Assembly (NCBI GenBank): GCA_030068145.1
Contig: JAPJBO010000345.1
Location: forward strand, 154,815-218,814
Direction of reading: 5' to 3'
Source of the DNA: Diplonema papillatum
Taxonomy: Eukaryota; Euglenozoa; Diplonemea; Diplonemida; Diplonemidae
Length of the DNA: 64,000 nt
The notes beneath the pieces were generated by a model. That model searched no databases and was not told where the DNA came from. It saw nothing but the letters and a program-made list of their open reading frames with translations. The position numbers and the translations under genes were made by a program. Of the stretch, positions 1-64,000 are shown piece after piece (position 1 is the first letter of the stretch; the number at the start of each line of letters is the position of its first letter).

Positions 1-961
1 CTGCCGTCGCGTGCTTGCGTGCCACGGTGAGGACGAGCACCGCCGTGGCCGCGCCGGGCTTCTGTTCGCCGTCTGTCGCCGCCTGCCGGACCTTCCCTAC
101 CTTCCCGGCCTGCCGAACGTCCCCGTGCCTCCACAGGTGCATCCGCTGCACCACGCCTGTTTCCATGAGGACGTGGCGCGCCTCGCTCTTCTCGAACGGC
201 TGTCGGCACAACACCGCGTACCGAACCTCCTCTGTCGCCAGCGCCGCAGCATCGACCGCCACGCCCATCGCCGTCTCGGCCTCATCGACGCTGGGTGCGA
301 CCCAGAGCCCCTCCTTCTTCGCCTCGAATGAGCACGACTCGAGGATCGGCACGTTCCAGTCGAAACTGTGCACGCCGCACACGGTCGCCTTGCGTCTGAC
401 GACGTCTACCCACTGCTGATGTTGCCGCTGCTGCGGTTGCTCTTGTTGTTGCGGTCGGTTCCGCCGTTGCTGTTGCGGTTGCTGTTGTTGCTGTGGCTGT
501 TGTTGCTGTTGCGGTTGCTGGTTTTGTTGCTGCTGCTGTTGTTGCTGTTGCGGTTGCCTCTGTTGCTGTCGCTGCTGTTGTTGTTGTTGCTGTTGTGCTT
601 GTTGCCGCGGTTGCCGTTGTTGTTGTGGCTGTCGCTGCTGTCGCTGCTGTCGCTGTTGTTGCTGTTGCTGCTGGTGCGGTTGCTGTTGCTGTTGTTGCTG
701 TTGCTGTTGCTGTTGCTGTTGCGGTGCTCCTTCACGATCCTCGCCTTGGTACTTCGGCCGTCCTTGCGACAGCGCCGGTTCCCCCTGGCTCGTATCGTTC
801 CGCTGCTCCGCCTCCAGGAGGCTGATCGCCGCCTCCAGGAGTGTCAGCGTCACCCCTCGCTCCTTCTGGCTTCGAGCCGCCGCTGCTGCCCGGCTGCCCC
901 GCTCCGCTGCTTCTCCGATGCGGTCTAGCATCGACGATGGCGCCGCCGAAAGCGCCGCCAT
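1..961 (-). CDS. Q-rich protein of unknown function, 5' part (runs off window edge)
   Basis: A minus-strand frame opens at an ATG at 959-961 and stays free of stops to base 1, giving 320 visible residues. An in-frame TGA lies about 20 codons upstream, beyond a run of eleven G. The first 80 residues (beginning MAALSAAPSSMLDRIGEAA) are Ala/Glu-rich and look helical. Residues about 81-182 are a Gln tract broken by Pro, Arg and Glu. From about residue 183 to the edge the sequence is non-repetitive and protein-like, with several Cys, Trp and His. Plus-strand frames over the same bases read as Leu or Ala runs and are shadows of the CAG/CAA repeat. I do not recognise the family. A transcription-linked Q-rich protein, a retroelement Gag/ORF1, or a 3' exon of the neighbouring membrane-protein gene are all possible. 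Coding status is fairly likely, function unknown. Confidence 0.6.
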   Translation of the reverse strand, partial: MAALSAAPSSMLDRIGEAAERGSRAAAAARSQKERGVTLTLLEAAISLLEAEQRNDTSQGEPALSQGRPKYQGEDREGAPQQQQQQQQQQQQQQPHQQQQQQQRQQRQQRQPQQQRQPRQQAQQQQQQQQRQQQRQPQQQQQQQQQNQQPQQQQQPQQQQQPQQQRRNRPQQQEQPQQRQHQQWVDVVRRKATVCGVHSFDWNVPILESCSFEAKKEGLWVAPSVDEAETAMGVAVDAAALATEEVRYAVLCRQPFEKSEARHVLMETGVVQRMHLWRHGDVRQAGKVGKVRQAATDGEQKPGAATAVLVLTVARKHATA

Positions 962-1176
962 CGCCGTGATGTGTTCCCCCCGCTCCCTTGCCAGTCTCCC
1001 CCCCCCCCAACTTTTCACAACTCAACGCTTTTTCACAGTGTTTCACAGTGTCTCACGTGGTTCCACTTTCATACACATACGTTCCCAAGAGCGACTGGTG
1101 ATATCATGTGAAAGACATGGGAATTTTTGTGAAATTTGGTGTGTCTCCAATGTAGCCGGCCACCCCACTACGTCTT

Positions 1177-1273
1177 ACCTGTGTTTCGTGTGGGCTACAG
1201 CACATTTACCTCCTTTGATCTTTCGCAACTGGCAGTCTCCTCAAGCATTTCCTACAAAGCGGGTGCTTATACA
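1177..1273 (+). repeat. Dispersed ~100-bp repeat R, copy 1
   Basis: This stretch is about 95% identical to 10868-10967. It starts TTACCTGTGTTTCGTG and ends at TACAAAGCGGGTGC. Both copies lie on the same strand inside or just beyond the TmcB-like gene. The shorter end motif TACAAAGCAGGTG recurs near 15890. The rest of 962-1355 shows only short tandem TTTCACAGTG words and no gene. Confidence 0.8.
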
Positions 1274-1355
1274 AAAATAACAAATCCTTGCGTAAGACAC
1301 TCCGAACATGTAAATGTACGACGCTAATAGGGTACTCAGCAGGTGGTAGCCAGGA

Positions 1356-2444
1356 CTACCCATTGCCGAGCACCGGCCAATTTTTGTGATAGTGAAAGCT
1401 CGCTTGATAATTTGAGGGTTTGAAGTCTCCAAAGAAGGGGTGACCATCCGCGTCTGGGTTGTAGGGTCCGTGGAAAACGGCCGAGCTGCTACGCAGGTAT
1501 AACGGGACGTGCGCATACCGGTGGTCTCTAAACAAGTTCGTCAGCGGGGGGTACGCAGTCCGATCGCCGCCGTATGTAAGACGGTTGTGGTAGGCGGAGA
1601 ACCGGCCAAGGGTTGACTGCAGGGCCTGCTGGTGGCTCTGGACGTTGTCCGTGGGCGTCGTGGTCAGCGTGGCATAAATGAGGTTTGTCTGCCGAGCCGC
1701 GATTTGGACCAACGTGCGTGCCATGCCGCCTGTATGCAACCGGTCGAGCGTCTCCCGCTGCTGCAGAGTGCTGACGGTCCCGACGATGCACACACCTATG
1801 GATAGGAACACGACGGCTGTGAAAACGACGAAGACGGACTTCGACATTAAGCTGGTCGACTTGGACACGGAGCGCGCAATGCGGTCGTTTTCGATGCTTT
1901 GCAGGAAATTGTGTTTTTGCAGCCTGCGCGAGGTGGTGGAGCGGTTGTTCATCATGCTCTTCCGCAGCTCCTCGCCCAGTTCTGACACACGGGCTTGCAC
2001 GGATTCGGCAGCCTTTTTGTCGAGCATCACAGTTTCTAAGAACAGGGCGTACGAGCTGAAGACCTCACGCTCCATCGATCCGTCTTGGATGGCCTTGCGG
2101 TACTCCGAGTCGCCGTTGTCTCTTTTTTCCGTAATCTGGTTCGTAAGAGATGCGAGGGACATGATGTCGTGCTTACTGTCCATCAGCTTGAGCCAGAACG
2201 TTGACATGTCGCTCAGCGCTTCCTTGTGATACCTCTTGGCGCGGTTCAGGGAATACATATGGGACCGATTGTGAATGCCGAGTTCCGCACGTAGGGCTAC
2301 ACAGATACGATATGCTTGGAACTTCGTCCCGAAGTCGAGGTCATCTCCGAGGACCCCATCGCATTGTTCGAGGGAAAACATCAGCTTCGAAGGTGGGCAG
2401 CACGCTTGGATGAAGTTCGCGAAGTGGACATGGATGATCGTCCG
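1356..2444 (-). CDS. TmcB/TmcC-like membrane protein, exon 3 (repeat region, membrane helix, sensor-like domain)
   Basis: The minus-strand ORF is open from 2588, but the conserved part starts near 2444, after an AG that could be an acceptor. It begins with a repeat-type helical segment (HVHFANFIQACC..., then a long Phe/Trp/Ala-spaced helical stretch and a YRKAIQ...FSSYALFLETV unit). This pattern matches the TPR-like repeats of TmcB/TmcC proteins. A basic linker follows, then one clear membrane helix (about ORF residues 250-274, SVFVVFTAVVFLSIGV). A Tyr/His-rich, probably extracytoplasmic, segment of about 130 residues ends at the stop at 1356. The stop may be intronic read-through rather than the true end, because such proteins usually have further membrane helices. 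It lies downstream of, and in the same orientation as, the exons at 10.1-10.65 and 13.8-14.6 kb. Family assignment is by motif pattern from memory. Confidence 0.6.
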   Translation of the reverse strand, partial: RTIIHVHFANFIQACCPPSKLMFSLEQCDGVLGDDLDFGTKFQAYRICVALRAELGIHNRSHMYSLNRAKRYHKEALSDMSTFWLKLMDSKHDIMSLASLTNQITEKRDNGDSEYRKAIQDGSMEREVFSSYALFLETVMLDKKAAESVQARVSELGEELRKSMMNNRSTTSRRLQKHNFLQSIENDRIARSVSKSTSLMSKSVFVVFTAVVFLSIGVCIVGTVSTLQQRETLDRLHTGGMARTLVQIAARQTNLIYATLTTTPTDNVQSHQQALQSTLGRFSAYHNRLTYGGDRTAYPPLTNLFRDHRYAHVPLYLRSSSAVFHGPYNPDADGHPFFGDFKPSNYQASFHYHKNWPVLGNG

Positions 2445-2599
2445 CTTCTTGTATCTAACGATACCTGTCGTTTGTTGCATTTTTCGGTTTCGGTTGGTGT
2501 GAACAACGTGGTGCTGAAACGGGCGGGTCTCTTCGTGTGCCAATACCGACGAGAACGGCCAGTGTCTTGCTGCCCATCCCTCACGCACCGGCCAAACCT

Positions 2600-3329
2600 A
2601 GACCTAGGAGTCCAATCCCACTTTCACTTTCGACCCATGATATTGTTACTTCCCTCGTCTTTTTTTCGTGCCTCGTCCAGTGGTTTTCCGCTTAGCCAAC
2701 AAAATGAAATTGGTTGGCTAAACAAATTCACGGTTCACAAATAGAGGTCAAAAAAATTTCTCTCGGCCGATCTTTTTGCATGGTGTTAGGAGGGTCGGCA
2801 GGTTGTGGCTTCCGGCTTGGTGTAGAACTGGGTTTGGGTTTGTGAGCTTGTTGTAGAACTGTGTGTAGATGGAATTCCTGTGGCGAAAAAAAGTTTTTAT
2901 TTCTGGTCGGCACTTTTCATACTGGCCTCGCAAGCTAAAATCCGTTCTATAATAAAGCCTTTATTTCCTGCCAGGACTATAATTTCTTTTTGTACCGGGT
3001 GTGCAGCAGGGGTTTATATGGAAAGCTGGGTCCTGTGGGGGTGGTTAATTTTTTACCAAGAAGTGTTTTCTCAGTGTGGTTGCGGAGCTGCACCCAAGGA
3101 CCGCCCCTCCATTCCAACCCAGTGTAGCCCAGCGCAGCATAGCGCAGCCCAGCACAGCCAAATTGTGTCTCGTTCGTATCATTAAGGAAAAGGTGTGTCA
3201 AGGGTACGGCAGGGAACTTCAAGTCAAAACACACGTGAGCCAAGCTTCGCCACGGGTTTACGGGTCAAGTGGCTGCACAAACCAAGACGAAAATTGAAGG
3301 TTGGACAAGCGAAGCCGGTCAATCATATG
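2600..3329. other. No gene seen; intronic/intergenic
   Basis: I see no supported gene. The stretch holds short AGCGCAGC-type tandem words near 3125-3160 and AT-rich sequence. It probably lies in the intron before exon 3 of the TmcB-like gene. Confidence 0.4.
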
Positions 3330-4814
3330 GTACGATGCCAAACCCCCCCCCCCCCCCCCCTTTGCACTAATAAAAAAAATTTTGATGTCACCCCATACTG
3401 GCCCCGAAACCCCACTTGTGTGGCCCAAAACGGTTCCCAAACGGTTTTTGGCGGGCTGAGTCGAGGTAAAGGGGTCTCGGAAGGCCCACGAATAGGCCCA
3501 GGTGGGCCCCGGAGCGGGCACTCAGTGCGAGGGGGGGTGCCCCCAAAATGGGGTCATTTTCAAAGCCTCGCCACTTCTCAAGCTAGTCAAACACCTTCTG
3601 GCCTCCAGCGGGAAACCCAGACTACACAACGACAAGATCGGCTGTGTTCCGCTGTAGATAGCCACCAGCGGGTCCTCTTGAAGCCGAAGAATGTTCTCAG
3701 GGGTCTCAGATAGCCCTACTTGGCCACCCCGCCTGCAGCGCCTGCGGTGGGCAGGCACACCTTGTAAATAGAGTGGGTGCAGCAGGTGCACCCTGCCTAG
3801 AATCCGGCTTTACCAGCAATACGAATTAAGAATACAGGTTGACCCAGGAAAACGGAAACTAAGAGAGGGAAAATGCCAAAGATCACGGGTCTGGAGTTCG
3901 TGGAGTCATCGGTGAGAGCAATGCAGAAGTTGTCGCCGTTTCATGAGGAAACGAGACGTGGTCAGTCCATGCAGAGACGACTCGTAGCCAGCAGGACCTT
4001 TTGCGAAAAGGTCTCTGGTGAGGACCTGATCGGTTTCTTTCTCGCCCTAATGACAGAGGAGGAGAACGTTGACATCTGGAAGCGCCTTTCTGGTAGGCTT
4101 TCAGAAGCCTTCAACAGCCTTGACGACGAGGCGAGCCGGCGACGCATCGTGAGCGGTTTGGACTGGGCACGTGCCCGGTACAGGGCTGTTGGAATGGTCG
4201 TGGGTGACAATCTCTGAAAGAACCGGGGAAAGGCTGCCGAGATTGGCGTTGGCGGGGGACAGTCCTCATCTTGGTTCTTTTGCATTTTTCCACCTTATAT
4301 TCTGCGTTTTCCTTGTAAGCACTGTGTTCTCAAAAGCGGGTGAAGCCGGATTCTAGGCAGGGTGCACTTGCATACCACACATTCTAAGCGTGTGCCTGCC
4401 CACTGCTGGCGCTGCACACATGGGGCTAACTGTGACCCCCGAGAGCACTCTTCGGCTTCAAGAGGACCCGCTGGTGGCTATCTACGGCTGAACACAGCCG
4501 ATCTTGTCGTTTTGAAGTCTGGGTTTCCCGCTGGAGGCCAGAAAGTGTTTGACTAGCTTGAGTAATGGCGAGGCCCGAAAATGACCCCATTTTGGGGGGC
4601 TCTCCCCCTCGCGCTGAGTGCCCGCTCCGGGGCCCACCTGGGCCCACCTGGGCCTATTCGTGGGCCTTCAGAGACCCCTTTACCTCGACTCAGCCCGCCA
4701 AAAACCGTTTGGGAACCGTTTTGGGCCACACAAGTGGGGTTTCGGGGCCAGTATGGGGTGACATCAAATTTTTTTTTATTAGTGCAAAGGGGGGGGGGGG
4801 GTTTGGCATCGTCT
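3330..4814. mobile_element. Foldback element F1 with ~500-bp terminal inverted repeats
   Basis: Bases 3330-3835 are repeated in inverted orientation at 4313-4814. The ends read GTACGATGCCAAAC plus a long C run on the left and the complement on the right. The palindrome CATATG flanks both ends (3324-3329 and 4815-4820), giving a likely target duplication or target preference. The inner 470 bp carries one short ORF (3873-4217). The architecture is that of a foldback or non-autonomous TIR DNA transposon. No transposase is visible. The same terminal motif occurs in F2 (18307-19913) and alone at 5779-5819. Confidence 0.8.
3873..4217 (+). CDS. Hypothetical 114-aa protein inside foldback element F1
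   Basis: This ATG-initiated ORF (MPKITGLEFVESS...) fills the unique core of the foldback element. The product is charged and likely helical: a basic N-terminal third, then an acidic, Leu-rich segment (SGEDLIGFFLALMTEEEN), then an Arg/Trp-rich end (LDWARARYRAVG). There is no signal peptide, membrane segment or recognised domain. Its position between the inverted repeats suggests either an element-encoded protein or a captured host exon. No splice evidence is apparent. Coding status is uncertain because the ORF is short, though amino-acid usage is protein-like. Confidence 0.35.
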   Translation: MPKITGLEFVESSVRAMQKLSPFHEETRRGQSMQRRLVASRTFCEKVSGEDLIGFFLALMTEEENVDIWKRLSGRLSEAFNSLDDEASRRRIVSGLDWARARYRAVGMVVGDNL

Positions 4815-6420
4815 CATATGCCGGCAGGACAGGGTGCTGTGCTAAGTCGGACTCAGACTGCGTTGAGCGCTACGGTTTTGTCCTGTAGAGAACTTCGTTC
4901 TCTCTCTTGCACTGCACTGACGCATGAAACGACGGTCTCATTCACAAAGCGGATCGACTCGACTGCTGATGGCCGGCAAGGCCAACCACAGCCGAATCGA
5001 GAGTCGAACGCAGTCTGAGAGATTAAAGCTTTTCAGCGACATTCAACGGAGTTCCGCAGCAACTGCCGAAGATAGGCTCGTCGTATGGCTTGCGTCTCCG
5101 AGCTGCTGAAAACGGTGCTCTGCATTCGGCACATCGTGCGCCAGCCCGTCTCTCGGAGAGTTTCGCGGCTGAACCAACGCTTGCGTCCGTCGGTCGAAAA
5201 TCGGAACATCGTGTGGCATCACACCACAGACACAAGTTTGTGCAATCGCTTGCGTGCCTGGGCTGCCGTGCATACGGCACTTTTGAAATCGGCACAACGT
5301 AACGGGGTACTACAGGCCAAAAATGCAGGGTTCTTTCTTTTTGTAAGGACTGCTGCTTATCAAAGTATAACGAAGCCCTTGCAAACTTGAGCTGTGTAGG
5401 GCGCACATTTGCATAGGTCACTGTTACTTCCTGAGAAAATCTAACCAGCCCGCCTAAAGCCCGCCTATAAGGAAAGTTTGAAAGTATCTGAGGACTTGTC
5501 CGAAAATATGTCGACATATTTTCGGCTTCCAAAATATGTCGGATATATAAGGAGCATTCTGAAACTATGTCGGACATATAAGGACATGCGAGAAAACATC
5601 ATTGAAACTATGTCGGACATATAAGGGACATTTTGAAAGTATGTTGGACATATAAGGGTAAGGTCAAAGATGTGTTGGGCATATAAGGGGCATTTTGAAA
5701 CTACGGTGTCAAAACGAAAATATGTCGGACATATAAGGGAGATTTGAAACTATAGCCGGACATTTAAGGTAGTTTGCCCAAAAATTTATTAGTGTAAAGG
5801 GGGGGGTTTGGCATCGTCTCATATGAATCCTTTGCCGGTGGACACTTTGAACAAGACGAGACAAATAATGAGATAGTCCTACTTAGTCAAGAATACCTGC
5901 GCCGCAGGCGCGGAAAAAAACTGGAGGCTTTGTCAGGGGCGGTACGAAGATCCCGAAAACTGGCATGTTGTCACAGCGGAATTTGAGAGCACAAGAACTC
6001 CTGATAAGCATGAGGATAGCACTGTCCTTCCCTTTTCACAGTTTTGTGTTGGAATCAGTCAGTCTGGAGGCCAAATGTGACAACATCTTGTGCCCGAGGC
6101 GCGGAAGCTTTTGAAGCAGTCCGTGCCGCAGGTGCCAAAGTCGAGGTAGAAAGATTCTGCAAAAGACTTCATGATCAGTACTAGTCGCGAGCTACACCCA
6201 CACGGGTTCACTCCTACACCCCAGGTACCAGGCCGGAGGAATTCCTCAGGGCCCCCCGGAGGAATTCCTCCGGTGCATTTTTCAGCACCTTTTTTTTGTA
6301 GGAAAGACTTGAAGACTAATAATAATCCGAACGACAGGTTTGCCGCTCCCAATCCGTCCAGAGAAACAAAGTAGCTTGCTTCCCCTCCCTCCCTTCCCAC
6401 TTGTTCGCACTTCCCATCGA
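4815..6420. repeat. Gene-poor stretch with a ~35-bp minisatellite (5505-5770) and a solo F1-type end (5779-5819)
   Basis: From about 5505 to 5770 an imperfect unit recurs about seven times, built on ATGTCGGACATATAAGG. The unit contains the small inverted motif ATGTCGGACAT. Right after it, at 5779-5819, sits a lone copy of the F1 right end: TTATTAGTG, a G run, then TTTGGCATCGTCT, followed by CATATG. A GGAGGAATTCCTCC palindrome pair lies at 6236-6273. No protein gene is supported. The minus frame at 5023-5577 has no recognisable domain. Confidence 0.6.
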
Positions 6421-6422
6421 CG

Positions 6423-7178
6423 ATGCCGAAAGTCACCGAAGCTTACTTGGCCGGACTGACCGTGGTCGAGCTAAAAGCGCTGGCCGCGGAACTCGGTGTG
6501 GTGGTCGCCGGGATCCAGCGAAAGCGGGAGCTGCAGGCCAGGATTCTGGCAGAGAAAGACGGGGAGGAGGCGCGCGCGGAAGACGCCGATGATGGCGACA
6601 GCGACGAGGACGAAGATGACTCCGACGAGGCGGAGGGTGAAGCACCGGCACGATCAGCCCTGCCCGCGAACAGGAAGCCGGTGTGGAGGACCCCGCCGCC
6701 GCCGACCGCATCCGAGGCCGCCAGCTCGTTCAACTGGCTGCGAGACCCGTGGCTGTTCTACGACACGGCCCATCGCGAGTGGGGACCGGAGACGTTCCGG
6801 GCCCGGGCCGCGAAGCGGGAGGCGGAGGAGCGGTTCGCCCGCATCCGCAAGCTAACTCCCAAGATCGAGGACGCCCTCGTCCAGGAAGTCATCAACGACG
6901 AGATCCGCGCGCTGATCAAGCGGAAGCTCGACCAGCGCGCCGTGCAGGCCGTCGAAAAGAAGGCGCAGTGGGCGGACTACCCCTCCGACATTCGGGAGAT
7001 GGTCGAGGACGTCGACAAGGAGGTCGACCGGCAGAGGAAGGAGACGAAGAAGACCCAGACCAGTCGCGGCTCGGGTAAGGGCGCCCCGCCGTATGTACGG
7101 CGTGGATACGGAAAAGGCGGCAAAGGCGGAAAGGGCACAGGAGGAAAAGGCAGCAAGGGCAGCCGTCCTTCTTGGTGA
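6423..7178 (+). CDS. SAP-like, acidic, Gly/Lys-tailed nucleic-acid-binding protein (251 aa)
   Basis: This is an uninterrupted ORF starting MPKVTEAYLAGLTVVELKAL. Residues about 9-44 have the helix-turn-helix spacing of a SAP or Rho-N-like DNA/RNA-binding motif (LTVVELKALAAELGV...KRELQARILA). Residues 47-72 are an Asp/Glu run. Residues about 100-210 form a charged, probably helical body containing FNWLRDPWLFYDTAHREWGP. The last 27 residues are Gly/Lys/Ser repeats, typical of RNA- or DNA-binding tails. It lies on the strand opposite the TmcB-like exons, inside their presumed intron 2, with hairpin-rich repeats just downstream. GC content and codon use are higher in GC than the flanks. It could be a Gag/ORF1-like retroelement protein or an intronless host gene. 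I am confident it is coding, not of its role. Confidence 0.65.
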   Translation: MPKVTEAYLAGLTVVELKALAAELGVVVAGIQRKRELQARILAEKDGEEARAEDADDGDSDEDEDDSDEAEGEAPARSALPANRKPVWRTPPPPTASEAASSFNWLRDPWLFYDTAHREWGPETFRARAAKREAEERFARIRKLTPKIEDALVQEVINDEIRALIKRKLDQRAVQAVEKKAQWADYPSDIREMVEDVDKEVDRQRKETKKTQTSRGSGKGAPPYVRRGYGKGGKGGKGTGGKGSKGSRPSW

Positions 7179-7413
7179 CTGCCCATTCGAAGAACCCCCC
7201 CGAGAGCCGGCGGCCAAGCGAGCGGGCCGCGGGCACCACTTCATGTGGTCAGCAGCAAGATTAGCAGCTTTCTGGCTTCACTTTTTACTCCAACTATACG
7301 GCGCGCGGCAAGCAGAGCAGGAGCGGAGGACGAGAGTGACAGACACAAGCATAGGAGTGAGGATTATATTATTGAGGAATACCTCCGGTATTTTCTTTAG
7401 CGGGAGCACTGCG

Positions 7414-7499
7414 GGTGTGAACTTTTTTTCCCTCCTCCCCATGTATCCATAGTTCCCGTAGGACCGATACATGGGGAGGAGGGAAAAAAAGTACACACC
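7414..7499. repeat. Perfect inverted repeat (hairpin), GGGAGGAGGGAAAAAAAG type
   Basis: The arms 7415-7447 and 7466-7498 are near-perfect complements (TTTTCCCTCCTCCCCATGTATC and its complement) around an 18-bp loop. The right arm sequence, ending AAAAAAAGTACACACC, recurs at 8334-8366. It is probably a terminus of a repeat family. Confidence 0.75.
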
Positions 7500-7519
7500 C
7501 CGGTAAAAATTAACTATTT

Positions 7520-7705
7520 TTTACCGGGAAACAAGAGTGCTTTTTTTCCCCGAGGGCTGTTTTCGCCCGAGGGCGTCAGCCCGAGGGCGAAAACAGCCCG
7601 AGGGGGAAAAGTTGGCCCGAAAAAATGTTTTCCCCGAGGGCGAAGCCCGAGGGGAAAACATTTTTTGAGGGCCAACACACTCTTTTTCCCGGTAAAACGT
7701 GATTT
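7520..7705. repeat. Cluster of GCCCGAGGGC palindromes
   Basis: Two nested hairpins (about 7555-7598 and 7622-7666) are built from GGCTGTTTTCGCCCGAGGGC and AAAATGTTTTCCCC arms. They are bracketed by TTTTTACCGGGAAA and TTTCCCGGTAAAA. A related pair occurs at 9003-9098. Confidence 0.7.
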
Positions 7706-9002
7706 TTTTTCCGGGTGTGTACGTTTTTTTCCCGACCACAGCGCAAAGCAAGAAAGAAGAAACGTCACGAGATCTAAGCATGTGTGCAGGCAAATAACGA
7801 CTAATGTGGGGGATGTGAAAGTCTATGGGCACACATACACATGCCGACATACACGCACACACCATGGCTGCAAGTGCTGTGCACTCGTCTCTGCTACTGC
7901 AGGGCGAGCGCGTTCCTTTTCACCACGACTCATGCTTGATGACACAGAATTGGATGAGAAACTCTTGCTATGGCGCTCTGTCAACAGATTTTCGTGGGTG
8001 CTGTCACTTTTGGACATCCGTTGCCTGCAGGTTGCCTTTAGGAAACACCGAAAAATGGCGCTTTGTTTCCGGGAAAAAAAGTACAACCCCTGCTGCAGGA
8101 CAGGAGTATTTCACCAAAAATCATGCTTGATGACGCAGAGCAGGACCAGCAGCTCTTGGCATGGCGCTCTGTCGGCAGTTTTTCGTGGTTTCCATCGTTT
8201 TTGGACACCTATTGGCTGTAATTTGCCTTTAAGGATGTCCGGGAAATCGTGCTTTTTTGCCGGGAAAAAAAGTACAAAAATGCACTTTTTCCCCCGAAAA
8301 GCATTTTTTACCATCCCGGGAACCATGGACCGTTACATGGGGAGGAGGGAAAAAAAGTACACACCCGGAAAAAATAACTACTTTTCTCCCGGTTCTTGTC
8401 CCGGATGTTGCATGTGGCACGCACGAGGAAGATGGCAGGAAACTGGCCCAAAACCAGGACCAACCCGATCGGAAAGTGCTTCCTAGACTGTTTTGGGCGC
8501 AGAGCTCCCAGGAGACCACAAGACACCCACAAAACTCTACAAAATCCAGGGTTGGTTGGAAGTAAAAAAAGAATGCCGGGGAATGAGAGGAAACGCGATC
8601 CGTCTCCAAGCGCATCTGAAGAGTCCGTTTCAGAAGACTCGTCCTGAGAAGTCCAGAGCCGTTACACGGCTGTGTGGAAAGAGTTAGTCGAGCACATCTG
8701 CACAAATGCTGGGTACCCAAGGAAGCCGAAACGCAACGGGAAGTTTCCTCGCGGTTTCTTCGAAACCAAACAGCAGCACCTTGCGCCTTTCGCACACCAT
8801 ATATATCCCTTTTTTTTTCTTCGTAACCGATCAGCAGCGCCTGCGCATTGTCTCTCCCCTACGTTCCCCACACCCCGACACCGCCACCAGCGTGCAAAGA
8901 CCCACTTCGCTGTCAGCTGATACACCGCCACTAACGTGCAAAGACCCGCCTCGCCGTCGAGAAAAAAAAGCCAGCCGGTAAAAAACTGACGCTTCACCGG
9001 TC
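7706..9002. other. Repetitive non-coding stretch
   Basis: Diverged repeats are present, for example CATGCTTGATGACACAGA near 7930 and CATGCTTGATGACGCAGA near 8121, with similar flanks about 190 bp apart. A second copy of the GGGAGGAGGGAAAAAAAGT arm lies at 8334-8366. None of the frames shows a domain. Confidence 0.4.
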
Positions 9003-9098
9003 AAGGGGCCTTTTTGTCCCGAGGACAACTTTTTTCACGAGACGAGCCCGAGGGCGAGTCGAGTGAAAAAAGTTGTCCGAGGGACAAAAAGGCCCCTT
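9003..9098. repeat. Long hairpin, AAGGGGCCTTTTTGTCC arms
   Basis: Bases 9003-9039 and 9063-9098 are inverted copies around an ACGAGCCCGAGGGCGAGTCG-type loop. TACCGGTAAAAAA motifs flank the hairpin. It belongs to the same style of repeat as 7520-7705. Confidence 0.7.
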
Positions 9099-10104
9099 AT
9101 CTACCGGTAAAAAATAGCTAATTTTTGTCCCGCCCGGTAAAAAAAGGTAGGAGTAAAAAACTATTTCCTGGACTCTAATACACTAAACTGGCAAAGGTGA
9201 TACGCCCAGTGCACCCACCATGGTACTGGACCCCTACAAAAGCATGTTTTGAGGCCGTTGCGCTTCTCAGAATTCGTCGGAAACACTTCAATGGCTCGCA
9301 TTTGCTGTAAAACTCCTCAAAAACGTCGACAAAAATCAAACATGTTACTAGGTTGCAGAGACTATCAAACCGGCCTCATTGCCATGTCACCACCGCCGCC
9401 CACACCGACAGTTGCTGCTCTTGTAGTGCAACACAGACATTTGCTGCACCAGTCGCCTACCATGCAGCTCAGGCAGCTGCTACACACCAGTCACGCACCA
9501 CGCTACACCAACATCAAGATGGAGTAGAGCTAGCATTTTTCCTTTCGTTTCCTGTTCGGTCTACCTTTGCCGACGACACCTCCGTTCGCGCTTGTGCTTC
9601 CTGTCTTCACCGTTTGCTTCCAAAAAAGAAGCCTCGATATCGTGTTGACGGCGGGTACTTCGATATCGAACCCACCCTGTATATCGGGTATAAATGGCGG
9701 GTATTCTCATTTTCCGCAGAGTAGCGGTTTGTCCCCCCTTCAGTGTCAGGAAGACTACCGTGCCCGCATCGTCAACCCTCTTGTTCAGGTAAACAAACAG
9801 CAACAAACTGAACATCCAGTCGTCGGTGTGCGTTCTCCAAAAACCCAGCGACGTCCGGTCCATACCTCTTGGATACACATCCTGTAGATGCTAAGTATCC
9901 CAAGGCACGCCTTGAAGTACTGGCGCCGTCGGGTCTGTGCGCTGTGCCACGTTGCATTCGCTTTCGGTTTCGTCGAGCTGCTAGGGCGTAGCAACTTAAC
10001 ATCAGGGGCTCTACCCCACCCAACCTCAGAGGCGAGAACGCCAGTTCGCGTAAGGCCATCTTTTCGTATGTGCGTGCCGGGAGAAGCTGGCCTCAGTGTG
10101 TGCT

Positions 10105-10654
10105 GCACACACAAAGCGGAGTCGTTGTTAAAAGCGATACCTTTGATGAATATTCGAGCGGCAAATGCGATCATGTGCACCGAGATCAAGTTCCTGTCTT
10201 TGCTCATCGAGCCTGATGTGGCATCGCAGTGGTACCTCAAGAACCGGGTTGCCAGCTCAACGTCTGTTGGCAGGACCACGGTTTCGATGTAGGGCACGAG
10301 CACCTCTGTCGCCGTCAGCTTCCGCGAGAGCATTTCGTCTTCGTAGCCTTCGAGAATCTCGGTCTCCAGCGAGATCAAGTTCGAGAAAATGTGGTCCTGG
10401 TCGACCAGTCCGCAAGGGAAGAAGCATTGGTGTGCGTACACCTCACTGAACTTCCGCAGGTGTTCAAAGCGTTCGATGCATTCGTGGAACACGCGGACGC
10501 CGCCTAAGTGGTACCCTACTAGGAACGCGAAGGGCAGGATACAATAAGCGATCAGGGCCATCGCGTTTCTCTCCACCAACGACTCCTCGCTGAAGGTCGA
10601 TGCGAAGGCCACCGCTCCCGCCGTCGCTGCCACGGCGTGAATTCCGCAGCGGGC
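10105..10654 (-). CDS. TmcB/TmcC-like membrane protein, exon 2 (membrane helix and first repeats)
   Basis: On the minus strand an AG acceptor at 10656-10655 is followed by an open frame (ARCGIHAVAATAGAVAF...) that is in phase with the donor of exon 1. The segment contains a hydrophobic helix (NAMALIAYCILPFAFLVGYH), a charged linker, and a repeat unit with ELATRFLRYHC...AARIFIKGIAFNNDSALCV. This is the spacing seen in TmcB/TmcC repeats before the unit that begins exon 3. The frame stays open to 9785, but conserved-looking sequence stops near 10105, where several GT dinucleotides could be the donor. Exon end is therefore approximate. Together with exons 1 and 3 this gives membrane helices, then helical repeats, then another membrane helix. 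Confidence 0.6.
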
Positions 10655-10867
10655 CTGTCGTAGTTTTCTTTTCCTTTTCGTGCGTGCTGGACGTTTCTTT
10701 TTGTATTTCCGGCGTTATTCCCTCAGTCGGCTGGGATTGTGATTCGAAACTTGAAAAAGATTTCCACTGTATCGGTTTGATAATATCCTCTGTCGGTGGA
10801 ACCTAACCATTTGAAAGCTCGCTAGGGGTCTTTTTTGTTGAACGCTTACGCCCGCCACTAAACCCAG

Positions 10868-10967
10868 ATTTACCTGTGTTTCGTGTGGGCTACAGCACAT
10901 TTACTCCTTTGATCTATCGCAACTGGCAGTCTCCTCAAGCATTTCCTACAAAGCAGGTGCGTACACA
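10868..10967 (+). repeat. Dispersed repeat R, copy 2
   Basis: This is a near-identical copy of 1177-1273 in the same orientation, ending TACAAAGCAGGTGCGTAC. It lies in the presumed intron 1 of the TmcB-like gene, just past the 3' end of the family-Z retrotransposon fragment. A (GA)n run is present at about 11098-11115, with an inverted pair ATGGTCCCTGCA / TGCAGGGACCAT around it. Confidence 0.8.
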
Positions 10968-11178
10968 ACAAAAAAAAGGGGAGGGCGCGGTGGAGCCTGC
11001 GCTTTGTCATTTTGTCTTTTTTTGGTTTTGCTTGGCCGGGACTCGATGTGTCCCCTGGACATGGTCCCTGCAGTTACGGGCCGCGATAAAAAGCCTGAGA
11101 GAGAGAGAGAGAGACGAGTTAGAGTGCAGGGACCATCTCTCCGGGGAGTTTCCGGTCTCCTCACTTCTCTTCGCACTG

Positions 11179-13285
11179 CTACGGCGGGCGTAAGTCGCTC
11201 CGGAGGCGCGCCGCAGGTCGCGGCTCTGCTACAGTGAGTGGTAGCACCGGAGTTGGTGCTGCAGCGGGCGCTCTGGCCGGCGGGTGAGCTCGTCTCGCGG
11301 GGGATCGCCGCCTTGTAGCGCTGCGGGCCCTCTTCTTCCTCGCGACTGCGCGGCCTACGGCGGCGGCAAACACCTTGGTGGGAAACTTCAGCTTCCAATT
11401 AGCGAAAGCTACGTCCTGAGGGTACACGGGTTTGGCGTCGTTCCAGCTGTCTTTGGAGCATACTGCTTCTATGCCGTTTAACATCAGCTCTGTCCTCCGT
11501 CCAGCTGCAAAACGTGGACGGTGTGAGAATCCCGGCATTGCCGGCGCACCCAGGCAGCGTAAAGAGCATACACCCTGTCGCCACTTCCCGGGGAAGGCTG
11601 AGGCCCCCGTGTCAGCAAAGCTTAGGTCGTTGATGGCTCGTGCTAGATATCCTATCTGCAACCCTTTTTCGGCAAACGTTTCCCCAGGCAGCTTGGATCG
11701 CGTGTAGGCCTCAAAATCCAAAGCGAGTTCCACGCCGGTCGTGGGGAGAGGGGGGGTGTTGACCCAACGTAGATTCCTTAGCCAGTAGACTAGCGACGCC
11801 GCGAAGCGCGTCCCAATCTGCTTCGTGAGGAGCTCACGGCTGTCCCTTGCCAGCTCAACGTCATATCTCCCTGCCGCGGCGGAGGCAAGCTCCCAGGGGC
11901 GCGTCGTCGCGATATTGTGCTGCGCTTGCGCCATCTCGATGGAGATGGTCCCGATCAGCTTCTGGACCCTCTCCACGAGTACCGGCGGGGTTCCGATGGG
12001 GGGAATCCCCCGTGTGCTCAGGCATAGGGGCATATTCTGTGCCGCCACTCCTGCGACGTCGAGTCGGCAGTGTAGATTGACCCACCTGCCCCCTGGTCCC
12101 GGGCATTCCCAGAAATAGTGTAGCAGGGTCCCCGGAGTCCCACCGTCGCAGAACTCGCATACGCCGTCACCCGTTCCCCATCTTCTGTTGCACCACTCGC
12201 GAGAGTACACCGCTCCTGCGATGCATTTGCGGATTGCAAAGCTGAGCCTGTCCCCCGTCGCGCGGTTCTGCCACAGTCTGTTCAGCAGGCGCACATCCAC
12301 CCCCCTCTCGATACCCGAGTAGCCTTGCCTTTGTGTCGTCAGGTAGCGCCACGCTCGAAGACGCAGGCCCTCACGGACGAAGTGCAGTGCCTCCTTCCCG
12401 GAGAAGGGCACGGTCGCACCTTCGAACGATAGCAGCTCGAAACTGTGCCGCTTCGCCGGCAGGAAACGTATCTCCCGAAGGAGATTGGATATCAGCCCGA
12501 CGGGGCCCTTTAAGGAGGCGTCAGCCCCGGATACAAGGAGGGCATCCATTCGCAGCCGAAATCTCTCCTTCTGGTATTGCTTCGCGGCGGTGCGGAGTGA
12601 GCTGTACCCGGAGGCGCATGCCGGATCGCACAAGTGCGCCTTCGCAACGAGGGTAAGTGTCGCGAGGGGGCTCTTCGCCCGATTTGAGCGAGGAATCAAG
12701 CAGGCGGAGAGAGCCGTGCGAAGAACGGAGTTGTTCGCGAAGCCCCCGGCCGAGTTGGCGCAGTAGGCCGCGCCGTAGTGGGCGGATGCCGCGATCGTCT
12801 GCATGACGCGGAACTTGGTGCGCGGCTTCAGTGGCGACGCTTCTAGCCTGGCTGCGGCTTCCACGGTCGCGTCAGACCTACCGTTGTCCACAGGCCCTTC
12901 TGTGCCCAGGGGAACGCCCAGAACCTTAACGGTCTTCACCGATTTCATCGCCTTGCCTCCAACCTCGAGACGGGGGCCTTTTTTCGACGTCGAGAAGGCG
13001 GCACACTTGCCTTCGTTGAAAGCGAGGCCGGTCAGATTCCCAAATATCGCGGTGACATCTATTCCTTCCTGGAGCAGCTTCGCGAGTCGCGAGAGAAGGT
13101 ACAAGTCATCAGCAAAGGACTTCGGACTCACTCGTGCCCGGCTGACCAGGGCTTTCGAGAGCACGGACAGAAGGGCGTTGATCAGGACCACGGAGATAGG
13201 GCAGCCTTGGAGGATGCCGTTCGTGACTTTGAATTCATCGCCCACTCCCAGCCTGATAATATTCAACTTTTCGAACACTAAATAA
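11179..13285 (-). mobile_element. Family-Z non-LTR retrotransposon, 5'-truncated (RT palm to C-terminus)
   Basis: The minus-strand ORF (11179-13278, 699 aa) begins inside reverse transcriptase: VTNGILQGCPISVVLINALL, then the catalytic SFADDLYLLSRL. An RT thumb region follows, then a Cys/His knuckle (CEFC...HYFWEC) and a long C-terminal part with WLRNLRWVNTPPLPTTGVEL. The tail is Arg/Ala/Pro-rich. No RNase H is present. The same order, and clear similarity across the whole length, is seen in the plus-strand ORF at 59917-64000. The endonuclease and first RT motifs are missing, so this is a classic 5' truncation at about 13285. The frame is unbroken, implying a fairly recent insertion. It lies in intron 1 of the TmcB-like gene, in the gene's own orientation. 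Confidence 0.85.
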
Positions 13286-13778
13286 AAGATTCCGGGGAGG
13301 CATCATGTGTCGAAGGGCGCTACTTCCTTGCGAGCTCCAGGATCAACCCGTGTCGTCTATAAACTGCCTACGTGCAGCCTTGGGGAGTGGCAGCTGTGCC
13401 AGGCTAGGTGCACAGTGGTGGCTGACTGCACACCAAAGCAGGCGTGCTCAAGCCGTGTTTTGCAGAAGGCGTTCACTACTCACAGGGGCACAACTCTTTC
13501 ACGGAGATTGAACAGTCGGGATTCGGGGGCAGCTCAAAATAACAACAGAAAGATTGCCGCCTGCGCCCGCCACCAGCACGAACAAACCTTTTGGAGAATC
13601 TGACCTTCAGAGAGCCAGATGGGCCTCCTTTTCTCCCTTTGGTGTTAAAAGTCCCGGAACATCGTCAAAGGCATTGCTTTGGAGCCAGGTGAGGTCACGA
13701 AGCAATTGACTGTTTCGTTAATACGAACGCGAATTTTGAATATTCGACTGACATTGAGCAGGGGGGGCAAAACGATAC
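13286..13778. other. No gene seen; intron 1 of the TmcB-like gene
   Basis: I see no domain or strong repeat between the retrotransposon truncation point and the exon 1 donor. Confidence 0.4.
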
Positions 13779-14627
13779 CTGGTTCATCCACAACTGGTAA
13801 TGCGGGATAACGAACGCGAAGGCCACGGCGCAGACGAGGTTGAGTAGGATTACGAAGAAGCAGAACGAGGCGCGCCAGCCGGGGCCGAGCAGCAAGTGGT
13901 AGAACAGCAGCAGCGTCACTTTCTGGAAAACGACCAACACTTCGACACGGCCGTGCGCTCGGGCAGAGATCGCGGGTGAGGTCAAATCATCCGGAAAGAG
14001 ACATGCTGCGCACACGAGCATCACAAATACCAGCAGCAACCCGACGACGATGGAAAAGCAAAAGTACAGCGTCCCCTCCATGGTCCAGCACTCCTTCTCC
14101 GGAAAAGCCCACAGGTGCCGTTCGTGACAGAACGTCCGAGCCGCATACGCCTGCAAGAACGGGATCGCGAGCACAGTTCCCGACGCGTGGAACACTGGCA
14201 CCATCACCAGCGACAGCCACGTTCGGCTGCCTCGTTCGAAGTACTCGAGAACCCCACATACCACGAAGGCAGTTGCAGCAAGCACAGGCACCACTGCCAG
14301 CCAATACCAAACGAGATACTCGTCGTGTCTCACGTTCGCATACGTTTTGTCCCAAATCGGAATGTGAGACGAGTAGATAAAGTACGTCAGCTGGTCGACA
14401 ACTGTAATCGAGAAGCCAAAGCGTGGGTTAACTACAAACGCAAGCTGTTGGCACGTTTCGACTGCAAGGCTTATTGCCGTGACAACTCCGCTCAGCGGCG
14501 TGTCGCGTGCAGGGTTTCCCATCGCCAGCAACATCGGAAACAGCTTATCGCCATCTCCCCCCCTCCCGACGCCCTTCGCAGTCTTCCGACTCGATGGGTT
14601 CAGCGAGTCTTGTTCCCCCCACTCCAT
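13779..14627 (-). CDS. TmcB/TmcC-like membrane protein, exon 1 (multi-helix N-terminus)
   Basis: The minus-strand ORF starts MEWGEQDSLNPSS. The frame is open a little further upstream, so the ATG is a best guess. After a short hydrophilic lead it contains about six or seven hydrophobic helices, among them WYWLAVVPVLAATAFVV, WLSLVMVPVFHASGTVLAIP, FSIVVGLLLVFVMLVCA and FFVILLNLVCAVAFAFVIP. This is the expected membrane-embedded N-terminal half of a TmcB/TmcC-type protein. A donor CAG|GTATCG lies at 13779/13778, after LWMNQ and in phase 0, and matches the exon 2 acceptor. Intron 1 would be about 3.1 kb and contains a LINE fragment. Function in alveolates is unclear. Related proteins combine membrane helices, helical repeats and sensor domains. 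Confidence 0.6.
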
Positions 14628-14639
14628 TTGTCGCTTCTA

Positions 14640-15700
14640 AGAGACGCTTTGAGGTTCGGACGGTCGTTGGTTGAAGGACACCGCGTGTGTACGGTCCACG
14701 ATAGCCTGGATCATGGGTATCGCTGATACTGGTACACGGTTACCCAGGGTGGAAGGCAGTGTGACAAACCAGTTTTGCGGGGGGCAGTGGTAGTTCGGAA
14801 GAAAGTCTGGACCTCAGCGGAGGTGTCGTTCCAGACACTCCCTGAGTTGTCTGAAGCAAGTTCATGCCAGCAGGGCACCTCAATGGAAAGCTGGAGATTT
14901 TTACAGAAACCAGCGTGCTTTCTTTTCCATCTTGTGGTACCTTGTCTTTGCTTGTCCAGGCCTGTTCGAAAATAAACCGGGAAGACAAGAAGCCACGGTA
15001 TCTTCTCACGATTCCTTCTTCAGCTTTCTCGGGAAGGGGTAGAAGGCAGGCGGAAAACAAAGTGTGAAGAATTCAAGACGTAATAAACTGCATCTGCATG
15101 ATGATCGGGCTAGAATGACGAGTACTTAAGCAATGTGGCTTTAGTAGTATTATCTGCCTTTCTCTCGCTCTTTATGTGCTGACGAGTCACAGTCGGAGGG
15201 CGTTTTCTTCCTGATGAACGCGCAACGCGCATGGAAAGGAAGTGGCTTCGACATATACAGAGCGGCAGCTACCGAACGAACAACAATAAAAAGAAAAGAC
15301 CGCTGGAGCTGCTGCATGCAAAGTTTGAGTCGAAGCGAGCAGCACTTCAACCCCGTCATTTCCCCTGTGGTTGACTGTTTCCACGAGCTTGCGTTCAGCG
15401 CAAGCCCAAGCCTTAAGGGAAGCCACACCTTATGCTTTGGTGGGAGAACGTTCGTCGCTTGACCCGCGGGCCTTCGGCAGGCTTTTACACCTTGCAAGAA
15501 AAGGCTACCGAACAAAACGCCAGCCTTCTGAACCACAAATATCGCTAGAATGTAGGCAAACAGTGGGGAAGGCCCAATGCACAACATATTTCCTCTCTCG
15601 CTCCGGATCGGAGAAATGGGTATTTTCAAGATGTCCACACGAAGTGAAAGTGTCTCTCGCTGGGAGAGACACGATGAGGTTGTAACTTGGCATTTGCTGT
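14640..15700. other. No supported gene
   Basis: Moderately unique sequence. The minus frame 15150-15722 is open for 190 codons but shows no domain, and its composition is not convincing. It probably includes the intergenic region between the TmcB-like gene (5' end at about 14.63 kb) and the Dim1 locus. Confidence 0.35.
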
Positions 15701-15711
15701 CTACGAAGGAT

Positions 15712-16150
15712 ACTGCTCTCAAAGAGCAGCTGCATATCCGTCTCTCGATGCGTTGGACGAAAGTTTACTTGAGAACACGTCATCGACTGCGAGGTCTCGC
15801 CAAGCAGCTTCCAGTACCTGCAGCCAACAGTTCATCAACCGTAGGCTCGCATAGACTCCCAGCAGCCCAGACGCAAACGAGTACTGCTTACAAAGCAGGT
15901 GTGTATTCCTAGCACAAATCCCTGGGACCGACGGCTGCGCTTGTACCTGAGATTGACTGCCTACGCGAAGTAGACGTCCTTTTCGTGGACGCTCTACGCC
16001 CTCAAAGAGCAGCAGCAGCTCTAGGTTTCTCCATGGCACGCCCTATGCGCTGGACAAAAGTTCACCCGAACTGTGCCGAGCAGCTCACAGTAGCTGCAGC
16101 CAAAAAGTGCAACAACATCAGGTCGCACAGACTTTTGGCGGCGCAGACGA
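15712..16150 (-). pseudogene. Two degenerate tandem copies of the 3' end of the Dim1 gene
   Basis: The segment 15925-16150 aligns with 16253-16480, the end of the Dim1 coding region. It shares GCCTACGCGAAGTAGACGTC, the AAAGAGCAGCAGCAGCTC block and GCGCTGGA(C/T)AAAAG. A third, more diverged copy lies at about 15712-15900 (CTCTCAAAGAGCAGCTGCAT...GCGTTGGACGAAAGTT). The copies carry substitutions and small gaps that break the reading frame. They look like old partial tandem duplications spreading downstream of the gene. Confidence 0.7.
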
Positions 16151-16281
16151 GCGCACGAGTAGTAGTAGTTTGAACTTGATATGCAGCCGGAGACAGCAGG
16201 CGCAGGGGGCACGAGTGCACAAAAAAAAAAAGAAGAAGAAAGCACTGGGACTCACTGCGCTTGGTACCTGATACCGGCTGC

Positions 16282-17259
16282 CTACGCGAAGTAGACGTCC
16301 TTCTCGTGGAAGCTTTCGAGAAGCAGCAGCAGCTCAGGCTCCTCCATTGTGCGCGCTCTGCGCTGGATAAAAGCAGTTCGCTCGAGTACTTCTTCGACTG
16401 TCTTCTTAAAATCAGTGTCCGACTGTGCCGGCTTGCCGAGCATCTCACAATAGCTGCGGTGAAGCGTGAGCAGATGTGCCAGCGTCGCTTTGACGTGGAA
16501 GTTGCCGCCAAGCGTCTTGTTCGGTCGGTTGAAGCAGATTTTGATCAGCCCGTCCCACTCCTCAAACGCGATCTCCGGAGCAGGCCGCTTTGGTTCGATG
16601 CGGACGACTGACGACTCGACTTTTGGAGGTGGCTTGAACGAGTTCTTCGAGATTTTCATGAGGTGGTCAACCTTCGAGAGGAGTTGGGTGTTGGAGGACA
16701 GACGGCAGTACATCGAAGAGTTCGGCTTCGCTACCAGACGCATGGCAAATTCTCTCTGAAACATGAGCACCGCGCAGCGGAAGGACGGTGTGTGCTTTAG
16801 AAGTTGGAAGACCAGTGCCGAGGAAATGGCGTACGGCACGTTCGCGACGCAAACGTTGAAAAACGGGAGTTCCTGCTTGATGCAGTTTCCCTGGATGATC
16901 TGCAGCTTGGAACCAAGCGGACCGGACATGAACCGCTTGTGCAGCTCGGAGACCATTCGAGGATCGATTTCCATTGCGATGACCTTCTTCGCCTTCTGCA
17001 ACAGCTTCTCCGTGAGATTCCCGGTGCCAGGACCAATCTCGAGGACCGTGTCTGTGGATGACAGACCTGCCTTCTCGACAATGGCATTGATGACCAAAGG
17101 GTTCCGTAAAATGTGTTGGCCGAATGTCTTGTTGAAGACGATCCCGTGGTGTCCCTGGCGGACGCCCGTGTCGGCACCTTCCGCAGACATGCGCTTCTCC
17201 GCTTTCTTCTTCTTCTTCTCAGTCCGCTCGTTCGAGCGGTCGTGCTGAACTTTCGGCAT
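16282..17259 (-). CDS. DIM1: 18S rRNA dimethyladenosine transferase (Dim1/KsgA family)
   Basis: A complete intronless 325-aa protein. Dim1 enzymes use S-adenosylmethionine to dimethylate two adjacent adenines near the 3' end of 18S rRNA and act in small-subunit assembly in the nucleolus and cytoplasm. Residues 5-25 are a Lys-rich lead. NKTFGQHIL (43-51) is the family's N-terminal signature. VLEIGPGTGNLT (72-83) is the SAM-binding motif I. AMEID (95-99) is motif II. NVPY (140-143) is the catalytic motif IV, with Val where Leu is common. A helical C-terminal domain follows from about 190. Length matches eukaryotic Dim1 (about 310-320). The start ATG directly precedes the Lys-rich lead and has no upstream in-frame alternative of note. 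Its 3' end is duplicated downstream (15712-16150). Confidence 0.95.
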   Translation of the reverse strand: MPKVQHDRSNERTEKKKKKAEKRMSAEGADTGVRQGHHGIVFNKTFGQHILRNPLVINAIVEKAGLSSTDTVLEIGPGTGNLTEKLLQKAKKVIAMEIDPRMVSELHKRFMSGPLGSKLQIIQGNCIKQELPFFNVCVANVPYAISSALVFQLLKHTPSFRCAVLMFQREFAMRLVAKPNSSMYCRLSSNTQLLSKVDHLMKISKNSFKPPPKVESSVVRIEPKRPAPEIAFEEWDGLIKICFNRPNKTLGGNFHVKATLAHLLTLHRSYCEMLGKPAQSDTDFKKTVEEVLERTAFIQRRARTMEEPELLLLLESFHEKDVYFA

Positions 17260-18231
17260 GGCAACTCTCTTTCTTTTCTTTTTGTCTCAGACCGAACCAA
17301 AGGGTCTCAATTGAAATACAATCTGTAATTTATTTCCTGAGGGAGACAACCCACCGCACGAAATCAAATCAAGCAAAAAACATCGAGATAGGTGTGGTGC
17401 ACCTTCATGTTTCGCGCGTACACCGAACACGATGCCCATCGTTGCCACCACCAAGATACCGGACAGAGGTACCCCGACTCAAGAACGCTTGAATCAATGC
17501 TGGTTTCAACACAACGACGCGACGCATTCTGCTGAATGCCTGGTTTCGATGGCTTCTCTGCTAGTTTGATCGACTTTCAAAACATGTATTGAACAGAGCA
17601 AGAAAAACCACGAAAATGGACCGCACTTTTTCCCGCACACGGCGGAGTCCAGCCTCAGAAGCTGGAGGGTGCCCGAGACCCGAAGAACGTGGAAACTTAG
17701 TTGGTGACAAGCATAGCTCTGTAGCTCCAGCTTCTGAAGCTGGACTCCATCGTGCAACCTCCGACAGGCAACATGGGAGTTTGAACAAACTGTGTAAATA
17801 AAGCAAGGGATCCTCGAGCTTTTTTGCGTTCTCGTTCGAAGTCTGATTCTTGACTAGTGTAAGTGTGCAGGGTCGCGTCTTTTGCAGTGTGGACTGGGTG
17901 CCAGACCACGCTTTTGAGTGGTCATGCTTAAGGGCAGCAGCCATACTTTACTGTATCCCCCAGCGAGCTACTCCGGTCCGCGTATGCCATGACCCATTGG
18001 AAGAGCAACGCGTGAAAGCGTTTTCCATCCAAGATGAAACTGAGGAGTATCTTGCATCGCTATGATGACTGGAAGACGCGATCTCCAGGTCAAGAAAGCA
18101 GGTGAACGAGGGTAATAAATTCTGCGTCGACGCCGATGGAATACGAACGACCATCAAGTTGGCGTGGGTGTAGGAGACTGCGATGGCGGAGATAGCTTTG
18201 GCAGCCACGTGATCATGCTTCGTTTCGCTAC
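17260..18231. other. Mostly no gene; inverted repeat around 17640-17750
   Basis: Arms GGAGTCCAGC..AGAAGCTGGAG (about 17645-17670) and CTCCAGCTTCTGAAGCTGGA (about 17727-17750) form an inverted pair. The minus frame 17948-18208 may contain downstream sequence of the EF-hand gene below, but shows no motif of its own. Confidence 0.4.
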
Positions 18232-18289
18232 CTTTGCGACAGCTTCAGCATGATGATTGCGAACTCGTCGTACGAAATCTTGTCGTTGC
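18232..18289 (-). CDS. Small EF-hand exon (partial gene)
   Basis: On the minus strand an acceptor TTACCCACAG (18290) is followed by 58 bases and then a donor CAAAG|GTAGC (18232/18231). The translated exon reads NDKISYDEFAIIMLKLSQ, the second half of an EF-hand calcium-binding loop (the Ile at loop position 8 and the Glu at position 12 are present) plus its exiting helix. The first loop half would come from an upstream exon. That side is occupied by the foldback element F2, which begins 17 bp away, and no matching exon was found beyond it. Small EF-hand exons are common in protist calmodulin-like and CDPK genes. This may be a remnant of such a gene disrupted by F2, or a real exon with a large intron. 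Confidence 0.45.
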
Positions 18290-18306
18290 CTGTGGGTAAT
18301 ATATAT

Positions 18307-19913
18307 GAGTCGATGCCAAAAGGGGGGGGGGGGGTTTGGGCGGAAAAATCCCCGCATAGTTCACCAGGGTCTGACGGGTACTGAGGCCCCATACCCTTCC
18401 TAAAACATCATTCTGCGTTCAAATACGCCCTCAGAAGCCTCCGGAGAGCCTTCTATGATGTCCCAAATGCAATTTTTGTGGGTTTTTAGGGGGTCCCCCC
18501 GTCTGCTGGCCGTAAACCGCCATAGAAGACACATATGCAACCTGATGCTGGGTCGCTCCTCGGAGCAAAATCTCGGCCTAAACACACGTTTTCGGCGTTC
18601 TCTATCATTCTCCAGGTGCATTCGACCCTCGGACTTCATAAATTATCTCGCTTACAGGTGTTCCGGGGTGTGCAAAAACAAGGCGAATGGACCCTACAGA
18701 CCGTACCACGCCCTGCCTGTCTATACAGGCTTTGGGGTCGAATTGCGCCGCCTTGGCGCCATGTGCACCGTTTTGGTCTCGTTTGTGCTGCTTTGGGATC
18801 CACTAAGAACTCTGGTCTGATTTGCGGGACGCTTTGCTCGGTTTTGGTGCCCACTTTCACCGTTCAAAGTGCATCCAGTGGTGAAGACTTTGCGCCGAAG
18901 CTGGAGAGGAAGCGACCCAGTAGGCACCACTTCACCGTGAGCGGGTCTCGGAACAGGACTCAAACTGGCCCAGGTGATACTGCCGACCATGGCGGGTGTG
19001 TGCGCCACACAGTTTGTCTGACCAAGCTCACTGCTGCCACACATCCCTCGGGTCATGTGCCGCCTGTGCAAAGTCATCCAGCGAGAAGCACTTTGCAGCC
19101 ATGGGTGAGAAAGGTGCCAGAAGGGAAGACATTGCCAGGAAAGCTCTGAAAGCCTGCCCTGAAAGCGGTGAAGCCTGCTTCAAAATCATGAAGTGAACGC
19201 GTCGTAGTCAACCGCTTCGACGACGATTGAGAACGGCTGATGATCGCCTGTTACTTAACGCTTGTCCTACTTCGTTCACCAAGCCTTGCAGAATCACCAG
19301 AATAGCATAACATGATGCAGGTAGAAGCCTGAACAGGCCTTAGAACAGTGAAAGTGGGCGCCAAAACCGAGGAAAGCGTCCCGCAAATCAGACCAGAGTT
19401 CTTAATGGACCCCAAAGCAGCACAACCGAAGCCCGAAACGGTGGATGTGGCGCCAAAGCCGGTGCAATTTGACCCCAAAGCCTGTATAGACAGGCAGGGC
19501 GTAGTTCGGTCTGTCCCCAATACAGGGGGCCATTCTCCTTATCTTTGCACGTCCCGGAACACCTGTGAGTGAAAGAAACCACGAACCCCGAGGGTCGAAT
19601 GCGCCTGGAGAGTGCTAGAGAACGCCGAAAACGTGTGTTTGGGCTGGGATCTTGCACAGAGAAGCGACCCAGCTTCAGGTTGCATATGTTTCTACTATGG
19701 CGGTTTACGGCCAGCAGACGGGGGGACCCCCTAAAAACCCACAAAATCGCATTTGGGACATCATAGAAGGCTCTCCGGAGGCTTCTGAGGGCGTATTTGA
19801 ACGCAGAATGATGTTTTAGGAAGGGTATGGGGCCTCAGTACCCGTCAGACCCTGGTGAACTATGCGGGGATTTTTCCGCCCAAACCCCCCCCCCCCCCTT
19901 TTGGCATCGTACC
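18307..19913. mobile_element. Foldback element F2 with ~570-bp terminal inverted repeats
   Basis: Bases 18307-18880 are repeated inverted at about 19345-19913. The ends read GAGTCGATGCCAAAA and, on the complement of the right end, GGTACGATGCCAAAA, each followed by a homopolymer run. ATATAT and ATATAA flank it. The first bases match the F1 terminus (CGATGCCAAA), but the body of the inverted repeat is unrelated to F1. The inner 460 bp carries only short frames, for example a 31-aa Lys/Glu-rich one at 19101-19196. No transposase is visible. Confidence 0.8.
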
Positions 19914-19989
19914 ATATAATACTTAACGACTACGGACTTAATTCTCCAGCGCGAGTGGGATCCCATCCTCAGGCTTACGTGAGTAAGCC

Positions 19990-20437
19990 GCAGCCTTACT
20001 ACGCATGTTTAGTGATGAACCCGCCCATACCGGGCCTTGAACCTTCCGTGATGCCATGCGTAGATGTTGTGGGTCTCGACCTCGAGACGGTGTTGGCGAA
20101 GAAGTCTGCGAGTGCCCCCGGGGTCGATGGCTGGAGCATGGCGGAGCTGAAGAAGCTGCCGCTGCTGCTGCCGTGGCGGCGGTGTTCAATGTGATCGAGC
20201 GGACTGGCACATGGTCCGAAGCCTTGATCCATGCGTCGGTCTCACTGATCCCGAAGGACAAGAGCAACGCGCCTCTGGCCATGCGGCCAATAACCGTTCC
20301 GAGTGCGGTCTACAGGCTGTGGGCCTGTGTCCGTCTGCGCGACGTTGCAAAATGGCAGGAGGTGGAGCTGCGGGACGCAACACGGGTTCAGGCCGAAACA
20401 TGCAGAGGATGTCCTTTTCGAAGTGACAACGCAGATC
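19990..20437 (+). pseudogene. Family-Z LINE remnant, part 1 (first RT motifs)
   Basis: Plus-strand reading frames, with at least two frameshifts, match the ORF at 59917-64000 from its pre-RT linker to RT motif 2. KKSASAPGVDGWSMAEL corresponds to KKSASGVDGWRMAEL, then SLIPKDKSNAPLAMRPIT..AVYRLWA, then HGFRPKHAEDVLFEV. The match stops exactly at the hAT insertion point (20437) and resumes at 25931. Confidence 0.8.
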
Positions 20438-20659
20438 ACGGTTGTGAAACGAATGGATTATTGTACATTATTGTATTTCCCCCGCCGACCAAGATTTATT
20501 GTATTTTTATTGTACATTATTGTACATTATTGTACATTATTGGGGTGGCCGGCTACATTGGATGAGCACACCTTTCCACAAAACTTCCCAGAAATTCCCA
20601 AAATCTCGTTCTCTTTCACGCTTTTTCACGCTTTTTCGTCGTCTTGTTGCGTTAGTGGG

Positions 20660-21690
20660 GAGTCATTTGCAAGCAAATGAGTACCACACTATGCCAGCTT
20701 TTCGCTACGTGACTCCAGAAGGGTCACTTTTTCCGCGCTTTCGGCGCGGCGCAACTCTAGTCGGTTGCAGCTGTTGTTGGCAGTTGCTCACGATCTCATA
20801 ATCCGAAAAGGAATCGGAGTCTTCGCTTTCTCGCTTGCGCCGATAGGCACGCCGCGATGCGGAGGACGTGAGCAGCCGGGAAGAGCCGGCGGGAGGGCGC
20901 GATCGTTGTGTGACCCGTGGAGGGTCGGAGCCAGAATCAGAAAAAGGGCCCGAGTCAGGGCCTGCCATCGAAGAGGGCCGGGCGGGGCCGGGTGGGCGCG
21001 GAGTGTTCGGGCCGGCGAGGCCAGTGCCGTCGTCGCCGAGATCGGCGCGTCGTCGTCGTGCGCGCAGCCCGGCTGCGGGAGAGGCCGTGGGGGTGCAAGG
21101 CGCGGGTCGCTTCCTGCCTGCTGGCGGGGCGTCCGCCTTCTCCGGCCACGGCTGGTAGGTGTCCCCGGTGGGGACGGCGTGCGCCGCTTCCGGCCTGTGA
21201 GGCCGTCGCTCTCGCCGCGACCGCCACCGCCGCCGCGACCGCCACCGCCGCCGCCGCCGCGACCGCCACCGCGTGCGCCGCCGCGTGCGCGGCCGCGACC
21301 AGTGCCGCGGCCGCCGCCTCCGTCTCCGCCACTGTTGTCTCCGCCGCCCCGGCCGCCGCGGCCGCGGCCACGGCCGCGGCCGCCATGACCACCGCCACCC
21401 CCGTCGCCACTGCTGCTGTCGCGGCCAGCACCACCCCTGTGATGCCCCCGTCCGCAGCACGCGTCGGCGTTCGGGCAGGTCCCACATCGCGTCAGCCGAT
21501 GCGCCCGGCAGCACTGAATGCGCAGGCCGTCGTCCGGGCGGTGGTGCACCTGGCAGCACTGGTCAACTACAAGGCTGTAGTTTCTTCGCATGCCAGTGCA
21601 CACCGCGCACTTCTGCTTTGCGCAGGCATCGCAGACCGACTGCGTGCAGGGACAACCGGTATTTCTGGAGTTGGCTCCCCTCTTTCACGC
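20660..21690 (-). CDS. Cys/His-rich protein with RG-rich tail (retroposon Z2-type ORF), probably 5'-truncated
   Basis: The minus frame from about 21660 to 20788 encodes four CxxC-like clusters (CPC, CDACAKQKCAVC, QCCQVHH, QCCRAHRLTRCGTC), then CCGRGHH, then a long Gly/Arg-rich tail and a Ser/Pro/Arg-rich end. The arrangement suggests tandem zinc-binding units followed by an RNA-binding tail. A second copy of the QCC...HH..LTRC unit occurs at 26160-26760, in the same orientation, inside an independent insertion. The frame starts where the hAT transposase frame ends and overlaps its last codons, so it may be a retroposon inserted in the transposase's 3' end or a frame-shifted C-terminal extension. 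No known family comes to mind. The plus-strand poly-Pro/Ala frames here are shadows. Confidence 0.5.
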
Positions 21691-23971
21691 CCGCGAACTT
21701 ACCTACCAGGTCAGCGTTTCTTCGGAGAAATAGCTGGTCGGTAAAGGTTATGGCTTTTGCACGGCTCTTATTCTTTGTGTCCATATGCGACATGACTGAG
21801 AACACTGAGTCGACCCCAGTTACGCTCAGTGGGATGCACATGAGTGAAAGGACGACTCTGGATAGAGCTGGGTATTTTTTCTTGTTCACAACCCAGAAGT
21901 CTCTTGCGTCCTCGTGCGCGGTGCCTTCCTGAAAAGTTGTTTTTAAGTAGGTCTGGAGTTCAGCAAACACCTGAGCATCGCCAAAGTGTTTTGGAAACAC
22001 TTCTTTCCAATCCTCCTGTGTGGCTGACACAATCTCCGGCGGAATTTGGTCGAGGACAAGGGCTACCGGGTAAAACGTCTCAAGGTACAAGAAGACTTTT
22101 TGACTAGTGTATGTATCCCATGCGCACTGCAGCAGTTTCTGCTCCTCGGGAAGAGCCTCCACAATTGCCCGGTCAACTTCCGCACGAACCAAATGCGCTG
22201 TGGAACGCCCGTTTGGATTACACGCCCGCTGAACAAACTTTTTGATGCTTTGGTACCCAGAATTCATTTTGCGCATTTGGCCCAAGGTCTCTGTCTTTTC
22301 TTTGTCATCCCCCATAAGGGTTGCTAATTGCCGTACTGAGATTGGCTTGTTTTGTCGCTGCATTTCTGACAGAAGGAAACCGCACAGCTGCGCTTCCCTT
22401 TCCACTACATGCTCACACACATCAAACAGAGCACTCCACCTTGTTTCGCAGGTTGTTCGAGCTGCGTTTGCTTCGACAACCTCAACGTCTGCAAGCACGT
22501 TTTCTGATACGAGTTCCTGGATCCGCGTGTCTGCCTCGGTAACAAGGTCTTTATCCTTCACATCAGGCAGCAGGTTGCCGAGCAATTTCTTGGGCGTCGA
22601 GTACTTGATATCGACAAGTTCACGCCCCTTCTGCAGCTTAGAAAGTTCAACTCGCTTCTCTTGATGTTCTGTCTCGTGTTTTTTGGTGAATGATGCCTGA
22701 AATTCGACCCATCTGGTCTTTCGTGGGGTTCTGTCTCCGCCAAAGATCTGGCTAAATGATAAACCGGCCGCAGCAGCCTTAGGATAGCGTTCAGGGTAAA
22801 AATCTCGAAAGGTTTTGTTGAGATGATGCCCAAAACACCAGACAACAGTCAAACTCTCACTTAATTTGGCCAGGCGTTGATTCATCGGGCACCGGTCCAG
22901 ATTTACGAACGAAACTGTGATCGAGTACTGCTGTTCGACCTTGTCAATAAGCTGCTGGACCTCTTCTGCGTTATATGAATCACCGGAATTGAGCGAATCG
23001 ACAGTCAGGAGGATCACATTTTCATGGGTGTATCCCGTGACTCCCATGAGCGGAACGTTGATACCTCGCGCAGTCGTCCCGTCGAGCCCTAGTCCGAGAA
23101 GTTGCCCCTTGACGTGCTGTTTAATGCACGCTTCGGAGACACGGCAGTGCTCTCGAAGCCGAGTCAAGAGCGCTCGGCCTGTCGGAATTTTAGATGAGTC
23201 CACGAAGTGCTTTCGCAACGGAAGGAGAGCGACGTCCGCTTGTCCTCTAGAGAGGCCGGCTAAGCAAAATGCGTACGACAGGTCTTCCAGAAATGCTGGA
23301 AAATCAGAGGGTTGAAGATTAGTACTCGTGGGCAGAAACGTTTGCTTTGCTGTTGGGTTGCTCTTGTTCACAGGTGCTTTAATGTTTTGTGTGTGCCGCT
23401 GGGACTTGCAGTGGTTCGTTATCACGGTGACCACTTTGTGATTGACGACGCAATCACAGACATTGCAGAAGAGGACCTTAGCGTCGGGGTGTTTTTCCTC
23501 TTATCCGCCCTTAGCCTGCATCGTCAGGTCGCCCAGTCTCTTGACTGACATATGATTCTTCACGCCCGCGAGAGCCAGGCGTGATTCTGGTGTCACCAAA
23601 CACCTCTTCGAATTGTCTACAACCTTTTTCAGATCTTCGATAATTTGCTTCGGCTTCATTAGTTCCGACTTTCCCTTCTTCCGCTCGGGCTTCTCCTTCT
23701 TTTTTGCGGACTTATCCTTCTTCGCGTTGGGCTCGTCGTCGTCTTCTTCATCTTCCTCCACGGCACCTCGAGCTCTTTTCTTTGGCACTTGCTTCGTTTC
23801 GGCCTTCTTTTTGTCCTTCTTTTCTGACTTCTTCTTTGCCTTCACATCGTCACTGGAGGCATCTTCTGATTCAATGGTGTCTTCTTCTACAATATCTTCC
23901 TCTGTTTTCGCTTTCTTCAGCTCTTCTGCCAAGACCCGAGCGCGACTCGGTGGGTTGGGCTTCCTGCCCAT
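21563..23971 (-). pseudogene. hAT transposase with one in-frame stop
   Basis: One minus-strand frame runs from ATG 23971 to 21563, broken only by TAA at 23501-23503. The first part (156 aa, MGRKPNPPSRARVLAEELKK) is Lys/Glu-rich. Right after the stop comes a BED-like zinc finger (FCNVCDCVV...NHCKSQRH), then the catalytic core with LGLDGTTARGINVPLMGVTGY and VSFVNLDRCP. The hAT C-terminal dimerisation region (DFWVVNKKKYPALSRVVLSL...VFSVMSH) ends the protein. Total length about 800 aa fits autonomous hAT transposases. Such enzymes cut and paste the element through its TIRs. The stop implies loss of function, an unrecognised intron, or read-through. The C-terminus is overlapped by the Cys-rich segment. 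The promoter side faces the nested MULE. Confidence 0.85.
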
Positions 23972-24009
23972 AGTTCTTCCCCTTTTCTCCTAAGCTGGTG
24001 CGTGTTTTC

Positions 24010-24200
24010 AGACAAGGTTCTGTTGGCGATTATTAGATTATTAGAAATTATTAGAAATTATTACCAGGTAATAATAATGATTAGAAATTATTAGAAATTA
24101 TTAGTTATTACCCATTGTTAGATCTAATAATACGTAATAATCGGGCTAATAATATCTAATAAAATCTAATCAAATCTAATAATAATTATTACATGCCAAC
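24010..24200. repeat. AT-rich TTATTAGAAATTATTAG repeat tract
   Basis: Imperfect tandem and inverted copies of ATTAGAAATTATTAG and TAATAATATCTAAT lie just upstream of the transposase start and before the MULE. They may include one terminus of the nested MULE. A perfect 14-bp-arm hairpin CTCCGGATAAGGA/TCCTTATCCGGAG follows at 24218-24249. Confidence 0.6.
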
Positions 24201-24202
24201 CG

Positions 24203-25790
24203 TGATTATTGTCGGACTCCGGATAAGGACAAAGTTCCTTATCCGGAGCCGAAGTTTTGGAATAAACCTTTGTATGGGCTCACTAGTTTCTAAAAGGGCC
24301 TTTGTATGGACAGCAGAGTTTTGCAAAATACCCTTGTATGGACACAAGGTTTGCAAAATCCCCTTGAATGGACAGAAGATTCTGAACAAATACCCTTGTA
24401 TGGACACACACATTCTCAAAAGGGACCTTGTATGGACAGACTTTTTTGGTCCCTTATATGGACGGCAGATGTTCAAAAATACCCTTGTATGGAGAACCTA
24501 CCCTTATATGGACGCCGTACTTTCGAAAAGTCCCTTGTATGGACGACATACTTTTGAAAGGTCCCTTGTATGGACACCTGACTTTTGAAAAGTCCCTTGT
24601 ATGGACACCTGACTTTTGGAAAGTCCCTTGTATGGACACCTGACTTTTGAAAAGTCCCTTGTATGGACGGCATACTTTTGCAAAGACCCTTGTATGGACA
24701 CCTGACTTTTGAAAAGACCCTTGTATGGACGACGTATTTTCGAATACCCTGGTGCACTATTGTGTCTGGAAGCCTGCTCTCCATTGCAAACTTGTGTGGA
24801 CGACGTACTCGAATACCCCTGTGCACTATTGTGAGCTGCATTGCGTAAAACTCTGTTGGCAAAACCGGGTCTTTGGCGTCTGAGACGAACGAGACGGACT
24901 CCGGGAATGCATCAGACAACGAAGACGAAGACGAAGATGAAGATGAAGACGAAGACGAAGCTGTTGGGACTGCCCCTGTGTCACCGGACACAACTTCTGT
25001 GTTGCCAGTGGTGGGTGCACTTTTTCCATCGGCCGACAGTTTTTTTGAACGGGTGCTAACGGTCTGTTACCTTCAGCGACGAAGCTCCGGCGTTCACAGA
25101 GAGCAACCCGTATTTTGCTGCCATCAGAGCAGTAGATCCGGACTCGCGTAGTCGGGTGTACACCAAGCGCGATGAAGAAGGCAGGCGGTTTACATTTTGT
25201 TTCCTGGCCTTCGGGGCCGCGATCCGTGCGACCGCCCACGTGGTCCCACTGATAAGCATTGACGCCGCGCACATGGAAAGGGGGGGGGTGCTTTTCAGTG
25301 CTGTTGGCATCGACGCCAACCTCGGCACAATTCCCATTACGCTTTGGGAACCACGGAAGATACAGAGTCATGGTCTCGATTCCTTCAAAATCTGAGCGAA
25401 ATACACGCTGGCAGCAACTTTGGCCTCATTTCTGACAGGGACAAAGGACTCGAGGCTGCTGTGGAAGGGGTTCTCCCCAGGACACCGAACTTACTTTGCC
25501 GGGAACACATAAAGCGGAACGTGGTTTCTTCTCTGGATTGTTCTGACACGGCATGATGTCGCTCTTTGATGCCTTTTCATACCCTTTCCACTCAGAATGT
25601 GAAGGCTCCAATTTCACCGCAGCTTTGCTAATGTGTACATGGGTGAACCCCAACATCAGATCATTCCACGGGTCGACGTGCAGCAAGCAGGTTTCACTAC
25701 ACCGTACAAGGGACTTTTCCAAAGTCAGATGTCCATACAAGGGACTTTTTCAAAGTCAGGTGTCCATACAAGGGACTTTACCCTATTGTA
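24203..25790 (+). mobile_element. MULE (family A) with minisatellite ends, nested in the hAT element
   Basis: The left end is an array of about 18 copies of a ~28-bp unit (CCTTGTATGGACACCTGACT...) at 24265-24800. Two or three inverted copies at 25700-25785 form the right end. Between them lie pieces of a MULE transposase (25069-25553). The element is non-functional: the transposase is frame-shifted and only its central part remains. Exact ends and the 9-bp duplication were not resolved. Confidence 0.7.
25069..25553 (+). pseudogene. MULE transposase core fragment
   Basis: Frame 1 gives FTESNPYFAAIRAVDPDSRS, RRFTFCFLAFGAA, then VVPLISIDAAHMERGGVLFS and VGIDANLGTIPITLW. A +1/-1 shift near 25345 continues with TTEDTESWSRFLQNL, NFGLISDRDKGLEAAVEGVL and LLCREHIKRNV. 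This is the MULE DDE core: the first Asp (ISIDAAH), the second Asp (LISDRDKG) and the C..H metal-binding end. N-terminal zinc-finger and C-terminal parts are missing. Confidence 0.8.
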
Positions 25791-25937
25791 AATTATTGTA
25801 CATTCTTGTACATTATTGTAAATTATTGTAAATTATTGTATTATTGTACAGTATTGTATACAATAATATACGAAAATCTGTACAGTAAAAATACAATAAA
25901 ATACAATAAACGATTCGTATCACAACCGTGGCAGATC

Positions 25938-26087
25938 GAGGAGGCGCTGCTCGGGGGAGAGCCGCTCTACGGGGTCGCCCTCGACTTTGCGAAATATTTT
26001 GACCGCGTGCCGCAGGAGCAGTGTCAAGCTCGTCGAGGGTATGGGGATGCACGACAGGGTTCTGGCCCCCCTCTGCGACATCTACAA
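25938..26087 (+). pseudogene. Family-Z LINE remnant, part 2 (RT motif A)
   Basis: IEEALLGGEPLYGVALDFAK continues the LINE frame interrupted at 20437, with the RT catalytic Asp in VALDFAKYFD. A frameshift then leads into KLVEGMGMHDRVLAPLCDIY, which corresponds to RLAGDLGLHNRVLKPLRAIY at about 61.94 kb. It ends at the next insertion (26088). Confidence 0.85.
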
Positions 26088-26771
26088 AAGTGTAAATTTG
26101 TTGCATTAGTGTGATTGCCAGGCTTCGACTACCCTGAGCAACGCACTATGCACACTCCGTGTCTACGTCACAGCAGATGGAACGCGTCTGTTGCGCCGCC
26201 GCGGAGGCGGCCTACGAGTGGGTGTCATCGTGGCCTCCTGGCCGGAGCCATCGTAGGATGACCCTTCGCTCGTTTCTTCGCGTTTGTGTCGGTTCGCGCG
26301 TCGGATGGACGCAGCCGGGGGCTGCGCATTGGGCGGCGTTCGTCGGGCGGGGGTGTTGGCCCGGAGTTGCGGCGTTGGCAGTTGAGTGCGTCGGCGCCGG
26401 CGCGCTGGGGGGGTGCGCGGGACGGAAGGGTCCTCCGCAGCACGCCGCCGCAGCGGCGCCGCGCGATCGATCGTTGGTGAGTCTCCATGGCCGGAGCCAG
26501 AGGATTCCTCGCTCGTCTCCCCGCGTTTGCGTCGGAGCCCGCGTCGGGGCGCTGCCGGTGCCGGTTGCGGTCCCGGCGAAGGTGCAGGTTCCTCGTTCTC
26601 GTCGTCGGCGTCGTCTGGCCGGTCTCCCGCCCGGTGGTGGCCACTCCGGCAGCACACGGAGGCATTGGCGCAGCCGCCGCAACGCGTCAGGTGGTGCGCT
26701 CTGCAGCACTGCGTGAGGACACCGTCACCGGGCTCGTGGTGGTCCCGGCAACATTGCTCCGGCGTGCGCTG
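26088..26771 (-). mobile_element. Z2 retroposon copy (5'-truncated) with perfect 8-bp target duplication
   Basis: ATCTACAA flanks the insert at 26080-26087 and 26772-26779. On the minus strand it reads from inside the Cys/His-rich domain (QCCRAHHLTRCGGCANASVC), through a Pro/Arg-rich tail, to a 3' end CAATCACACTAATGCAAC. No inverted ends are present, and the break is inside the coding part, so target-primed reverse transcription with 5' truncation is the best explanation. The 3' end is shared with the copy ending at 34935. The encoded C-terminus (Ser/Arg/Pro-rich) differs from the copy in the hAT element, so at least two subfamilies exist. Confidence 0.75.
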
Positions 26772-27355
26772 TGATCTACAATATCTATGCGCGTGGGAAA
26801 GACCTTCGAGGTCACAAACGGCATCCTGCAGGGGTGCCCACTAGGTGTCATCCTGATCAACGCGCTGCTCTCCGTGTTGACAAGGTGCATAGAGGCGGAG
26901 ACACGAGAGTAGAAAGTGAGTCCTACGCAGACGACATGACCCTGCTCTCGAACCTACGGGAAGAGTGTGTGCAGCTCGGCCTGGTCCTGGTGGACGAGCT
27001 CTGCCGACTGACCGGGATGAAGCTCAAGGTGCAGAAGACGCACGCCTTCAGCACGCAGCCGAAGTACAAGGCCACTCTGACAGTTGGCAACGAGACCCTC
27101 AGGACAGTGAGCGAGCTCGTGAGTAGGTGGCCGCGTGCGCACCAGTCGGGCGCGGAAAGTATCGGATGCAACGTTCGACGAACGGCGCGAGGAGGTGGAG
27201 CGCCTGGCCGCCCTCCCCCTGTCCTTCCTGCAGAAGTCAGAGCTGGCGTCGATGTCGATGGTGTTTACGGTACGCCGTTCGCGGTGCCGACGGTGAGAAG
27301 GATGAACCGTTTTGCCGCATCGCTCGTGCGGGGGCTGTGAGGTACTGCGCGGAAC
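26772..27355 (+). pseudogene. Family-Z LINE remnant, part 3 (RT motifs B to thumb)
   Basis: Shifted frames give VTNGILQGCPLGVILINALL, then ESYADDMTLLSNL with the YADD box, GMKLKVQKTHAFST, and after a further shift ALPLSFLQKSELASMSM and VRRMNRFAASLVRGL. These match the intact ORF at 62.04-62.6 kb in order. The rest of the LINE (zinc knuckle and C-terminus) is absent. 27356-27640 contains a short direct repeat of CAAACGCCGGACTG and no gene. Confidence 0.8.
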
Positions 27356-27644
27356 TTGTGCGCAAGTTGCGACCTCCTGTTGTAAATTGCACAAACGCCG
27401 GACTGGGCAAAAAGGTTCGGGTTTGCGCAAACGCCGGACTGAGCAGAAGGTTACCTCTAGACTCGCTAAGGGTGGTCCTAACACCCATGTACTTTGCGGA
27501 ATCTATCTGTAGGCGGAGGTATCAGGGACTTTCGAGATCACCGCACAACCAGATGCGTCGTTAGATCAGCACACGGCCAAACGGCATCTTTGGGGGTAGA
27601 ACGTTATACGACATTTTGGTGGCTAAATAGACTTTTACTCAAGT

Positions 27645-28319
27645 TCAAAATAGTGCGGTAATGGGAACCGGCTTCTGGAATGGGTCAAAAGTTTGAAGTA
27701 TAGTGGTGGTAATTGGCCCGTCGTGGTGCGAAGGCATACCAAGGATGTTGTAAGCATTCACGGCGCTGTTCAGGGCTGTCTCTGACTCCTCCAAGCCGAA
27801 GGATTCCAGCGATCGATAGAAAGCCTTGAACCTCTCTTTGGAAAGGTAACCATTTCCGGCGACATCCAGCTCCGCGAACTTTGACCGCAGCTCGTCGTCT
27901 GTGAGGGGGACACCAGAAACATCATGAACTCTGTACTCAGGCAACAGCAGCTCTCCGCTGCACGCATGCAGCGGCAAACTTCGTCCCAAAACAAGTGTGT
28001 CCTCTGTCCCTGAGCCCGGTGACGTTGACGCGACGACCGCTGCAGCTTGCCCGTGGCTGGCTTTTTTTCGGCGAGCCAGCTCGTTTCGGGCAAGCTTTTT
28101 GCGCACCATCGTCTGAATTAGAATGGCGCTCTCGTTAAGGTGGTCGGTGCCTAGCTGTCGAGTAAACGAGTGCTTCTTGTCGTCAGACTTTCTCCTGAGC
28201 AGTGATTTGGCACTGCACGAACGAGCCAGGCATTGAATCTTCAGAACAGACGAATAGTGAACATCGCTGTGCAACGGGTGTGTTTCGGAATGTTTCGAGA
28301 CTGGAGGTCCTATGAACAT
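27645..28319 (-). CDS. IQ-motif and EF-hand protein, 3' exon
   Basis: The minus-strand frame ends at TAA/TAG near 27645. Two IQ-type calmodulin-binding helices are visible (VLKIQCLARSCSAKSLLRRK and AILIQTMVRKKLARNELARR). A Ser/Ala linker follows, then an EF-hand (LRSKFAELDVAGNGYLSKER, with loop D-x-A-x-N-G-Y-L-x-x-E) and a helical end. The likely role is a calcium/calmodulin-responsive scaffold or regulator. The first about eight residues (MFIGPPVS) derive from a 63-bp repeat (28296-28358) that also occurs at 57085-57147, so the listed ATG is probably not the real start. The conserved exon more likely begins after an AG between 28240 and 28300, with upstream exons outside or lost. Coding is convincing, gene boundaries are not. 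Confidence 0.75.
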   Translation of the reverse strand: MFIGPPVSKHSETHPLHSDVHYSSVLKIQCLARSCSAKSLLRRKSDDKKHSFTRQLGTDHLNESAILIQTMVRKKLARNELARRKKASHGQAAAVVASTSPGSGTEDTLVLGRSLPLHACSGELLLPEYRVHDVSGVPLTDDELRSKFAELDVAGNGYLSKERFKAFYRSLESFGLEESETALNSAVNAYNILGMPSHHDGPITTTILQTFDPFQKPVPITALF

Positions 28320-28358
28320 GCAATGTGAATAGCCTCTATTCGAGCCAACCCGGCTTTT
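28296..28358. repeat. 63-bp repeat P, copy 1
   Basis: Identical to 57085-57147 (CGAGACTGGAGGTCC ... GAGCCAACCCGGCTTTT). Here it abuts the IQ/EF-hand exon. The second copy abuts the truncated end of the LINE array. Confidence 0.9.
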
Positions 28359-28396
28359 GATGTTGCGAAAGTGTATAGTTCCATCTGGTCCAGACG

Positions 28397-28492
28397 AAAA
28401 TATCGGGGAGTATCGGGGAGTTTCGGGGAGTTTCGGGGAATTTCGGGGAGTTTCGGGGAAATTCGGGGAAATTCGGGGAGTTTCGGGGTATT
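28397..28492 (+). repeat. TTTCGGGGAG decamer tandem repeat
   Basis: About nine copies of (T/A)TTCGGGGA(G/A) occur in direct tandem. No gene is supported between 28500 and 28980. Confidence 0.85.
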
Positions 28493-28984
28493 TCCTTCGT
28501 GGCGACCACTTTCCCTGCAGCCGGCCTTGGCGAAGGCGGGGAGGGGGCTACGCTATTATGGCCCTACCTTGCGCAGAGCGGTCCCGTGTTTGGCTATGCC
28601 CCGAAGACGAAGATGGAGGCTGAGAAGGAAGGACAGACTGGGAGGTACAGGTTGGCACGGTTTGACACACACAGGTAGCGACAGGATCCGCTGCGGCAAG
28701 GAGAGCAGGAACTGTTCCACCAGAGCACCAGAGGTACAGAGACAATGCTCGTGCGTTTCTTTTTCTCTCTTGTTCCGTTTCAGCAAAGATCTCCTTCATT
28801 GGCCGCCTGGCATTGTTTGCACTACAAGACGCATTTCATTCGCTCTTCTTGATTCCTTGCAGTGGCTTACTTGCAGCTAAGTCGACTCGACAGCTTGAGA
28901 GAGACAGCATGACGATGGTGGCAATGAGGATTGAACCCGAGACAGGAAACGAATACAATTTGTGTTGCAATCACTACCAAATGC

Positions 28985-29275
28985 AAATTAGTGACCAACT
29001 GGGAAAGAAGTTGCAAATGAGTGATGTATCGGGAAAGAAGTTGTAAATGAGTGATGTATCGGGAAAGAAGTTGCAAATGAGTGATGTATCGGGGAAAAAG
29101 TTTAAATGAGTGATGTATTGGGAAGAAGTTGCAGGTGGGTGATGTTTCGGGAAAGAAGTTGTAAATGAGTGATGTATTGGGAAAGAAGTTGACCGTGTGT
29201 GATGTATTGGGAAAGAAGTTGCGAATGAGTGATGTATTGGGAAAAAGGATGCGAATGAGTGATGTATAGGGAATC
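28985..29275 (+). repeat. ~30-bp minisatellite, GAGTGATGTATCGGGAAAGA unit
   Basis: About ten copies of a unit reading GTTGCAAATGAGTGATGTAT plus CGGGAAAGAA are present. No inverted partner array was found within the window, unlike the arrays at 24.2, 29.8, 35.1 and 37.2 kb. It may be one end of a broken MULE-like element. Confidence 0.85.
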
Positions 29276-29284
29276 CACCCCAAC

Positions 29285-29402
29285 TTTTTTTCAGAGTTGA
29301 AGTGGCAGCGGTTACACTTGGCACATGGCTGCATGATGGCAGGAGAAATGGCACCTGCCATGCGCCCTGGCGGCTCGCCGGCAATTCCAGTCTCTCTCTC
29401 AG
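29285..29402 (+). repeat. Dispersed repeat S, uninterrupted copy
   Basis: CAACTTTTTTTCAGAGTTGA ... CTGCATGATGGCAGG ... CCAGTCTCTCTCTCAG. The same sequence is found split by a transposon at 37748-37801 and 39683-39760, so this copy is the empty site for that insertion. Its right edge abuts CAGTGTGAGACTTAGCTA followed by TAGCTA microsatellite (29403-29500). Confidence 0.85.
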
Positions 29403-29744
29403 CAGTGTGAGACTTAGCTATAGCTAGCTGATAGCTAGCTATAGCTAGCTAGCTATAGCTGAAAATAGCTAAAATAGCTAAAATAGCTGACTGAGCATTT
29501 TCAACGGAAATGTCACTATTCCGACTATTTTCTCGGATTTTGTGCCGTTTTCCACAGTTTACCGGGATTTTTCAGGCAGATGATCAGCATGAGGTTCACC
29601 GTGCTACCCCCCCCCCAGGGGTGGCCCTAAGCGGCCAGATTGCGGAGTCGTTGGCAGAATCTGACCTGACCCCCCCCCCCCCCCCCCCCTATACAGGCTA
29701 TTTTCACTGTGGAGGGGGGACGCTACCTGTCACTCTCTAAGGTG

Positions 29745-31255
29745 GTCACCGGGGTAAACACCATTCTCACACTTTTTCAACAATTCTTACCATTCTCACA
29801 CGGTTGCAACAAATGCTACCTTTCTCACACAGTCGCAACAAATGCTACCATTCTCACACAGTCGCAACAAATGCTACCATTCTCACACAGTCGCAACAAA
29901 TGCTACCATTCTCACACAGTCCAAACAATTTCTTACCATTCTCACACAGTCGCAACAAATGCTACCATTCTCACACAGTCCAAACAATTTCTTACCATTC
30001 TCACACAGTCGCAACAAAATGCTACCATTCTCACACAGTCGCAACAAATGCTACCATTCTCACACAGTCGCGTGTACACACAAAATGATTAGAAAGCTAC
30101 AGGGCAGTGTGAGGTTTAGCTACAAGAAGCTATAGCTAGCTACAGCGTAGCTTTTGTAGCCTTTTGTAGCCTTTTGTAGCTCTTTTTTTGGGGGGGTTCC
30201 CAGCCCATTCAGGATACTTTTCGCCCCAAAGTTCTTCAGTTTCGAAGTTTTCTGGGCATATTTTGGCGTGTTTCCTGGCACCTGCTTGCCCTGTTCACTG
30301 AGGCCTCACTGCCGGGCCCGCTGCAGCCTACCGAGCCTCAGTGAGGGTCGGTGAGGCTGCAACCACGCAGGCGGCGAGGGTGATGCAGCAGGGAAGCCTG
30401 GGGCGCCAGAGTCACGACGGTTCCATGAAGCGAAGCCAATCAGGACCCCAACCGCAGAGCGAAGAGCGCTCGAGACAGTGTGGGCCCGGAGCCCCGGCTG
30501 GAGCTCTCATTGCACTCCAGAGCCCCGGGCTGAGTCAGGTATTTGGCCGGTACCACCACTTACCAACACTTGGGCAGATGCTGCAGTGTGGACTGCCGAA
30601 GCCACCGTTTAGACCAGTCACTCCCCGTCGGACGGGGCCCCCCAAAAAGCCTCTCGGGGCCTCCTGGGGATTCGCCACAAGAACGCACTCACCCACCCTT
30701 TGGAAGATAGTGGAGACCATTCCTCAGTCCGGAGGCTTCCGGGTAGGGAGAGGCACAGAGAAGCAGCTCCACCGTGACGGCGGCAATCAACCGGAAAAAA
30801 GGCCGATTCACATGCTGCTCGCCTTCGACCTGGCGCGCGCTTTCGACGGGCAGCACGCTTCCGGCAGGCGGGACTCCCGGGAAGAGCACGCCGCTCAGCA
30901 CGAATCAACCCCGACTACTTTACGCGTATTCCCCGGGTGAGAATGCCCAAACTTGACACATTGCAATTCAAGTCACTTTGGCCCTTTGGAAAGTTTGGGG
31001 TCTTATAATCTTAGGATTTGAGTGGCGTCGGTTCAAACCCGCCTCTCTGGTCTTTGGTATTTGTTGCGACTGTGTGAGAATGGTAGCATTTGTTGCGACT
31101 GTGTGAGAATGGTAACATTTGTTGGAGCTTGTGTGAGAATGGTAAAATTTGTTGCGACCGTTTGAGAATGGTAAGGTTTGTTGAAACTTGTGTGAGAATG
31201 GTAAAAATTTGTTTGTGTGAGAATGGTATTTGCCCCGTGGTCACCACGGTGGCTG
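29745..31255. mobile_element. DNA element (family B) with inverted minisatellite ends; captured RT fragment
   Basis: Left array 29757-30066 repeats ACCATTCTCACACAGTCGCA (unit about 27-30 bp, 11 copies). Inverted copies lie at about 31068-31232. The outer edges are also inverted (GTGGTCACCGGGGTAAACA versus the complement of TTTGCCCCGTGGTCACCAC). The core contains a degenerate RT fragment (about 30690-30860: SGGFRVGRGTEKQ and MLLAFDLARAFD). That fragment resembles the RNase H LINEs at 47-56 kb. No transposase remains. Architecture is like the MULE families A and C. Confidence 0.65.
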
Positions 31256-31639
31256 GTCAGAAAAAAAAAATTTTTTTTTTGGCCCAAATACCCCAAAAAC
31301 CACACTTTGAAAATTTTTTGTGGGCCCACTTTTGCCAGGAAATTTTGACCATTTCACCTTGGAGAATTCGACCACCCAGCCTCCAAGGCAACTGCACTGT
31401 AGAAGGGGGGGGGGGGGGGGTCCCTTGCAAAGTCGTTGGGGGCCCTCAGGGTAGTGTCAGCACTGCCCCCCCCCCTTCATCGGGCTTCCCCCCTGTAGAC
31501 TACTGCACAGTAGGACTGGACCTGGGTCTGGCTTGCTGCACTCTGGCAGTCACTGCTAACAATGCTGGTAGACTTGTATCGTAGTGCCTGGGGGGAAACC
31601 CGACGCACCACAAACAATCCTTTTCATTTCCGGGTCCAT

Positions 31640-33365
31640 TTCTCGCATCGGAGCTGATCGCGAGCAGGAATTCGAAAAAAGTCTGCCACGTGGAGTCACG
31701 GTGGACCAGCCAAGAAATGTCACCAGCCAGGGATCGATTCCTGTCCTTCCCACTGCAAACCTGTGGTTTCCACGCCCGGTGCCTGCATCTTGTAAGGGCC
31801 CCCGAACCACGCACATACTGGATGGTCCCTGGTCTATTTTTCACGGATCTCTTCATCAGAGCTCATCGCGAGCAAAAAGTCGTCGAAAAAGGTCTGCTGC
31901 GTGAACCAGTAACATAATGCCACCACCAGGGGATCGATACCCGTCCTGCTCAATGCACACCGGGTGGTTTCCAAGCCCGGTGCTCTGCATCTTGTAAGAA
32001 CCCACGGACCACGCACATACTGGATGGTCCCTGGTCTATTTTTCACGGATCTCTTCATCGAAGCTGATCGCGAGCAAAAAGTCGTCGAAAAAGGTCTGCT
32101 GCGTGAACCAGCAACATAATGCCACCACCAGGGGATCGATACCCGTCCTGCTCAATGCACACCGGGTGGTTTCTACGCCCGGTGCTCTGCATCCTATAAG
32201 AACCCACGGACCACGCACGTAGTGTTTGATTCCCGGGTCTATTTCTCACGGATCTCTTCATCGAAGCTGATCGCGAGCAAAAAGTCGTCGAAAAAGGTCT
32301 GCTGCGTGAACCAGCAACATAATGCCACCACCAGGGGATCGATACCCGTCCTGCTCAATGCACACCGGGTGGTCTCCAAGCCCGGTGCTCTGCATCCTGT
32401 AAGAACCCACGGACCACGCACGTAGTGTTTGATTCCCGGGTCTATTTTTCACGGATCTCTTCATCGAAGCTGATCGCGAGCAAAACTTTGTCGACAAAGG
32501 TCTGCTACGCGGACCAGCAACAGAATGCCACCAGCCAGGGGATCGATACCGTCCGTGTTCAATGCACACCTGATCAGGCTGGTGGTTTCTCCGCCCGGTG
32601 CCCTGCAAATTGTAAAAACTACTGACCACGCACATAGTTTTCTGTCTCCGGGTCTATTTTTCACGGATCTCTTCATCGGAGCTGTTCGCAAGCAAAAATT
32701 CGTCGGAAAAGGTCTGCTACGTGGACCAGCGGGAAAATGTCGCCAACCAGGGGATCGAATCCCGTTCTTCCCAGTGCACACCGGTGGTTTCCACGCCCGG
32801 TGCCCTGCATCTTGCACGGACCCACGAACAATGCACATACTTTTTCGTTTCCGGGTCTATTTTTCACAGTTCTTTTCATCGGAGCTGATTGCGAGCAAAA
32901 ATTCGTCGAAAAAGGTCAGCTACATGGACCAGCGGGAAAAAGTTACCAACCAGGGGGTCGATACCCGTCTTGCTCGATGCCCACCTGGTGGTTTCCACAC
33001 CCGGTGCCCTGCATCATGCACGGACCCACGAACCACGCGCATACTTTTTCGTTTTCGGGTCTATTTTTCACGGATCTCTTCATTGCAGCTGATCGCGAGC
33101 TAAAATTCGTCGAAAAAGGCCTGCCGCGTGGTCCGGCGGGAAAATGCCACCACCCAGGGGATCGATTCCCGTCCTTCTCAATCCACACGTGGCGGCTTCC
33201 ACGCCCGGCGCCCTGCAACTTGTAAAGGGCCCCGAACCACGCACATAGTTTTTCGTCTCCGGGTCTATTTTTCACGGATCTCTTCATCGGAGCTGAAAAC
33301 GAGCAAAAACTCGTCGAAAAAGGTTTGCTACATGGACCAGCGGGAAAATGTCACCAGCCAGGAAA
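31640..33365. repeat. Satellite: nine copies of a ~205-bp unit
   Basis: The phrase TCACGGATCTCTTCATCG recurs at about 31842, 32042, 32249, 32451, 32660, 32866, 33068 and 33271, with a first diverged copy at about 31640. Each unit also contains GAGCAAAAA.TCGTCGAAAAA, a GG(A/G)(A/T)CCAGC motif and GGGGATCGAT.CCCGT. Units differ by about 5-20%. Long frames stay open on both strands because the unit length is near a multiple of three in places. I regard these as by-products rather than genes. Confidence 0.9.
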
Positions 33366-33589
33366 TCGATACCCTGCACACGCCGTGACACGGCCCGGAG
33401 AGGGCGGGGGGGGGTACCAGGGGGGGGTTGGGCGACTCTGAAAACGAGAACGAGGCAGAAAATCTGGTTTCGTCGCAATTTTTTTGCATTTTTGGGCACC
33501 TACCTGAGGTTATCTGACGAAAAAGACGTGAACATATTTTCAGTCGTCTGGGCAGCTATTTTAGCTATTTTTAGCTATAAATAGCTAAA

Positions 33590-34636
33590 AATAGCTACTG
33601 GGGGGGGCTAATTACTATTGAACCGTATAATACAATTGAACCGTATAATACAATTGAACTTTTTTTTCGGGGAATCGGCGCATCCCAACCGTATAATACA
33701 ATTGAATTGTAATGTTACTGTACGGCTGACACTTTCGCACTGCCGTTGAGTGTGAGCCAGTCGGTGAGGCGGTTTCAGGGCCGTTTTCGTTTCGGCTTTT
33801 TTTTGGAAAAGTCATGTTGGACCTCCAAAGCGGAGAAGAAATCTTAAAACGAGGTTTTGGTGTGCATTCCGAACCCGGGTCTTTCAAAGGTTTTGAGCAC
33901 GATCATGCTGATGTCGCTGGTGCCGTTGCTCGTGCCAACGTCTTGGAGCTGGCTGTGTGCGGGGATCATGAAGCACAAACATGGCAATGGGCCGGCAATC
34001 GCAGTGTGGCGGTGGCTCCGGAGCTGCTGAGCCAGCTCCGGAGTTGAGCTTCGGAGCCAGCCGGAGACACTGCCAATCGTCGGCATGGGGGCGATGGCCC
34101 ATCGGATGGGACATCTTGTTATCCCCAGATTTATCGGTTTATCCGTCTGCCGCCAGCGCTCTCTGTCAGAAAGAGAAAGCAGTAAGTTCGTCGGACTGCG
34201 GTCGCCATGCTGTTGGAAACTCTGATACTGAGCAACCGCCCCAGAAAAAGTGAACCTTAGGCCCAAGTTAGGGCACTCTCCTGCCAAGAGTCTTAGCAGG
34301 AGTCTTGCCAGGTGTTGGTGGAAACACCCACGGCATGCACCAGTTGGGTATTTCCGACCCGATGCACGAGAAATCAGGGCTCGGAGTCCGAACTGCGCTC
34401 GAACCTTTCGCTTGTTGCGTGAAGGTTTTCCCTTCAGTTTTTGCTCGGAGTTGCATTGTACTCACTGTGTCATTTAGTCCCGACAACAACGTGTTTCTTA
34501 ACAGGCAAGCTGCACTTCAATTGTAATACACTACTGTTTTTGGGGGGGGTCTGAGACCCCCCAATTCCACGCCGTGTATCGTTATATTACAATTGAACTC
34601 AATTGTAATTGGCCCCCCCCAGTAGCTGGCCAAATA
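33590..34636. mobile_element. Foldback-like element with AGCTACTGGGGGGGGC ends
   Basis: The left end (AGCTACTGGGGGGGGCTAAT then TACTATTGA) is mirrored at 34600-34636 (complement AGCTACTGGGGGGGGCCAAT). Short AATACAATTGAAC repeats lie inside both ends. TAGCTA microsatellite lies outside both ends. The core (33720-34530) has no recognisable gene and includes a GGCTCCGGAGCTG hairpin at about 34014-34060. Confidence 0.55.
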
Positions 34637-34659
34637 GCTAGCTAAGTCTCACACTGCCC

Positions 34660-34935
34660 CCGCACCAGCCCTGTTCCAGCAAGTAGGGGGAAGCGCCCGC
34701 AAGAAGCCGAGGCCGCAGCAGCCGCCTGCGAACGAGAAGCAGATGGCCGCCCACGAACCCACTGTTACCCAGCTCGTCTCCGCGGCTCCGAAGCGGAGCC
34801 GCGGAGACGAGCAGGTGAAACAAAACACAGGGGAGTCGAGATCTCGGCCGCGGGGAGAAAAGGAAGTGCGCCGAATCATCTGGTGGTGCTCAGGGTAGTC
34901 GGAGGCCTGACAATCACACTAATGCAACAAATTTA
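34660..34935 (+). mobile_element. Z2-type retroposon 3' end with C-terminal peptide
   Basis: A plus-strand frame gives ARKKPRPQQPPANEKQ ... RGEKEVRRIIWWCSG and stops. It is followed by CTCAGGGTAGTCGGAGGCCT and the 3' end CAATCACACTAATGCAAC. The last ~50 bp match the complement of 26091-26140. The basic, Pro/Glu-rich peptide is like the tail of other Z2 copies in composition only. It is 5'-truncated near 34655, where it meets TAGCTA/CAGTGTGAG repeat sequence. Confidence 0.5.
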
Positions 34936-35461
34936 CATCTGGTCACCCAGACTGGTGGTTCCTCGAGCTCGTCGTCAAACTGCACATCGGGACGTGAAGC
35001 GCAAACAGTACGCGGGGCAATAAGCGACCGAAGCAAAATGACACGACGCGTGCAAAGAGGTAGTCTGTTGCGGCTTGTGCAGTCTTCACAGGCATCGTCA
35101 CAGGAGTCAATACCCAAGATAGTACGGTTTTTCTTAGAGTTACCCATTATAGTACATGTTTCCTTAGAGTTACCCATTATAGTACATACCTCTTAGAGTT
35201 GATCAAGATAGTACATGTTTCCTTAGAGTTGCCCATTATAGTGCATCCCAAGATAGTACGGTTTTCCTTAGAGTTACCCATTATAGTACATACCTCCTTA
35301 GAGTTACCCATTATAGTACATGTTTCCTTAGAGTTACCCAAGATAGTACATGTTTCCTTAGAGTTGTCCATTATAGTACATAGTTGTGCATTATTGTGCA
35401 TAGTACGGTCTCTTATGATGAGACTTATCAGAAACCAGGAATTAGTTGTGGTCAGGGTCAC

Positions 35462-35960
35462 TCAACAGCTCAGCAACAGGGCTGTCCAGGCCTTGTGACC
35501 CCGGATGGGGTTTTCCCCCTTTGTGTTCCTGTTGACGTCTTGTGTCAACAGGAACCTCCGAGAATTGTTTCTGTTTTCCAAATCCCACACGTGGTTGTTG
35601 TAGGCTTGTGTCTTGAACTTGGTCTTGACATTGCCTTGCAGGTGGGCCACACAGGCTGCGTGCACAACCCGACTGTTATCAGGGTGCACCCTGGCAAGTC
35701 GCCGTAAACCCCTTCTACGTACCCGAGAAAACTTTCCCAGGCGGTGTTCTGCTCCCGATTCAGTACTTCCGTACTGTTCGTCAACGACGCGCTTTATAGC
35801 ATCGTACGCGACTCGGTAAGTCACATCTGGCATGATCTGCGACACCGGTCTTGCTTTGGAAAGCGCTGGCGACGGCATTCGCCGAGACCTTTCCATCGGT
35901 GAGGATGAGATGTTTCATCTCTGTTCCCACCACCTGGAGTGGCGGACTCAAGTTGGGTTC
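35462..35960 (-). pseudogene. MULE transposase N-terminal fragment
   Basis: Minus-strand frames with one shift near 35800 read MKHLILTDGKVSANAVASAF ... ARCDLPSRVRCYKAR, then AYDAIKRVVDEQYGSTESGA ... GLRRLARVHPDNSRVVHAAC and VAHLQGNVKTKFKTQAYNNH. The AK/IK...YGS....L......NP-like pattern is the pre-catalytic segment of MULE transposases. The DDE core is not present here, unlike in family A, where only the core survives. Confidence 0.55.
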
Positions 35961-36104
35961 AAGTTTTGGTTCAAATTTGTAGGTCCAAGTTTGGGCGGAT
36001 TTTGGACCAACTTTGGGTCCGCACTGCGTGAAAAGCTCATTCTTACTTTTCATGCTCGCCTTTTGGTGTTCAAGAGCAGCTCTCACCATCCACGCATTCC
36101 TGCA

Positions 36105-36312
36105 ACTTGGGGACCCAAGTTGGGTCCCCAAGTTGGGTCCCCAACTTGGGTTCCCAAACTTGGGTTCCAAACTTGGGTTCCCAAACTTGGGTCCCCAACT
36201 TGGGTCCCCAACTTGGGTCCCCAACTTGGGTCCCCAACTTGGGTCCCCAACTTGGGTCCCCAACTTGGGTCCCCAACTTGGGTCCCCAACTTGGGTCCCC
36301 AACTTGGGACCC
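36105..36312 (+). repeat. 13-bp minisatellite GGTCCCCAACTTG
   Basis: About sixteen near-identical direct copies, inside MULE family C. Reading frames on both strands are open because of the repeat and are not genes. Confidence 0.95.
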
Positions 36313-36759
36313 AAACTTGCCAAAATCTTGGTCACAGCGGACAGGACTGTAGATCTAACAACGCGGACTATAATGGAAAAATCTAAGGAAACATGGACTA
36401 TAATGGAAAAATCTAAGCGACCTGGACTATAATGGCAAAATCTAACAAAACACGGACTATAATGGCAATTGACTCCGTGGTGCGACCCCGTGCCCAACCA
36501 GCAGCACCCATGGCAGGGCCATGCCGTGCATGGCAGCGGCCGGGGGAAGGGGGTCCCTTAAAAAAACGAAAAAAAAGCAGAAACTATCTCTCTGTGCATT
36601 TTTTTGGCATTTTTGGGGTTCTCCCGGGGGTTTTCAAGGGTGTGTACTATAATGGGCAACTCTAAGGAAACATGTACTATCTTGATCAACTCTAAGGAAA
36701 CATGTACTATAATGGGTAACTCTAAGAAAGTGTGTACTATAATGGGAAATGACCCTCGT

Positions 36760-36860
36760 CACAGATTGTTGCTGCATATCAAGTTCAACCTACTACTACA
36801 GAGGTTTAGTAAACCGTTTACTGCCAATGAGTGCCGCACCAGGATACCGAGCCCGGTGTA
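36760..36860 (+). repeat. Dispersed repeat Q (GGTTTAGTAAACCGTTTAC), copy 1
   Basis: Related sequence occurs at 39993-40130 and, inverted, at 44510-44665. All share the palindrome-like GTTTAGTAAACCGTTTAC, then CGCAACCAGG.T.CCGAGCC. The two longer copies also share CCTGAATTATGCA..A.TCTG. The block CCAGGRTACCGAGCCSGG could come from a tRNA-derived SINE, but no complete A/B box pair was confirmed. Confidence 0.7.
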
Positions 36861-37149
36861 GCAGCTCCGTCCAAAACCCCATCTGAAGTTGTGCCCGCCA
36901 CAAAACGAGCCACAAGGTTTGTGGCTATTTTGTGGTTAGATGGCCCAAAATGCGGCTGACAGCTATGCCCAGTGACAGCCCATTGTCCGTCGTCCAAAAT
37001 GTGGATGTCACAGTCACAATGCAGCGGAAGGTCTGAAGGTCGTGAATTCGAGTCCTGCATGTGGCACTTTTTCGGGGACGAACCCTGCAAGTGACACTTT
37101 TTGAGGCACCGAATGGGCAGGGACAATTCCCATTATGGTGCACTTCCTT

Positions 37150-40100
37150 ATGTTTGTGCCCATTCTCGAACACTCGCTAACTTTTTGCCCATTCTCGAAC
37201 ACTCGCTAACTTTTTGCCCATTCTCGAACACTTTTTAACTTTTTGCCCATTCTCGGTAACTTCGTGCCCATTCTCGAACACTATTTAACTTTTTGCCCAT
37301 TCTCGAACATTCCAGTTTTTGTGATGAAAATGTCCCTTCCCCGAGACATTTGCCTCAAGTTTTACCGCGAGAACAGCTGAGTTCACTGATTCGAAGACGG
37401 TACCCTTGCTAACTTCAGGCCGCAGCCTCTTCGGCATCTACACTCGGGTTCTTGGTTGCTTCAAGCTCTTCTACACGTGACGGTGGTGTGCGAGCTACCC
37501 CGTTTAAAAACCCGGCACAGACTTCACTGAGTTTGCTCGTCTTGCTTGCAAATTGTGCGGCGGCCATTGAGTGACCTTAGTTCACTGACCTACACCAGGA
37601 GAAGCAGCTTGCAGCAAAGTGATTCAAAAAGTTTGACCGAAAATTTTTGGGTCAAAAAATTTCGGTCAATTTTTGGGTCAAAAATTTAGGACAAAATTTT
37701 TGGGTCAAATTTTTTGGTCAAAAATTCGGGGTCCAATTTTTTTGGTCAACTTTTTTTCAGAGTTGAAGTGGCAGCGGTTACACTTGGCACATGGCTGCAT
37801 GCAGGGCTGGTTAGCCACAACTTGCCACATTGTGGCCCATTTAGCCACAACTTTAGCCACAATGTTGTGGCTAAATGTGCAAAAATTTTGATCGGAAAAA
37901 AGACCACCCAAAACACGCTAAACACCGTTTTTTGTGTGGATTTTCGTGTTTTTTGGATGGTTTTGGGTATTCTGGGCCTCATACCCCCCCAACAGACCTC
38001 GAGTTCGCTTCTCGTGGATTCGAGTGGTTTTTGCCAACTTGCAGCCAAGTGCTGCCAATTTCTGGGGTGACTCAGCCAGAATTCGCTATTATTTTGCGAA
38101 ATCCGCGGCTTGTGGGGGTTTTCCCGGATGGTACTGGACCCTTTCGACAATTTCAGGTGGATTCTGTGCGAATAAACGGGGGAAATCCTTGCCAGGCTCC
38201 TCGTTCCACACGGTGGCCACACGTGACGAAGCTCCCCAACCGGACTTCTAACCGGAGCCGACAACAAGGCACACCGGAAACCGTTCCTCTCCCGACCTAA
38301 CGGAGCTAAAGGATGGCCAGGTACATTCATGTTCCCATGTTTCCGGCTAAGGCCCAGGCTCCGTACACTTCAAAAAAAGAAACGTGGCAACCGTGTGGCG
38401 ACCAGCCTGCTGTCCAGACCGATTCAATCGCCGGCGATTTTGAACACTGTGGTATTTTCGACAGCAGGACTCGGTCCAAGTCCCGGGGTAGGCTGTCATC
38501 GCGGATAATGACTTCAACAGTTCACTACGAATGCGACACGATCATGTCCGCAAACCCGTTGCACAGGATTTGCACCGACCCGTGCACCAGTTTGCTGTCG
38601 GTTCCTTGCTACTGTAAAAAGTTTCCGTTCATCGATTACTTGTTGCAACTGTTGCATTGCAAGCAACCTATCCTGGACTCAGGCTGGGGGCTGATTTCAC
38701 CGTCAAATTTGATGCCATGATGAGAACGCGAAACCGAGAGTCTGGTAAGCACATGACTGGCGCTTGCACGGTGCAGAGTACGGAAGAGTACACTGCGCAG
38801 CGGTGCTGCCTGCCAAGCGGGTCACCTCCTCCTGAACACCGAGCAGGATGACGGTCACTGGTCTCGCCGCGCCTGGGCAGTGCTACACCGTGCAGTGCAC
38901 GGCGATGCAGAGCTGATGCGCACCGGTTGTGATACAACCTGTTCTGCATCTCCCTCGGGTGCGGCTCCGAGCAGCACCAACCTGGTGACCAGGCTCGGTG
39001 CGATTCGCACTGAACTAAGCCGTGACGAAGAAGAACGAAAAAGCGGATGAGTGGATGAGTGAACGTCGTTGCATGCAGTTCCGCGGCTGGAACAACTTCA
39101 ATTCAGAATGTCAGTGGCATGAATTGAAGGATGTCAAGCTTTCGCAGCCTGAATCAGGACTGCTGAGAGGAAAGGTGAGTCCCAGTCGACTCTCGAGCTG
39201 TTGGGAGTGGCAGTGGCAATAAACCGGGACCGCGGTAGCATGAACCATGTTTGGAACGTGCACGTGACACGAAGATACCCATCCCGTGTTGCGCAGCGCA
39301 CGGGACCGGGGAGCCTGGCAAGCATTTCCCCCGTTTATTCGCACAGAATCCACCTGAAATTGTCGAAAGGGTCCAGTACCAACCTAGCGAATTCTGGCTG
39401 AGTCACCCCAGAAACTGGCAGCACTTGGCTGCAAGTTGGCAAAAACCACTCGAATCCACGAAAGGCGAACTCGAGGTCTGTTGGGGGGGTATGAGGCCCA
39501 GAATACCCAAAACCATCCAAAAAACACGAAAATCTACCCGAAAAACGGTGTTTAGCGTGTTTTGGGTGGTCTTTTTTTCGATCAAAAAATTTGCACATTT
39601 AGCCACAATTTAGCCACAACATTGTGGCTAAAGTTGTGGCCCAATGGGCCACATTGTGGCAAGTTGTGGCTAACCAGCCCTGCTGCATGATGGCAGGAGA
39701 AATGGCTCCTGCCATGCGCCCTGGCGGCTCGCCGGCAATTCCAGTCTCTCTCTCAGCCTGCCAGCCTGCGGCAGGGAGGACAAGATCCAGTCACCAGCCG
39801 CCAGCTCCTGATTATTTTCAGACGACTGGCACTTTTTCTTTGCAGCTTCTACTGTAAGAGTAGCATCACTCAAATCTTGATTGGCCCGCTCCTCCTCTGG
39901 AGTCATTCGTGACGTCGCGCCCGTCGCTGGTTACTACTCGTTGTAAAACAGTGGCTCTGATTCTGAAGAGGTTTCGGCACAGAATTAGGAAGCGCTAAGT
40001 AGGTCACTCGCGCATACCTGAATTATGCACGAATCTGTGTGCACAATACCTTTAGAAAACCGTTTACCCGTAGTCTGCGGTGTCAGTGACCCAGTGCGCA

Positions 40101-40405
40101 ACCAGGGTACCGAGCCGGGACGCAGCAGCCAACCACAATGCTGGCACCTTGTTCGAGGAACGGGGGTGGTGAGTTCGAATCCCACCCTGGGCAATTTTCA
40201 ATGTTCGAGAATGGGCAAAAAGTTAGGCGACTGTTCGAGAATGGGCAAAAAGTTAAAAAGTGTTCGAGAATGGGCGAGTGTTCGAGAATGGGCAAAAAGT
40301 TAAATTGTGTTCGAGAATGGGAATTAGCCCGCTGTAATGGGCACTCGAAAACACCGAATGGGCAAATCTAAGAAAACCGTGCTGTAATGGGCACCAGCCC
40401 CCCTG
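37150..40405. mobile_element. DNA element (family D) with TTTTTGCCCATTCTCGAACA arrays at both ends
   Basis: Five to six direct copies of CTTTTTGCCCATTCTCGAAC lie at 37155-37312, and inverted copies (GTTCGAGAATGGGCAAAAAG) at 40198-40320. Related TGGGCA units continue to 40395. In the core are a complete TIR transposon (37802-39682) and a 50-codon minus-strand frame, 37415-37567 (MAAAQFASKTSKLSEV). That frame has a diverged counterpart near 45230-45290. No transposase core is seen. Confidence 0.6.
37802..39682. mobile_element. hAT-like TIR element T1 (1.88 kb, ~390-bp inverted repeats)
   Basis: The ends read CAGGGCTGGTTAGCCACAAC and its complement. CAGGG.TG is the usual hAT end. CTGCATG flanks it at 37795-37801 and 39683-39689. 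The empty site exists at 29328 (CTGCATGATGGCAGG in repeat S). Inverted repeats extend to about 38200 and from about 39300. The core has no transposase. A plus frame ending at a good donor (39022-39171, ...SGLLRGK|GTGAGT) could be a captured exon. Confidence 0.9.
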
Positions 40406-40421
40406 TTCCAGTCTCGAAAAA

Positions 40422-40492
40422 TGCGTAAACCGGGAATCGAACCCGGGCCGACCCCGTGGCAGGGGGCCATTCTACCACTAGACCATTTACGC
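40422..40492 (-). tRNA. tRNA-Gly (GCC)
   Basis: The minus strand folds as a standard 71-nt tRNA. Acceptor GCGTAAA pairs with TTTACGC. The D arm starts TGGTCTAGTGGTAGAATGG (A box). The anticodon stem CCCC/GGGG closes loop CTGCCAC with anticodon GCC. The T arm is CCGGG-TTCGATT-CCCGG (B box). The discriminator is A. No intron is present. It lies 220 bp from the 3' edge of the LINE array. An AATG microsatellite lies just upstream of its 5' end (40505-40520). Confidence 0.97.
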
Positions 40493-40712
40493 TGATTTTT
40501 CGAAATGAATGAATGAATGAAAAACAAGCACCGTTCCTTCAGCCGCTCAGAAGAGCAGCATCCGGAACGGTCAGGCGTTACTAGCCCGTTTGCGCCAAGA
40601 GACACGCGCACGAGTGACAGGTCCACAGGTTAGGGGATAGGAAGGGGGGGGTCGACGAGGGAAATAAGAAAGAAGACGGAAATAAGTAAAGAAATAAAGA
40701 AAGAAAGAAAGA

Positions 40713-43700
40713 ATGGCTTCCATACCTAGTATGGTTTCCCAACCATCCCCATCAAGGGGACCTCAAAGGAGTGGAGCAAGGTGCCCTGGTGGCCTGAAAA
40801 AAAAAAAAAAAAAATTCGATTTTTTTTTTTTTTTTCCATCAGGCACCTTCCTTTCCACCGGCCCAACGGACCGCGATTCTAAGTAAAGAACAGCCGCTCT
40901 GTGAGCCGGCTTCGAGGTTAGGCCGGCTGTACTGGGCCGCTTGTTTGCCGGTTTGGGTGAAAGCAGAAAGAAAAGAGTGATTGCTTGATTGTACGTTTTT
41001 CGCTCGGTGGCTTCCCTGCGCCCACTAGGTTCAGTTGAGCGGAGGTTCCAGCATTGCATGTCTTCAAGTTCTTGAACTTCGGCGTACTTATGTAGGTGGT
41101 TGCGTGTCTGTGGGTGATTGTGGGTGGCTCCTTCCGATTGCTCGGGGTGCCTTTCCTCCCACTACGTTCGCGTCGCTGCGGGTGGGCTTTTCTAGGTTGC
41201 CGCCAGCACCTGCGCGGCTTCTCCCCATCGGGGCCTGTACGGCCGGGTGACGAATCCGTGGTGCCGCCGCGGCAAAAGAAAACTGTTTGGTTGTTTGGTG
41301 ACAGTGGTTCTCACCAGCCTCCCCGGCCTTGTTTCCGACACAGTTGTTAGTCGTTTGGTGAGGAGTGGGCATTCCTTCAGCTCGAAGTAACAACCGGTTC
41401 TCTGTTGTCGCCCTGGCTGGCGGCTGTGTTTGTGGTTGCCGGTCACCGGTCTGGCGTTCCGGGTTCTCGTCCGTCGGTGTGGGGTTGTTACTTCGATAAG
41501 CGGCTCACTCCGTGACTCTATCACGGGGCTGTGCGGGGCCTTGGTAGAGGTGGGAGGGGTGTTGGGAAGGAGGGAAAGGAGTAAAAGTCAGCCAGAGTAG
41601 AAGCTTCTAGAGCCGCCAGTCGTCCGCTTCGGCCACCATAACCAGATCGCCTTCCGGTTGCTGCGATTCAACTGTCTGCTCGTCCGACATGTCTTCCGCC
41701 TGTGACGAGATGTCTGAGGCGGCGTCCAGCACGCTTTGAGTCGACTGGAGCTCGGGCTCGGACGCTGAGGATGCGAGGATGGTGTAGTGCGGGAGTACTC
41801 CCGCACGCTGCAGGTATGCAAGCGCGAGTTCGGGGTACTCGAACAAGGTGCACCACAGTTCGTCGGCCGCGTTCGGGAACCCGCCCTTGTTGCGGTGTTC
41901 CACCTGGTTGCGCATCGCGAGCCTGAAGGGCGCGGTCGCGTCGTCTGCGCACGCCTTGAACAGGTGGAGCACAGGGCTGGTCGTGAGCGACCCGCAGATC
42001 GGGCACGGGCGGAAGGTTCGGGCGCGCTCGGCTGTGCTGAGCGCGCGCATGTCCGGGGTGTACATCGTCCGGATGAGTGGGTGATGCCCGGTGCGCAGCT
42101 GGCGAATCTCCCGTTCGGCCCGAGGCGTCAAGTGCCGGCGCCGCTTTATCGTCCGGCCGTTGACCAGCCTAACGAACGGAGTCGTGTTGCCGTCCTTATC
42201 CGCCCGGTAGTAGGCTTCCCTGGCCTGTCGTTCCCTGTCTAGGTTCAGGTATGCCTTGTGTCGATACTTGACGTCCGCGGCGCTAATTTGAATGGCAGGT
42301 GGAGGTGTGGCATGTGTCGCGGCTGCGCGAGCAGTAGATTCTTGGAGCTCAGCTGCCGCCGCCTTGGCCAAGGAGTCCGCCATGTCGTTGCCCGCGAGCC
42401 CACAGTGAGCGTACACGAATTGCAGCGTTATCGCGTACCCCCTCGCTCTGAGCTCGCATAGCAGCAGCCAGATCCTAATGTTGGTTGGATCCTTCTGCTT
42501 ATACGACCCCAGACTGAGGACTTTGAGGAGCGACTGAGAGTCGCTTAGAACGACGATGTGGCGCGGTTGAGAGGTTGCAGGTAGGTGTTGCTGGAGGAGG
42601 TGGAGGGAAGTACAGATCGCAACCTGCTCGGTCCGGAAGCTGCAGACGTATCGGCCCGCTTTTACCGACTTCTGGATTGTCTTCCGGCCGGTTTGCAAGC
42701 ATCGGGCCACGAGCGGTTGGTCGTCCACCTCCTCGAATGTCACGGTCGGGCCGATTTCGCAGAAGATGCCTGCACCACCCCAGGTGGGCCTGTCGACGAA
42801 CCGCCTGATCCACGGCCGCAAGTCCTCGGAGCGATACGGGTCGCATACCGTGGCCGGCGGGGGGTCGCTGCTCACCACAGAGCCGTCAGTCCAGACGCAG
42901 CAGTCCGCCGGTGGCAGTTTACTCAGCTGCCTGAGGACCCGGCTCAACTTTTCTGCCTTGCTGGCGTCCCGCTTACCCGGGAGCGAGGCGTTTATGACCA
43001 CGTCAGGGCAAGGCTGCCAAGGGGCAAAGGGGTTGAAGAGAAAGGTCTCCCGTCCACATAGGTGCGTTCCCGATAGGTTGTCGATGCTATCGTACGCGTC
43101 GCTGAGCGTCGTCTTGAGGCCCAGCTCGTGGTTCCAGAGCTGCGGTCGGTGTCGCATCCTCTCCCTGAGGGCGGCTATGCGCGCTTGGATGATCGCGCGG
43201 ATCGGAAGTACCCCGGCTTCTTGCTGGGCAGTGAAGTCGTTGAGGTTCTTCCTGCACCCCAGCACGCAGATGAGAGCCCGACGGTGAAGTCGTTCGAGCA
43301 TCGTCACTTGTGGTTCCGCAAGCGAGTCGTACGTTAGAAGGAAGGGGCCGTATACCCCGAGGGCGTACGTGAACGTCGGTAGCACATACGTAAGGTAAAG
43401 GGTGCGCAGCGTGCGGGTACTGAAGCCGTAGGACTTCCCCGAGAGGTGGCGGAGGAAGTTCAACTTGAGTGAGAAATTGTCTACCACCCTCTGGACGTGT
43501 GGCACAAAGGAGAAATCCTGATCGATCCAGAGTCCCAGCAGTTTCGTCTTCTCGACCCAGCGCAGGCGGACAGCCACCCGGAGAGTTACCACCGGGGCTT
43601 TCGGGTCGGCGTTCAGCGCATCGGAGATCTCAGCTCTTGTCACCTGGGTTTTCGTACTCTTGCCGTTGATGGAAAGAATGTGCTTCCCGTGATGCTCGAG

Positions 43701-44217
43701 CCACGAGGAGCCCTCTCCCCAAACTGCGTGCGGTGTACTTCTGGTGATTCGCCGCAGTACTTGCGCAGCCGGGATCTCCAGTTCCACCATAGTGGATTCG
43801 AATACCACTATTGGGTGTTGGCGACTCAGTTCTCCTGGCGCTTGGATAAGGACGCCTTCTGTCTTGAGTTTCGACAGCTGCATGCCCGCACGGGCTGTCC
43901 ACAACTCTACAACGTTGACCACTTCTTGTGCATGGGTTTCAAGTTCCCGGGGCGTCTTGGCGACCACTGCTACTCCATCGTCGTCCGCGAAGAGGGAGAA
44001 CGTGAGCTCGGCACCAGCTTCCAGTGTTCGCGCGCGGAGGGCGTTGAGGTCGTCCCCCAGGTCATCGATGTGGTACAGAAACAAGAGTGGGCCCAGCACG
44101 GTTCCTTGGGGGACCCCATCTCTCAGGTGGAATTCGTTGCCAAGCTCGCCGTCAAGTAGGAACGCTGCCTTCCTCTCCCTTAGAAACGCCTCGATCCATC
44201 TCAGGAACTTGGTCGAT
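40713..44217 (-). mobile_element. LINE X1, 5'-truncated, RNase H-bearing
   Basis: The coding part runs 44217-41607 (minus). 3' untranslated sequence continues to an A17 tract (40821-40837 read as T on plus), then TTCGA and an inverted-orientation ~88-bp module (40713-40800) with its own A19 tract. The 5' end breaks inside RT and is joined directly to the (GAAATT)n tail of LINE Y. It is the last member of the four-member head-to-tail array. Confidence 0.8.
41607..44217 (-). CDS. LINE X1 polyprotein (RT C-terminal half, RNase H, zinc knuckle)
   Basis: The open frame covers about 870 codons (830 from the first internal start). Before it, FLRWIEAFLRERKAAFLLDG belongs to RT. Next come GVPQGTVLGPLLFLYHIDDL and the catalytic LFADDDGVAVV, then a thumb. 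RNase H I follows from about residue 400 (VWTDGSV, FRTEQVA, LSDSQSLL, FVYAHCGLAGNDMADSLAK), with all four acidic residues present. A CPIC...HLFKAC knuckle and an acidic tail end the protein. It lacks endonuclease and RT motif A because of the 5' truncation, so it cannot be autonomous. Similarity in order and motifs to X2 and Y is clear. The family is Tad/I/Ingi-like in layout; exact clade is not decided. Confidence 0.9.
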
Positions 44218-44314
44218 CAATTTCAATTTCAATTTCAAAAATTTGGAAACCGCACCCGGGTTAGGCTTGGGGATACGGTGCTAAGGTTCCTTGTGCCTTC
44301 TCTTCATCCTTGGG

Positions 44315-45992
44315 CATAGCTGTCAGCCACAAGGTTGCCACATTGTGGCCCCATTTAGCCACAAAGTAGCCACAAACCTTGTGGCTACCTTTGTGGCTAA
44401 TTATGCAAAATTTTGGTATCACGGAAAACCGCGTGGAACTAACTTTTTCGGCCAGAAAATGCATCTGAAACACGTTTTCTGACGATTTTGACAGGGTTTT
44501 GGGCCAGAATACGGGTTAGTTGTTACACCCTGGGCTCGGCATCCTGGTTGCGCACCCTGGGGTACCATTGGTAAACGGTTTACTAAACCGCTACTGCTAC
44601 TAAAGTAGTAGTAGGCATTATGCACACAGAATCATGCATAATTCAGGTTGGCGAGAGTGACAGACCCATTCTACTTGCAAAGCGCTTACCATTTCTGTCC
44701 TGAAACCCTCTGAGAGGGCCTCTCAACCAGCGACCGGCGCTCTCCGAGCCTCTTGAATGACCCCAGAGGAGGAGTGGGAGAGAGCGGCAAGTACCGCCGC
44801 AGCCAAACAGATTTGAATGCTGCCAGAAAGCTGCAAAGAAAACGTGGCAGCCGTCTGATAATAGTCAGGAGCTGGCGGATGGTGACTGAGCTTGAGCTCC
44901 CTGCCGCGGGCCTGCGGCCCGTGCTGCCCTGCTGGACTGGTATTGTCGCAAGTCAGTCACTTTCAACTTTCCCTTGTGCCTTGGCTGGGCCTGTGCTACA
45001 GGAGCCTGCGAGGAATTTCCAAGACGTGTGAGAGATTGCCCCCGCTACTTTTCTCGGATCTTTGGCTCCTCCTTGAACTCTTTCGGACGCTGATTGCAAC
45101 AAGTGTAACAGTGCCACTCAGTGACAGCTGTTACAGGGAGTCAGTCACACTGTCAGTGTGCTCCTGCTGTACTATCATAGTAACTATGCCTGCTGTCGTG
45201 TGAAGTTGCGAGCTCTGTGCACTTTGCAAGCAAGCAAGCAAACTCGCTGGTGACGGGGTAGCTTGCACACCGAGTAGAAGAGCTGTCGTAATTGTGAAAT
45301 GCTCCGTTTGCTGGGTCGTTGCTGTCCTGTTTAACCTTGGGTATCTTAGAATATCAGTGCATCGCCGTTACTAGTACGGCTGTCACCGGCGTGGTTTGGG
45401 TCCTTTAGCAGGAAAAGTTGGAGACTATGCACCCCGCAACTGAAACGGGTTTGCGGACAAGCGACCCTTTGAACTAAATTGATTCCTTGCCTGCTCCAAA
45501 ACTTGGCAACAGAAGCATTGGCAGCTTCGTACTGACTCTGCGGTCTGAAATATCAACATCGCTTTCGACGGGTTCGTCTTCCTCCGGTGCACTCTCTGAC
45601 TCAAAATGTACCAGAACAATGGCATTAGCATTGGTGCTGCGACCGTGTTGGCAAGATGCAGCAGCTTGTTGATGTTTTCTGAACTTTTCAAGCCTTGAAT
45701 TACTTGCAGTGTTGTACGAAGTTACTGATAGAGTTGCCAACGTTGCCGCTGACTCGCGGATGAGGATACGAGGCCAGGGCGAAGCAGCTTACCCAAATTC
45801 GGGCCCAAAAACCTGTCAAAATCATCAGAAATTGTGTTTTAGATGCATTTTCTGGCCAAAAAAACTAGTTTCACGTGGTTTTCCTGGGTATCCAAATTTT
45901 GCATAATTAGCCACAAAGGTAGCCACAAGGTTTGTGGCTACTTTGTGGCTCCCAATTAGCCACTAGTGGCTACCTTGTGGCTGACAGCTATG
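44315..45992. mobile_element. hAT-like TIR element T2 (1.68 kb) inserted in LINE Y 3' UTR
   Basis: The ends are CATAGCTGTCAGCCACAAGG and its complement, followed inward by AGCCACAA-rich inverted repeats to about 44420 and from about 45890. CCTTGGG flanks it at 44308-44314 and 45993-45999. The empty site is present in the second Y copy at 56253-56262 (CATCCTTGGGGCG). The core carries repeat Q inverted (44510-44665) and a 60-90 codon minus frame (45474-45740, SRLEKFRKHQQAAASCQHGR) of unknown nature. T2 and T1 share the layout CA..GCTG..AGCCACAA. Confidence 0.9.
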
Positions 45993-47770
45993 CCTTGGGG
46001 CGTTTGTTTGTTTTCTGTTTCCTTTCGTTCGTTCTTGGTATGGTTGTGGGGGGGTTCAGTGGGATTGTTTCTTGCCCGCCCTCCCCTTGTTTCTTGCCGC
46101 TCTTCTGGTAATGATGTCCTGGCGTGCCAGGCTTTACCAGTCGCGGTCGGTGTGTTTCCGGCGATTGTCGCGCTGTCAGTTGCCTGTGATAGTAATTTGT
46201 CAAGGGTTTGCTTTGGTTCGCTGCTGATATGCTGCTTGGCTCTGCGTGTTGTGTGCAGTGATGGTTGTTTTTCCTTGGTTTTGTTGTGGCTTCGTCCTTC
46301 GCTCGCCCTCCCTTTCCGGTGCGGTGTTCTGACGTCTTTTGGTAACCCTGGCGTGCCAGGTTTGCCTGTTGAGTCGGTCTTCCGTGTCGGTCGGGGGGGG
46401 TTTGCTTTCGCTTCTGTTGTTGTCGGGCGCGTGGCGCTGTTTCGCTGCCGCTGCCCGTCCTGCTGCCTTCGCTCTTGTGGGTTGTTGTTGAGCGTGGTGC
46501 GTGTAGCACTGAAACGGGGGGTTAATACGTTGTCTGTTGTTTTGGCAGGACTCGGCTTCTCTTGCGTGCTTGGGGGGGGGGCGTTGTTATTGGTTCTGGT
46601 TTTGTGGGACAAGGTAAGGGAAAGGTATTTCTTTTTCGGCAGTTGGTGGGGGGTATTTTTTGGACTTGTTGTGCGGCTCTCCCTTCCGGGCGGTGTTCTG
46701 ACTTCTGTTGGTAAACCCTGGCGTGCCAGGGTTTGCCTGTTGAGTCGGTCCTCCGCTTCGGTCGGGGGGGGCTGGTTTGGTTGCTGCTTGTCTCTGTTTC
46801 GCTTTGCGGCGCTGTTGCGTGGTGCGGTCCGTTGGGCGCTTCGCCTGCCTCTACTTTGTTCTTCCTTCCGGGGCCTTTGAGCTTGCTGCTTGTCTCTGTT
46901 TCGCTTTGCGGCGCTGTTGCGTGGTGCGGTCCGTTGGCCTGTTCGCTTCCGGCAGCGTCAGAAACACTGGGCTGGTGTTTCCGACGCTGTTCTATCCCGT
47001 GCTCATTGTCCGCTCTCGGCCCGGAGGGTTGTCTTTTTTTTGTTTTGGTTGCTAATGCACTGTTCTTGTGTTGCAGCTACCTGTCTGCCTCAGTGACCGC
47101 TCCTGTGCTCACTCTGCGTGGTGCGGTCCGTTGGCCAGGTCGTCTCCGGCAGTCGGAAACACCGGGCTGGTGTTTCTGACGCTGTTCTATCCCGTGCTCA
47201 TTGTCCGCTCTCGGCCCGGAGGGTTGTCTTTTTTTGTTTTGGTTGCTAATGCACTGTTCTTGTGTTGCAGCTACCTATCTGCCTCAGTGACCGCTCCAGT
47301 GCTCACTCCACCCTTTTGGACCTTCCTATGGTCAGGTGGGTGTGCTGTCGGTGCACCGAGTCTACCCTTCGTTGGTAGTCGTGTTCGGTCGCGGCGCTGT
47401 TGCGCTGCTGCGGTGGTACTTTTGTTTGCCTTCTTTTCTTTCCCCTCTCTTTTCTTATTGTTCTCAGGTGCTGTTCGGTCCGGTGACCGGCTGCGTCCGT
47501 GTCGGCGTGCGGGCTTCGGCTGTTCGTCGGCGCCTGCGTCTCCGTTGTCGTGCTGCCGGTTTACTGCTGCCGCCTTGCGGCGGTTGGTCGGTGGCCGTGG
47601 GGACTGTGTAGTGCCGGGTGTGTGCGTCTGGTGTTGGACTGCGCCGTCAGCGTACTGATTCGCGCTTCGCACTCAGCAGCCCTGTTGCGCCTGCACCGGC
47701 GGTCGGGTGAGGTTGCTTTGCACGGATGTGCCGGGTGTGTTGCCGCCTCAGTCTTCCGACCCGGCCCGAA

Positions 47771-50700
47771 TTATGCCCATCCTTCGGCATCCTCGGAGCT
47801 TGATCCCTCGAGGTCGAAGGTGTTGTCGACGCCATTGGTAGCTGCTGCCGCCATGTTGCCGTCGAGTTCCGGTGTGCCGGGCTCAGGTGGGTCTTCGTAG
47901 ACCTCGTACTTCGGCACAAGCCCCACGGCCTGAAGGTACGCGAGGGCTGCTTCAGGGAGCTCGAAGAGCAGCGGCCAAAGCAGCTTGTGCCTTTCCCTGG
48001 GTGTCGGCTTTTCCCTTGGTGTGTCCGGGATGGCCTTGTGGACCCGTCTCCACATGGTCGCTCTCTCGTCGCCCCCGATTCTGCATTCCAGGAAAAGGTG
48101 TGTTAGGGGGCAGATCGGCGTGGCGTCGCAAAGCTGGCATGGGCGGGTTGCTTGCCTCTCTTCTGCTGCGAGATCCATCCAGTCGTCCCGGTAGCAGTTC
48201 CTGAGGAGTTGGTGGTGTCCCGTGCGAAGCTGGCGGATCTCGCGCTCGGCTCGCCTCGTCAGGTGTGCCGTTTTTGGGACCTTCCGTCCTCGGACCAACT
48301 GCGTGTACGGCAGCGGCCCGCCCGGTTGGTACGGGGATTCCCGCATTGAAGCCGCGTGTAGTGCCTCCCAGGCGTGCTCGCGGTACCGGGCCTTCGCGGT
48401 TCCTACCGTCATCGGCGGCTGCGTTTCTTCTCCGGTCTGCGAGACGCCCTGCTTCGCTAGCCCGTCCGCCTCTTCGTTCCCTGCTAGTCCGCAGTGGCCG
48501 TAGACGAACTGGAGTACTGGTGTATACCCCTTCGCAACCAGTTTCTCGAGCGCCTGCCAGATTCGGACGTTGTCCCGTTCTTGCTGTTTGTGCGGACCTT
48601 GGGACAGCACGTTCAGAAGGGAGCTGGAGTCGCTGAGCACCCAGATGTGTCTGCTGGTAGGCTCTCCTTCGAGTACCTCCCTCTTTCCCAGTTTCAGCTC
48701 CAGCGATTCCAGCGCAATTTTCATCGCCACTTGCTCCGCGCGGTAGCTGGTTGCCCACTTACCGGCCTGACGGCTTAGGCGGGTCCCTTTCATCGGCGTC
48801 GCGTCTCTCCAGCTTTCTTCTCGGCGGTAGTACACCACGAGACCTGCGCCACCCCACCTCGTGACCTCGTCGGTTGTTACGGTTGTACCGTGGAGCAGCT
48901 GGTACTGTGCGTGTCTTCTCTTCAGCGCCGCAACCGATCCGTCCGTCCAGACGATGTATGTCGGGGATGGCAATCCGTCGAGGACTGCCTCTGCCTTTCT
49001 CCGGTTTTCCTCGGCGCTTTTCGACTTCTTTGGAAGTGAAGCGCAGATGTGGAGCTCTGGTGGCGGCTTCCAAGGTGGGAAGGGATTTGGTGCGTGCTTC
49101 TCCCGCCGTGGCTTCGATGTTCGCGCCGTCTTCTTGAGGATGAGGAAGGACTGCGGGAGGGTGTCGTTGGTTCGTCGCGGATGCAGCACGTCCTTCCACA
49201 TGGTCTTCGTGGCCATCTTTTCCGCCAGCGCGCCTGTCCTGAGGTCGGTTATCGACCTGATTGGCAGCATTCGTGCCTCGGTGAGGACAGCTTCCGTCAA
49301 CGTCGTCTTCTTGCAGCCAACCACGGCGCAGAGTGCGGTTCGATGCAGGCACTCTATCCTGTCCACGTCCTTCTTCGATGCATAACGGATGTAGACTGCC
49401 ATGCCGTAGGTTAAGACCGGCAGGGCGTATGCCATGTAGAGGGCTCTGAGCACTTCGGTCTTGTGGCCCCACTTCGTCCCGGATACCAGCTGTACCAGAT
49501 TTACCCTCCGCCCAGCGCTCTGCAGTATGCGATCTATGTGAGCGGTGAAGTTCAGTCTGTCGTCGATCGTCAGCCCCAGGAGTGTTACCTTGTCCTTCCA
49601 CTGAAGGTCTGACACCACCGTGAACTCTATGGGGTTTTGGGCCGTCTCCCCGATTCGATGGATATTTCGTCTCCATTGCGGTTGCGTTGTCGTTGGCACT
49701 CCGCCGATTGACACTATCCTCTTCTTGTTGTGTGGGCTGGATGGATCGATGTAGCGGAGCGCCCCATCTTGCTCGTGTGCCTTCCTGCCGAATTCGGTTG
49801 GTGCCTCAGTGACTTTTTGGTGCGAGTTCGGGAAGGTGATCAGAGGTGGGTGGACCCTCCTTCGCATGTTCGCGGGTCGGTTGCCAGACTTGTCGATCGG
49901 GCGGAATTGAACAGCCTCCGTCTTCTTGTACGCCAGGTCCATCTTCGCCTCGGAGGCCCAGGTTGAGAGTGCGTTTACCACTCGTTGGACTGTTTCTTTG
50001 AACCCTGCCGCCGAGCGACCAGCCACTACTACCCCCACGTCGTCGGCGAATAGAGATGGGGTCACGCTATTTGGATTGGTGCGTGTTGGTTTCGGCATCG
50101 TGGACAGCTTTTCGCCGAGGTCGTCGATGTACAAGAGGAATAACACTGGTCCGAGCACAGTTCCCTGGGGGACTCCACTTTCGAGTGTCACCTCTTCGCC
50201 GTATTTTCCCTCTACCCGGAACTTTGCCTTCCTGTCCTGCAAGAAGGCCTCGACCCACCTCACTATCTTCGGCGGAATGCCGCGACGCTTCATGATCGCG
50301 ATGAGTCTGTCGTGATCTACCGTGTCGAATGCCTTTGCGAGGTCGAACACGAGTAGGCAAGTGTGGCATTCGTCCCGGAGGCTGCGGTCAACGGTCGTCA
50401 CGGTCTTGAACAGCTGTTCTTCTGTCCCCCTTCCTTTCCGGAAGCCACCTTGGCACTCCGTGAATGGTCGGACGTGAGGGTAGCTGTCTCCTTCGATGAT
50501 GAAATCGAGCCTTTCCCTGATCACCGTTTCCATGATCTTTGCCGCGACGCTCGTCAGCGAGATTGGGCGGTATCCTGCTGGTTCGGACTTGTCTTTTCCC
50601 GGCTTCGGAAGGGGTATGGCATGAGCCTCTTTCCACGGCTTTGGGATCGTCGCGTTGTCCCACGACGCGTTGATTACCTTCAGTAGTGCCTGGAGGGTGC

Positions 50701-51440
50701 CCTTCTCCATCGCTTTGTAAACTTGGGGGCAGAGGCCTTCCGGGTCGGTTGATGCCTTCGCTTTGAGCTTCTCGACTGCTCTCTCTATTTCGGCTAGAGT
50801 GATCGGGCCTTCGGCTTCGTTGTTCGCGGTTTCCTGGCGTTTTCCGGATGGCGTCGCAGGCTCCGTCGTCGGTGTTGAACCCGTCTTCTTCTTGCAGACT
50901 TCGGTGTTATGCTGGGTTTTATTTGTGGTTTCCTGGCGTTCATCGGACGGTGTCGCCGGCTTTGTTGTCGGTGTTGGTTCCGTCTTCTTCTTGCAGACGT
51001 TGGCGTAATATTTGGCGAGGAGGGTTGCCTTCTCGGCCGGGTCGGTGGTGGTCCGCTCTCCTGACCGGAGGGGAGGGAGTGTGCTACTCGTCTTCTTCCC
51101 GTCGATTTCGCGGACCGTCCGGAACAGTAGCCCTAGGTCTGTTCCGCGGTTCACTTTGTCGACGATTCCGCCCCAGTAGATCGTCTTGGCGTGTAGCGCC
51201 GCTTCCGCGAATCTCGCCCTCGCTTCTTCGTACGCGGTCTTTGCGTGCTCCGTTTTCTGCTGCTGGAACGACCGGAATGCGGCGTCTTTGCTCCGAGACA
51301 GAGGTGTCAATGTCTTGTCCCACCACGGCCTCGGGGGCAGCTTCCCAGTTGACTTGGGGATGTGCTCGCGGATCGCGTCTCGATTCTCCAGGCGTTTGGG
51401 GATGAACTCCCAGATGCAAGCCCTAGTTCAATAGCCGAGC
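47771..51440 (-). CDS. LINE Y polyprotein (RT, RNase H, zinc knuckle)
   Basis: The frame is open from the truncation point (about 51440). The first Met-type start is at 51310, giving 1179 aa. In order: a Lys/Thr-rich linker, a 30-residue tandem duplication beginning CKKKT(E/G)(P/S)TPTT, RT with GYRPISLTS, QGGFRKGRGTEEQ, LVFDLAKAFDTVDH, GVPQGTVLGPVLF and SLFADDVGVVV. RNase H follows (VWTDGSV, SYRAEQVAM, LSDSSSLLN, FVYGHCGLAGNEEADGLAK). A CQLC...HLFLEC knuckle and an Ala/Glu tail (DLEGSSSEDAEGWA) end it. All RT and RNase H acidic residues are intact and no stop interrupts it. Only the endonuclease is missing, by 5' truncation. The antisense frames here are shadows. Confidence 0.95.
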
Positions 51441-51460
51441 GGAAACTGGTCCGCGAAAGG

Positions 51461-54400
51461 ATGGCTTCCATACCTAGTATGGTTTCCCAACCATCCCCAT
51501 CAAGGGGACCTCAAAGGAGTGGAGCAAGGTGCCCTGGTGGCCTGAAAAAAAAAAAAAAATCGATTCTGTTCTGTTCTGTTCTGTAGGGCGGAACGAAGCC
51601 CGGGCAAGACGAGGCAAGACGGTCTCTAACGGGCAAGCGTACACTTATCGGTGGATGTCTTGGCTCTGGGAACGATGAAGACCGCGAGTGGTTCTTTGTG
51701 CCACCATTTACTCCGTTGTGTTGTTTGTGATGGAGTGATGACTACTACTTGTTCGTTTATCGGTTTTTTGTTTCACGTAAATTGTTTTTCCTTCTGGCTA
51801 CGGTTCTTGGTTCTCGTTATTGGGTTCGCTTTCTGGTAATGGTTTTCGGTTTACGTAAATTGGTTCTCTTTCTGTTAACGGTTTTCGGTTCACGTAAAAG
51901 TTTGAGGTCCTACTCCAAGTCCGAGGGCGTGGTCAGGGCGCGCAGCTTTTCATGTTTCAATGCTGTCTCCTCCGAGCCGTACCTTCTCGGGTGAGCATCG
52001 GACCTCAGTTTTGCTTGCGATGCTTGAGGCACCTATACGTACTGGGCAAATCAATTCGCTTTTCGCTAGTAATGCCTCTGCTCCTCTTTCTACTTTCTTG
52101 GTTCAAAGTGTCAAGTGCAAGGTGCCGGAGTAGAATTCTCTAGCTTCCTACTCTCGTTCTCCATTTGTACTTCGCTTCGCTTTGCCTTCGTTTCGTCGCT
52201 CTTCGAGGTTGCTTCGACGTCGGGGGTCGGCCGTCTCGCGGTCACGGTCGTGACTGTTCCTCGGACGCGCTCTCGTGGGCCGGGGGGGTTGTCCCTCCGA
52301 CGGACGAGGCGGGGCCCGGTATGCGGTGGTTGAGTCGGGGCCGAGTCCGATTACGGGCGTGCAAATCCGCTGGCCTCGAGTTCGCGTGTTTGTGTCGCGG
52401 TTCTCGTGGCGGATGGGCGGGATTCGGTGGGCTGTTCGTCGGGTGTGGTCGGCACGAGTATCCGGTACTCCTCCAGCAGTCCGGTCCCTTGCAGGTACTC
52501 GAGTGCCGTCTCCGGGTGTTCGAACAGCAATCTCCACAGCTGTTCGTGTCTCGGTATCCACACCGGTTGGCCACCCTCCCGCCGTAACGGGGAGGCCACT
52601 TCCCACATCAGGTCACGCTTCCCTTGCGTCCCCTCATGGCCGCAGTCCAAGAAAAGGTGCGAGACCGGGCACTCGGCTACCTCTCCGCAATGCGGGCAGG
52701 GACGATTCGAGCTCCGTTCGGACTTCGCTAACGCGTCGTAGTCCTCCCGGCACCAATTGCGAAGGAGGCGGTGCTGGCCCGTGCGGATCTGCCTGATCTC
52801 ACGCTCGGCCCGTCGCGTGAGGTGATCGATTTTCGGGAGTTTCCTCCCGTTGACGATCTGCGCGTGTGCGAGTTTCCCGTCGTAGTGGGAGCCCAACTCC
52901 GGGTGGGCCTTCAGCACGCCTGCCGACCACCTCTTCTGCACATAGCTCTTGTGCCTGGCCGCCGCCGTCGATCGCGTGAGCGGGGGACGGGGTCCCCTTT
53001 CTCCTGGCGAGCTGGCGCCGGTCTTCGCCCGGGTATCCGCTTCGTCGTTCCCGGCCAGTCCACAGTGGCTGTAGACGAACTGGAGGTGGATGGTGTACCC
53101 ACGATCGGCGAGCTTGCCCAGCAGCTGCCAGATCTCGATGTTGGCTGGGTCGACTTGGCGATGTGGTCCATGGTCGAGGTCCTGGAGGAGCGAGCTCGAG
53201 TCAGTCAGTATCCACAGGGTTTTGTCGTTCCTCCTGCTCAGACTGCCCACGAGGACGCGCAGGGCTCTCTGCATCGCCACCTGTTCCGCCCGGTAGCTTG
53301 TCGCCCACTTGCCGGCCGGACCGCTGTTGGTCGCCCACCAGGGAAGATCGTCTTGCGCGCTTCTCCGTATCGACCAATTCTCTCCGGATTCGATGGCAAA
53401 CCCGGCTCCTCCCCATTTCGTCTCCGTGGGTGTCGGTTCCGTTGTGCCGTTGAGGACTGTTAGCGCCGGTTCCATTGTGGTTTCCTCAACAACAGAGCCG
53501 TCGGTCCAGGTTACCAAGAGCGGCGTCGGCAGGGCGGCTAACACACGTTCCACTACCCTTCTGTTCGCCTCCACGTCTTCCGACTTCTTCCTCAGTGTTG
53601 CCGAGATGTGCACTTTGGGGCACCGTGGCTCCCACGGCGCGAACGGGTTCGCCTTGCGGGTCTGCCTGTCGACGTCTTCCGTCCGCGCGCGCCTCTTCAG
53701 GAGTCCGTATTTGACGGCGATCGTGTCGTGCTTGTTTGTGGGGACCAGGGTGTCACGCCACTGCGGGTAGGTCGCCAGCTTCTCGCACAGTGTTGCGAGT
53801 CGAAGATCGGCATAGACCGAGATTGGCTGCACCCGCGACTCAATCGAAACGGCCTCCACGGATGCCGAGCGCCTGCATCCCGTGACGGCGCAAAGCCCGG
53901 CCTTGTGCTGGCTCTCCAGCTTCGCCATGGTCGTCGGTCTGGCAAAGGCGCCGTATACCGACAGGGCGTACGTCATCTTCGGGAGTACGTAGGTGTAGTA
54001 TAGCGAGCGGAGCGTCTTCGTTCGATGACCCCATGCCGCACCGGATACAAGCCTGAGAACGCACGCGTGTTTGGCCGCGCCCGCAGTCACTCGGCTGACA
54101 TGCTGGTCGAATGTCAGTTCCTCGTCGAAGGTTAGACCCAGTAGGGTGACGGTCTTCTTCCATTCGAGTTCCCTCACCAGGGAGATCGTCAGCCGGTCGG
54201 AGCCCTCTCCGATGCTCTCCTCCGCAATTGTTCTCTCTTGCAGGGTGCGAGCCGCCTTTCCGTTCAGTCCGGTCACTCGCTTTTCGTGGTGTTGGCTCTG
54301 TGGTGCAAACAGCCGACGAGCCGTGCGACCGTGCTTCCTCGTTCTCCTTTTGTACGCGTCCGCGCGGATCGCCACGTTCGCTCGGGTTGCCGGGAACTCT

Positions 54401-56160
54401 ATCGTCGGCGGCGACGCGTCAGGGTTTCCGGGGCGCTTGAACAGTATCGCCTCCGTCTTTGCGTGCGATAGCTGCATCAGCGCCTCGTCCGACCACTTTT
54501 CCATCGCCTGTATTATCAGACGCACGTTCTTCGCCATCTCCGCCATCGTTTTGCCCGTCGCTACTACGCCTACGTCGTCGGCGAAGAGCGAGGCCGTTGA
54601 GTCCTTCAGCTTCGCCAGGTCGTCCCCGAGGTCGTCGATGTACAGCAGGAACAGTATTGGTCCTAGTACAGACCCTTGCGGAACACCGCCCTCAAGTTCC
54701 GCCGAGGCGCCGTACTCACCGTCCACTCGGAAGATCGCGTTTCTGCCCTTGAGGAAGGACTCCACCCATCGAATGAGCTTCAGCGGGAGGCCCCGCTCTA
54801 CCATTCGTTTCTTCAGGCGCGCGTGGTCGACTGTGTCGAAAGCGCGCGCCAGGTCGAAGACGAGTAGGCACGTGTACCGGCCTTTCCTTCGGTTCCGGTC
54901 GATTGCCGCCGTTACGGTGTACAGCTGCTCCTCCGTGCCTCTCCCTATCCGGAAGCCCCCCTGGTTCGGCGTGAACGCGCGGACCGAGGAGTCTCCTTCG
55001 ATGAGGAATGTGAGGCGGTCCTTGATAATGGTCTCCATTATCTTCGATGCAATGCTCGTGAGCGAAATCGGCCGGTAGCCCGATGGCTCCGAGCGGTCTT
55101 TGCCCGGCTTCGGGAGCGGTGTCACGTGTGCCTGTCGCCATTGGGAGGGAACACTTGCGTTGTTCCAAGATGCGTTGCATAGGTCTAGTACGCGGAGCCG
55201 CATCCCTTCGCCCAGGTGTTTGTAGGCCATGTGGCACAGCCCCTCCGGGTCCAGGCTCGTCTTTTTCTTCAGCTTCTCGATGGCTCTGTTCACCTCCTGC
55301 AAGGTGATCGGCGTATCGGCTTCGGACTGCGCGCCCAGCTGTGCGCCATCGGTGGTTTCCGCGGACCTATTCGCTCCCTGGGTCAAGTCCGGGCCTGTCA
55401 CGCTGCGTCCCGATTTCTTGCAGACGGTCGCAAGGTGTCTCACGAGAACGTTCGCCTTCTCTTTCGAGTCCGTGATGGCGACTCCCTCATGCTTCAATGG
55501 GGGGAGCGTGTGTTTCGATTTCTTCCCATCCAGCTGCCGCACTAGCCGGAACATGAGGCCTAGATCCGTCCTGTGGTCGATCGTGCTGACCAGTCGGTCC
55601 CAGTAGTCCGCCTTCGCCTCTGTCGCGGCTTTCGTGAACGCCTGTTTCGCCTCCGTGTACGCCTTCCCCGTTTCTTCGTTGTCTTCCTTTTGCATCCGTT
55701 TGAATGCAATGTCTTTCCGGCGTGAGAGAGGAGTCAGCGTTTTTGTCCACCACGGCTTCGGTGGTTTGTTGCCCGACGCCTTCGGGACGTACCGACTGAT
55801 GGCCCCTTTCATCCGGTTAGATATGGCGTCGGCGAGGCGCTGCGGGCTTTCCTTGTATTGTTCGTACTCGGTCTGGGGCCAGGTGTTGTCTTTTTCGAGG
55901 TATTTGGACATCTCCTTCCAGTCGGCACGGCTCCAGGCGTAGCGCGGTCGGACCTGTTCCCTCTTGTGCTCGTATCCGCGGGGCACTTCGAAGATGAGAG
56001 TGCGGTGGTCCGACCCCCAAGACTCGATCGTCCGCCAGTTGCATACAGCGTGCGGGTGTGCGGCCGAGATCGTGACGTCTGGCGACGTTTTGGACTCGTC
56101 CCGGGTCGGTGTTCCTGGGTCGTTCCAGACCGTCGTCTGTCTCAGGGTCATCAAATTGTG
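51461..56160 (-). mobile_element. LINE X2, 5'-truncated in endonuclease, RNase H-bearing
   Basis: The ORF is 56154-52351. A 750-bp 3' UTR ends with (CAGAA)4 (51563-51587), then TCGA, T15 and the ~88-bp module shared with X1 (51461-51548). The 5' end is joined to the 3' tail of another Y copy at about 56160. Confidence 0.85.
52351..56154 (-). CDS. LINE X2 polyprotein (endonuclease end, RT, RNase H, zinc knuckle)
   Basis: A 1267-aa open frame. It opens with the last AP-endonuclease motifs (SPDVTISAAH and WGSDHRTLIFEV), then a basic linker. RT follows with GYRPISLTSIASKIMET, QGGFRIGRGTEEQL, LVFDLARAFDTVDHARL, GGVPQGSVLGPILFLLYIDD and SLFADDVGVV. RNase H (VTWTDGSVVEE, SYRAEQVAMQ, LTDSSSLLQDL, FVYSHCGLAGNDEADTRAK) and a CPHC...HLFLDC knuckle complete it. 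No internal stop is present, so decay is slight. These proteins nick target DNA and reverse-transcribe their own RNA onto the nick (target-primed reverse transcription). Lack of the N-terminal endonuclease half makes this copy non-autonomous. Confidence 0.95.
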   Translation of the reverse strand: MMTLRQTTVWNDPGTPTRDESKTSPDVTISAAHPHAVCNWRTIESWGSDHRTLIFEVPRGYEHKREQVRPRYAWSRADWKEMSKYLEKDNTWPQTEYEQYKESPQRLADAISNRMKGAISRYVPKASGNKPPKPWWTKTLTPLSRRKDIAFKRMQKEDNEETGKAYTEAKQAFTKAATEAKADYWDRLVSTIDHRTDLGLMFRLVRQLDGKKSKHTLPPLKHEGVAITDSKEKANVLVRHLATVCKKSGRSVTGPDLTQGANRSAETTDGAQLGAQSEADTPITLQEVNRAIEKLKKKTSLDPEGLCHMAYKHLGEGMRLRVLDLCNASWNNASVPSQWRQAHVTPLPKPGKDRSEPSGYRPISLTSIASKIMETIIKDRLTFLIEGDSSVRAFTPNQGGFRIGRGTEEQLYTVTAAIDRNRRKGRYTCLLVFDLARAFDTVDHARLKKRMVERGLPLKLIRWVESFLKGRNAIFRVDGEYGASAELEGGVPQGSVLGPILFLLYIDDLGDDLAKLKDSTASLFADDVGVVATGKTMAEMAKNVRLIIQAMEKWSDEALMQLSHAKTEAILFKRPGNPDASPPTIEFPATRANVAIRADAYKRRTRKHGRTARRLFAPQSQHHEKRVTGLNGKAARTLQERTIAEESIGEGSDRLTISLVRELEWKKTVTLLGLTFDEELTFDQHVSRVTAGAAKHACVLRLVSGAAWGHRTKTLRSLYYTYVLPKMTYALSVYGAFARPTTMAKLESQHKAGLCAVTGCRRSASVEAVSIESRVQPISVYADLRLATLCEKLATYPQWRDTLVPTNKHDTIAVKYGLLKRRARTEDVDRQTRKANPFAPWEPRCPKVHISATLRKKSEDVEANRRVVERVLAALPTPLLVTWTDGSVVEETTMEPALTVLNGTTEPTPTETKWGGAGFAIESGENWSIRRSAQDDLPWWATNSGPAGKWATSYRAEQVAMQRALRVLVGSLSRRNDKTLWILTDSSSLLQDLDHGPHRQVDPANIEIWQLLGKLADRGYTIHLQFVYSHCGLAGNDEADTRAKTGASSPGERGPRPPLTRSTAAARHKSYVQKRWSAGVLKAHPELGSHYDGKLAHAQIVNGRKLPKIDHLTRRAEREIRQIRTGQHRLLRNWCREDYDALAKSERSSNRPCPHCGEVAECPVSHLFLDCGHEGTQGKRDLMWEVASPLRREGGQPVWIPRHEQLWRLLFEHPETALEYLQGTGLLEEYRILVPTTPDEQPTESRPSATRTATQTRELEASGFARP

Positions 56161-57076
56161 TTCGAGAATTCAATTTCAGTTTCAAAAATTTGGAAACCGC
56201 ACCCGGGTTAGGCTTGGGGATACGGTGCTAAGGTTCCTTGTGCCTTCTCTTCATCCTTGGGGCGTTTGTTTGTTTTCTGTTTCCTTTCGTTCGTTCTTGG
56301 TATGGTTGTGGGGGGGTTCAGTGGGATTGTTTCTTGCCCGCCCTCCCCTTGTTTCTTGCCGCTGTTTTGGTAATGATGTCCTGGCGTGCCAGGCTTTACC
56401 AGTCGCGGTCGGTGTGTTTCCGGCGATTGTCGCGCTGTCAGTTGCCTGTGATAGTAATTTGTCAAGGGTTTGCTTTGGTTCGCTGCTGACATGCTGCTTG
56501 GCTCTGCGTGTTGTGTGCAGTGATGGTTGTTTTTCCTTGGTTTTGTTGTGGCTTCGTCCTTCGCTCGCCCTCCCTTTCCGGTGCGGTGTTCTGACGTCTT
56601 TTGGTAACCCTGGCGTGCCAGGTTTGCCTGTTGAGTCGGTCTTCCGTGTCGGTCGGGGGGGGTTTGCTTTCGCTTCTGTTGTTGTCGGGCGCGTGGCGCT
56701 GTTTCGCTGCCGCTGCCCGTCCTGCTGCCTTCGCTCTTGTGGGTTGTTGTTGAGCGTGGTGCGTGTAGCACTGAAACGGGGGGTTAATACGTTGTCTGTT
56801 GTTTTGGCAGGACTCGGCTTCTCTTGCGTGCTTGGGGGGGGGGCGTTGTTATTGGTTCTGGTTTTGTGGGACAAGGTAAGGGAAAGGTATTTCTTTTTCG
56901 GCAGTTGGTGGGGGGTATTTTTTGGACTTGTTGTGCGGCTCTCCCTTCCGGGCGGTGTTCTGACTTCTGTTGGTAAACCCTGGCGTGCCAGGGTTTGCCT
57001 GTTGAGTCGGTCCTCCGCTTCGGTCGGGGGGGGCTGGTTTGGTTGCTGCTTGTCTCTGTTTCGCTTTGCGGCGCTG
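56160..57076 (-). mobile_element. LINE Y 3'-UTR fragment (extreme 5' truncation)
   Basis: This is nearly identical to 46825-45999 plus 44314-44217, without the T2 insertion. It ends in AAACTGAAATTGAATTC and then meets the start of LINE X2. The other edge (57076) breaks inside the UTR, next to repeat P. Both strands hold long frames (for example 56251-57189 minus). Because the same sequence is untranslated in LINE Y, I do not call them genes. Confidence 0.85.
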
Positions 57077-57084
57077 ATGCCGAC

Positions 57085-57147
57085 CGAGACTGGAGGTCCT
57101 ATGAACATGCAATGTGAATAGCCTCTATTCGAGCCAACCCGGCTTTT
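57085..57147. repeat. 63-bp repeat P, copy 2
   Basis: Identical to 28296-28358. It lies 8 bp beyond the broken edge of the LINE Y fragment. Confidence 0.9.
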
Positions 57148-57212
57148 CTTCATGAAAAAAGTGTATTGTTTTTGGAAAGAGCCGGGCAAGCTTTTTTTTT
57201 TCCTCGCAGAAG

Positions 57213-57285
57213 GTATGCGGGTGGCAGAGTGACCGGGCGCCGGCCTTCAGGCCGGTGAGTCCGGGTTCGAACCGCGCCCATGACA
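57213..57285 (+). other. tRNA-like sequence with A and B boxes (SINE head or tRNA pseudogene)
   Basis: GGTGGCAGAGTGACCGGGCG fits a Pol III A box (Leu/Ser type). GGGTTCGAACC 45 bp later is a perfect B box. The middle forms a hairpin GCCGGCC-TTCA-GGCCGGT that is not a 7-base anticodon loop. The acceptor and T stems do not pair fully. A functional tRNA is therefore unlikely. The motif CATGACATTTTT after it resembles CATGTGGCACTTTTT at 37060, where another B-box-like GTGAATTCGAGTCC is seen. Confidence 0.45.
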
Positions 57286-57417
57286 TTTTTCCGGTCGAAG
57301 ATTGTTTTCGAGGTTTGTTGCGTTTCGGGGTCAAATGTGCCCGAAAATTGCGTTTTTGGCGGAGATTCTCAGTATCTCGCGGTTAACGGAGTCGGGCGGC
57401 CGAGCTTGCCATCACAG

Positions 57418-57960
57418 GCCAAACTTGCTACGAGAACCGAACTTTGCTTCACCAGAACTCAGCTTCGTGCGAACTTTGCTTCGTCCGAACTCAGCTGCGC
57501 CCGTACCAGAATTTAGCATCGCCCGAACTTTGCTTCGCCAGAACTTAACTTCGCCCGAGCGTTGCTTCGCCCGAACTCAGCTGCGCCCGAACTTTGCTTC
57601 ACCAGAACTTAGGATCACTCGAACTCATTATCGTCCGAACTGAGCTTCAGAACTTAGCTCCGCCCGAACTTTGGGGGGGCGGCGGGGGGGGCGCCCACCC
57701 GGGTACCAGCGCCAAACTTTTCCCGCACTCGGTGGGTCGGGGGGGGTCCGGGGGGGGTGTCCCCCCGGGTACGAGCACCGACCTTGGCTTCACCCGGACT
57801 TTACACCCTGGCCGAACTTCGCTTCGTGCCCGAACTGTTTTTTAGTACCAGCGGCCTGAGCGCTTAGCAACGCCCGAACTAAGCATCACTCGAACTTAGC
57901 TTCACCAGCATTGCCCGAACTTAGCTTCGCCCTAACTTTACTGTTCCCCGAACTTTAACT
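57418..57960 (+). repeat. Degenerate CGCCCGAACTTTGCTTCG minisatellite
   Basis: About 25 copies of a 15-18-bp unit (CCGAACT..GCTTCG) with frequent small changes, interrupted by G-rich sequence at 57670-57770. Confidence 0.8.
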
Positions 57961-59916
57961 GCTGCCTCCAGTCTCGCCACGCGCCGGCCTTAGCCGAGCG
58001 CACGTACTCTTTTTTTAGATGAGGCACCTTTTCCTTCTATCCTGTCTTCTTTGGAGAACAAAAGGAAAGGAGAGGAAGAGGCCAGCTGGGCTGATTGTTC
58101 TTGCCGTGGGAGAGGTTCTTTCGCTGGTTCCTGTAGACATGTTGGTGTGTTTTGAAAAGATGCTTTGGCAGCCTTCTGTAGTATGCTGCTAATCACGTCG
58201 GAGACCCCCGTTTCGGCCCCTGAGCTCGTTACGCATCCCCCCACACGCGGGGCACTCGTCAGACGAGTTACGTGTGAGGGGTTCTGTCCTCGTGAGGGTA
58301 CAGATTGACCTGACACTCGGGACCGACAGTGATTCTTGAATCGAATGATGTGTCGGTTGGCCTTCCCTAATGTCAGGCAGGGTCTCCGTGAGGCAAAGGC
58401 CCCGTTTTTCTGTAGCTGTGTGCGTTCGGTTGTTGAGAAAGGACGGAAGAGCGAAGCGAACAAAGGTTCTTTTGGCGCGAAGAGATCATGCAAGCCGTGT
58501 GTAGCCGCAACTCGTCTGTCTGCTCTGCAGTGGCGTGGTTGTCGTGCGGGCTTGTGTCCTTGCTGGAATCCTTTCTTCTGTCTTCTGTATTTCTCTCAGT
58601 GTGTACCTTCGCGTGTGTTCGGTGCGTGAAAATAAGAAAGAGCAGTAAGTGTGGTACTGTGAGCGCGAAGTGATCATGCAAACCGTGTATAGCCGCAACT
58701 CGTCTTTCTGCTCTGCAGTGGCGTGGTTGCCGTGCGGGTTTGTGTCCTTGCTGGAGTCCTTTCTTCTGTCTTCTCTCCTTTCGCCCGTTGTGTTCGGCTC
58801 GCTTGCGGGAAAGACTTCTTTTTTTTTTTTGGATTTTCCGATTCTTTTTTTTTTTTTTTGGAGCGCGGGACACTGTACAAGCCATGTTGGTACAGCGGGG
58901 CTGCCGGTATCCGGTTGCTTCCGGAGCAGTGTGAGGTTTAGCTACAGCTGCTACAGTTTTTAGCTACTGTAGCTCCTGTAGCTTTTTGTAGCCTTTTGTA
59001 GCCTTTTTTTGTGCCATCAAAATACGATTCAAACCCATGTGAAACGTCACCCAAACCCGAATTCCGCCTGGTTTTCCACTTTTTTTGACGATTGTGGCGT
59101 CTGTCAGTGTCGGCAGCGCTCACGTTCTTGCTCTGTAGCAGTGTACGGTCTCCTGCACTGGCACAGGCTGCAGTAGGGGAAGGCTCTTGCAACTGCAGGC
59201 TACAATAGCGAGTCCAACAGTGTGGACGCTGGCCCCGGGGCTTCGGGGCTGAGCTGGCCCAAGAATGGGTTGTTTTTCGGGTGCGCACTTTGAAAACAAC
59301 CAAGGAAATCGGCCGCCCCTGACACGGTCTGGGGGGCTGGCCGGTGCCGGGGCTCTTTTTTTCTCCGGGCTGAGAATGGACTACTACAACGATCGGCACT
59401 TTCTACTGTTTCAACGTTTCAACAGTAGATCCATTCCAGTGCCCTCCGCGCGAGGTTGACGGCCTGTGTGGGACTTCCAAACTTGGTCAATAACAAAAAC
59501 ACGTGCGTATCCTTAGCTTTGTGTACGGGCAGGACAGTAAGACAGCCGGACCGTGGCTGCACCTGGAGTCTTTCACCAAGAGTAGCTTTTTGCCCGACAT
59601 TCTGCATCAGCATCAGTTCGGTCTTGAGTCAGAGTCTGACGCTTCTCGGCGAGCATCGCGGTAGCCGGGTGAGTGACTGAGCCTCTTGTCGACTGTGACG
59701 CATGCCGTGTTGGCTACACGGCCTGCTGATACTGGTGGCTATTGAAAGCCTGTATCACAGGCTGCAGTCCGATGAGGACGAGTCACGCATCCGAGCCACT
59801 ACTATTGCGCTGCGCAAGGAGTCGTAGTACTGAGCCGCGCCTGAGTTCACTGCTGAGCCGCCAGTCCAGTGCGTGCTAATCCATGTGGTTCATGTACTTA
59901 AAGAACTCAATGCTGA
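57961..59916. repeat. Gene-poor stretch with a 188-bp tandem duplication (58477-58850)
   Basis: 58477-58590 and 58665-58778 are ~90% identical (GATCATGCAA.CCGTGT.TAG ... TCCTTTCTTCTGTCTTCT). CAGTGTGAGGTTTAGCTAC with TAGCTA/TTTTTGTAGCC repeats lies at 58929-59010. Frames on either strand show no domain. 59100-59900 appears unique but without a recognisable gene. Confidence 0.5.
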
Positions 59917-62900
59917 GCCGCGGTGGAAGCCGACCTTCTTTGCTGCCAGGAGGTCACACTCCTTCGATGCAAACGGGCACAGGCGGAGGAATACCTACGG
60001 AATTGGTGCTGCCACTGGGGTCCGCCACCTCCCGGGAGACTCTGTAGAAGCTCCGGTAGTCGCTCGACGACGAACGCTGCGAACGGGGGACTCTGCACTC
60101 TAGTACAGAGGCCGATACCGGCGTACGACACGTTGGCAGCGCTCTCGCACGTGGCGTTACGGTCACCGGACCGGGTAAGCCATACTGTAGTCGCAACAGG
60201 GACCGGCAGCACCTTCGTGCACGTGTTCAATGTCTACTGCCCATCAGGAAACGGGAGGGCGGAGAACGAGGAACGTGAGGACATGCTGGAGAAGGTCCTC
60301 TTTGCGGCGGCAGACAGCCTCGGCGACGTCCCCATACTGGTGATGGGAGACCTCAACACGGAAGAAGATCGGTCCCCTGTTCTGCGGAAGGCACTTAGGA
60401 ACGGATGGTCCGACGCAGCGGAACTGCACCATGCGCGCACCGGGAACACGCCTCCGCCACCGACCTTTACCAGCGCCCGGACGTCAGGCACGAGGATCGA
60501 CCGCATACTCCTCAACCGCATAGCGGCGTGTGCATTCCGTCAATGCGTCACCACCGCGGTGAACGTACCGGGACACCGGCTCGTGACAGTGACCCTGGAT
60601 ATTGCAGCGCTGCGCCAAAGCGTGTGGCGATTTAAGGTGCCGCGGGAGATCCCGACAGAGGGGGGGTCCAAGTGGGACCTCTCGGAAGCAGAAGCCGACA
60701 GGGAAGCCGTACAGAGACTGGCCAACTCCGAATTCGCGGAACGATTGGCGGCGCAGCGGGTGGAAGAGGCCTGGCTCGAGTGGTCACGGGTCAGTGAGCG
60801 GTACTTGCAGGATGCATTCGCCGTCCCTGTGGAAGAGAGAGGAAGGGGTACCGGCCGGGGGATGAAGACATTGCCGAGGAGGGTCTGTGTCACGGCGGGC
60901 ACTGCGACCGACGGGTCGGGGGCAGCGAACAGCAGGCAGCTACGGCTTAGAAAGGCCATCCACCGGATGGAACGCATCTGCAGCTACCTCGCGCAACGTC
61001 GCGGGCCGGAAGCTGTTCCACATGAGGTGTCCCTCTGCTGGCAGAACTGCAAGCGGCTGGCACAAGCGTGCATGGTGGGCGACCAAGGCGCAGGGGGGTT
61101 TCCGGATCATGAGAAGGCGAAGCAGCTGCTCACAGCGTTGCGGGAAGAGACGAGTAGGCTCGGAAGGGAAGGATCTGCGGCCAGGTTTACGAAGTACCGA
61201 GACAAGCTTAACGAGAGGGCGGACGCGAGCAGACGATGTCTAGCGACCGTCTGCGCCGGTCGCGCTGAGCCGTCGGGTGTGTTGCGCACCGGAGCGAAGA
61301 TGACTGCAAATGTGGACGAGATGGACGAGGTGTTGCACACTGCGTGGGACGCTATCCTGCGTAAATACAAGGACCGGCCAGAGCCGGAGTACGGACCGTT
61401 TCGGGATCGGTTCCAGGAGCACATCGACACACACTTGATGGAACCCGGGACGATCACGGGGGAGGAGCTGCGGACTCTGCTAAGGAAGAAGCCGAAGAAA
61501 AGCGCGTCAGGCGTGGATGGCTGGCGCATGGCTGAACTGCGGGAGTTGCCGCTTCCCCTGCTGAATGCGCTAGCGGATGTCATGAACCTGGTCGAAGTGA
61601 CTGGGGTTTGGCCGGCGAGCATGACAACTGCCCTGGTGTCGATGGTGCCGAAGGATGAGAGCCAAGACCCGCTGCACACGAGGCCAATAACCGTCACGTC
61701 CGCTGTGTACCGCCTATGGGCGTGCCGCAGGCTTGCGGACATAGTCCTGTGGCAGGAGAAGTGGATCGAAGAAGGACAGAAGGGCTTTCGACCGGGTCAC
61801 CGTATCGAGGACGTCCTGATGGAGATAGGGCTCGAGATGGAGGACGCCTTGCTAGATGGAGAGCCGCTCTACGGAGTGGCGCTGGACTTCCGGAAATGTT
61901 TCGACATGGTCCCGCGAGAGATAGTGCTGCGCCTGGCCGGGGACTTAGGGTTGCACAATCGGGTTCTCAAGCCGCTGAGGGCGATCTACAGACTGCTCGC
62001 GAGACGCTTCAAGCTGCCTCTAGGGGTGGGCAGGGAGTTTAGTGTGACCAATGGTATCCTTCAAGGGTGCCCTGTATCCGTCATCCTCATCAATGCCCTG
62101 CTGTCGGTAGTGATGAAGGCGGTCAAGAAAGAAGCGGAGGGGGTGAGCCCAAAGTCGTACGCGGACGATGCCACGCTGCTATCGCGGCTGTCGGAGGCCG
62201 CCCTGCAAAAGGGGGTGGACGTGGTAGACGAGTTCTGCACGCTCACCGGAATGGAGCTGAACCTCCAGAAAACGGTCGCCTTCTCGACGAGACGTAGGCA
62301 TCAGTCGACGCTCAGACTCCGCAGCGTGGATGCGCTGCTGCGGTTTGGCAAATCTGTCACGTGCCTGGGGGCCCTAGTCTCGACGGCGAAGAATAGGACA
62401 GAAAGGTCCGACTCGGAGAGGGTGGAGAAGGCGGCTGCCCTGGCGGAAGGCCTCCGCCATGCGCCGTTCCGGTACGAGAAGCGGGTCCGGATTGTACAGT
62501 CGAATGTGCTGCCGGCGGCGCTGTCAGGCTGCTCTTTCGCGCCGGTGTCGAAGGTGGCAATGAAACGGCTGACGACGTCGGTGATGGGACTGATCTGGGG
62601 TGGGTCCAACCCAAAGCGCGCGAGGGAGATGGTCCTAAATTTTCAGGAGAAGGGCCACCTGACGGACCCCAGTACATGCCTAGCATATAGGGTGACGACG
62701 GCGTTCTACGCGGCGTGCGAGAGGTTGCCACGACTTCTGCCTCTGATGGAGAGCATCCGGGGAAGGTACGCCGAGGAGGACCTACCCCTGGGGCCAGTTG
62801 GACTGGCGATGAAGAGCATGGAGGAGTGTGGACACGTATGGGGACCAGGGCCCCTGTCTCGCACGCTGAGGAATGGTGCAATATTTGACCCGATAGCCTC

Positions 62901-64000
62901 GACACCCTCGAAGAGGGGGCATGAAGTGAGGGCGGATTTGAGGGCGAAGACGTGGTCCCGTCTGGTAGCGAGGCGGCCGGGATTTGAGGGTGTACAGAGA
63001 GCCGACTTGGAGCGGACGAACTCCTTCTGGAGGATGCGTGAATGTCCCGCGCACACCGCGAGGCTTATACGTGTAGCGTTGGCGGGAGGAGTGAACACGG
63101 CTGAGTTCACGTCGCGGATGAGACAGGCCGGAGCTGAGCCGCAGGCGCCCAGCTGCAAGCACTGTGGAAGCGGCGACACCGAGGACGAGAAACACGTATT
63201 CTGGGACTGCGGAGCGTACTCGCACATACGGCGGCGAGAGGCACATGCCGAGCTGATGGCGGCCAACCGCGCCGACTGGCCCAGATGCACGCTGGAACAC
63301 GGAGTGGTAGTACCCGAAAATGCCCACTTCTCGAGGCGGCTCCAGGAGATGATGGCTGAAATCCTTGCGGAGCGGGCAGGGCTCGAAGCACGAGGCTGGG
63401 TAGCCAGGAACCCCACGACCCCCTGGTCGAGAGCGGATGCGATGCCTGCCGAGAAGCTCGACCACCCCTTTGCGCGGATTGCCCCGGCATGGGCGTGGGA
63501 GCGGAACAAGGCCTGGGGGCTACCGACGTTTTATGCGTTGGTAGCGTGGCTGTCAGACATGGAGTGGACCGAGAACGGGCAGGCGTCAATGCTAGAGCTT
63601 GCCATCGACTTTGAACTCTTTTCAGGCCTCAGCATACCGCTGCACGAGAATGCACCGAAGGGGGTGAGGGAGCGAGGTAACGTCCTGCGCTGCATGATCA
63701 GCGCGTTGGACAAGCTGGCGACACAGCAAGGGCTGGGGAGTTGCGAGCGAGGCGAGAGAGTATGCCCGACGACGTCGCTGTCGTTCATGGGCATCACGGG
63801 GATATCGGGGGTGCGGCCCAGGCCCCGCTTTCGCGAGGCACACACGGGGACGATCCTCGAAGAGCAGGTGAAGGGAAGCGATGTAGGGACGCAGTTCCCG
63901 ACGTACCCGGACTGGACGGCCGAGAGAGCGGCGAGGTGGGCCCTGCCTGCCCCACCACAGCTGCACCCCGACCCCGTGCATATGCCGGGTGTCGGAGTAG
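59917..64000 (+). CDS. Family-Z LINE polyprotein: AP endonuclease, RT, zinc knuckle, C-terminal domain (runs off window)
   Basis: One plus frame is open from 59917 (after TGA 59914-59916) to the window end, 1361 codons. The endonuclease begins with ADLLCCQEVTL (catalytic Glu), then VFNVYCPSGNG, VLVMGDLNTEED (the GDxN motif) and TRIDRILLNR. After a ~300-residue helical linker, RT shows KKSASGVDGWRMAEL, VSMVPKDES, RPITVTSAVYRLWA, FRPGHRIEDV, YGVALDFRKCFD, NGILQGCPVSVILIN and KSYADDATLLSRL. A CKHC...HVFWDC knuckle follows, then a ~250-residue C-terminal domain (WLSDMEWTENGQASMLELAI) shared with 11179-13285. There is no RNase H. The first endonuclease residues are missing or in another frame, so the 5' end may be truncated. 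It looks young: no stops or shifts. Confidence 0.9.

Follow-up and report, generated by a model that had tools for sequence, protein, structure and literature searches.

LINEs that lie end to end are usually attributed to telomere targeting, to long specific targets, to nested insertion or to template jumping. In R1/R2 and SLACS/CRE-type LINEs, array order and direction are set by a fixed target, which is long and lies in a repeated gene. Zepp elements of the green algae Chlorella and Coccomyxa, which occur as clusters of nested copies, reportedly integrate in the poly(A) stretch of a pre-existing copy. In the available text of one source, 26 clusters of nested Zepp LINEs, 1.5 to 42.3 kb long, are reported for Coccomyxa (PMC3446292). 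Head-to-tail LINE arrays are also known at the telomeres of Drosophila and Giardia, as described in the accessible part of PMC5537684. Truncation at the 5′ end, joining through microhomology and variability in second-strand nicking have been described as well (available portions of PMC2912911, PMC2881922 and PMC4700185).

Compared to these systems, the locus analyzed here shows both likenesses and differences. Like the Zepp clusters, it consists of stacked LINE copies. However, the available account describes those clusters as Zepp elements, whereas three families and TCGA joints are found here; one family nested in itself, which is the Zepp pattern, was not found, as the families are 33–44% identical in protein. 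The HeT-A/TART/TAHRE arrays of Drosophila are likewise head to tail, unidirectional and mixed from three LINE families, according to the available part of PMC5537684, but they are terminal, whereas the window (the whole 64-kb stretch of DNA that was analyzed) is without the three telomere repeats tested and holds an opposite-strand module and TCGA joints. The GilM/GilT elements of Giardia, another protist, also form unidirectional head-to-tail arrays with some 5′-truncated copies; they lie beside telomere repeats, and TCGA joints are not mentioned for them in the text available from the same source (PMC5537684). In contrast to the long targets of R1/R2 and SLACS/CRE-type elements, the target proposed here has four bases only. 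The wider class of head-to-tail truncated LINE arrays is already known, and TCGA as a target would be what is new, if the rule holds. What sets this locus apart is that three families are mixed where no telomere repeat (three types tested) was found, that units of a short module (S) lie in antisense and that TCGA marks the joints.

Composition of the array

The array spans 57,080 to 40,820 on the minus strand and contains four LINEs, all 5′-truncated and joined head to tail. Read along the minus strand, the order is a Y2 fragment, X2, Y1 and X1, in a single orientation, as established by self-comparison, open reading frames, Pfam domains and reading of every joint. The features are listed below in that order; the boundary TCGA sites were placed from the TCGA positions and by reading the sequence.

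57085–57170, minus strand: dispersed repeat in the 5′ flank of the array, an 86-bp match at 90.7%
56166–57080, minus strand: Y2, 5′-truncated LINE, 3′ UTR only, with a degenerate GAAATT tail
56153–56169, minus strand: 17-nt minisatellite piece, ATTCTCGAACACAATTT, at the Y2–X2 joint, holding TCGA (56162–56165)
51564–56152, minus strand: X2, 5′-truncated LINE with RT, RNase H and a putative endonuclease remnant; 3′ tail (CAGAA)n
52351–56154, minus strand: X2 open reading frame, 1267 codons
51640–51683, plus strand: 5.8S rRNA-like piece corresponding to the first ~43 nt of that RNA, antisense in the X2 3′ UTR (cmscan, RF00002)
51560–51563, no strand: TCGA at the boundary of the X2 tail and S-2
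51455–51559, plus strand: S-2, short retroposon-like module whose poly(A) run faces the tail of X2; 105 bp, 99% identical to S-1
44217–51453, minus strand: Y1, 5′-truncated LINE encoding RT and RNase H, with (TTGAAA)3TTGA as its tail
47771–51310, minus strand: Y1 open reading frame, 1179 codons
44315–45992, no strand: TIR DNA transposon, 1678 bp, nested in the Y1 3′ UTR; TIR match 85.5%
44213–44216, no strand: TCGA at the boundary of the Y1 tail and X1
40820–44212, minus strand: X1, LINE 5′-truncated in RT; reading frame open between the joint and 41607; tail of 16 A
40816–40819, no strand: TCGA after the X1 poly(A), the same as the TCGA before X1
40707–40815, plus strand: S-1, the other copy of the module, with a run of 18 A that faces the tail of X1

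X2, Y1 and X1 carry long open frames (1267, 1179 and 830 codons in the list of open reading frames) with matches to both RT and RNase H. The RT domain (RVT_1) was found at E values of 1.4e-31 in Y1 and 3.2e-32 in X2, and at 2.1e-4 in the truncated X1, under the curated cut-off. It is followed by RNase_H, at 3.6e-7 in X1, 4.4e-7 in Y1 and 1.4e-5 in X2 (which missed the curated cut-off by 0.1 bit). These three copies are non-LTR retrotransposons with RT, RNase H, 5′ truncation and a 3′ tail. Their truncation points all differ: X2 is cut at an endonuclease-like end, Y1 upstream of RT, X1 inside RT and Y2 in the 3′ UTR. About 60 residues at the start of X2, with a GSDHRT motif, look like the closing part of an APE domain; Pfam gave no match to an endonuclease domain in X2. 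Among structure chains, the X2 RT matched L1 ORF2p (E 4.5e-14) and chains named R2 (E 2.5e-10). The first-pass annotation of this DNA had described four head-to-tail, 5′-truncated LINEs on the minus strand in the order Y fragment, X2, Y and X1, each cut at a different place, and this description agrees with the domains and joints. The cut of X1 within RT and of X2 within the endonuclease, which it had also placed, was found again, the latter as a resemblance unaccompanied by a Pfam endonuclease match.

The same annotation had recognized two alternating types, and here the comparison went against it. Protein identity is 37% between X1 and X2, 44% between X2 and Y1 and 33% between X1 and Y1, values that rule out two alternating LINE types. 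The only DNA that X1 and X2 share over 35 bp or more, at 80% identity or above, is the terminal 105-bp module S (99%). Judged by sequence likeness, the number of LINE families in the array is three, because the proteins are only 33–44% identical and the X1/X2 DNA match is confined to the module.

Y1 and Y2, by comparison, are near-identical, matching over 826 bp at 99.5% and over 93 bp at 98.9%, and both have the (GAAATT)n-like kind of tail that had been reported for them. The 5′ limit of Y1 is the end of the S match only, there being no second copy to fix it. The open frames and the few differences between Y1 and Y2 (4/826 and 1/93) suggest that the LINE insertions are recent.

Two further elements within the array had gone unmentioned in the first-pass annotation. 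The TIR transposon in Y1 is flanked by a 7-bp duplication, CCCAAGG, and the empty site is present in Y2; the transposon is a later arrival in Y1. The antisense 5.8S-like piece in the X2 3′ UTR was matched by cmscan (RF00002) at 51640–51740 with 33.8 bits and an E value of 8.7e-7, under the gathering score of 42, and only its first ~43 nt are well aligned.

Joints, TCGA and module S

Each of the four LINE tails is followed by TCGA. The tails end as A16|TCGA in X1, (CAGAA)n|TCGA in X2, (TTGAAA)nTTGA|TCGA in Y1 and TTGAA|TTC|TCGA in Y2, so that the distance from tail to TCGA is 0 nt in X1, X2 and Y1 and 3 nt in Y2. TCGA is the sole tetramer common to all four tail windows (17–19 nt). On the 5′ sides, TCGA lies before X1, TCG lies before Y1 at the far end of S-2 (51454–51456), where the two meet, and TCG plus 4 nt lies before Y2. 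X1 is thus flanked by TCGA on both sides, while the 5′ end of X2 has no TCGA directly at it and the far end of S-1 has no TCG. The dispersed repeat in the 5′ flank of the array is broken at TCG (57085–57087), and its intact copy at 28296–28380 has TCGA at that very point; four unexplained nucleotides (57081–57084) separate this TCG from Y2.

In the 64,000 bases of the window, TCGA occurs 328 times. Random windows shared any tetramer at an offset of 0–3 in 0.11% of cases for three windows, a figure that treats the X1 and X2 tails as one observation because both adjoin copies of S, and in 0.006% for four. Four random windows of 17–19 nt shared a tetramer in 0.45% of trials. All of these percentages serve as guides only, since TCGA was noticed after looking, and the evidence for TCGA comes from one locus. 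In a control using dispersed repeats, 8 of 232 ends lay at TCGA against a background of 5.9%, which is no enrichment; these ends came from 58 pairs, with overlapping pairs and the array's own included, and many of them belong to minisatellites and TIR elements. The ends of a 109-bp repeat pair (1175–1283/10870–10977) were likewise not at TCGA.

The TCGA before X1 is in frame with X1 and falls on homologous codons. It may therefore belong to the X1 coding sequence, in which case it would represent microhomology and not duplication. Shared flanks of at least 8 bp were found at no 5′/3′ pair of the array, apart from the joints themselves, the tails, the module and one chance 8-mer. The best short flank repeats are TCGA at X1 and the imperfect 7-bp pair AGTCTCG/ATTCTCG at Y2. 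The search for target duplications that had been proposed for the array edges and internal joints thus gave none of at least 8 bp and only repeats the size of TCG or TCGA, together with the imperfect pair at Y2; conventional LINE target duplications (about 7–20 bp) were not found around each copy.

A Y tail had been said to run straight into a truncated X at both Y–X joints. This is correct at 44,216. At about 56,160, a 17-nt piece of minisatellite, ATTCTCGAACACAATTT, intervenes. An exact copy of it lies in the minisatellite at 40302–40318, and with up to two mismatches it has five matches in the window, the joint itself included, against 0.01 expected. The related claim that the two Y–X joints differ was confirmed. 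Duplication of one Y–X unit was considered and rejected, as both the joints and the X families differ.

Within the 64-kb window, self-comparison detected two copies of S only, each beside an X tail. X1 and X2 adjoin S at the identical base despite their 37% protein identity, and the tails that precede it are distinct, A16 in X1 and (CAGAA)n in X2. Read along the plus strand, S-2 ends in 15 A followed by TCGA and S-1 in 18 A followed by TTCGA. Because the plus-strand module ends in a poly(A) run and is preceded by X tails, S is regarded as retroposon-like. It looks like a short independent poly(A) retroposon, its two copies set tail to tail against X1 and X2, and is a putative SINE. Exact matches to a 20-mer of S in viral contigs and to a 23-mer in prokaryote contigs numbered zero.

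Origin of the array

A tentative reading, which we judge to be nearly evenly poised between right and wrong, is that three LINE families and S, all with a preference for the short palindrome TCGA, built up the array in independent target-primed insertions, one on top of another. The LINE endonuclease would nick DNA at TCGA, its putative target, and reverse transcription would be primed there; it would usually halt short of the 5′ end, and TCG(A) would remain on both sides. In the order of events that we infer, the TCGA next to the 3′ tail would be restored as a landing site for the next element, so that new elements would pile up directly behind old tails. Because TCGA is identical on both strands, S, if it is an independent retroposon, would be able to enter in the opposite orientation, giving rise to tail-to-tail LINE/S junctions. 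The observations behind this reading are the truncated copies, the three families, TCGA at four tails and at either end of X1, TCG where S-2 meets Y1 and where the flanking repeat is broken (4 nt from recognizable Y2), and the lack of long duplications. Serial insertion at TCGA explains why tails meet truncated 5′ ends, why families are mixed, why the repeats are short and why S lies on the opposite strand. The shared direction of the four LINEs, which would arise by chance in 1 of 8 cases, is left unexplained by it, because TCGA gives no orientation.

Consecutive template jumps and repeated insertion into LINE tails were the two origins offered by the first-pass annotation. With template jumping, a single target-primed event would have begun on X1 RNA, the RT then switching to RNAs of Y, of X2 and once more of Y, with target repeats at the outer edges only. 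R2 RT jumps between templates in vitro (available text of PMC8857657), at each LINE–LINE joint an internal 5′ end meets a 3′ tail, with or without S or a short patch in between, as such jumps predict, and the outer edges are also compatible with TCG/TCGA. However, the poly(A) of S-2, a unit within the array, is on the opposite strand, which counts against jumping because one run would copy all RNAs in sense; TCGA at internal joints is not predicted, and the Y2–X2 joint holds genomic minisatellite sequence. Jumping is possibly dispensable for retroelement proliferation in any case, as suggested in the accessible part of PMC8857657, and an origin of the array in this way appears quite improbable. 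Repeated insertion, once modified to a TCGA site beside the tail, fits better, because TCGA follows four tails, S is antisense inside the array and a minisatellite patch occupies a joint. Endonuclease-independent addition of LINEs to a broken or terminal chromosome end, in the style of Drosophila telomeres, would likewise yield elements of the same direction, tail-to-truncated-5′ joints, mixed families and no long target duplications, and the Drosophila and Giardia arrays look alike in this regard (PMC5537684, as far as its available text goes). We consider this origin improbable, as no telomere repeat (three types, exact double units) is present in the window, S is antisense within the array and the TCGA at the joints is left unaccounted for.

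The remaining alternatives concern parts of the array. S could be a 3′ end used by X-type LINEs, two X families having inserted beside Y tails with a homogenized 3′ recognition tail. That each X copy has S at its 3′ end, and that a (CTTT)n run comes after S in X1, would suit such a role, to which we nevertheless give little credence: 99% identity over 105 bp stands beside 37% protein identity, X1 (A16) and X2 ((CAGAA)n) have tails of their own before TCGA, and the poly(A) run of S is on the other strand. A structured X 3′ end was also rejected, on the fold of S-2, the copy examined: its minus strand was on a par with shuffled sequences (z −0.11), and its plus strand gave z −1.34. An array mimicked by Y–Y recombination, by local duplication or by misassembly of the Y segments, which are 99.5% identical, draws on the near-identity of Y1 and Y2 over about 920 bp, but the sequences after the tails and the truncation points of the two Y copies differ, and we regard such an artifact as very improbable.

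If serial insertion at TCGA is true, a minimal palindromic site that is rebuilt with each insertion would suffice for LINE clusters, centromeric ones included, to grow by a simple rule, and this rule could be checked in any genome with several copies by counting TCGA after tails. The broader proposition, that a group of protist LINEs and a SINE share a self-perpetuating TCGA site and thereby build mixed-family arrays inside chromosomes, with no need of telomeres as targets or of template jumps, is rather unlikely at present.

Database searches and window context

Among the literature matches listed, nothing relevant was found on TCGA as a LINE target (the acronym is shared with a cancer atlas), and those on LINE self-insertion concerned an LTR element only; neither result is proof of absence. 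Searches of viral contigs confirmed 0 of 3 pattern stretches for the X2 protein, 0 of 3 for the Y1 protein and 0 of 66 for an alignment of the three proteins. The same alignment gave 0 of 391 confirmed stretches in prokaryote genome contigs, and X2 had no match among phage records. These misses say little about eukaryotic relatives, because the collections hold prokaryotes and viruses. Three spliced-leader motifs were also sought in the window, and none was found. The window further encodes a tRNA-Gly, a DIM1-like rRNA dimethylase, a TmcB-like protein and a hAT transposase, which is content of eukaryote type.

Other reverse transcriptase sequences and an rRNA-like piece

In addition to the RTs of the array of truncated LINEs, the window holds further reverse transcriptase (RT) sequences, an rRNA-like piece and a dispersed repeat:

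11179-13278, minus strand, RT open reading frame
26781-27109, plus strand, RT sequence
about 62.0-63.96 kb, plus strand, RT sequence
30731-30847, short RT fragment
51640-51683, plus strand, 5.8S rRNA copy limited to its first ~43 nt
1175-1283 and 10870-10977, 109-bp dispersed repeat

The first three RT sequences are mutually related and belong to another LINE type, and one copy of the 109-bp repeat (92.7% identical between copies) lies downstream of the first. The short fragment, which is 82.5% identical to the LINE copy X2 over a 126-column alignment, is bordered on both sides by inverted minisatellite arms. The 5.8S rRNA-like piece lies antisense inside the 3' UTR of X2; its score of 33.8 bits falls short of the Rfam gathering score.

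A second DNA transposon

37802-39682, second TIR DNA transposon

This element has a 7-bp duplication (CTGCATG) and a clean empty site within the same window, at 29281-29403. A segment at its end (37810-37873) resembles the transposon nested in the LINE copy Y1, with a match of 85% over 67 bp.

The TCGA tetramer and the dispersed repeat R1

40422-40492, minus strand, tRNA-Gly(GCC) gene
37153-37309 and 40202-40321, minisatellites of ~29-30 bp
28296-28380 and 57085-57170, two copies of R1

TCGA, the proposed target of the array LINEs, flanks the tRNA gene at a distance of 7 bases on the leading side and 4 bases on the trailing side, and also occurs in CCCATTCTCGAACA-like units inside the repeats of both minisatellites. 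The R1 copies share ~63 identical bases inside an 86-bp match; one (28296-28380) lies at the start of an IQ/EF-hand open reading frame, and the other forms the 5' flank of the LINE array.
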